Virus record (IMG/VR): IMGVR_UViG_3300023109_001370
Location: 1 to 31,427 of that record
Length of the DNA stretch: 31,427 bases
Direction: 5' to 3' (one strand)
From: a virus
Within the stretch, counting starts at the first letter, position 1. Each line of letters starts with the position of its first letter. The translations under genes and the position numbers were made by a program. The notes below the pieces were generated by a model that was not told the origin of the DNA, searched no databases, and saw only the letters and a list, made by a program, of their open reading frames with translations. Of the stretch, positions 1-31,427 are shown piece by piece.

Positions 1-1
1 C

Positions 2-742
2 AAAGCTGATGTTGACAAAGTACTTGAAATTGTTCCTGGGTTGCAACATTTGACTATCAAAGGCGGGGAACCGTTTGCAGATCAAAATAATATAAAAATA
101 TTAAGAAAGCTTGCTGACACAAATCCTAGTTGCAGAGTTGAAATTTGTACTAACATGCAGCTGGTAACAAACACGGTTATAGAATTATTACACAAGTTAG
201 ACGAAGTCCATTTACAGGCAAGTATAGATGGTATTGGCGAATTATATAATTGGATCCGTGGCGGTAATTTTGAAAAGACAGTAAATAATATTAATCGTTA
301 TCATAATTATGGAGGGCGTGTTTGTTCTGTAGTTTCAACTGTGTCTGTTTATAATTGGATGCATTTGCCTGAACTGATTGACTTTTGGAAAGATATTCCT
401 GGTGTACAACGGATAAACATGGCTAATATGGTTACGTTTCCAAAATATTGTTCTCCATTATATTTGCACGACCATCATATTCAAGAAGGATTGGATAAGT
501 TTTATAATTATTTAAATTCTGATCCGTGGGTATTCAACGAACAACATCAAGCTTATATTCAACCAAATTTAATAGCGCACGGTCTTGGTAATATGAATAG
601 TTGTAAGCCAGGATTATTTGTTGATGAAAAACCAAAATGGCAAGATCGTATGGTAAAGTGGATTGACTATTGCCACGTTGCACGAGAAAATAATGAAGAC
701 ATTTGGGAGCTTGCTCCTTATTTACAGGAATATAGAAAATGA
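2..742 (+). CDS. Radical SAM protein, 5'-truncated by window edge
   Basis: The reading frame is open from base 2, so the true start and the CxxxCxxC cluster motif lie outside the window; a TTG at 41 is only an internal codon. About 246 residues are visible. The radical SAM glycine-rich motif GGEPFAD is encoded near 62-82, followed by the TNMQ and SIDG strand motifs usual for the partial TIM barrel. The family cleaves S-adenosylmethionine reductively to make a 5'-deoxyadenosyl radical; the substrate is unknown. The 17-base string encoding GGEPFA is identical to one at about 1321 in the next gene, which suggests paralogy. It overlaps that gene by 4 bases (ATGA). First of four consecutive radical SAM genes. 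The family call is firm; the function is not known. Confidence 0.85.
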   Translation, partial: KADVDKVLEIVPGLQHLTIKGGEPFADQNNIKILRKLADTNPSCRVEICTNMQLVTNTVIELLHKLDEVHLQASIDGIGELYNWIRGGNFEKTVNNINRYHNYGGRVCSVVSTVSVYNWMHLPELIDFWKDIPGVQRINMANMVTFPKYCSPLYLHDHHIQEGLDKFYNYLNSDPWVFNEQHQAYIQPNLIAHGLGNMNSCKPGLFVDEKPKWQDRMVKWIDYCHVARENNEDIWELAPYLQEYRK

Positions 743-1875
743 AATATGTTGATGTTGTAAATAAGTATAGAAGTCTGGACGGCATGTCACAATTTGAAAA
801 ACAAATTACTTGCTGGGCTCCGTTTCAAGCTATGCATATTGATAAAAAAGGATCTATTAGACCTTGTCCATTTGTAAATCAAAAAGGCTTAGAAGAAAAT
901 AAGTATACGGATGTTCCAACTTGGAGTCCTAATAAATCTTTATTAGAATGTTGGAATGACAATGTTTATGAAAGTATGCGAATTGAAGCAATGGAAGGAA
1001 GCTTACACGAAAGCTTTTGTGAATATTGCGTAAAACAATGCAAACAAGATAAGCCGCCTTCAAGTTTAGATTACGATTGGGTTGGAGGCGATCGTAGTGT
1101 ATCACATGAATTTCCTCGTGAAATAGAATTAGAATTATCTAATACTTGTAATTACGAATGTCCTTTTTGTAGCCCTTGGTGTTCTTCTCAACATATGGAA
1201 AGATTAGGCCTTCAGAACGACAAAACATTTCAAAGTATATTTGATGATCCAAAAATTAGAAAAGCATTCATTGAAGATTTGCGATCTATTATACACAACA
1301 TCTACAGATTAAATTTTACTGGCGGGGAACCGTTTGCTCAAAGAGTTGTGTTTGATATTATTAAAATGATTGATGAAGAGCAACCAAAAAACCTTACACT
1401 TCACTTTACAACAAACGGTAGTGTTATGAATGGCGTAGTTAGAAAACTGGCAAAAAGACCAAACACTCGTTTCACGGTATCGTTAGATACTTTAGATCCT
1501 GAGCTATATCCTAAGTTGAGAGTCAATGGAAATTTTAATGAAGTTATGAACAATATTGAAACGTTTCTTAATTCTGGCGCAGAGGTTGGCTGTTCATTTG
1601 TTGTAAGTAAAAAGAATGTAAAAGAATTGCCAAATATTGTTTCTTGGTGTAATGAAAAAGGTATTAAATTTTCATATCACATTATTGAACCTATGTGGCA
1701 CGGTAAAGAATACGAAGACGTTATAAATCCAATGAAAGTTGAATTAGGAACAAAAGAATATATTAACGAATTAAAAACACACTTGAAACAGCTCACTCCT
1801 AATAATAATTCAAATACAGAATTAACAAATAAAAATATATTTATGTTTAACCAATACATTGAAAGATTAAAATGA
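739..1875 (+). CDS. Radical SAM protein with N-terminal SPASM/twitch-like cysteines
   Basis: 378 residues. The radical SAM cluster motif is C137-x3-C141-x2-C144 and GGEPF is at 195-199. Before the barrel there is a second cysteine set (C25, C43, C94, C97, C101) in a context (W-A-P-F, then G-S-I-R-P-C-P-F) typical of SPASM/twitch auxiliary-cluster domains, which normally follow the barrel. This N-terminal arrangement is shared with the next gene. Known chemistry is radical modification of a peptide, sugar or other substrate with help from an auxiliary Fe-S cluster; the substrate cannot be inferred. The start overlaps the preceding stop as ATGA and the gene ends in another overlap, so translation is probably coupled. 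Confidence 0.88.
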   Translation: MKYVDVVNKYRSLDGMSQFEKQITCWAPFQAMHIDKKGSIRPCPFVNQKGLEENKYTDVPTWSPNKSLLECWNDNVYESMRIEAMEGSLHESFCEYCVKQCKQDKPPSSLDYDWVGGDRSVSHEFPREIELELSNTCNYECPFCSPWCSSQHMERLGLQNDKTFQSIFDDPKIRKAFIEDLRSIIHNIYRLNFTGGEPFAQRVVFDIIKMIDEEQPKNLTLHFTTNGSVMNGVVRKLAKRPNTRFTVSLDTLDPELYPKLRVNGNFNEVMNNIETFLNSGAEVGCSFVVSKKNVKELPNIVSWCNEKGIKFSYHIIEPMWHGKEYEDVINPMKVELGTKEYINELKTHLKQLTPNNNSNTELTNKNIFMFNQYIERLK

Positions 1876-3044
1876 CTGAAGATTTATATTCAAAGCCTTG
1901 GAAAGAATATCCAAAAGTATCAAGTGAAAACAGTCCTGAAGAATGGGATCACTTTCAAAGTAAACGGAATATTCCAGAGTCTGATAAAATTATAAGTTGC
2001 TATGCAGCCTTTAATCATATGAGGATTGGGCGTACAGGTAATATAAAGCCATGCTGTTTTGCATTAAAGAATATGAAATGGGAAAAAGGAAAGAAAGGTT
2101 TAAGAGACTATTGGTTCGGGGAAGTCAACGAAGAATATAGACAGGAATTTTTAAACAACACAATACATCACGGTTGTAAAAAGGTTTGCGGATCTAGAAT
2201 TAAAAATAAAGTTCCGCCACCTATTCATGATTACGATTGGAATCCTCCATATCATAATAGATTAAAACACGCAATGGATAGTGTAAATTATCCAAAAGTA
2301 TTTGAATTTGAAATTAGTAATCTTTGTAATATGGCATGCCCAATGTGCCTTGGCGAATTATCTTCAAAACATATGTTAGGACGAGACAAAGATTTAAAAG
2401 TATACGAGCCAAACGTATTTGATGATGATGAAAACCTTGCAGAGCTTTTAGAACAGCTAAAAGAGTTTATTCCTCATTTAGAAACAATAAGATTTACTGG
2501 TGGAGAACCGTTTGCGCATAAAGGCTTTTATAAAATAGCACAATTAATTGTAGAATTAAATCCAAATATGGAAATTGATATTACTACAAACGGAAGCATA
2601 TATAATAAAAAGGTAGATAGGTTTTGTGATATATTAAAGAATATGAAAATATCTTTATCGTTAGATACTGTGGATCCTGATGAATATGCTTTAATTCGCA
2701 TTGGTGGTAAATATGAAAATACATTTGCTAATATTCAAAAGTTTAAAGATAAACTAGGGTCTCATAATGTAAAAATAAATTCTACTTTAATGTCAATAAA
2801 TGCGCCAAATATTGATAAGTTTTTTAAATATGGATACGAAAACAATTTTGGTATTTTTGTAAATGTATACGACCGGTCTGGTAGATCACACACTGAAGAT
2901 TTTTCATTAACAAATTTAAGTAACGATCATATAAACGAAATCATAAATAAACTGAAACCTCTTGCAAAAATAGAAGATGTAAATAATCACTTCGTTGTAA
3001 GTGTTAACAAAACTATTAATTTATTAAAGCAAGCAATCACATGA
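1872..3044 (+). CDS. Radical SAM protein with N-terminal SPASM/twitch-like cysteines (paralogue)
   Basis: 390 residues with the same layout as the preceding gene: N-terminal cysteines C43, C61, C62, C102 and C106, then the radical SAM motif C152-x3-C156-x2-C159 and GGEP at 210-213 followed by F-A-H-K. The two proteins share local strings (PPxxDYDW before the barrel, LSLDTVDP versus VSLDTLDP late in the barrel) and look like diverged duplicates. The substrate is unknown. It overlaps both neighbours by 4 bases. The doubled cysteine C61-C62 recalls the C-C pair in the C-terminal SPASM region of the following gene, suggesting the same type of auxiliary cluster placed at opposite ends of the chain. 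Confidence 0.88.
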   Translation: MTEDLYSKPWKEYPKVSSENSPEEWDHFQSKRNIPESDKIISCYAAFNHMRIGRTGNIKPCCFALKNMKWEKGKKGLRDYWFGEVNEEYRQEFLNNTIHHGCKKVCGSRIKNKVPPPIHDYDWNPPYHNRLKHAMDSVNYPKVFEFEISNLCNMACPMCLGELSSKHMLGRDKDLKVYEPNVFDDDENLAELLEQLKEFIPHLETIRFTGGEPFAHKGFYKIAQLIVELNPNMEIDITTNGSIYNKKVDRFCDILKNMKISLSLDTVDPDEYALIRIGGKYENTFANIQKFKDKLGSHNVKINSTLMSINAPNIDKFFKYGYENNFGIFVNVYDRSGRSHTEDFSLTNLSNDHINEIINKLKPLAKIEDVNNHFVVSVNKTINLLKQAIT

Positions 3045-4213
3045 CGTGGAGATGGCATAACTTAACATTTGACGTTGAACTTACTACTCATTGTAATCTT
3101 AAATGTCCGCAGTGTTCAAGGACAGATCATAGAAATAATTTAAATAAGATGGAGTGGTTACCGCTTACGTCTGTCAGTTTAAAAGATTTTATGAAGTGGT
3201 TTCCTCCAACTATTATACAGTCAATTGGGTGTATTCATTTTTCAGGAACTTATGGTGATCCTGGGATGTGTAAAGATCTAGTGGATATTGTTAAGTATCT
3301 TGCAATAGAAGGTACTTGTCGTATTTCTATAAATACAAATGGATCTATGAGAGATGAAGAGTTTTGGTTTAACCTTGCGGCGTGGGGTGGTTCAAGACTT
3401 CAACTTATATTTGATGTTGACGGTATTGACCAAGAAATGCATAGCTTTTATCGCCGAGGATCCGATCTCAATAAAGTATTGGACGCAATAGAAGTAACCT
3501 CAGGTACTGATGCAAATATCAAAGTACTTACTGTTTTATTTAAACACAATCAAGACTATCTCGAAGATATTCGTAATATGGTTAACGAACGCGTGCAAAA
3601 GCCAATTAAGTTTGATGAAGTGGAAGGAAACAACTTTCAGTTAGGTTCTGTTTATGAATTCTTAAATGAAGATGGTAAAACAGAAACATTAGAACAAGTT
3701 ACACGACAGGATAGAGAACAAGGATTGGAACGTAGAACACGCAGAGTACGTGATCATCGCCATAAAGATATTGTTACCAATATTAAATCAGATCAATCTA
3801 AATTATTACCTATTGAGGATAAACCTATTATACCACAGGTAGCTGAGCCTGTCAAACAAAAAAAGAAAGAATACGAAATAAATTGTTTAGCTATCGGCGA
3901 AAATAATATTAAAGTACAAGCAAGTGGTATGGTATCTCCATGTTGTTATCTTTCAACATCGTTAGAACGCGCGGCATTATATTTAAAAGGTGAAAACACT
4001 CAATATATGATTACGTCAACTGGTAAGTATAATGATCCTAAACATCCATTAATGCAAGAATATATTGATAATTGGAAAGATTTTAATTTACATTATAGTA
4101 GTATCTATGATATAATGGAATCAACGTGGTTCAAACAAAAGTTACCTGAACATTGGGAAACCCCTGAAACGGCTTGCCACGCTTGTGTTAAAGTATGTGG
4201 AAAATTAAAATGA
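3041..4213 (+). CDS. Radical SAM/SPASM protein, canonical order
   Basis: 390 residues. The radical SAM motif C18-x3-C22-x2-C25 is close to the N-terminus. The glycine-rich motif is SGTYGDP (68-74) rather than GGEP. A charged, low-complexity linker (about residues 215-280, rich in R, D, K and Q) leads to a C-terminal SPASM-like set: C282, C301, C302, C379, C382 and C386. Domain order is therefore barrel then auxiliary domain, opposite to the two preceding genes. Known members modify peptides or small molecules; the substrate here is unknown. It starts in an ATGA overlap and ends inside the start of the glycosyltransferase-like gene. Confidence 0.88.
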   Translation: MTWRWHNLTFDVELTTHCNLKCPQCSRTDHRNNLNKMEWLPLTSVSLKDFMKWFPPTIIQSIGCIHFSGTYGDPGMCKDLVDIVKYLAIEGTCRISINTNGSMRDEEFWFNLAAWGGSRLQLIFDVDGIDQEMHSFYRRGSDLNKVLDAIEVTSGTDANIKVLTVLFKHNQDYLEDIRNMVNERVQKPIKFDEVEGNNFQLGSVYEFLNEDGKTETLEQVTRQDREQGLERRTRRVRDHRHKDIVTNIKSDQSKLLPIEDKPIIPQVAEPVKQKKKEYEINCLAIGENNIKVQASGMVSPCCYLSTSLERAALYLKGENTQYMITSTGKYNDPKHPLMQEYIDNWKDFNLHYSSIYDIMESTWFKQKLPEHWETPETACHACVKVCGKLK

Positions 4214-4818
4214 ATATTATATTTGTAAAGCACGGAGATAAGTATCACGAAGGCCATGTAAATCGGCTTTATTCTCAGCTTGTTCAATATTACCCAAACG
4301 CAAAATTTCATTGTTATACAGAATACCCACAAGGTATTGATGAACAAGTAAACATCATTTGGTGTTTCAACAAGCCATCGTTAAAGTATTGGTGGAACAA
4401 GTTAGCTATGTTTAGTGAAGACTTTCCAGTTACAGGCAAATGTCTTTTCTTTGATTTAGATATGGATATTAAAAGAGATCCTTCTGAGTTTATCAAGTGG
4501 GGCGGCTTGACGATAATCAGAGACTATTGGAAAGATGATTTGTATATGGCTCCACACGCCTACGATGTACATATAAATAGTTCTGTAATTACATGGATAG
4601 CTGGTGAACAGAACCATGTATGGGATCACTTTATGTCCAACAAAGATTATTTTATGCGTAAGTATAAAGGTATAGATAGATTTTTAGTTCACGAAAAAAT
4701 ACCGCATAATACATTTACAAACGGTATTGTAAGTAGTGTTAAAACCCCGGCGGAATGGGATGCGCCGATTGATATGTATAATGGATTGAAATATGAGTTA
4801 CCGAGAAAATCTTTATAG
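4210..4818 (+). CDS. GT-A/GT8-like glycosyltransferase
   Basis: 202 residues from ATG 4210, chosen over an in-frame ATG at 4195 because 4210 makes the ATGA overlap seen throughout this operon. An N-terminal strand (MNIIFVKHGD) and the acidic motif F-D-L-D-M-D (D82, D84, D86) fit the metal- and nucleotide-sugar-binding DxD of GT-A enzymes such as family 8. The W-W-N-K-L segment before it resembles the region that positions the acceptor or nucleotide in such enzymes. It probably transfers a sugar in the same pathway as its neighbours; donor and acceptor are unknown. The overlap with the next gene is 26 bases. The motif call is moderately strong. Confidence 0.6.
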   Translation: MNIIFVKHGDKYHEGHVNRLYSQLVQYYPNAKFHCYTEYPQGIDEQVNIIWCFNKPSLKYWWNKLAMFSEDFPVTGKCLFFDLDMDIKRDPSEFIKWGGLTIIRDYWKDDLYMAPHAYDVHINSSVITWIAGEQNHVWDHFMSNKDYFMRKYKGIDRFLVHEKIPHNTFTNGIVSSVKTPAEWDAPIDMYNGLKYELPRKSL

Positions 4819-5461
4819 AAATGCTCTTAAAATAATAGAGGAAATATACCAACAAAGCAAGTACGATCCTTCTGTTGATCTTTATAGAAGCTTTGACATT
4901 ATAAATGCTGTTAACGACCCACAACTTGATAGTAAAGAGTGGCTTGTTAATAATCTCCTTCCATTTATTAATAAAGAAAGATTTTGGCCTGACACCGGCG
5001 GCAAACTAAAAGACGTTTTAGTTATGGGTAGTTGGTATGGTGTCATAGGAATGATATTAAAAAATCATATAAGTCCTGATACTAAAATACACAATGTAGA
5101 TATGGACCCATTGTGTGAAACGTTCAGCCATAAGTTAATGAATGGAAAGTACGAAAACATTTGGCCTATTACTGATGACGCTATGGAATACTATTTTGAA
5201 AGAACAGATCATTTTCAGCTCATTATCAATACAAGTTGCGAGCATATGGAAAGAGATGATATTAAATTAGTATTAAGACAAAAACCTTATAATACCTTAA
5301 TATGTTTTCAAAGCAATAACTATCATGCAGAACCCGAGCATATCAATACTCACGATAGTTTAGACTCGTTTGTAGAAGAGTTAAATTTAAACGCAGTATA
5401 TTGGAAAGGCGAAATAAAACCGTCTGAAGATTACACGAGATATATGGTAATTGGAAAATGA
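4793..5461 (+). CDS. Class I SAM methyltransferase-like protein
   Basis: 222 residues. A Rossmann-type motif I (VLVMGSWYGVIGMIL) is followed by an acidic strand-2 end (HNVDMDP), then a D-A-M-E motif and the strand-4 string L-I-I-N-T-S-C-E-H-M. This is the usual order of SAM-binding elements in class I methyltransferases. Motif I is a variant (G-S-W-Y-G-V-I-G), also seen in small-molecule and glycan methyltransferases. The target is unknown, possibly an intermediate made by the radical SAM and glycosyltransferase neighbours. It overlaps the preceding gene by 26 bases and the following one by 4 (ATGA). Confidence 0.6.
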   Translation: MSYRENLYRNALKIIEEIYQQSKYDPSVDLYRSFDIINAVNDPQLDSKEWLVNNLLPFINKERFWPDTGGKLKDVLVMGSWYGVIGMILKNHISPDTKIHNVDMDPLCETFSHKLMNGKYENIWPITDDAMEYYFERTDHFQLIINTSCEHMERDDIKLVLRQKPYNTLICFQSNNYHAEPEHINTHDSLDSFVEELNLNAVYWKGEIKPSEDYTRYMVIGK

Positions 5462-7203
5462 AAAGAGTAATTTTTAGTTGTTACGATGAAATTGACGATA
5501 TGGTCCATGACGAGGAACGCCATTGGATTTTTATGGCAAACGAACAGTCAGTAGAAGAGTACTTTGATAGATTAGTTGAAAACAAAAAAGAGTACTGCAA
5601 AAAGATCGGTGCTGATTGGATTTTCTATCGTAATGAAATAAAAGACTTTGACGTTAAAAACGAAATGCAATTTACTAAGGTTAACTTGTATAAACACCAC
5701 TTGTTTGCTAAGCTTGCAGAAGAATACGATGAAGTTATGTATGTTGACATGGATGTGGTATTTAATACAGACCTAAATGTATTTGACGAATTGGATTTGT
5801 CAAAAGGTATTGCGATTAAAGATATGGATGATGAAATCCAATCAAAAGAAGTTAATGATGTTTTATATTCTTCTGTTGGAATGCGCAACCCAACTCTAAA
5901 ATATCATATTACAAAAGACCTTTTGGATGGTGGAGATAACCATGTTATAAACACTGGTATTATGATTGGTAAAAGCGAGCATATTAAACAAATTAAATAT
6001 GTCGAAAGAATGCAAGAAGCTCATGCCAAAATACAAGACATTAGACTTTACGAACCTGAAGATCCTGATAATAAAGACCATAGACAATTAGCATACTTAA
6101 GAATAAACTATTATGCTAACAACGAGTCTATCTTTTCCTATATCCTTGAAAAATACAAAGTACCATATCAAATTATGGACGATAAGTGGCATTGGATTGT
6201 GGATCATAGACCTAACGATACTAAAATAGAAGATGTAAATATAATTCATTTTATCAATAAAAAATTCAATGCATTCTTTAAAGATAAGACAACAGCTATC
6301 TATTCAATCCATATAGATATTCCTGATGATAAACTTGACGACCCGGTTGGACCGCCTGATGACGATGTAAATAAAAGCAAAAGAACTAAAGATCGTCTGG
6401 CGCAATATAAAGATAGGTTAATTGAAAACCATGAATGGTATGCAAAGGAAATTGGTTCAAAATACATTCATTTTAAACGCGATGAACAATACGAAGAGTT
6501 TTTGAGTAAGTTCCCTGGCCTTTCGGAATATGATGTAATTAATCTATATAAAGTTTGGCTACTTGATAAACTGACATATGATTATGATTTGGTCTTATAT
6601 GTTGATCTCGATGTTTACTTTACAAAACCGCATAGCATCTTTGATTACGTACCAGCGAGTACAACTTTTTGTTGTCAAGTTCAAACAGCTCGGAACGCAG
6701 GAGTTCGCAAAGCAAGCAACGATTATTACAAATGGTATAACTTTGATTTTAGGAGTCCGCATAGTAAATTTTGGAACGCTCATGCTATGCTTGAAGAAGA
6801 AGGTTACGAATCTGACCAATACATTTTTAACACTGGTATTATGGTCGCAAGCCGCGCTGTTATGGAACAAATAGATTACTTTAGCGATATTGACGATGTA
6901 ATCCAAATGATGAAGGATCTGAAAGAGGACGAGTTTTCAATGTATCTCCCACAAATCCAATCTGCCTTTGGGTACGATAACGAAACTATCATGGCGTACA
7001 AAACCAAAAAGAATAAAGTTAAGTTGTTTCCATTACCAAAAAGGTGGCATCATAAACATCTATATAGAAACTTAAAAGCATTTACGCATGGTACCAAAGA
7101 GCATGGAATGGCAAAACGAGAATTGGAAACAGAAGTAGGTGTTGAAGGCGTGATAATGATTCATTTTATTTCTAAAAATTTTGAATTAGCGTTTGATAAA
7201 TAA
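5458..7203 (+). CDS. Tandem-duplicated GT-A-like glycosyltransferase (two catalytic domains)
   Basis: 581 residues made of two similar halves. Each half has a predicted Rossmann start, a K-x-x-L-x-x-K/D-L helix and a DxD motif at the end of a hydrophobic strand: YVDMDVVF (D97, D99) and YVDLDVYF (D383, D385). Each half later has F/I-N-T-G-I-M followed by a distal H-F-I motif (IHFINKKF and IHFISKNF). A charged, proline-containing linker near 290-312 separates them. Such twin-domain enzymes can add two sugars in turn or polymerise. Donor and acceptor are unknown. The start overlaps the preceding stop as ATGA. Confidence 0.65.
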   Translation: MKRVIFSCYDEIDDMVHDEERHWIFMANEQSVEEYFDRLVENKKEYCKKIGADWIFYRNEIKDFDVKNEMQFTKVNLYKHHLFAKLAEEYDEVMYVDMDVVFNTDLNVFDELDLSKGIAIKDMDDEIQSKEVNDVLYSSVGMRNPTLKYHITKDLLDGGDNHVINTGIMIGKSEHIKQIKYVERMQEAHAKIQDIRLYEPEDPDNKDHRQLAYLRINYYANNESIFSYILEKYKVPYQIMDDKWHWIVDHRPNDTKIEDVNIIHFINKKFNAFFKDKTTAIYSIHIDIPDDKLDDPVGPPDDDVNKSKRTKDRLAQYKDRLIENHEWYAKEIGSKYIHFKRDEQYEEFLSKFPGLSEYDVINLYKVWLLDKLTYDYDLVLYVDLDVYFTKPHSIFDYVPASTTFCCQVQTARNAGVRKASNDYYKWYNFDFRSPHSKFWNAHAMLEEEGYESDQYIFNTGIMVASRAVMEQIDYFSDIDDVIQMMKDLKEDEFSMYLPQIQSAFGYDNETIMAYKTKKNKVKLFPLPKRWHHKHLYRNLKAFTHGTKEHGMAKRELETEVGVEGVIMIHFISKNFELAFDK

Positions 7204-7207
7204 TTAC

Positions 7208-7681
7208 ATGCAAAAAATAAATAAAACATATGATCTAAATCGTATACAAATGGATATAGATTTTATCATTAAGAAACATGGATGGTGGAACGATACTCAA
7301 ATATCCTTGCAGTCACCGACTGGCGAGTGGCACGATGGTGTAGGTTCAACGTATGGTGAAAACTTTACAGAGGCAGATTTTACAAAATTAAATACTGAAC
7401 CGCATTGGGAAATTTCAAGGTTTATAACAGAAAACAATTTGTATAGAACCAGGATATTAAAAATAAAACCGGGACAATGTTATTCATACCATAAAGATTT
7501 TTCAAGAAGAATTCATTTGGCTATAACCACTCATCCTCATTGCTTTTTAGCAGTTGATAAACAATTGTATCACGTTCCTGCGGACACGCATCCATATTTA
7601 CTTGATACAACTCTACCGCATACTGCAATGAATTGTTCTTTAACACACGAAAGAATTCATATTGTAGGCTGTATAAAATGA
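7208..7681 (+). CDS. Aspartyl/asparaginyl beta-hydroxylase-like 2OG-Fe(II) oxygenase
   Basis: 157 residues from ATG 7208; an in-frame TTG at 7193 would overlap the preceding gene further. Double-stranded beta-helix elements are visible: P-G-Q-x-Y-S-Y-H-K-D (H95 and D97, iron ligands), R-R-I-H, then L-L-D-T-T-L-P-H-T-A-M-N with H138 as third ligand, and R149 as the likely 2-oxoglutarate anchor. This matches the cupin-type Asp/Asn hydroxylase and proline-hydroxylase-like group. It would hydroxylate a small molecule or peptide with O2 and 2-oxoglutarate. It joins the desaturase gene in an ATGA overlap. Confidence 0.68.
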   Translation: MQKINKTYDLNRIQMDIDFIIKKHGWWNDTQISLQSPTGEWHDGVGSTYGENFTEADFTKLNTEPHWEISRFITENNLYRTRILKIKPGQCYSYHKDFSRRIHLAITTHPHCFLAVDKQLYHVPADTHPYLLDTTLPHTAMNCSLTHERIHIVGCIK

Positions 7682-8394
7682 TAGGATTTGAAAAAGAATT
7701 AAGAAATACGCAAATTGTAGCTGCAGTCGGTACTGCGGTTTTAATAGCTCATACTTTATACTTCGGTTGGCAATATCTTTTATGGATTATTCCTATTAGT
7801 CTTTTAACATATCACATTGGTCATTCCGTGTTTATGCATAGGCATTTATCTCACGGACAATTTAATTTTTCTAATAGAGCTCTTTACCTATTACATCTTA
7901 TTGCTATTATGACAAATATGGGCAAGCTACCTGGGTATGTTGCAATACATCAACAGCATCACGCGACTAGCGGTACAGACCACGATCCTCACGAATGGCG
8001 TAAGGTTGGGTTTTGGAAAATATTCTTTAGTGAATGGCATGTTGAGTATTCACCGATTAACAAAAAAAGACTCATAAGAACTTTTAGATTAACTCCTTAT
8101 ATGAAACAAATGACAAATAATCATTACAAGATATTATTTTGGATGATGCCAGTATTTGGAGGAATTATTGGAATGTGTTGGTGGTGGAAACAATTTAGCG
8201 TTATTGTTGTTCACTTGGATTTTGGGGATACATCAAAAAGAAGAGGCGCAGACACAAGCGCAGACAACAAATGGTTATGGCCTATTATGTGGGGTGATGA
8301 ACTACATACGCAACATCATTTACACCCAAATAAAGAAAAGCTTAGCAATTTTGACTTACAGTATAAATTAGGTAAGGCTATTGAATATGTCTGA
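7678..8394 (+). CDS. Membrane fatty-acid desaturase (first of a tandem pair)
   Basis: 238 residues from ATG 7678 (ATGA overlap). The three histidine boxes of integral-membrane di-iron desaturases are present: HRHLSH (54-59), HQQHH (91-95) and HTQHH (210-214). Hydrophobic segments lie near 13-55, 65-80 and 152-180. The family introduces a double bond (often delta-9) into acyl chains using O2 and an electron donor. At 238 residues it is shorter than typical acyl-CoA desaturases of about 300. The substrate could be a lipid or an acyl group attached to the pathway's product. The overlap with the second desaturase is 8 bases. Confidence 0.82.
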   Translation: MIGFEKELRNTQIVAAVGTAVLIAHTLYFGWQYLLWIIPISLLTYHIGHSVFMHRHLSHGQFNFSNRALYLLHLIAIMTNMGKLPGYVAIHQQHHATSGTDHDPHEWRKVGFWKIFFSEWHVEYSPINKKRLIRTFRLTPYMKQMTNNHYKILFWMMPVFGGIIGMCWWWKQFSVIVVHLDFGDTSKRRGADTSADNKWLWPIMWGDELHTQHHLHPNKEKLSNFDLQYKLGKAIEYV

Positions 8395-9082
8395 CCTACA
8401 AAAAATTCATATCATTGCTTTGATATCTCATATATTAACTGCCGTGTATTTTATACATTTGCCTCTGTTTACTCTACTAATGGTATTTCCAATTAGTTTA
8501 TTGTGGTTTAATTTAAGCCATGGAGTTTTTATACATAGATATTTTACACACCGCCATTTTGAGTTTAGCAACCTTGGAATATTATTAGGACACATACTAT
8601 ATATTCCTACAAACATGGGTCCGGCCATTATGTGGGCAGGTATGCATATAAAGCACCACAGGACATCTGGAACAGATGAAGATCCACATGAATGGCGACA
8701 CGTTGGTTTGTTTAAAGCAATTTTTAGTAATTATGGTGAGGCTTTTTCTGTAGACTTAAAAGAAGCTGTAAGATTAAAAAAAGAACCTTACGTTAGGTTT
8801 TTCACAAAATACCATTATAAACTGTTATTACTAATGCTTATACCATTAGCTCCAATTATTGCCATGTCCTTTTGGTGGAAACAATTTACAACAATTGTAG
8901 TTCATTTAGATCATGGCGATATAAGTAAACGTACTGGATCTGATACAAGTACAAACATTCATTGGTTGCATTGGTTAATGTGGGGTGACGAAAAGCATAC
9001 TGACCACCATAATAATATAAGAAAAGCAGATCTTGGTAATGACTACATTTATAGGATGGGTAAACTATGGGAAAGAATATAA
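8387..9082 (+). CDS. Membrane fatty-acid desaturase (second of a tandem pair)
   Basis: 231 residues from ATG 8387. Histidine boxes HRYFTH (50-55), HIKHH (87-91) and HTDHH (204-208) match its neighbour, and both proteins share R/A-TSGTD-x-DPHEWR after the second box. This is a clear tandem paralogue pair that has diverged considerably, so the two may act on different positions or chain lengths. Hydrophobic stretches near 10-45, 65-85 and 145-175 fit a membrane protein. It overlaps the small following gene by 16 bases. Confidence 0.82.
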   Translation: MSDLQKIHIIALISHILTAVYFIHLPLFTLLMVFPISLLWFNLSHGVFIHRYFTHRHFEFSNLGILLGHILYIPTNMGPAIMWAGMHIKHHRTSGTDEDPHEWRHVGLFKAIFSNYGEAFSVDLKEAVRLKKEPYVRFFTKYHYKLLLLMLIPLAPIIAMSFWWKQFTTIVVHLDHGDISKRTGSDTSTNIHWLHWLMWGDEKHTDHHNNIRKADLGNDYIYRMGKLWERI

Positions 9083-9357
9083 CTCTTGTAATTAAAACAT
9101 ATAAAGAAGAAGGCTGGCTTGATAATTACAAGGATGGTTTTGTACGATCTTATATGTCTGATAAAGATACGGAAATTTTAGAAAACGCTTTATCTGAAAA
9201 CAGAACAAAATATATAGATGGCAATACTCTTATTATTGAAGATACATATGATAATAAAGTAAAAGCTTTACGTACTTTATCAAAAATACAAAAGCTAAAA
9301 GATAATATGAACGATATTGGATTTAAGGTAACTGTAGATGTTATTACAAAATTATGA
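9067..9357 (+). CDS. Hypothetical protein, 96 aa
   Basis: 96 residues, charged and mixed alpha/beta in appearance, with no motif I recognise. The start ATG 9067 lies inside the second desaturase gene and the stop lies inside the following fusion gene, so it is locked into the same translational run. The sequence alternates acidic and basic residues and has a K-A-L-R-T-L-S-K-I-Q-K helix near the C-terminus. It could be a small partner or carrier of the adjacent enzymes, but there is no D-S-L phosphopantetheine motif, so an acyl-carrier role is not supported. Confidence 0.65.
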   Translation: MGKNITLVIKTYKEEGWLDNYKDGFVRSYMSDKDTEILENALSENRTKYIDGNTLIIEDTYDNKVKALRTLSKIQKLKDNMNDIGFKVTVDVITKL

Positions 9358-10555
9358 AACGCCTCCAAAAGATCTTTTAGCCTATTGGAAATATCAAGCT
9401 GATAACTCTACTGATAGAAATAAAGATTGGTTTCAATATATTCACGAAAAAAGGTTTTTGTTATATACCGTTATTAGAGACGGAGATAATATTGTAGCCT
9501 TTTCAGGTATACAAGAAGAAGGTTTTCCACACTATACTTGTAGAATAGGAACGAGATCTTTTATTGATCCAAAGTATCGTAATTACACATCAAGCCTAGA
9601 GCAGAACAAAGAAACTCCAATCTTTATGATGCTAAAGGCTCAATACCAATGGGTTATAGAAAATACTGACAAAGAAAATTGTTTTGCGAGTATGGAATTT
9701 AATAAAACCGCCGCGTTAAAGTCCAGTGCCAAAAAGTTTAATAGATATAACATTGCTACTGTTTCTGTTTTAAAAGATAGATATAAAATGTTTGATGATG
9801 AAAATAATTTAAGTTGCTTTCAAAGTGTAATGCTTTTTAAAATATCTTCAGAAAGATTTGATCTTAAAAAGCCACCGATTATGCTTATCACAGGATCTTC
9901 AAGAGGTATTGGCGAAGCAATATACAATCATTTTAAATACAAATATAATGTAATAGGTGTAAGTAGAACAGGTAATCCTGAAAGAAAAGGAGACATCACT
10001 GATCCAGCTTTTCGTGAATTGTTATTAAATGAAATAAACCCTGACGTCTTTATCAATAATGCAGGTATATTAGATCACGACTTTTCAACCGTAATGGAAA
10101 CAAACTTAATTGCCGCTGGACATTTAATGACTGAATATTATAAAAGAATGAAACCTGGGAGTTCAATTATCAATATGTCAAGTAGCTGTGCAGTTGTACA
10201 TGGTTATCCGAATATGACAAACTGGAGGTTATCTTATCAAACCGCAAAGTCAGCACTCAAAAAGCTAAGTGAAAATTTATCCGAAAGTCGAACAAGAAAC
10301 ATTCGTGTGACAAGTTTAGAACCTGCTCACGTTGATACTCTTATGACTTGCGGTGGCCGAGGTGAATTGTGGAATTACTCAGAAGAAGAATACCAAGACG
10401 CTGATATAGATAAATTTTTACCAATGCCACCAAAGTATGTTGCAGAAACAATAGAATGGATATTACAACAACCGAAGTGGGTGCAAATCAGTAATATGAG
10501 AATTTTAAATTTGCACAATAAAGAATTAGCTAATATGCCAGTGGATACAAGATGA
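9338..10555 (+). CDS. Acetyltransferase-like domain fused to short-chain dehydrogenase (SDR)
   Basis: 405 residues in two parts. The C-terminal part (about 178-405) is a clear SDR: dinucleotide-binding TGSSRGIG (185-192), D-I-T near 219, NNAG (240-243), catalytic serine in N-M-S-S-S (279-283) and Y300-x3-K304. It would oxidise or reduce a hydroxyl/keto group with NAD(P)(H). The N-terminal part (1-170) has the strand pattern of GNAT-like proteins (VAFSGIQEEG, then a long helix and F-x-S-M-E-F-N-K), but the acetyl-CoA loop is not obvious, so that half is tentative. The start and stop both overlap neighbours, the latter as ATGA. Confidence 0.75.
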   Translation: MLLQNYETPPKDLLAYWKYQADNSTDRNKDWFQYIHEKRFLLYTVIRDGDNIVAFSGIQEEGFPHYTCRIGTRSFIDPKYRNYTSSLEQNKETPIFMMLKAQYQWVIENTDKENCFASMEFNKTAALKSSAKKFNRYNIATVSVLKDRYKMFDDENNLSCFQSVMLFKISSERFDLKKPPIMLITGSSRGIGEAIYNHFKYKYNVIGVSRTGNPERKGDITDPAFRELLLNEINPDVFINNAGILDHDFSTVMETNLIAAGHLMTEYYKRMKPGSSIINMSSSCAVVHGYPNMTNWRLSYQTAKSALKKLSENLSESRTRNIRVTSLEPAHVDTLMTCGGRGELWNYSEEEYQDADIDKFLPMPPKYVAETIEWILQQPKWVQISNMRILNLHNKELANMPVDTR

Positions 10556-11118
10556 AGGAAAATTATTTAATAGAATTAGATCCTAGCAAGCTTGATGTTG
10601 ATTGGCAGGAATTATCATTAGAAGTAGTATCTCTTAATTATTCAAACTATGGTAATTTTTATAATAATATACACGCAACTGACTCAACCACACAATGGAT
10701 GATGGAAACGAATGATTGGAAAGCGTGTGATATTGATTTTAATGTTTGCCCAGAATGTAAAAAGTTGTATGAACAGTTATCTAATATCTTGAACTGTAAA
10801 TATATTAAAGTGCAAAAACCTAGAGCTTTATTTTTAAAGGCAGGTATAGAACTTGTTAAACATACTCATTACAGAGTTCCTGAGCAAAATCATCTTGGTA
10901 TTAATTACATTGTTTCAATAGAAAATGGACCGGTTAATTTTACTGAGTACGGAGATATAGATTATAAGTTTGCTATGTTAAACTCTGTTGAACAGCACAG
11001 TGTACCGGTTTCAGAATACAATAGATATTTAATAGGTATACCGCTAAGATATACAGAAGATACATTTACTTGGGAAGACGTAAAGGATTTATTAAGTGAA
11101 ATACGACTTAATCATTAA
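10552..11118 (+). CDS. Possible cupin/2OG-oxygenase-like protein
   Basis: 188 residues. The segment 95-165 has the layout of a double-stranded beta-helix: a hydrophobic strand, H104-T-H106, N-H-L-G-I-N-Y (H114), then H149 and R158 before I-G-I-P-L. This resembles Asp/Asn-hydroxylase-like oxygenases, but the usual H-x-D is H-x-H here, so iron binding is uncertain. A CxxC pair (C66, C69) lies in the N-terminal half. An alternative is a non-catalytic cupin. It starts in an ATGA overlap with the SDR fusion and runs 23 bases into the next gene. Confidence 0.45.
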   Translation: MKENYLIELDPSKLDVDWQELSLEVVSLNYSNYGNFYNNIHATDSTTQWMMETNDWKACDIDFNVCPECKKLYEQLSNILNCKYIKVQKPRALFLKAGIELVKHTHYRVPEQNHLGINYIVSIENGPVNFTEYGDIDYKFAMLNSVEQHSVPVSEYNRYLIGIPLRYTEDTFTWEDVKDLLSEIRLNH

Positions 11119-11923
11119 TGGCTGCAGCTTTGTAAAATACTTATGGCCTACGTGGGCAGACTTTCTTTGTGCTGGATTTGAAAGCAGAATTAACATCGGC
11201 AACTGGGCTATGGGTTCAGATTATATCTTATACACAACTTATCCATATATTAAAGATGCAGGTCCACCGTATGATACAAAATTTATAATTAATTGGCCAT
11301 TCTATCATAAGTTTGATAATAAAAAAGATGGTGAATGGAATACATTAGGTAATGTACACAACGCCCAAAATAAATCTGAAGAAATACAAAATCATTATTA
11401 TTATTTTTACGACGATGACTATTGGTTTGAAAAGACTGTAAGAAATATGCAAATTGTAAACGATCTGTTAAAAGCAAAAAATTTGACTCATTGGTACACA
11501 AGTGCAGAAGATTATAGCTCAGATGATCGCGGAACAGAACTTAGCTCCATTTACGATAAATCTAATTTTTTAATAAAAGACTTTCACAAAGTTGGACTAG
11601 CTGATAAAGAAACTGCAAAGGTTTGGAAAAAAGGCAGATTTGATTTTAAAGATCAATACGATTGGCATCCTATGTGTACAACACAATTATCCATTGCTAA
11701 GAAAATATCAAAGCAAGCAGATATAGAAATGATAGATGTAGACTTTGAAAAAATCGCAAATGATATAGACAAAAGAATTTATCGGTGTGATGATATATCA
11801 AATTTTAAACAAATTACTTTAGATGAATATATAGATACGAAAGACAAACCAAAACAAAAAAAGAAACCTATATTTGGGAACATTTTTTATAAAGATCCAA
11901 ATAAATTTATATACGAGGATTAA
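11096..11923 (+). CDS. SGNH/GDSL-hydrolase-like protein
   Basis: 275 residues starting at GTG 11096; no in-frame ATG lies near the family-typical N-terminus, which begins with a strand leading directly into N-G-C-S-F (8-12), the equivalent of the GDSL nucleophile block. A block-III-like I-I-N-W-P-F-Y and a C-terminal D189-W-H191-P (D-x-H-P) fit the SGNH catalytic Asp/His. The family hydrolyses or transfers acyl groups, often acetyl groups on glycans. The C-terminal 30 residues are lysine-rich and may be a tail. It ends directly before the ATG of the dioxygenase gene. Family assignment is by motif only. Confidence 0.5.
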   Translation: MKYDLIINGCSFVKYLWPTWADFLCAGFESRINIGNWAMGSDYILYTTYPYIKDAGPPYDTKFIINWPFYHKFDNKKDGEWNTLGNVHNAQNKSEEIQNHYYYFYDDDYWFEKTVRNMQIVNDLLKAKNLTHWYTSAEDYSSDDRGTELSSIYDKSNFLIKDFHKVGLADKETAKVWKKGRFDFKDQYDWHPMCTTQLSIAKKISKQADIEMIDVDFEKIANDIDKRIYRCDDISNFKQITLDEYIDTKDKPKQKKKPIFGNIFYKDPNKFIYED

Positions 11924-12757
11924 ATGGATTATACTTTACATGAAAACGGTTGGACCGTTATAGTTGAGGATGATATACGAGATTTATCGTCTTCTGATAT
12001 ACTAAATGTTGCTAAGTTATTGTCAGAGCAAACTGTTGTTGTATTTAATAAGCAAATAGATATTAGTCCAGAAAATCAATTAGAAATTGCGCACATAATT
12101 GGAGACGTTATGAAACAGCGTAATAAGTCTCGGTCTAATCCTATTAATCTTATTGACGGCATAATCAGAGTTACAGGAAAGAAGAATGATAAAGGCGAGC
12201 CTGGGTTGTTTGGGCATACAAGCGCGTTAGATTGGCATGCAAATCAAGCAAGCAATAAAAACAGAGATCCTATTGTTTGGATGTATGGCGCTGAAGGTAT
12301 GGAAGGTAGCAGGACTAGCTTTATTAATATGGCTAATGTATACGAAAATTTACCTGATGATTTTAAAAAAGAAATTAAAAATATAAAATGCTTCTTTGGG
12401 TACGAGGCAGGTAAGTATAGTACAACACCATATTTTAGAGACCATGTTAATACAGAAAGTCTCTTTGATTTGGTAATGACAGTAGCATCAGGTAAAACTA
12501 GTTTATATTACCCGTTCTTACAAGTGTTTGGGATGGATCAAATTGATGAAGATAAATTTAAAAGTATTCACAACCGTTTAGTTGAATACATATTAGATGA
12601 GCAACATTCGTATCATCATAATTGGTTAGATGGGCAAATTCTTTTATCAGACCAATGGTTAAGCTTACACAAGAGATGGGAATTTGACAAGATGGAAGAA
12701 AGAGTATTACATAGGATAGCTATCAACTATAAAAATGTTTATGAAAGCTATCCTTAA
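11924..12757 (+). CDS. TauD/TfdA-like 2-oxoglutarate dioxygenase with HxN variant
   Basis: 277 residues; ATG 11924 is preceded by an ACGAGGAT ribosome site. N-terminal strands (TVVVFNKQ), W104-H105-A-N107, then G-S-R-T-S-F-I-N-M (127-136) with Y-E-N-L-P, and L-S-L-H249-K-R251 form the TauD/TfdA layout. H105 and H249 are the iron histidines and R251 the likely 2-oxoglutarate arginine. The usual carboxylate ligand of the HxD motif is Asn here. Typical activity is hydroxylation; the variant ligand might alter this or weaken iron binding. Last gene of the rightward cluster; its stop overlaps the stop of a convergent gene in TTAA. Confidence 0.78.
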   Translation: MDYTLHENGWTVIVEDDIRDLSSSDILNVAKLLSEQTVVVFNKQIDISPENQLEIAHIIGDVMKQRNKSRSNPINLIDGIIRVTGKKNDKGEPGLFGHTSALDWHANQASNKNRDPIVWMYGAEGMEGSRTSFINMANVYENLPDDFKKEIKNIKCFFGYEAGKYSTTPYFRDHVNTESLFDLVMTVASGKTSLYYPFLQVFGMDQIDEDKFKSIHNRLVEYILDEQHSYHHNWLDGQILLSDQWLSLHKRWEFDKMEERVLHRIAINYKNVYESYP

Positions 12758-13038
12758 ATTTCTGCGCCTGAAACGTTAGACATAGTAACGCCAGATTCTA
12801 AAACCTGACCAACTCCAAGTTCGCTCTGAAGAGCAGAAATAAATTCTGCTGATGAAGCCTCTGTATCGAAATCTATGTACTGATTTTCAATTAATGAGTT
12901 TTCAGGGTCAGGAGTAGTATCTCCGCCAATGATTTTACCGGCCGCTTCAAACTCCATATATTTTGTTTGTATAGTTGCATTAGTTATTGAAGTACTACTA
13001 GCAGGTTTAGTAACTGTGAACGAATATCTGTATGCCAA
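12754..13038 (-). CDS. Hypothetical protein, 94 aa
   Basis: 94 residues, starting at TTG (13038-13036 on the minus strand) with AGGAG about 6 bases upstream inside the preceding gene, which supports this unusual start. The sequence is rich in S, T and A and likely mostly beta (YRYSFTVTKP, then YIDFDTEASS). No family is recognised. Third gene of a leftward operon, separated from the methyltransferase gene by one base, and convergent with the TauD-like gene with a 4-base stop overlap and no visible terminator hairpin. The operon's late-type promoter suggests late expression. Confidence 0.65.
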   Translation of the reverse strand: MAYRYSFTVTKPASSTSITNATIQTKYMEFEAAGKIIGGDTTPDPENSLIENQYIDFDTEASSAEFISALQSELGVGQVLESGVTMSNVSGAEI

Positions 13039-13039
13039 T

Positions 13040-13726
13040 TTACTCTCCTAAGTTTACGTTTAAAAATGGGATAGGGTAATTACTTGTATATATTTTGGTT
13101 GCATTCATTCCATGTTTCTTTAATTTTTCAATTATAAACTCGGTTTTATACACTGCAATAAATTCATCACCGTTTCCTGTATTATACTCATTATTTATAA
13201 CATAAAAGTAATCTTCATTATTATTTCTAAAGTCAACACATTCGCCATATTTGTTTACTCTTTTATTATAAAAGTAATTTAACACCGTATTTGCTCTACC
13301 GTCGCCGTCGTTACAAAGATATGATATAATAACTTTCTTTGGGTTCAACGATCTAAACCAATAAAGTGTTTCTATAATGTCTTCAATTACCATATGGCTA
13401 AAAACGCTGTAAGACCATATGAAATCTTTATGAGTCATTACTGGATAGACGTAGGGATCGTTTGTTCCATCATGATTATACATTTCATTGTATTTGTTTA
13501 GATGAACAAACTGAGCTTTAGAAAATTCTTTTTTGCCTTCGGAAATAGCTTCTTCAACTACGTCAACACAAGTATAAGTTTCTTCGTTAATAGCACCGTT
13601 TGAAAAATGCAAAAGATTACCACTGCTGCCGCCGTAGTCTAATAAAGTATTGCTTTTTGTATATTCAGGTATCAACTCATTAAATAGTGGGTACCTATTG
13701 GTACTCTCATTTCTTGGGTGTGTCAT
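13040..13726 (-). CDS. Class I SAM-dependent methyltransferase
   Basis: 228 residues. Motif I is L-L-D-Y-G-G-S-S-G-N (28-37), followed by strand-2 acidic end T-C-V-D-V-V-E and the strand-4 region I-W-S-Y-S-V-F-S-H-M (with an acidic residue in the loop before it) and post-motif V-I-I-S-Y-L. This is the typical order for small-molecule or glycan methyltransferases. The substrate is unknown. It lies 3 bases after the nitroreductase stop, with no strong ribosome site of its own, which suggests coupling. Same leftward, probably late, operon. Confidence 0.72.
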   Translation of the reverse strand: MTHPRNESTNRYPLFNELIPEYTKSNTLLDYGGSSGNLLHFSNGAINEETYTCVDVVEEAISEGKKEFSKAQFVHLNKYNEMYNHDGTNDPYVYPVMTHKDFIWSYSVFSHMVIEDIIETLYWFRSLNPKKVIISYLCNDGDGRANTVLNYFYNKRVNKYGECVDFRNNNEDYFYVINNEYNTGNGDEFIAVYKTEFIIEKLKKHGMNATKIYTSNYPIPFLNVNLGE

Positions 13727-13729
13727 AAT

Positions 13730-14356
13730 TTAAATATAAGCTACCTCGATTGTTTCTTTTGTTTTTGTTGGAAACACAAAGTCTGGATCTGATTGATGTT
13801 CTCTTCTAGGTCTTGTATCATCTTTATATCCAATTCCCATCATCAGCGCAATATCATTTTCAGTATTTAAAACTTTTTTTACTGCTTCATTATTAAAACA
13901 GGCACAACAGCCAGTTCTATAACCTTTCATCGATGAAATCACATTTAAATATCCTGCAGCAATACCTACAGCCATATCAGCATCTCTTTTCCATGGATCG
14001 CCAAAGGTTTTATCTCTCCACTTATGAGAATCCGTTGGCTCAACATATTCCATTACAACTAACAAGTTTGCAAGAGTTTGTGAATTTGTCGACCATTTGA
14101 CATTATCTTTTGAATAAGGTTCATCAGGATTTGCTAAAACTCCAAAGCCTTCAGTGTTTTCATGAATTGCTTCAATAGTTTTTCTATCTGTAATAAAATT
14201 AGCTTTGTAAAAGGCAAAATTTTGTTTACTAGGACACTCTGTAATTGCAGTCTCTAATAACTTCATATCCTCTTCTGGGATAGTCTTACTTAAATCAAAG
14301 TTGCGCTGGCAATGTTGACTGCGTATCACAGCCTTTTGAATGTCAGAATTTTCCAT
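13730..14356 (-). CDS. Nitroreductase-family FMN oxidoreductase
   Basis: 208 residues. The N-terminal I-R-S-Q-H-C-Q-R-N-F-D corresponds to the R-R-S-x-R-x-F phosphate-binding helix of nitroreductases; P-S-K-Q-N-F matches the A-P-S-x-x-N-x-Q segment; the central helix D-A-D-M-A-V-G-I-A-A-G-Y-L and the G-C-C-A-C turn and M-G-I-G-Y motif complete the fold. Members use FMN and NAD(P)H to reduce or dehydrogenate diverse substrates. A very strong ribosome site AAGGAGG lies just before the ATG on the minus strand. First gene of the leftward operon from the divergent TATAAATA palindrome. Confidence 0.75.
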   Translation of the reverse strand: MENSDIQKAVIRSQHCQRNFDLSKTIPEEDMKLLETAITECPSKQNFAFYKANFITDRKTIEAIHENTEGFGVLANPDEPYSKDNVKWSTNSQTLANLLVVMEYVEPTDSHKWRDKTFGDPWKRDADMAVGIAAGYLNVISSMKGYRTGCCACFNNEAVKKVLNTENDIALMMGIGYKDDTRPRREHQSDPDFVFPTKTKETIEVAYI

Positions 14357-14380
14357 GTTGACCTCCTTAGATTTGTCATA

Positions 14381-14394
14381 TATAAATATTTATA
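14381..14394. promoter_or_regulatory. Divergent T4-type late promoter palindrome
   Basis: TATAAATATTTATA is a perfect 14-base palindrome containing the T4 late -10 octamer TATAAATA on the plus strand (14381-14388) and on the minus strand (14387-14394). It sits between the divergent nitroreductase and carbamoyltransferase genes, 25 to 31 bases from both starts. T4 late promoters are recognised by gp55 with the gp45 clamp as activator; a clamp gene is in this window. Assignment rests on motif identity and position. Confidence 0.75.
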
Positions 14395-14418
14395 CATTTG
14401 TTAAAAAGGGTATTTATT

Positions 14419-15744
14419 ATGAAAATTTTAGGAATAAGCGAAGGCTTTCACGATGCTGGCGCTACCCTAATAGATGGCCCAGAAATAATCAGCGCAACAC
14501 ATGCTGAAAGATTTTCCCGAAAAAAGAATGATCGTTGGCTCCATCCTTCACAGATGCTTGAGGCCTCTAAAGTTGCGTTTTATGAAAAGCCTTGGCTTAA
14601 ACAAACTCGCCAATGGTACGCAGGTCAAGGTACTAAAAAGAAAAGAACAGACTATGATGTTAGTTTTTATCATCATCAATCTCATATGGCTGCTGCATAT
14701 TATACAAGACCTTTTGAAGAAGAACCGGTTTGCGTAGTAATTGATGCTATAGGCGAATGGGATACTACTTCAATATGGTATAAAGGTAAAAAGAAATGGT
14801 CCATGAAGTACCCTAAATCTTTAGGTTTATTTTATAGCGCTATTACTCATTACGTTGGCTTAAAACCTATGGAAGATGAATATATCCTTATGGGCATGGC
14901 AGGATACGGTAAACCACAAGTAAATATGGATTATGTTTTAAAACAAAACCTGCATAAAGGATTAAGAGATATTGCTTTAGGATCTCATCAATATCATATT
15001 GCAGCAAGCGCTCAACACAAACTTGAGCAAGAAATAATAAAAATAATGAATAAGGCAAAACATTATTCTGACTACTTGTGCTATGGCGGCGGAGTAGCTT
15101 TAAACTGTGTTGCCAATAGTAAAATAAAACTAATGTTTAAAGAAGTTTGGATTATGCCAAACCCTGGCGATTGTGGATCTTCTTTAGGTGCAGCAGCATT
15201 AGCTTATGGTAAAAAATTATATTGGAAAGATCCATATCTTGGAACGGAGATTAAAAATGAAATACAAGTTAGTGATGTTGTTCAGCATCTTATTAATAAT
15301 TCCTATTGTGGTATCGCGAATGGCCGTGCTGAGTTTGGCCCTCGTGCCCTTGGTAATCGTAGCCTTCTCGCTGACCCTCGACGAGATGTTAAAGACACTA
15401 TTAACCAAATTAAACGTAGACAAAAATTTCGACCCTTTGCACCTGCCATCTTGGAAGAATTTGCTTCTGAGTATTTCGAAGGACCAATGAATGAGTATAT
15501 GCAATTCGTAGCAAAGGCAAAACACGATTATAAGTCAGTAACGCATATTGACGGAACTGCGAGAGTTCAAGTAGTTAAACCAAACTGTAAATCAATTATT
15601 CGTCCAATCCTTGAAGAATGGTATGACAAGACAGGTTGTCCAATGTTATTGAATACTAGTTTAAATATTAAAGGTCAGCCAATGGTTGATACCTGGGAAC
15701 ATGCAATTGCGTTTGAAAAGAAATATAATGTCAAAGTTTTCTAA
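14419..15744 (+). CDS. NodU/CmcH-family carbamoyltransferase
   Basis: 441 residues from ATG 14419; an in-frame TTG at 14398 is too close to the promoter. The N-terminal half has the ASKHA-like Kae1 fold start (ILGISEGFHDAGATLI), the H-H-x-S-H metal motif, D-A-I-G-E-W-D and M-G-M-A-G-Y-G-K-P. The C-terminal domain has A-N-G-R-A-E-F-G-P-R-A-L-G-N-R-S and L-N-T-S-L-N-I-K-G-x-P. Members make carbamoyl-AMP from carbamoyl phosphate and ATP and transfer the carbamoyl to a hydroxyl of a sugar or nucleoside-like acceptor. It is shorter than the usual 550 or so residues, mostly by trimming between the domains. Probably late-expressed. Confidence 0.88.
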   Translation: MKILGISEGFHDAGATLIDGPEIISATHAERFSRKKNDRWLHPSQMLEASKVAFYEKPWLKQTRQWYAGQGTKKKRTDYDVSFYHHQSHMAAAYYTRPFEEEPVCVVIDAIGEWDTTSIWYKGKKKWSMKYPKSLGLFYSAITHYVGLKPMEDEYILMGMAGYGKPQVNMDYVLKQNLHKGLRDIALGSHQYHIAASAQHKLEQEIIKIMNKAKHYSDYLCYGGGVALNCVANSKIKLMFKEVWIMPNPGDCGSSLGAAALAYGKKLYWKDPYLGTEIKNEIQVSDVVQHLINNSYCGIANGRAEFGPRALGNRSLLADPRRDVKDTINQIKRRQKFRPFAPAILEEFASEYFEGPMNEYMQFVAKAKHDYKSVTHIDGTARVQVVKPNCKSIIRPILEEWYDKTGCPMLLNTSLNIKGQPMVDTWEHAIAFEKKYNVKVF

Positions 15745-15752
15745 AATAGCCA

Positions 15753-15781
15753 TTGACATTCATTATGAAATGGTTTATACT
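15753..15781 (+). promoter_or_regulatory. Sigma-70-type promoter (repeat family member 1)
   Basis: TTGACA (15753-15758), a 17-base spacer, then TATACT (15776-15781), a near-perfect consensus. The spacer begins TTCATTATGAAATGG, shared with the promoter at 17244. The downstream gene starts at 15808 behind AAAGGA. Likely an early promoter read by the host polymerase. Confidence 0.85.
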
Positions 15782-15807
15782 GATTCTATAAACAGAAAGG
15801 ATAAAAC

Positions 15808-15984
15808 ATGAAACGTTTCACTCAGATAATCGCAGACCAAATTCCTCAAGGTCTAGACCGTTACGATCAAATCTTTGCAGCTAAGAAACTTATCCTTGCA
15901 ACAGATTCTGCTATCCTAGCTACATGCAGAGAGACTCTAGAAGAAATTGAAGAAATTATCTTTCAAAGAGATATTAACTATTGA
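15808..15984 (+). CDS. Small hypothetical protein, 58 aa
   Basis: 58 residues from ATG 15808 with a good AAAGGA ribosome site about 7 bases upstream and a near-consensus promoter just before that. The sequence (MKRFTQIIADQIPQ, then L-E-E-I-E-E-I-I-F-Q-R) is predicted helical with an acidic C-terminal helix. No family is recognised. Its TGA stop is nested inside the TTGACA of the following promoter. Position behind a strong host-type promoter suggests early expression and a possible host-interaction role (inference). Confidence 0.75.
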   Translation: MKRFTQIIADQIPQGLDRYDQIFAAKKLILATDSAILATCRETLEEIEEIIFQRDINY

Positions 15985-16009
15985 CATTTGCTCGCGAATC
16001 AGATAGATT
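15981..16009 (+). promoter_or_regulatory. Sigma-70-type promoter (repeat family member 2)
   Basis: TTGACA (15981-15986), 17-base spacer, TAGATT (16004-16009); an alternative -10, TATATA, lies at 16011-16016. It shares the GAATCAG spacer string with the promoter at 17497. It overlaps the stop of the 58-residue gene and precedes ATG 16035. Confidence 0.7.
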
Positions 16010-16034
16010 GTATATATCAACAAAGGAAACTAAC

Positions 16035-16292
16035 ATGTCTATTCAGAAACTTATCGACCAAACTTATAGTTATTTTGTAGAAGCACAAGGTACTGATCTT
16101 GCTGAACTATATGAAGGTGATCTAACTGGATTTCAATCAGTACAGTGGATGATTAACTCGGATGACTTTGAAGGCGCTGTAGCAAAGATTGATAATATGG
16201 ATACTGAACCACGTGAGCAGATCGTATTGGCAATTGTTAGCGAGTACGGTAGTGGATATGCAGAAACTGTATTAGGATATGAGGTAGCATAA
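16035..16292 (+). CDS. Hypothetical protein, 85 aa
   Basis: 85 residues from ATG 16035, chosen because AAAGGAA lies 8 bases upstream; a longer frame from 15981 would begin inside the promoter. The protein is acidic and likely helical (MSIQKLIDQTYSYFVEAQ, then M-I-N-S-D-D-F-E-G-A-V-A-K-I). No family is recognised. It overlaps the next gene by one base (TAATG). First gene of a five-gene run of small proteins ending at 17247. Confidence 0.75.
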   Translation: MSIQKLIDQTYSYFVEAQGTDLAELYEGDLTGFQSVQWMINSDDFEGAVAKIDNMDTEPREQIVLAIVSEYGSGYAETVLGYEVA

Positions 16293-16699
16293 TGACTTAC
16301 ACATACTCAGATGATTGTATTTCAGACTTACACAAAGAAGTTTATGGTTATAGACCTCGTGGTGCATATTGGGATGATTGGAACAATTGTTCTCCTGCTG
16401 AAAAGCAAAAGACGTGGGATGAGTATTGCCGCGCCCTTGAAATCCAAATGGCTGAAACTAAATCTCAAGAAGAGAAAGATGTTGCCAAGTTTGAAGCTCG
16501 TGTTCAAGATGTAGTTAGCCTTGGAGCCAATGATCGCAAAACAGCACTCAGCTGGATTACTGGTTCTGAAACTTTTTACCATTCTCAAGATGTTGAGCAT
16601 TTTGTATGGGAACAAGGAATTTTGTTTACCAAGTACGGTAAGCAGTTAGTTGAAGATCTTATGAAGATCGTTGAATATAAGGAATATGATTATGCTTAA
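16292..16699 (+). CDS. Hypothetical protein, 135 aa
   Basis: 135 residues, acidic. Tryptophan- and tyrosine-rich N-terminal segment (Y-W-D-D-W-N-N-C) followed by a predicted charged helix (residues 50-70, M-A-E-T-K-S-Q-E-E-K-D) and a mixed C-terminal part. No catalytic motif is seen. The start overlaps the preceding stop by one base. Part of the small-gene run behind the 15981 promoter; function not inferred. Confidence 0.72.
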   Translation: MTYTYSDDCISDLHKEVYGYRPRGAYWDDWNNCSPAEKQKTWDEYCRALEIQMAETKSQEEKDVAKFEARVQDVVSLGANDRKTALSWITGSETFYHSQDVEHFVWEQGILFTKYGKQLVEDLMKIVEYKEYDYA

Positions 16700-16865
16700 T
16701 AAGTACTTTAGAATTGAAGCTTTTTCTTTCAAAGATGGTGAATATCAGTTGCAGGAGTTTGCAACCGGTTTTGCTCATAAGCAAGCAGCGGATTACTTTC
16801 GTCGCCTGCATGATAGCAATGCATTTGCTAAGATCACTATGAAACCTGTAGAAGCAGCTGCGTAA
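16692..16865 (+). CDS. Hypothetical protein, 57 aa
   Basis: 57 residues from ATG 16692, which has AAGGAA at 16679-16684 at the correct spacing; the ATG at 16686 and TTG at 16671 are poorly spaced. The sequence is a short strand-rich N-terminus (YFRIEAFSFKDGEYQLQEF) then a helix with K-Q-A-A-D-Y-F-R-R-L-H. No family is recognised. It overlaps the preceding gene by 8 bases and the next by one. Confidence 0.7.
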   Translation: MLNKYFRIEAFSFKDGEYQLQEFATGFAHKQAADYFRRLHDSNAFAKITMKPVEAAA

Positions 16866-16999
16866 TGACTGAAAGATTAATATACGGAACCGCAATTGCA
16901 ATTGCTCTTGTGTTATGTGGATGGTATATAATCCATATTTGGTCAGATTGTTTAAATGAAAACTCAGTGTTTACTTGTATGCGGATGCTTAATAAATGA
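16865..16999 (+). CDS. Single-pass small membrane protein, 44 aa
   Basis: 44 residues between 16865 and the TGA at 16997. One hydrophobic segment (roughly residues 8-26, G-T-A-I-A-I-A-L-V-L-C-G-W-Y-I-I) preceded by M-T-E-R and followed by a polar tail with three cysteines in the whole protein. It overlaps the neighbours on both sides (TAATG and ATGA). Small phage membrane proteins of this kind often act on the host envelope or exclude other phages, but nothing specific can be claimed here. Confidence 0.68.
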   Translation: MTERLIYGTAIAIALVLCGWYIIHIWSDCLNENSVFTCMRMLNK

Positions 17000-17247
17000 C
17001 AAAGCTGACTAACCCGCTAGAAATTGCGGAGTACAAACAACGATGGATGCGGGAAGGACCGCATTCAGTTCAAATCCATAGTGATCTTCGACATAATGCT
17101 TTAAGTTACTGTAAGGTTCAAATGTTCAGACAACAATGGGTTCATAGAAAGTATACAGACGTATATGAAGATACATTCTTTTTTGAGCAACTGCTTGACG
17201 CAAAAGCTTTTGCACATCATTTTAAAGAATGGGTAAATAACGATTGA
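16996..17247 (+). CDS. Hypothetical protein, 83 aa
   Basis: 83 residues starting in an ATGA overlap. Rich in H, R, W and Q (Y-K-Q-R-W-M-R-E-G-P-H, then Q-Q-W-V-H-R-K-Y). The C-terminal part, F-E-Q-L-L-D-A-K-A-F-A-H-H-F, looks similar in character to the C-terminal helix of the 57-residue protein at 16692 (K-Q-A-A-D-Y-F-R-R-L), so the two might be distant paralogues. Its stop lies inside the next promoter's TTGACA. Confidence 0.7.
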   Translation: MTKLTNPLEIAEYKQRWMREGPHSVQIHSDLRHNALSYCKVQMFRQQWVHRKYTDVYEDTFFFEQLLDAKAFAHHFKEWVNND

Positions 17248-17272
17248 CATTCGTTATGAAATAGTATAGAGT
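17244..17272 (+). promoter_or_regulatory. Sigma-70-type promoter (repeat family member 3)
   Basis: TTGACA (17244-17249) followed by TTCGTTATGAAATAGTATAGAGT. The -10 is either TATAGA (17265-17270, 15-base spacer) or TAGAGT (17267-17272, 17-base spacer). The spacer matches that of the promoter at 15753 in 15 of its first 16 bases. It precedes ATG 17299. Confidence 0.7.
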
Positions 17273-17298
17273 AATTTTATAACAAAAGGAATCACTCT

Positions 17299-17493
17299 AT
17301 GACACTATACACTAAAAAATCCGAACTTCTTTCTAACTACCTTGTACTTCCTGCTTGGGAAAACCCTGAGGATTTTAGCCTCATAGATCTTGACGCTAAT
17401 AAACCAATTTATGAAGGTACCTGTTTTGAGTGCTGGACTTATCTTGCTAAAATCCAACCAAAGTGTCGTTGGTTACAAAAATATGTGAAATAA
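17299..17493 (+). CDS. Hypothetical protein, 64 aa
   Basis: 64 residues with its own promoter at 17244 and ribosome site AAAAGGA about 8 bases before the ATG. The sequence contains F-S-L-I-D-L-D-A-N-K-P and a C-x-x-C pair (T-C-F-E-C-W), with a third cysteine near the end. No family is recognised. It is a single-gene transcription unit, since another promoter follows its stop directly. Confidence 0.72.
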   Translation: MTLYTKKSELLSNYLVLPAWENPEDFSLIDLDANKPIYEGTCFECWTYLAKIQPKCRWLQKYVK

Positions 17494-17496
17494 CTA

Positions 17497-17525
17497 TTGA
17501 CATTCCATATAGAATCAGTTATATT
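17497..17525 (+). promoter_or_regulatory. Sigma-70-type promoter (repeat family member 4)
   Basis: TTGACA (17497-17502), exact 17-base spacer, TATATT (17520-17525), followed by GATTATATC. It has the same architecture as the promoters at 15753 and 17244 and lies 29 bases before ATG 17555. Confidence 0.85.
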
Positions 17526-17554
17526 GATTATATCAAATGAAAAGGAACTATATC

Positions 17555-17836
17555 ATGGCTTATGTAACTTATAAAAACCGCTCTTCTTCTGACTACCGTT
17601 TTACTTGTAAATCTCTTGATGATCCTGAGATTGCAAATCTTAAAGAAATACTTGTTGAACGCAACAGTTTCATTAAACGTGCTCGCAAACAGACAGGTAT
17701 GATGAGCTTTTATGGTAAACAAAAAACACAAGGACTTCGTATCCGTCCTCGTGGTCCACGTCCGTCTCAGTGGGCTAAAGATACACCTTGGGAAAACGCT
17801 ACTCACTATGACGTTTACATCCGGGATTATTCATAA
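17555..17836 (+). CDS. Basic hypothetical protein, 93 aa
   Basis: 93 residues from ATG 17555, with AAAGGAA 7 bases upstream; the ATG at 17537 lacks a ribosome site. Strongly basic in the middle (F-I-K-R-A-R-K-Q-T-G, then G-L-R-I-R-P-R-G-P-R-P-S), which suggests nucleic-acid or acidic-surface binding. No family is recognised. It overlaps the following 52-residue gene by one base (TAATG). Confidence 0.72.
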   Translation: MAYVTYKNRSSSDYRFTCKSLDDPEIANLKEILVERNSFIKRARKQTGMMSFYGKQKTQGLRIRPRGPRPSQWAKDTPWENATHYDVYIRDYS

Positions 17837-17994
17837 TGGATTATAAAGATCTTGTGAAAAAGTTTGTTTCTGAAGGCGGCTCCATTACAAAGTGTGAGTC
17901 GTCAAAGAAACGTTTCAAAACATTCCGCGGCAAGGCAGGAGCCTATAACCGTGGTGCTAAGAAAATCAACTTACGTGATAAAGGTATTGCATAA
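17836..17994 (+). CDS. Small basic hypothetical protein, 52 aa
   Basis: 52 residues from ATG 17836 to TAA 17992-17994. Very basic: E-S-S-K-K-R-F-K-T-F-R-G-K-A-G and N-R-G-A-K-K-I-N-L-R. It starts and ends in one-base TAATG overlaps with its neighbours. A nucleic-acid-binding role is plausible from charge alone. No family is recognised. Confidence 0.7.
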   Translation: MDYKDLVKKFVSEGGSITKCESSKKRFKTFRGKAGAYNRGAKKINLRDKGIA

Positions 17995-18455
17995 TGTCTA
18001 TTGCAGATCTTGCTAAAGCTCAAACTTACATCGGTCGTTTTGAAGTAACGGAAACTGAAATTAATTGGTTTCCTGAACTTCGTTGGTCAGAATATCGTGA
18101 CTTCGGCGATATGGTTTACTTTATGTTTGTTGACGACAAACTTATGAAAATTGGTAAGGCTGCAAACAAAGGCGGTTGGAATGGTCGCGTTGGTATGTAT
18201 AAGAATGGAAATAATAAAGGCGGTGATGGTACCAATAAGCGTATTCTTCGTGTAATGAAAGAGATTGGTGAAGATACTATTCACATATACGCCATTCACA
18301 CTCCTCGTGAAAAAATATCCTTTACAAATCCGCTAAATAGTGATATAATTGAAACTGAAATTGAGACAGCCCTCTCGGTTGAAAAAAACTTGACTGCACA
18401 ATACTTAACTGAATCTAAAAGCAATCAACTTATGTTCTCAAACCAATTATCATAG
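17994..18455 (+). CDS. GIY-YIG/T5orf172-like protein
   Basis: 153 residues. The segment V-Y-F-M-F-V-D-D-K-L-M-K-I-G-K-A (41-56) followed by N-G-R-V-G-M-Y (63-69) resembles the T5orf172/MUG113 branch of the GIY-YIG nuclease superfamily (strand, turn, K-I-G, then an arginine helix). The first GIY tripeptide is degenerate (V-Y-F), and a candidate catalytic glutamate in the C-terminal helix (E-I-E-T-A) is possible but not certain. If active it would cut DNA; a structural or regulatory role is the alternative. One-base overlap with the preceding gene. Confidence 0.5.
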   Translation: MSIADLAKAQTYIGRFEVTETEINWFPELRWSEYRDFGDMVYFMFVDDKLMKIGKAANKGGWNGRVGMYKNGNNKGGDGTNKRILRVMKEIGEDTIHIYAIHTPREKISFTNPLNSDIIETEIETALSVEKNLTAQYLTESKSNQLMFSNQLS

Positions 18456-18465
18456 GAAGGTATAA

Positions 18466-19020
18466 ATGCTACTAATCATTGAAGGTATGGATCGCTGTGG
18501 CAAATCCACATTGGTGCAAAACCTACGTAAAAAATATTTTAAAAATCCAAACATAATGGCTCACCATTCATCGTCTCCTCCTGACTTTAAAGATCCTAAT
18601 GGTTGGGAAAAAGAACATTATGAGTCTTTGTTCATTGCGTCTAAACGACTCGTAAATCAAATGAATTATGATATTATCTTTGACCGTTTCCATCTCGGTG
18701 CAATCGTCTATGGCGAAAAGTATCGTGCTGCAGACGGTAAAGACATTTATGAATTGGACCGAAGGTTTCTCAGTGGATACAAAAACGCTGCATTAGTTTT
18801 GTTGACTGATACTACTGAGGGTATTATGTCTCGTGATGATGGCGAGAGTCTTGAACAAAGTAAAGAAGATTTCTTATATAGTCGTAACGCGTTTACTACT
18901 GCGTTCAACGAGTCAAGCTGTAAACATAAGCTGAGCATAAATATAACAAAGAACGGTGGAGTGGGTAACACATATGATACCGTTGCAAAATTTTTAGATG
19001 GAGTTCGTAATGAGAGTTGA
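18466..19020 (+). CDS. dTMP-kinase-like deoxynucleoside monophosphate kinase
   Basis: 184 residues with an AGGAAGG ribosome site before ATG 18466. The P-loop is G-M-D-R-C-G-K-S-T (7-15), the D-R-F-H motif at 73-76 matches the D-R-Y/F-x-x-S of thymidylate kinases, and a LID-like arginine region (S-R-D-D-G-E-S) follows. The family phosphorylates dNMP to dNDP with ATP. It overlaps the dCMP hydroxymethylase gene by 11 bases, which suggests that its substrate may be the modified nucleotide, 5-hydroxymethyl-dCMP, the job gp1 does in T4. It does not resemble T4 gp1 in sequence. Confidence 0.75.
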   Translation: MLLIIEGMDRCGKSTLVQNLRKKYFKNPNIMAHHSSSPPDFKDPNGWEKEHYESLFIASKRLVNQMNYDIIFDRFHLGAIVYGEKYRAADGKDIYELDRRFLSGYKNAALVLLTDTTEGIMSRDDGESLEQSKEDFLYSRNAFTTAFNESSCKHKLSINITKNGGVGNTYDTVAKFLDGVRNES

Positions 19021-19705
19021 TAGCGTACACGATATCCGTGAATTCTTTAAAGGTGAGTTGGCTGATGAAGCGTTTACAATTGACAAGACAGGTCAAAAGA
19101 CTATTGAATTGATTGGTGCAAACTTTATTGCAACAGAGCCAGCAATCTTTGGTACACCTAGTACAGAATATATTGATAAAGAAATAGCTTGGTATGAAAG
19201 CCAATCTACAAACATTAATGATATTCATGGTCCTGATAAAAATCCACCTGCAGCGTGGGAATACGCCGCTGACCCGCATGGCAATATTAATTCTAACTAT
19301 GGCCATCTTGTTTTTGCAAATAAGTATCACAATCAATACAAGAAAGCTTTTGACGAATTGCAAAAGAACCCTGATAGCCGTCGTGCTCAAATGGTTTACA
19401 ATCGTCCATCTATCTGGGTTGAGTTTGATGAAGGCGGTAAGTCTGACTTTATTTGTACTAATGCACAAACATTTTATATCCGTGATGGTCTTTTACAAAT
19501 GGTATCTCAAATGCGGTCAAACGATGTCGTGTTTGGTTATAAAAACGATTATGCGTGGGCTCAATACTTGATGGATAAGTTTGTAAAAGATTGGAATGAT
19601 TGCGCTGATACTTATGGCGTTAATGATCGTATTGAAAAGGGTATGCTTGTATGGCAGGTAATGAACTTGCATGTCTACGAACGCCACTTTGGTCTAGTTA
19701 AATGA
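19010..19705 (+). CDS. 42: dCMP hydroxymethylase (T4 gp42 family)
   Basis: 231 residues from ATG 19010, which has GGAG 6 bases upstream and gives an N-terminus like T4 gp42 (an ATG at 18998 is less likely). It is collinear with T4 gp42: D-K-T-G-Q-K-T-I-E-L-I-G-A, N-S-N-Y-G, N-P-D-S-R-R, S-D-F-I-C149-T-N, M-R-S-N-D-V-V-F-G and N-D180-Y-A-W. C149 is the nucleophile and D180 is the residue that selects cytosine where thymidylate synthases have Asn. It converts dCMP to 5-hydroxymethyl-dCMP using methylene-tetrahydrofolate. Its presence predicts hydroxymethylcytosine or a derivative in the virion DNA. Confidence 0.9.
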   Translation: MRVDSVHDIREFFKGELADEAFTIDKTGQKTIELIGANFIATEPAIFGTPSTEYIDKEIAWYESQSTNINDIHGPDKNPPAAWEYAADPHGNINSNYGHLVFANKYHNQYKKAFDELQKNPDSRRAQMVYNRPSIWVEFDEGGKSDFICTNAQTFYIRDGLLQMVSQMRSNDVVFGYKNDYAWAQYLMDKFVKDWNDCADTYGVNDRIEKGMLVWQVMNLHVYERHFGLVK

Positions 19706-19950
19706 GCTATAAGATCGAAGCCGCCTCTAAAGAAGAATGGGCTGAAAGAGCCTTATCTAGTGAGAAGAAGTTAGCTGCCTTGGAAGATAGTATTAAAGAA
19801 CTGTTTAATCTGCTTGACGCCACTGAAGAAACTGACGAAGGTAGAGTACACCGACCAGTTCAAATAGTTTGTGTACGTACTGATATGTTGACCAAACTTG
19901 AAAACGTCTTGGCTACATTAAAAAGCACAATGGAAGAGAATATGGAATGA
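19702..19950 (+). CDS. Hypothetical coiled-coil-like protein, 82 aa
   Basis: 82 acidic residues. A predicted helix with heptad character (A-L-S-S-E-K-K-L-A-A-L-E-D-S-I-K-E-L-F-N-L-L) occupies the first half and a second helix (M-L-T-K-L-E-N-V-L-A-T-L) the end. No enzyme motif. ATGA overlaps on both sides place it between the hydroxymethylase and the aldolase. Possibly a small partner of one of them; not recognised. Confidence 0.68.
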   Translation: MSYKIEAASKEEWAERALSSEKKLAALEDSIKELFNLLDATEETDEGRVHRPVQIVCVRTDMLTKLENVLATLKSTMEENME

Positions 19951-20753
19951 GTCGATTTATTGCGGCAATGGATCACAGTGGTGGAAGCACAGGTGGCGTA
20001 CTAGAACGTTACGGACGTGAATACACAGAAGATAACAAAATGGAACGTGTACACGAAATGCGTTTGCGTATGGTTAACTCACCAGGCTTTAATGACAGTA
20101 ACATCTGGGCGGCAATCCTCTATCAAGACACAGTAACACGAGGTATGGTTAATATCCTTGATGAAAAAGGTATTGACACGTTCCTAAAGATTGACAGTGG
20201 AGTTAATGAAGATGGCACACTCAAACAGTTTCCAGTAAAGCAGATGTTGGAGTGGGCTACAAATGGCATCGGGCCTAAAATTTATGGCACCAAGATGCGT
20301 AGCATTGTACACAGCGCAGGTATGGTCCATCCTGTACTTAAACAACAGTTTACACTTGCTCACACTATTTGCGAGTATGGACTTGTACCAATCATTGAAC
20401 CTGAAGTACCTATTGACCATCCTATCAAAGGCGAAGTCGAAGATGCTCTTATGTATCATTTACAAGAGTTCTTGGATGAGTTCCCAGGTAAATGTATTCT
20501 CAAACTAACACCACCAGAAGTACCAAATCTATATCATAACCTTACAGTGTTTCATAATGTAGAACGTGTTGTGTTTTTGAGTGGAGGATACAGCACAAAC
20601 GAAGCATGTAACAAACTTGGATTAAACGACAATGTCACTGCCAGTTTTAGTAGAGCATTATCTGAAGGCTTAAAATATAAGTTGACAGATGAAGAGTTTA
20701 ATGTTATATTAGGTAATAATATAAAAAGGATTGCAGAAGCAAGCAATGGTTGA
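19947..20753 (+). CDS. Class I fructose-bisphosphate aldolase
   Basis: 268 residues, collinear with the bacterial class I aldolases of the Staphylococcus FdaB type (about 296 residues). Recognisable blocks are A-A-M-D-H-S-G-G-S-T (6-15), G-T-K-M-R-S (114-119), G-L-V-P-I-I-E-P-E-V (145-154), L-K186-L-T-P-P with the Schiff-base lysine, V-V-F-L-S-G-G-Y-S and A-S-F-S-R-A-L-S-E-G-L. It cleaves or forms fructose-1,6-bisphosphate from dihydroxyacetone phosphate and glyceraldehyde-3-phosphate. It may be an auxiliary gene redirecting host carbon flow, or may supply a sugar phosphate for DNA modification. ATGA start overlap. Confidence 0.88.
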   Translation: MSRFIAAMDHSGGSTGGVLERYGREYTEDNKMERVHEMRLRMVNSPGFNDSNIWAAILYQDTVTRGMVNILDEKGIDTFLKIDSGVNEDGTLKQFPVKQMLEWATNGIGPKIYGTKMRSIVHSAGMVHPVLKQQFTLAHTICEYGLVPIIEPEVPIDHPIKGEVEDALMYHLQEFLDEFPGKCILKLTPPEVPNLYHNLTVFHNVERVVFLSGGYSTNEACNKLGLNDNVTASFSRALSEGLKYKLTDEEFNVILGNNIKRIAEASNG

Positions 20754-20772
20754 TTGCAAACAAACACGTGAG

Positions 20773-20780
20773 TATAAATA
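20773..20780 (+). promoter_or_regulatory. T4 late-promoter-like octamer
   Basis: An exact TATAAATA lies in the 29-base gap after the aldolase stop, ending 2 bases before ATG 20783. Transcription from it would begin inside the following gene or give a leaderless message, so it may be a chance match in AT-rich DNA or may serve genes further downstream. Confidence 0.35.
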
Positions 20781-20782
20781 AC

Positions 20783-21034
20783 ATGAGTAAACTAATTCTT
20801 ATATCTGATATTATTGAGACCCGGCTTCGTAAAGAAAAAGAAATTGAATATTATCAAAAGCAACTTGAAAAAATACAAAACAAAATGTTCTTTCTCAAAA
20901 AGGATCTTGATATTACAACACTAATCATTGATATGATTGAAAAAGAAAAGGTTGTTGATTTTAAAGAGCAGATGGAAGACAAAACTATTATGTTAGGAAA
21001 CAACAATGTGGACAAAACCAAGACTGAAATCTAG
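20783..21034 (+). CDS. Hypothetical coiled-coil protein, 83 aa
   Basis: 83 residues from ATG 20783 (an in-frame TTG at 20750 lies inside the aldolase gene). The first 60 residues are almost entirely helical and charged (R-L-R-K-E-K-E-I-E-Y-Y-Q-K-Q-L-E-K-I) with heptad spacing, typical of a coiled coil. No family is recognised. No strong ribosome site precedes it. It overlaps the next gene by 29 bases. Confidence 0.65.
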   Translation: MSKLILISDIIETRLRKEKEIEYYQKQLEKIQNKMFFLKKDLDITTLIIDMIEKEKVVDFKEQMEDKTIMLGNNNVDKTKTEI

Positions 21035-21287
21035 GCTAAAAGAAGGTAAATTTCTTGTGACTTGGAACAAAAGTTCAAAAACTCGTGCAGATACACCTAG
21101 CACTACAAGATCGTGCGAAGTTACGTTAAAACCAGAACTAATTCCAGAGGATAAACACCATCGTTTACATAATCCTCCAGCAACCACAGATTACAGAGTT
21201 GGTGTATGGAATTGTGAGGAAGGCGCATGGCATGATCATGGAATACCAGCAACAAGAGTTGTATCTGTCGTAGAAGTAACTGATTAA
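21006..21287 (+). CDS. Hypothetical protein, 93 aa
   Basis: 93 residues from ATG 21006 with TTAGGAAA upstream inside the preceding gene. Basic N-terminus (P-R-L-K-S-R-L-K-E-G-K) then a beta-like body with P-E-D-K-H-H-R-L-H-N-P-P and V-G-V-W-N-C-E-E-G-A-W-H-D-H-G. The histidine-rich pattern could bind metal, but no family is recognised. A 29-base overlap with its neighbour is the longest in this part and should be regarded with some care. Confidence 0.6.
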   Translation: MWTKPRLKSRLKEGKFLVTWNKSSKTRADTPSTTRSCEVTLKPELIPEDKHHRLHNPPATTDYRVGVWNCEEGAWHDHGIPATRVVSVVEVTD

Positions 21288-21305
21288 AAACTGAAAGATT
21301 ATATT

Positions 21306-21815
21306 ATGGAAGAACGTGAGCCTTATGAGGCATATATGCGGAGACGCAACCGCGAAGAAGACGCCCGCGAGTCAAAATGGGATAACCGTTTTATGGAATT
21401 GGCTAAAACAATTTCAACCTGGAGTAAAGATCCTTCGAGCAAAATTGGAGCCGTCGCGGTAAACGATGAAAGACGTATCCTTGCTACAGGATATAATGGT
21501 TTTCCTAAAGGTGTTGAAGATACTGAAGAACGTCTTAACAAACGAGAATTAAAATATCCGTTAATTGTCCATGCTGAATCAAATGCGTTAATGAATGCTC
21601 TTTATTCAGGTGTATCAGTTAAGGATGCTACTATATACGTTTATGGTTTGCCAGTTTGTCCTGAGTGTGCAAAGCTTATTATCCAATCAGGTGTTCGTCG
21701 AGTTGTAATTAAACCAAACACTCCAATGACTCCACAAACATGGGTTGAACTATGGGATACTCAATCAGCACCTATGTTTAAAGAAGCAGGAATATTGGTA
21801 ACTCATCTTGGCTAA
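21306..21815 (+). CDS. cd: dCMP deaminase
   Basis: 169 residues. The zinc-dependent deaminase signature is H89-A-E91 with P-V-C118-P-E-C121, and K-I-G-A-V-A-V-N / T-G-Y-N-G-F-P-K-G matches the substrate-binding region of T4-type dCMP deaminases. It converts dCMP to dUMP, feeding dTMP synthesis and lowering the pool of unmodified dCMP. Some T4-type enzymes accept 5-hydroxymethyl-dCMP and are controlled allosterically by dCTP. The first 25 residues are highly charged. It shares a short overlap with the methyltransferase gene that follows. Confidence 0.87.
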   Translation: MEEREPYEAYMRRRNREEDARESKWDNRFMELAKTISTWSKDPSSKIGAVAVNDERRILATGYNGFPKGVEDTEERLNKRELKYPLIVHAESNALMNALYSGVSVKDATIYVYGLPVCPECAKLIIQSGVRRVVIKPNTPMTPQTWVELWDTQSAPMFKEAGILVTHLG

Positions 21816-22470
21816 TAGTTTAACTGATATATACGTAGGAGTCAAAAAAGACGATCCTAATCGTAAAAAGAATGACTTTTATCCAACACCGCCACTTGCC
21901 ACATACATATTGTGTAAGTATGGTAATCCTCCACAAAATTTACTTGAACCTTGCGCAGGCCGCGGCCATATAAGCTCTGAACTGTTGCGAAACGGTCACA
22001 GTGTAAAAAGTATGGACCTTAACCAATATGATGATACACTAACCCACATAAATACATCATATGACGCAATGGAATTACCCAAGGATGAATGGGCTACAGG
22101 TGTAGTAACTAATCCTCCATATCACAAAGACTTACCACGTAAGTTGGCCGAAAAGTGGATTAATGAATATGATTATGTAGCCATGTTTCTTCGTTTAACA
22201 TTTCTTGAAGGTAAGAAACGAAAAAAACTATTTACATCTAACCCTCCTAGTGATATAATATTTTTATCAGATCGAGTTAGATTTGATTCTAATATTCGAG
22301 AGCCAATTGAAAAGAAAGACCAAATTGGTGGTATGATTGCGTATATGTGGATTATTTGGAATAAGCACGACATGAGTCTTGGCACAAATATGAAATGGGC
22401 AATGCTCGAAGACGAGTACGATGAATGGAGATTAAATTATGATAAATGTAGTAATACCGGCAGCAGGTGA
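21808..22470 (+). CDS. DNA N6-adenine-type methyltransferase
   Basis: 220 residues. The family motifs are F-Y-P-T-P-P (24-29), motif I L-L-E-P-C-A-G-R-G-H (45-54), strand 2 D70, and catalytic motif IV N-P-P-Y (102-105). This is the amino-methyltransferase layout of many phage adenine methyltransferases. The start is TTG 21808; there is no in-frame ATG before motif I, and the N-terminus has the family's usual length. It may protect phage DNA from restriction or mark it. It overlaps the nucleotidyltransferase-kinase gene by 32 bases. Confidence 0.72.
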   Translation: MANSLTDIYVGVKKDDPNRKKNDFYPTPPLATYILCKYGNPPQNLLEPCAGRGHISSELLRNGHSVKSMDLNQYDDTLTHINTSYDAMELPKDEWATGVVTNPPYHKDLPRKLAEKWINEYDYVAMFLRLTFLEGKKRKKLFTSNPPSDIIFLSDRVRFDSNIREPIEKKDQIGGMIAYMWIIWNKHDMSLGTNMKWAMLEDEYDEWRLNYDKCSNTGSR

Positions 22471-23914
22471 GGCAACAAGACTAAAGCCACTAACTGCAAA
22501 TTGCTCAAAAGCAATGATACGCGTCCACGGTAAACCTACTATTGAATATATTATTGAGTCAGTTCATAATAACGGTATTGAAGTTAAGCAAATCGTTATA
22601 GTTGATGGCAAACATGACGACATCCGTGAGTGGGTTGCGAAATCAAAATATAATAATATTAAATGTGTAAAACAAGGATCTCTTAACGGTCCTCGTGATG
22701 CTATTGATGTTGGTATTAAAAGTTTAGAAAATCCTACATATCCTTTAGTTGTTTGGCTAGGAGATGCAATTATTCTTGAAGAAGAACTACCTTTAGGAAC
22801 TGACTTTCTATTAACAAAAGAAGTTGAAGATCATTTTGCTTGGTGTATGTGGGACGGCAAAAAATACTTTAATAAACCAAAAGAAAATATTGACCAAGCA
22901 TCAGCTCTCGTAGGTCTATACAGTTTCAGCAGAGGATACGAAGCATATCACGCTTTTCATTATGCAAAAGGTTATGACATATCAGATGCTTTAGAGTTAT
23001 ATGAAGAACACGCTTCATTTGATAATATCAACACGGAAAAATGGTATGATATCGGCGACATATCTTCATACCACAAAACTTGCGCAACTTTATTAACGTT
23101 CAAGGCTCGTGAATTTAATTCGTTTGAATACAATTCAGATCTTAATATGATTACTAAATGGCCGCAGTCTGATAATAAATTTGCCGTTAAGACTATTATG
23201 AATGAAAAGAATTGGTACGAAAGCCTAAGTCCAGTGCAAAGTATGTTTGTTCCTAAAATCTTGCCAGATCCATATGCGCTAACAATGTCATACGAGTCTG
23301 GCATTTTGCTATCTGATTTGTTTATGCACGAGGACTTAAGTCCGTCAACTATTGAATACTTAATTGAAAAGGTATTCATTATAATGAACAAGTACTTCCA
23401 TAAAAAAGCAACACTTGAATTTGTCGCAGACTTTCAAGATAACGCTGAAAAAATGTGGATTGATAAAACCAAAGATCGTGGCGTAGATGATTACTATCTT
23501 GATGTTGCAGAGAAATGCCTCAATAGAGCTCGCCCAGTTTCAGGTATGCACGGTGATTTGCATTTCGGTAATATTCTTTATAATCCATATAACGATAGCA
23601 TTACGTTATTAGATCCACGCGGCTCTTATGGAGATCATATTGGTTGCGGCGGAGATTGGATGTATGACATGTGTAAATTGTCACACGATCTTTTCCATGG
23701 ATATAATGAACTAGTTACCGGGCATAAATACCCCCAGACGGTATGTGAAAGCTTTGGCCGATTGGTTCATAAATATTATCCTGATGCATATGATGATATT
23801 ATTGATGGCGGCGCTTTATTAATTGCAACCTGTTTGCCATTGCATTACGACTGTGAAGAACGCCAACAAAGAATGAGAGATTATGTTAATGAATACGCAA
23901 ACCTTAGTAGTTGA
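22439..23914 (+). CDS. Nucleotidyltransferase-kinase fusion (sugar/alcohol activation)
   Basis: 491 residues. The N-terminal domain (1 to about 240) begins M-I-N-V-V-I-P-A-A-G-E-A-T-R-L-K-P-L-T, a variant of the G-x-G-T-R-L-x-P-L-T pyrophosphorylase motif, with L-G-D as the metal-binding strand. The C-terminal domain has the aminoglycoside-phosphotransferase/choline-kinase catalytic loop H-G-D-L-H-F-G-N (371-378) and the metal aspartate L-D392-P-R-G. One chain therefore could phosphorylate a small substrate and couple it to a nucleotide. The next gene is a HAD phosphatase and then a glycosyltransferase, as in bacterial sugar-activation cassettes. The substrate is unknown. Confidence 0.78.
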   Translation: MINVVIPAAGEATRLKPLTANCSKAMIRVHGKPTIEYIIESVHNNGIEVKQIVIVDGKHDDIREWVAKSKYNNIKCVKQGSLNGPRDAIDVGIKSLENPTYPLVVWLGDAIILEEELPLGTDFLLTKEVEDHFAWCMWDGKKYFNKPKENIDQASALVGLYSFSRGYEAYHAFHYAKGYDISDALELYEEHASFDNINTEKWYDIGDISSYHKTCATLLTFKAREFNSFEYNSDLNMITKWPQSDNKFAVKTIMNEKNWYESLSPVQSMFVPKILPDPYALTMSYESGILLSDLFMHEDLSPSTIEYLIEKVFIIMNKYFHKKATLEFVADFQDNAEKMWIDKTKDRGVDDYYLDVAEKCLNRARPVSGMHGDLHFGNILYNPYNDSITLLDPRGSYGDHIGCGGDWMYDMCKLSHDLFHGYNELVTGHKYPQTVCESFGRLVHKYYPDAYDDIIDGGALLIATCLPLHYDCEERQQRMRDYVNEYANLSS

Positions 23915-24248
23915 TATTGATGACACAATTTGCACTCCGTTACACGGCAGATCTGAATCTGAAGTTAAATACGGAATGGCAAATCCTAACCGTCCAATGA
24001 TTGCAAGTTTACAAAAAGCAAAACAAAACGGATATCGCATCGTTCTTCACACAGCGCGAAGAATGTTGACTCATGGCGGTGACATAAATAAAATCATTGA
24101 AGACGTCGGACAAATAACCACAGATTGGTTAGATAAGTACGAAGTACCTTACGATGAAATTGTATGGGGTAAACCATACGGTGTTTATTACATTGATGAT
24201 AAAGCGATGACTCCTGAAGAGTTCGTTAAGATGATGGAATGGAAGTGA
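23889..24248 (+). CDS. HAD-family phosphatase (capsule-biosynthesis type)
   Basis: 119 residues from ATG 23889; an ATG two codons upstream (23883) is equally in frame but is only 2 bases from the GAGAG ribosome site. HAD motif I is D9-I-D11-D-T, motif II is H-T-A-R-R-M, and the C-terminal Y-I-D-D-K-A motif IV is present. It matches the small HAD proteins found beside nucleotidyltransferases in capsule loci, which remove a phosphate from a sugar-phosphate intermediate. The gene overlaps the fusion gene before it and ends 2 bases before the glycosyltransferase start. Confidence 0.75.
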   Translation: MNTQTLVVDIDDTICTPLHGRSESEVKYGMANPNRPMIASLQKAKQNGYRIVLHTARRMLTHGGDINKIIEDVGQITTDWLDKYEVPYDEIVWGKPYGVYYIDDKAMTPEEFVKMMEWK

Positions 24249-24250
24249 TT

Positions 24251-25495
24251 ATGAAAAACATTGGTTTCGCAAAGATCGGTAAATCTATTAAATTTAAAAC
24301 TAACAAGTACTCTCCAATTGGCGGAGACAACGAAGCGTCTTGCACTATACGTGCAATGGCAAACAACAATCCAGACAAAACGTTTTACCTAATTGGTCGT
24401 TCTGACTTTGGCGCATTGTCTGATACTGAACGCCTGGATTTGTTTCCATATGATAATGTAATTGACTGTTGGCACGGCGTTCCTTTGGCAATGTCAGAAA
24501 CATATTACAATCACATTATTAATTATTTTAAAGACATTGAGCTTGACTTTTCTGTTATGATGATTGGGCAAATTAGTAATGTTACAATCCCAGAGAAAAT
24601 TTGGAAAGTACGTGAAAGCCAACAAGATGGAAAACCAGCCGCGACTCTTGATATGACTAAGTGGTATACAACTCCTATTACTAAATGGCTAAACGAAAGT
24701 AAGCCACGATGGATAGAAATTGTTAACGATCCACGATATGTTATCAAACAACCGCGTGATGTATTTCATATGCCTTTCCGTTCTCTTGGACAATACGATT
24801 ATGATTATGAAACATTTTCTATTACTGATTATGAAAACCAAGAAAGATTAGTACGGGTTGTTCATTCTGAATACGCAGGAATGGAAACTGCGTTCTGTGG
24901 TGATTATGAATACACTGAAGAAATCAATACAGATCGTAAGACAGACTTTATGGTTGTACTTAATGAAGGTAAACCATCTCGTTATGGATTGCTTAAAAGT
25001 TGGGTACTTGATAAATTTGATAATGTTGACATATACGGTAAATGGCTTGACAAACGAACTGAAACTGATGAAAGGTTTAAAGGATCATTACATATTAATG
25101 AAATCCAAGATAAACTACAGGATGTTAAGTTTACATTTATTATTCCGATTAAAGAAGGTTGGACAACGTCAAAGTATATTGAAATGATCCATGCTGGCGT
25201 TATTCCGTTTCTTCACCCAACTTATGACGACCAAGGTCATTTGCCTATTCCTGATTTCTTACGGCCAAAAACGCCTGAAGAATTTTATACGAATATGCAA
25301 CGACTAATTGACAACCAAACAGAATATGAAACGGTTTTAAAAGGACTGCGTAAAGCAATTCTTAAACCTGAATACTATGACGGTAGCTTTATTAATGATA
25401 ACATTATGAAAGCCGCAGACCCAAATTATACAAGACCTGATACAGCGCAGTTTACAAAGACAAAAGCTGCGACACTTGAAGACTTTTTTGCATAG
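24251..25495 (+). CDS. GT-B-like glycosyltransferase with clamp-binding-like tail
   Basis: 414 residues from ATG 24251, favoured over ATG 24239 by GGAAGTG spacing. The N-terminus (IGFAKIGKSIKFKTNKYSP, then F-Y-L-I-G-R) and C-terminal half (V-D-I-Y-G-K-W, then S-K-Y-I-E-M-I-H-A-G-V-I-P-F-L) have the layout of GT-B enzymes and recall T4 beta-glucosyltransferase (F-F-G-N, then W-E-T-M-A-S-D-A-V-M-L). With dCMP hydroxymethylase nearby, a role in glycosylating hydroxymethylcytosine in DNA is the leading idea. The last residues A-A-T-L-E-D-F-F-A follow a flexible linker and resemble a clamp-binding peptide. The family call is by pattern only. Confidence 0.6.
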   Translation: MKNIGFAKIGKSIKFKTNKYSPIGGDNEASCTIRAMANNNPDKTFYLIGRSDFGALSDTERLDLFPYDNVIDCWHGVPLAMSETYYNHIINYFKDIELDFSVMMIGQISNVTIPEKIWKVRESQQDGKPAATLDMTKWYTTPITKWLNESKPRWIEIVNDPRYVIKQPRDVFHMPFRSLGQYDYDYETFSITDYENQERLVRVVHSEYAGMETAFCGDYEYTEEINTDRKTDFMVVLNEGKPSRYGLLKSWVLDKFDNVDIYGKWLDKRTETDERFKGSLHINEIQDKLQDVKFTFIIPIKEGWTTSKYIEMIHAGVIPFLHPTYDDQGHLPIPDFLRPKTPEEFYTNMQRLIDNQTEYETVLKGLRKAILKPEYYDGSFINDNIMKAADPNYTRPDTAQFTKTKAATLEDFFA

Positions 25496-25505
25496 AGGAT
25501 ATAAA

Positions 25506-26717
25506 ATGAGCGAAATTACATGGGCCCCAATTATTCCACTAATCGGTGGACAAATGCTAGGAGCAGAAAAAGCTTTTGGAAAACCACCTGAAGCTATCTA
25601 TTCATACGCGGACTTTGAAGGAAATGATAGTCATTATGTTAACTATCAGCAAAACGTCAAAGGACGTGATGTACAATATAAAATGATTCCTGAAAGTTCA
25701 AGTCGACATATCAGTGTTATTTCAGGTACACCACCTTGTGCAGCATTGTCACAGCTTAACACTGGTAAGACTGAAGCAGCCAAAGGCGCGAAATGCGAAA
25801 AGAACGAATGGATGTACGAAGTTTTTAAAGAAGGCATTAACCGATTTTCAGCCAAAGCTATTGTTGTTGAAAATGCTCCGGCTTTGTTTACTAAAAAAGG
25901 TAAAGAAGTAGCTGATAATTTGTTTGACATTTGCTCAAAAGCAGGGTATAGTTTAACTCTATATAAAACATCTACAAAGTATCATGGTATCCCACAAGCT
26001 AGAGATCGTTGTTTTGCTATTGGTTGGAACTCAGAAGTTGCTCCTATTATGAATTGGTATAAACGACCTCGTAAAAAGTTTCACGAATACCTTAGTGACT
26101 TAACAGACGATGTTCAACAAATGGATATTTTGTGTAACAAAAAACTTGATGAAGAACCTTATTATCAATACATCAAGTCAATAACAAACGAAGATCCTCG
26201 TAAGGTGATTATGGAAAGCGGACAGATTACAGCATTCAACTATATTAATAAAAGTGGCAAATTACCTGCCTGCAATAAATGGATGCATGACACTGGCAAC
26301 GAACGTGGTATCAAAGTATCAGACCATGCTGTTAAAAAGTTTGCAATGGGCAAAGGTATTTGGGACAGTTCAACTCACGTCTTTGGAGAATGTATGAACG
26401 CAGTTATCGGCCGTAACCTTGCAGACACAATTCATCCAAAGTTTGACCGTTCTTTAACTATCCGTGAAGCTTTATATCTTATGGGTTTCCCGCATGACTT
26501 TGAGCTTGTTGGTGGATTACCTAAAATGAACCACATTGCACAAAACGTTCCTGTGCCAACATCAAGAGATATTCATACTGAAATTGGCAAGTTTATTCGT
26601 GGCGAGTTAACAATGTCAGATACTAATTACCATCGTCAGGACAACCACAACGAACGCATGTGGTCTGATCCAGGCGGTAAAAACAACCAAGCAACACTTG
26701 AGGAGTTCATGGCTTGA
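25506..26717 (+). CDS. DNA cytosine-C5 methyltransferase with clamp-binding-like tail
   Basis: 403 residues from ATG 25506 with GAGGA upstream. Motif I is P-L-I-G-G-Q-M-L-G-A-E-K-A (11-23), motif IV G-T-P-P-C78 with the catalytic cysteine, motif VI V-E-N-A-P, motif VIII Q-A-R-D-R (164-168) and a C-terminal L-M-G-F-P motif like motif IX/X. It transfers a methyl group to C5 of cytosine. The last ten residues (N-Q-A-T-L-E-E-F-M-A) follow an N/D-rich linker and match Q-x-x-L-x-x-F-M, like the tail of the preceding glycosyltransferase. The stop overlaps the DexA TTG start. Confidence 0.85.
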   Translation: MSEITWAPIIPLIGGQMLGAEKAFGKPPEAIYSYADFEGNDSHYVNYQQNVKGRDVQYKMIPESSSRHISVISGTPPCAALSQLNTGKTEAAKGAKCEKNEWMYEVFKEGINRFSAKAIVVENAPALFTKKGKEVADNLFDICSKAGYSLTLYKTSTKYHGIPQARDRCFAIGWNSEVAPIMNWYKRPRKKFHEYLSDLTDDVQQMDILCNKKLDEEPYYQYIKSITNEDPRKVIMESGQITAFNYINKSGKLPACNKWMHDTGNERGIKVSDHAVKKFAMGKGIWDSSTHVFGECMNAVIGRNLADTIHPKFDRSLTIREALYLMGFPHDFELVGGLPKMNHIAQNVPVPTSRDIHTEIGKFIRGELTMSDTNYHRQDNHNERMWSDPGGKNNQATLEEFMA

Positions 26718-27349
26718 AACACGACTTTATTATAGATTTTGAAACATTCGGTAAAGATGCTCAGAAATGTGCAGTGATTGATTGTTCTGTAATGGTATTC
26801 AGTTGGGACAAGATGGTTTCAGCTGATCCATATACCCTCGCAGATATTTCAAAAACGAAACGATTTAAACTATCCGTGGTGGATCAAGTTAAAAACTACG
26901 GATGGGAAATTGACAAAAGCACAGTTGCATGGTGGGAATCCCTAGGACCTGAAGTTCGTAGGAATATCAAACCACTTCCAACTGATTTGACTGTGGCGGA
27001 TTTCGCTAAACAATTTCATGACTTTTTAATTGACTCGCCAAAGATTAGCAAATGGTGGTCTAGGTCAAATACGTTTGATCCGATTATTCTTGGCCGGTTA
27101 TTTCAATCACAAGATAAACTATTACATATGGAAGAGTACTTAAAGTATTGGGCAGTCCGCGATACACGTACTTATATTGATGCAAAGTTTGATTTCAAGC
27201 AAAAGAACGGGTTTATCCCATTTGCTGACGAACAGCGTTGGGAACAGATGTTTAAAGCTCACGACAGCTCGTGGGATATTTTAGCTGATGTATTACGTAT
27301 GCAAGCAATTCGTAGGGCTGAGGAAGATTTAGAACAGGTGACAACATGA
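26714..27349 (+). CDS. dexA: DexA-type 3'-5' exonuclease
   Basis: 211 residues. The start is TTG 26714, supported by GAGGAG about 7 bases upstream and by an N-terminus that aligns with T4 DexA (F-I-I-D-F-E-T). The DEDD nuclease motifs D8-F-E10-T, S-N-T-F-D-P-I-I and H-D-S-S-W-D are present, as is the DexA-specific K-S-T-V-A-W-W-E (T-I-E-W-W in T4). It degrades DNA from the 3' end and may help recycle host DNA. It overlaps the methyltransferase stop (TTGA) and the next gene by 4 bases. Confidence 0.87.
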   Translation: MKHDFIIDFETFGKDAQKCAVIDCSVMVFSWDKMVSADPYTLADISKTKRFKLSVVDQVKNYGWEIDKSTVAWWESLGPEVRRNIKPLPTDLTVADFAKQFHDFLIDSPKISKWWSRSNTFDPIILGRLFQSQDKLLHMEEYLKYWAVRDTRTYIDAKFDFKQKNGFIPFADEQRWEQMFKAHDSSWDILADVLRMQAIRRAEEDLEQVTT

Positions 27350-28239
27350 ATTTAAACGTAACTATTGAAGACTTACAACAATATAAAATCTTCGTTGGAA
27401 CACCAATGTATGGCGGACAATGCGCAGGCTTATTCACAAAGGCTTGTAACGATCTTGCTATGCTTTGCACTGCCAACAAAATTCCAATTAAGTTTTATTA
27501 TCTTTTTAATGAAAGTTTGGTACAGAGAGCTCGTAACTATATTGTTGATGAATTCCTACGCTCGGACTCAACGCATTTAATGTTTATTGATTCAGACATT
27601 GGTTTCAATCCAAGAGATGTTATTTCACTTATGGCAATATATCACTCAGATCCTGATAAGTATGATATTTTGACTGGACCTTATCCTAAAAAGACTATTG
27701 CATGGGAAAAAGTTCAAATGGCGGCAAAGGCAGGTAAAGGCGATGAAAATCCTTTTGAGCTCAATGAATTCACTGGAGACTTTGTATTCAACCCAGTAGG
27801 TGGAGTAACTAGTTTTAAAATGGATGAACCGCTTGAAGTTGGTGAAGCAGGTACAGGATTTATGTTAATCCCTCGTAAAGTATTTGAAGATTATCGAGCT
27901 GCATACCCTGAATTGTCATATAAGCCAGACCACGCAAGAACTGAAAACTTTGATGGTGAACGTAATATCACTGCATTCTTTGATTGTATCATTGACCCAA
28001 AGACAAGACGCTATTTGTCTGAAGATTACTTCTTTTGTCAAAAGGCAAGAGAAATACAAAAACGAGTTTGGATGTGTCCATGGATGAGAATGACTCACGT
28101 AGGATCATATATGTTTAATGGTAATATGTCAGCGCTTGGGTCACTCGGCGCATCGCCAACGGCCAACAAAACAAGTAATGCAAAGAATTACAAAAAACCA
28201 TTGACAAAATCCAAAAAACGTAGTAAAATTAACAAATGA
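27346..28239 (+). CDS. GT-A glycosyltransferase-like protein (Anp1-like)
   Basis: 297 residues. The I-F-V-G-T-P-M-Y-G-G strand, N-x-S-L-V-Q-R-A-R-N helix and H-L-M-F-I-D82-S-D84-I-G-F motif form a GT-A DxD layout like the Anp1-type glycosyltransferase-like proteins found in many marine T4-like phages next to the clamp gene. G-E-A-G-T-G-F-M-L-I and a D/E-x-x-F-C motif further on are also typical. The C-terminus is basic (K-K-P-L-T-K-S-K-K-R-S-K) and its coding sequence contains the clamp-gene promoter. It may modify DNA, the virion or host glycans; acceptor unknown. Confidence 0.75.
   Translation: MNLNVTIEDLQQYKIFVGTPMYGGQCAGLFTKACNDLAMLCTANKIPIKFYYLFNESLVQRARNYIVDEFLRSDSTHLMFIDSDIGFNPRDVISLMAIYHSDPDKYDILTGPYPKKTIAWEKVQMAAKAGKGDENPFELNEFTGDFVFNPVGGVTSFKMDEPLEVGEAGTGFMLIPRKVFEDYRAAYPELSYKPDHARTENFDGERNITAFFDCIIDPKTRRYLSEDYFFCQKAREIQKRVWMCPWMRMTHVGSYMFNGNMSALGSLGASPTANKTSNAKNYKKPLTKSKKRSKINK
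28201..28229 (+). promoter_or_regulatory. Sigma-70-type promoter for the clamp gene
   Basis: TTGACA (28201-28206), 17-base spacer, TAAAAT (28224-28229). It lies inside the last codons of the glycosyltransferase gene and 32 bases before ATG 28262. It would give gp45 a transcription unit of its own. Confidence 0.8.
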
Positions 28240-28261
28240 TGATTAACCTAGGAGCTATATA

Positions 28262-28927
28262 ATGAAATTTTCTGAACGCACTCTTACTATTCTTAAGAGT
28301 TTCTCTACTATCAACAAATCAATCCTAATGAAGCAAGGTAATACACTTCGTACTATTACGCCTGAAAAAACATTGATTGCATCTGCGACAATCCCAGATC
28401 AATTTCCGTCTGAAGCATGTATTTACGATTTATCAAGATTTTTATCAATTTTGTCACTCCACACTGCACCAGACGTAGAGTTTCATGATAAATACTTTGT
28501 AATCACAGAAGGTAAACAACGTACCCGTTACGCGTTTGCCGACGTCTCCATGATACATGCAGCGCCTGAAAAAACCATAGAATTGCCTTCGGCTGATGTG
28601 GTTGTTGATGTATCTTGGAATGATTTGCAATCTGTTCAAAAAGCGGCAGGTGTTCTTCAGTTTAATGAAGTTGCATTTGTTGGTCAGGATGGAAAGTGTT
28701 ACTTAAAGGCCATCGACAGTTCGTCTGCGGCAGCGGATGACTACGGTGTAGAAATTGGCGATACTGCCGATGAGTTTAAAATTATTATCAAAACTGATAA
28801 TTTGAAACTCTTACCTCAAGATTACAGAGTTACGCTGTCAAGTAAAGGTATCTCTGAATTTAAAGGTGAAGACGTCACGTATTTCGTGGCTATTGATACA
28901 AAGTCGACTTATAAGAAAGGATCCTAA
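28262..28927 (+). CDS. 45: Sliding clamp gp45
   Basis: 221 residues, the usual length (T4, 228), collinear with T4 gp45: an M-K-F-S-x-x-T-L-x-I-L-K-S-F-S-T-I-N-K-S-I-L-M-K start (T4 K-N-F-A-T-I-N-S), I-Y-D-L-S-R-F-L-S-I-L-S-L, and a late F-K-G-E-D-V-T-Y-F-V-A-I-D (T4 F-E-G-E-H-A-N-Y-V-V-A-L-E). It forms the trimeric ring that holds polymerase on DNA and, in T4, also activates late transcription. Its ribosome site is AGGAG at 28250-28254. In this window it may also recruit DNA-modifying enzymes. Confidence 0.92.
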   Translation: MKFSERTLTILKSFSTINKSILMKQGNTLRTITPEKTLIASATIPDQFPSEACIYDLSRFLSILSLHTAPDVEFHDKYFVITEGKQRTRYAFADVSMIHAAPEKTIELPSADVVVDVSWNDLQSVQKAAGVLQFNEVAFVGQDGKCYLKAIDSSSAAADDYGVEIGDTADEFKIIIKTDNLKLLPQDYRVTLSSKGISEFKGEDVTYFVAIDTKSTYKKGS

Positions 28928-28929
28928 TC

Positions 28930-29184
28930 ATGGATGAAAACCAACCCCAAGAAAACCCAGGTGGTATTAACCTGCAAGATATGGCAACTGTAGTTCAAAT
29001 CATTGACATTGCCTCACGCCGTGGCGCTTTTGAAGGCCGCGAACTTCAAGGCGTTGGAATGCTACGGAATAAAATTGAAGCATTCTTGCAAGCACAAACG
29101 CGACAGCCAGAAGGCAATATGCCTATGGAGGCGATGGCCGACGTCCCGCAAGACGCTGAGCTTGCAGACAAAGTTGTAAGCTAA
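28930..29184 (+). CDS. Hypothetical protein between gp45 and gp44, 84 aa
   Basis: 84 acidic residues. A proline- and asparagine-rich N-terminus (D-E-N-Q-P-Q-E-N-P-G-G) precedes a helix with I-D-I-A-S-R-R-G-A-F-E-G-R-E-L, which resembles a short family seen between clamp and clamp-loader genes of marine T4-like phages. No enzyme motif. It starts 2 bases after the clamp stop and is likely made with it. A hairpin follows. Function not known. Confidence 0.72.
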   Translation: MDENQPQENPGGINLQDMATVVQIIDIASRRGAFEGRELQGVGMLRNKIEAFLQAQTRQPEGNMPMEAMADVPQDAELADKVVS

Positions 29185-29197
29185 TGGTTCAACGAAC

Positions 29198-29225
29198 GCG
29201 GGCAATCGTTGTAAAACAAACCCGC
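29198..29225 (+). terminator. Possible hairpin before gp44
   Basis: GCGGG (29198-29202) pairs with CCCGC (29221-29225), with an inner TTGT/ACAA, and is followed by ACTTTATTTTATATT. It could be a weak terminator or attenuator between the clamp and clamp-loader genes, or a translational control site. The loop is large and the T-run is interrupted, so confidence is low. Confidence 0.35.
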
Positions 29226-29251
29226 ACTTTATTTTATATTATGGAGACAAT

Positions 29252-30205
29252 ATGTCTATTGATGCTAAACCAAATGAAGTGCTCTGGGTTGAGCGCTATC
29301 GGCCGCAACTGATTGCGGATACTATTCTCCCTGAAAAAACTAAATCAATGTTCACGAAGTTTGTTACTGATAACAGTGTACCAAACTTACTGCTGACTGG
29401 TGGTCCAGGTGTTGGCAAGACTACTATCGCAAAAGCAATGCTTGAAGAACTAGGTTGTGATTATATCGTAAAGAACGGCTCGTTAAACGTTAACATTGAT
29501 ACTCTTCGCTATGACATATCAACATATGCGTCGGCTGTATCATTGCAAGGTGGTCGTAAGTATGTAATCTTTGACGAAGCTGATTACCTTAATGCCGCAA
29601 ATGTTCAACCAGCGTTGCGTAATTTTATTGAAGAATATTCTTCCAACTGTGGTTTTATCTTTACTTGTAATTTTAAGAATAGAATTATTCAACCGTTGCG
29701 GTCTCGGTTATCTGAAGTTGATTTTACTATTGAAACAACAGATCGCCCTAAACTTGCGTTGCAATTTATGAAACGTGTAGAGACAATTCTTGACACAGAA
29801 GCAGTTGATTACGATAAGAATGTTGTTGCCAAAGTTATTCAAAAACATTTTCCTGATTTCCGTAGAGTACTTACTGAGCTACAATCGTATGCAGCTTCAG
29901 GTAAGATTGACGAAGGTATCTTTGTTAATCTAAAGCAAGAGTCTATGGATGAATTGTTTCGTTTGTTAAAAGCAAAAGACTTTACCAATATGCGTAAATG
30001 GGTTGCAAAGAATAGCGATCAAGATATGAATGAAATGTTCCGTCGTATTTACGATATGGCAACTGATAAAGTTCTAATGAAATCGTTACCTGGATTTGTT
30101 GTAACTCTTGCTGACTATATGTACAAAGCAAACTTTGTCGCAGATCTCGAAGTTAACATGGTTGCATTCCTAACCGAAGTAATGATTGAAGCTGAATACA
30201 AATGA
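29252..30205 (+). CDS. 44: Clamp-loader large subunit gp44
   Basis: 317 residues, T4 length. AAA+ ATPase: W-V-E-R-Y-R-P (12-18), Walker A G-G-P-G-V-G-K-T-T (50-58), Walker B V-I-F-D-E-A-D (105-111), sensor 1 F-T-C-N (137-140) and the S-R-L arginine finger near 151-153. With gp62 it opens and loads gp45 at primer ends using ATP. Its ribosome site GGAG lies 5 bases before ATG 29252. The stop overlaps the zinc-ribbon gene as ATGA. Confidence 0.92.
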   Translation: MSIDAKPNEVLWVERYRPQLIADTILPEKTKSMFTKFVTDNSVPNLLLTGGPGVGKTTIAKAMLEELGCDYIVKNGSLNVNIDTLRYDISTYASAVSLQGGRKYVIFDEADYLNAANVQPALRNFIEEYSSNCGFIFTCNFKNRIIQPLRSRLSEVDFTIETTDRPKLALQFMKRVETILDTEAVDYDKNVVAKVIQKHFPDFRRVLTELQSYAASGKIDEGIFVNLKQESMDELFRLLKAKDFTNMRKWVAKNSDQDMNEMFRRIYDMATDKVLMKSLPGFVVTLADYMYKANFVADLEVNMVAFLTEVMIEAEYK

Positions 30206-30408
30206 GTGAATGGATCAAAAAACTAATGGGATTGCATCAATGCTTTGAATGCAAACAGTATATTGATAAGAAAGACATATACGATGTAAACCTAGATACG
30301 CTCGACGGACCATGGAATTTTAAATTGTGTGGAGTTTGTGCTAAAGATTTTGATGATATGATGAAAGAATTGGAGGAAGTAATTGGCGAAAGAGATAACA
30401 CCATTTGA
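30202..30408 (+). CDS. Zinc-ribbon-like small protein
   Basis: 68 residues. Two CxxC pairs (C14-x2-C17 and C43-x2-C46) spaced for a zinc ribbon, with a C-terminal acidic helix (D-D-M-M-K-E-L-E-E-V). It is placed between gp44 and gp62, where T4 has nothing equivalent. It may bind nucleic acid or a clamp-loader component; function not known. ATGA start overlap; it runs 26 bases into the gp62 gene. Confidence 0.72.
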   Translation: MSEWIKKLMGLHQCFECKQYIDKKDIYDVNLDTLDGPWNFKLCGVCAKDFDDMMKELEEVIGERDNTI

Positions 30409-30799
30409 TTTTATGAATGCCGTGTCCTTTACAAAAGAGGATCTTATCGGTAAACATGATAACCCAGATCAAGCCGAAAGACTATATGTTCCTTATATGG
30501 TAAACCGTGGCTTTGCAAACTTTGAAGATACTATCCTGCATGCAAACGAATTAAATCAGCGCGCTCATTTATTTGATCGTGCCCAATTTGATTATTACCG
30601 TGGTGCATTACGTAAACGCAAACGGTTTTCAAAGTGGCCAAAAGCTGATAAAAACATAGACTTAGACGCCATTCAGGAAGTGTATCAATGCAATAGAACC
30701 ATAGCAAAGCTTTACCTTAAGGCGTTATCAGCTGAAGATTTAAAGACTATCCATACGAAGCTAGAAACAGGCGGCGTTGGTACTAAATCAAAGAAATGA
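30383..30799 (+). CDS. 62: Clamp-loader small subunit gp62
   Basis: 138 residues, shorter than T4 gp62 (187). The start is TTG 30383, supported by GGAGG at 30372-30376 six bases upstream; the next ATG (30413) has no ribosome site. The conserved core Q-F-D-Y-Y-R-G-A-L-R-K-R-K-R-F-S-K-W-P-K matches T4 gp62 [20 protein letters not shown]. It is the non-ATPase partner of gp44 in the clamp loader. Gene order agrees. Confidence 0.85.
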   Translation: MAKEITPFDFMNAVSFTKEDLIGKHDNPDQAERLYVPYMVNRGFANFEDTILHANELNQRAHLFDRAQFDYYRGALRKRKRFSKWPKADKNIDLDAIQEVYQCNRTIAKLYLKALSAEDLKTIHTKLETGGVGTKSKK

Positions 30800-30809
30800 T
30801 AAATATTCA

Positions 30810-30828
30810 GAATCGCAACTAAGCGTTC
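30810..30828 (+). other. Hairpin in the regA leader
   Basis: GAA(T)CGC at 30810-30816 can pair with GCGTTC at 30823-30828 around an AACTAA loop, with one bulged T. It lies in the 63-base gap between gp62 and regA and is followed by an ATAATAATAATAAAAAAGG stretch. It may affect regA translation or end some transcripts; low confidence. Confidence 0.35.
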
Positions 30829-30862
30829 AGTGATAATAATAATAAAAAAGGTGCTGTCGGTT

Positions 30863-31270
30863 ATGCAATCTGAAGAAAACATTTTTAAGGGTGTTGGTAT
30901 TGAGGTTTCCCTCCCAACTCAAGATAGTTTTTTAAAAATCAAAGAAACTCTCACCCGCATTGGTATCTCATCCCGCAAAGAGAAAAAGCTGTATCAGTCT
31001 TGCCATATATTACATAAGCAAGGTCGTTATTCAATTTTACACTTTAAAGAACTTTTTATCTTAGATGGTAAAAAAGACACGTTTGCTGATGAAGATAAAG
31101 CAAGGCGTAACACTATTGTTAACCTGCTTGAAGAATGGGGATTAGTTAACGTTATTGATACTGATAACGCTCAAGACCCAATTGCTCCATTAAACCAAAT
31201 CAAGATCCTATCTCATAAAGAGAAAGGTAATTGGATATTAGAGGCAAAGTATAATATAGGAAAAAAATAA
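30863..31270 (+). CDS. regA: RegA translational repressor
   Basis: 135 residues from ATG 30863 (T4, 122); an in-frame GTG at 30851 is possible but lies against the ribosome site. The T4 core is conserved: F-L-K-I-K-E-T-L-T-R-I-G-I, L-Y-Q-S-C-H-I-L-x-K-x-G, H-F-K-E-L, D-E-D-K-A-R-R and L-L-E-E-W-G-L. RegA binds start regions of early mRNAs, including clamp-loader messages in T4, and represses their translation. The N-terminus has about 13 extra residues. Confidence 0.92.
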   Translation: MQSEENIFKGVGIEVSLPTQDSFLKIKETLTRIGISSRKEKKLYQSCHILHKQGRYSILHFKELFILDGKKDTFADEDKARRNTIVNLLEEWGLVNVIDTDNAQDPIAPLNQIKILSHKEKGNWILEAKYNIGKK

Positions 31271-31273
31271 ATT

Positions 31274-31427
31274 ATGAATGTATATAAAGTGAATGAAAAA
31301 GCTGAGTTGCCAGCATACGCAACAGAAGGTTCAGCTTGTTTTGATATTAAAGGTTGCTTTCAAAATGGTGATAAACTTTTAGCCTATAACAATTGGAACA
31401 AACAAACCCATGTCGCCGTCAAAGGTG
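31274..31427 (+). CDS. dut: dUTPase, 3'-truncated by window edge
   Basis: About 51 residues are visible from ATG 31274, 3 bases after the regA stop. Y-A-T-E-G-S-A-C-F-D-I matches dUTPase motif I (A-T-x-G-S-A-G-x-D-L), with the usual glycine replaced by Cys. dUTPase hydrolyses dUTP to dUMP, keeping uracil out of DNA and feeding dTMP synthesis, complementing the dCMP deaminase. In T4 the gene after regA is DNA polymerase 43, so the order differs here. The rest of the gene is outside the window. Confidence 0.75.
   Translation, partial: MNVYKVNEKAELPAYATEGSACFDIKGCFQNGDKLLAYNNWNKQTHVAVKG

Follow-up and report, generated by a model that had tools for sequence, protein, structure and literature searches.

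Two adjacent genes of an uncultured T4-like phage (a virus of bacteria), encoding a glycosyltransferase (GT) and, unrelated to it, a DNA cytosine-C5 methyltransferase (MTase), end in short, similar peptides that we interpret as T4-type sliding-clamp-binding motifs tethering both enzymes to the phage clamp gp45. We put the probability of this overall reading at roughly 80%. The peptides themselves, their conservation, their match to the gp43 tails of sister contigs, their spread over DNA-modifying enzymes and the co-encoded gp45 were all observed; physical binding of the tails to gp45 is inferred with good confidence, and neither it nor the overall reading is backed by binding data. The genes lie on a 31-kb fragment (31,427 nucleotides, here referred to as the window), whose relevant features are the following.

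18998-19705, plus strand: thymidylate-synthase fold, probably dCMP hydroxymethylase (alignment; phrog_160)
21306-21815, plus strand: dCMP deaminase (phrog_174, PF00383)
22439-23914, plus strand: sugar nucleotidyltransferase, likely maker of the GT donor (PF00483, 2e-14; adjoins GT in relatives)
24251-25495, plus strand: GT, predicted GT-B glycosyltransferase, T4 beta-glucosyltransferase nearest in fold
25418-25471, plus strand: variable linker of GT, about residues 390-407 (alignment, column entropy)
25472-25492, plus strand: GT tail TLEDFFA, putative gp45-binding motif, kept in relatives to 48% identity and matching sister gp43 tails
25506-26717, plus strand: MTase, DNA cytosine-C5 methyltransferase fold (PF00145; phrog_116)
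26694-26714, plus strand: MTase tail TLEEFMA, putative gp45-binding motif, kept to 56% identity, L398 and F401 invariant
26714-27349, plus strand: DexA-like 3'-5' exonuclease, without tail (phrog_255, PF16473)
28262-28927, plus strand: gp45 sliding clamp, proposed partner (phrog_223, E 4.7e-72; RB69 clamp 1b77/1b8h at 7.7e-27)
29252-30205, plus strand: gp44 clamp loader (phrog_168, E 1.5e-104)
30383-30799, plus strand: gp62 clamp loader small subunit (phrog_225, E 3.9e-34)

The GT ends in KTKAATLEDFFA (AATLEDFFA) and the MTase in KNNQATLEEFMA (QATLEEFMA), each followed directly by the stop codon, and the first-pass annotation, which had pointed out the shared ending, had both letters and positions right. 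It had also placed a gp45 gene downstream, which we confirmed at 2-3 kb from the GT and MTase genes; gp45, gp44, and gp62 all lie downstream of the MTase at less than 5 kb. Among the reliable genes of the window, only these two end in this way. IMG/VR searches yielded 23 GT and 80 MTase relatives, and every complete one keeps the tail that the annotation had described for the window alone (GT to 48% identity, MTase to 56%), the exception being a partial, very divergent GT-like ORF (L050; 33% identity) with a different end. Tail variants such as GLESFF, TGLESWF, NLEEFF, SLEEFM, and SVEHFF retain the spacing, and the leucine and first phenylalanine are invariant or nearly so across relatives whose linkers differ in sequence and length: column entropy is 1.39 for the GT linker and 1.51 for that of the MTase, compared to 0 to 0.26 and 0, respectively, for the L and F columns. 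The Leu and Phe codons of the tail vary synonymously among relatives, indicating that the peptide and not the DNA is under selection, and the GT and MTase tails are written in different codons and thus are not recent copies of each other. In seven sister contigs, 0 to 0.04 tail ends were expected per contig from internal positions and 1 to 3 were observed. The further suggestion that each tail follows a probably disordered linker was only partly borne out, AlphaFold2 pLDDT dropping to 59 to 67 at the MTase end but staying at 72 to 83 at the GT end; in both models, the tail is predicted to form a short helix.

Known gp45 ligands provide the closest comparison. The C termini of T4 gp43 and gp55 bind gp45 and are interchangeable, on divergent linkers, and the matching gp43 end binds gp45 in both T4 and RB69 (PMC2988020); gp33 and DNA ligase use the same gp45 site (PMC7892883). 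The T4 proteins end in SLDFLFG (gp43) and SLDFLYEAND (gp55), both proven ligands. Like these motifs, the window tails occupy the extreme C terminus, follow a divergent linker of variable length, and combine hydrophobic with acidic residues (TLEDFF and TLEEFM versus SLDFLF and SLDFLY), the pattern being [ST]LxxF[FY] or SLDFL[FY]. A cognate gp45 is present as well, encoded in the window itself. The carriers differ, since the T4 motifs (gp43, gp55, gp33, and DNA ligase; PMC2988020, PMC7892883) sit on a polymerase, a ligase, and transcription factors, whereas window-type tails sit on DNA-modifying enzymes. The annotation had proposed looking for the tail on the phage's own polymerase. The window contig has no gp43; every gp43 in the sister contigs, which supply the cognate polymerase, ends in [TS][LI][ED]xFF (SLESFFM, TLESFFS, TIEDFFS, TLDDFFS, TLENFFV, and similar). 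In one of them, a 218-kb contig with 303 ORFs (G001), the tail occurs on gp43, GT, and MTase only, and the remaining sister contigs concur, bar a few short or unlikely ORFs. The likeness of the sister gp43 tails, together with the resemblance to T4 gp43 and gp55, supports the clamp-binding reading. In the window clade, gp55 lacks TLEDFF.

Two precedents invoked in the first-pass annotation carry less weight. The tails had been compared to PCNA-type PIP boxes (QxxLxxFF), a comparison that fails: the glutamine is found only in the window MTase and a few close relatives, the position being A, T, S, I, P, and others elsewhere. Because this residue is not conserved, we rejected the PIP box, and T4-type sliding-clamp-binding motif is the right name. 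The animal DNMT1-PCNA pair (PMC9690074) is similar in that a C5-methyltransferase is tethered to a sliding clamp via a short peptide, and differs in clamp family, in its PIP-type motif, and in serving maintenance methylation as opposed to phage DNA masking. The second precedent, T4 alpha-glucosyltransferase (alpha-GT), likewise glycosylates phage DNA and does bind gp45 (Sommer 2004, cited in PMC13216743, where the finding was repeated), but it ends in CFKEQFDIITK without the motif and is therefore a weak one; a divergent AGT homologue (L288) has the motif.

To see how widely the tail occurs, we scanned IMG/VR DNA for T-L-[DE]-[DE]-F-F-x-stop and for its serine variant. The first pattern gave at least 246 matches, with 172 family-B polymerase ends among the matches listed, and the second at least 120, with 94 polymerases and 6 TETs among those listed. 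A permuted peptide of equal degeneracy matched 68 times in the whole collection, and the five matches on ORFs of at least 150 aa included no polymerase and no modifier. Non-polymerase carriers among the matches listed were mostly DNA modifiers by Pfam: Tet_JBP (PF12851, 1.9e-15), AGT, the T4 alpha-GT homologue (PF11440, 5e-35), Mom (PF25680, 2.5e-21), D12 methylase (9e-15), N6_N4_Mtase (7e-21), a group-1 glycosyltransferase (GT4; Glycos_transf_1), and a CmoY-like, asparagine-synthase-like protein (Asn_synthase). A second, SPPY-type amino-MTase family was found at eight loci among the matches listed (PF01555 at only 3e-4, under the curated cut-off), so that amino-MTases of three kinds carry the tail. 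CmoY is the ligase that joins glycine to the carboxymethylcytosine of DNA (PMC12783734). This recurrence on other modification enzymes further supports the clamp-binding reading.

Further carriers among the matches listed were GIY-YIG and HNH nucleases, a baseplate protein, and proteins of a family of unknown function, phrog_13881. In L219 (minus strand, about 2500 and 1700), a separate copy of the polymerase tail is found on a GIY-YIG homing-endonuclease-like ORF that lies next to gene 43. Proteins of PF12322 (T4_baseplate) or similar end in L/IxxFF in L275, phage C48C1 (115098-115805), Cr30 (133694-134395), and S-B43 (167416-168132), possibly by coincidence or through another use of the motif; the pattern alone is thus not exclusive to clamp ligands. 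The phrog_13881 proteins, with ATLEDFF tails in L187, L191, L192, L193, and L212, have homologues in Aeromonas T4-like phages, and the 10 tail carriers may be DNA-acting enzymes. The tail could in this way point to unrecognized enzymes that act on DNA among phage genes of unknown function.

Tails also occur together within single genomes. Phage C48C1 (156 kb) has them on gp43 (AATLEDFFG), Dam (STLDAFFG), and TET (SLEEFFV), and G026 on gp43 (SSLEEFFG), TET (GTLEEFFG), and GT4 (DLESLFG). A tailed gp43 is accompanied by a tailed Dam in G034, TET in G036, amino-MTase in G028 and G033, Mom in G032, and CmoY-like protein in G038. Caulobacter phage Cr30 pairs gp43 (ADLSSLFD) with a TAGT-like protein (SDLSKLF; Pfam match under cut-off), and Stenotrophomonas phage DLP6 pairs TET (ATLGDFFV) with a GT-like protein (DLSSFFN). 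With a TET alignment as the query, 77 of 79 complete TETs had the tail, and their tailed neighbours comprised 25 ADDT, 20 GNAT, 17 TAGT, 4 GT4, and 8 gp55 proteins, family names resting on one or two Pfam-tested members per cluster and, for gp55, on sequence resemblance. The gp55 homologues in these contigs end in DSDLSGFFEE and similar; since gp55 is a known T4 gp45 ligand, they serve as a positive control. T4-type clamps were found within the examined flanks of 24 TET loci. Across the TET loci, 0.07 tail ends were expected and 126 observed, although the homologues are not independent. Covariation between client tails and cognate polymerase tails was suggestive with Cr30 included (100 of 20,000 permutations) and weak without it (1,479 of 20,000), and was for that reason not relied on. 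The TET/TAGT/ADDT clusters resemble the window as DNA hypermodification operons bearing the same tail; the window, in contrast, has a dCMP-hydroxymethylase-like gene, and 18 records of its clade gave no TET or TAGT match, in a search whose TET positive control was itself silent.

If the tails bind as proposed, GT and MTase would dock by a flexible linker on the same face of gp45 as the polymerase tail. The gp45 ring would remain on newly made DNA and hold the tethered enzymes at high local concentration on the phage duplex, so that modification would likely take place during or just after replication. It is an old question how phages get all of their new DNA modified before it is cut by host restriction or CRISPR; in T4, the link between clamp and modification concerned one enzyme only and was of disputed weight. 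Our data suggest that these phages tie DNA masking to the ring behind the replication fork. With a tail of seven residues that is conserved, can be removed, and sits on many unrelated modifiers, replication coupling can be put to a direct test. The T4-type clamp motif is already known; its recurrent use on DNA modifiers appears to be new in the searchable literature, where we found no description of such tails on phage modifiers, though priority elsewhere is not excluded.

That the purpose is replication coupling is a weaker inference than binding itself, and one we favor only by some measure over general tethering to the duplex, in which the tails would bind gp45 much as gp55 does with RNA polymerase and independently of a moving fork. 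This remains a credible, if lesser, possibility: gp55 homologues in the TET contigs have comparable ends, gp55 acts together with gp45 apart from the polymerase (PMC2988020), and a 2026 study judged that gp45 binding is not the main cause of alpha-GT dominance in T4 (PMC13216743). In that system, the ratio of linkages was not governed by the association of alpha-GT with gp45 (PMC13216743), so coupling may tune modification and not enable it. In T4, nevertheless, gp44/62 loads gp45 at the primer ends that replication produces, which means that tethering and coupling overlap; the present data do not separate the two.

Short hydrophobic C-terminal peptides can serve as degrons or as sites for adaptors, and the tail might target a partner other than gp45 that is shared with gp43, such as an adaptor for a protease or a further component of the replisome. 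The LxxFF ends of baseplate proteins, which are not known gp45 binders, are in keeping with this idea, but we consider it unlikely, given the known binding of the T4 and RB69 gp43 end to gp45 (PMC2988020) and the presence of a gp45 gene close by. We give still less credence to a functionless recombination cassette spread from the 3' end of gene 43. Carriers do often adjoin that gene (Dam in C48C1 and G034, the amino-MTase in G028, and the homing endonuclease in L219), but purifying selection on the L and F residues is strong despite synonymous codon change, the tail is kept over 50% protein divergence, and the GT and MTase codons differ. Chance or composition, conceivable because the motif is short, is contradicted by the permuted control, the sister-contig expectation, and the TET-locus count, and can be set aside.

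The tail is not universal among homologues. Both enzymes of phage XG4 (44% and 50% identity) lack it, and its gp43 retains one; XG4 gene 43 (PP712099, 54303-58039) is apparently split into two reading frames. The tail is also absent from the TETs of Cr30 and S-CBWM1, from the proven CmoX and CmoY of S-B43 (the C-terminal part of whose gp43 was looked for and not located), and from T4 alpha-GT, beta-GT, and Dam. These homologues indicate that the tail is dispensable in some T4-like phages and is an add-on, not a part of catalysis. Aeromonas phage 65, PTm1, and three Vibrio phages likewise have TAGT-like proteins without such a tail. Among small, non-T4-type phages, the two TETs tested (HTVC112P and P12024L) have no tail. 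Nonlabens phage P12024L (L726, NC_018272; 35 kb), whose annotation has neither polymerase nor clamp, encodes at 17279-18674 a TAGT ending in QLEIF and an adjacent methyltransferase ending in QQTLF, the only QxxLF-type ends among its 58 proteins (0.011 expected); another TAGT, at 80% identity, has QTQLF at its end. We take QLEIF and QQTLF, two cases so far, to resemble bacterial beta-clamp motifs. A broader conjecture, on which we hold the balance to be even, is that the sliding clamp directs hypermodification of phage DNA as a rule: T4-like phages would place polymerase-type gp45-binding tails on their base-acting enzymes (C5, N6/N4, and D12 methyltransferases, TET, several glycosyltransferase families, ADDT, GNAT, Mom, and CmoY-like ligases), and clamp-less phages may use motifs for the host beta-clamp.

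The enzymatic assignments differ in firmness. The MTase meets its family profile (PF00145, 86.1 bits against a cut-off of 22), and motifs PPC, ENA, QxRxR, and NxV are visible. The GT had no Pfam or PHROG match at 1e-3 and fails the T4 beta-glucosyltransferase (BGT) family profile, the similarity being one of fold only. On the evidence of its AlphaFold2 model (pLDDT 84), it is a GT-B fold with T4 BGT nearest: the top six Foldseek PDB matches are all T4 BGT (best E value, 2.6e-9; TM, 0.52 to 0.67 over the six). T4 BGT differs in having no tail and about 11% identity to the window GT, and it did not copurify with gp45 (PMC13216743). Alignment places an aspartate at the ThyA N177 position of the 18998-19705 product, as in T4 gp42, which makes hydroxymethylcytosine the likely, inferred acceptor of the GT; the sugar nucleotidyltransferase at 22439-23914 likely supplies its donor, again by inference.

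The window thus combines a dCMP-hydroxymethylase-like gene with a C5-methyltransferase whose motifs are intact, and the latter would have no evident role if hydroxymethylcytosine replaces cytosine in this phage. Some relatives have an extra gene of about 380 aa (MANIILFTTRPITSKYTKSL), without a tail, between GT and MTase (L033:8887-9999, L041, L051, L097, and XG4 4208-5344); it is maybe a second glycosyltransferase, with a weak GT47 hint at best. Upstream of the replication genes, positions 1-15744 of the window hold an unusual auxiliary cluster with a TauD-type dioxygenase (PF02668) and a carbamoyltransferase (PF02543), along with Radical-SAM-like proteins and two desaturase-like proteins, the latter groups assigned from sequence only.
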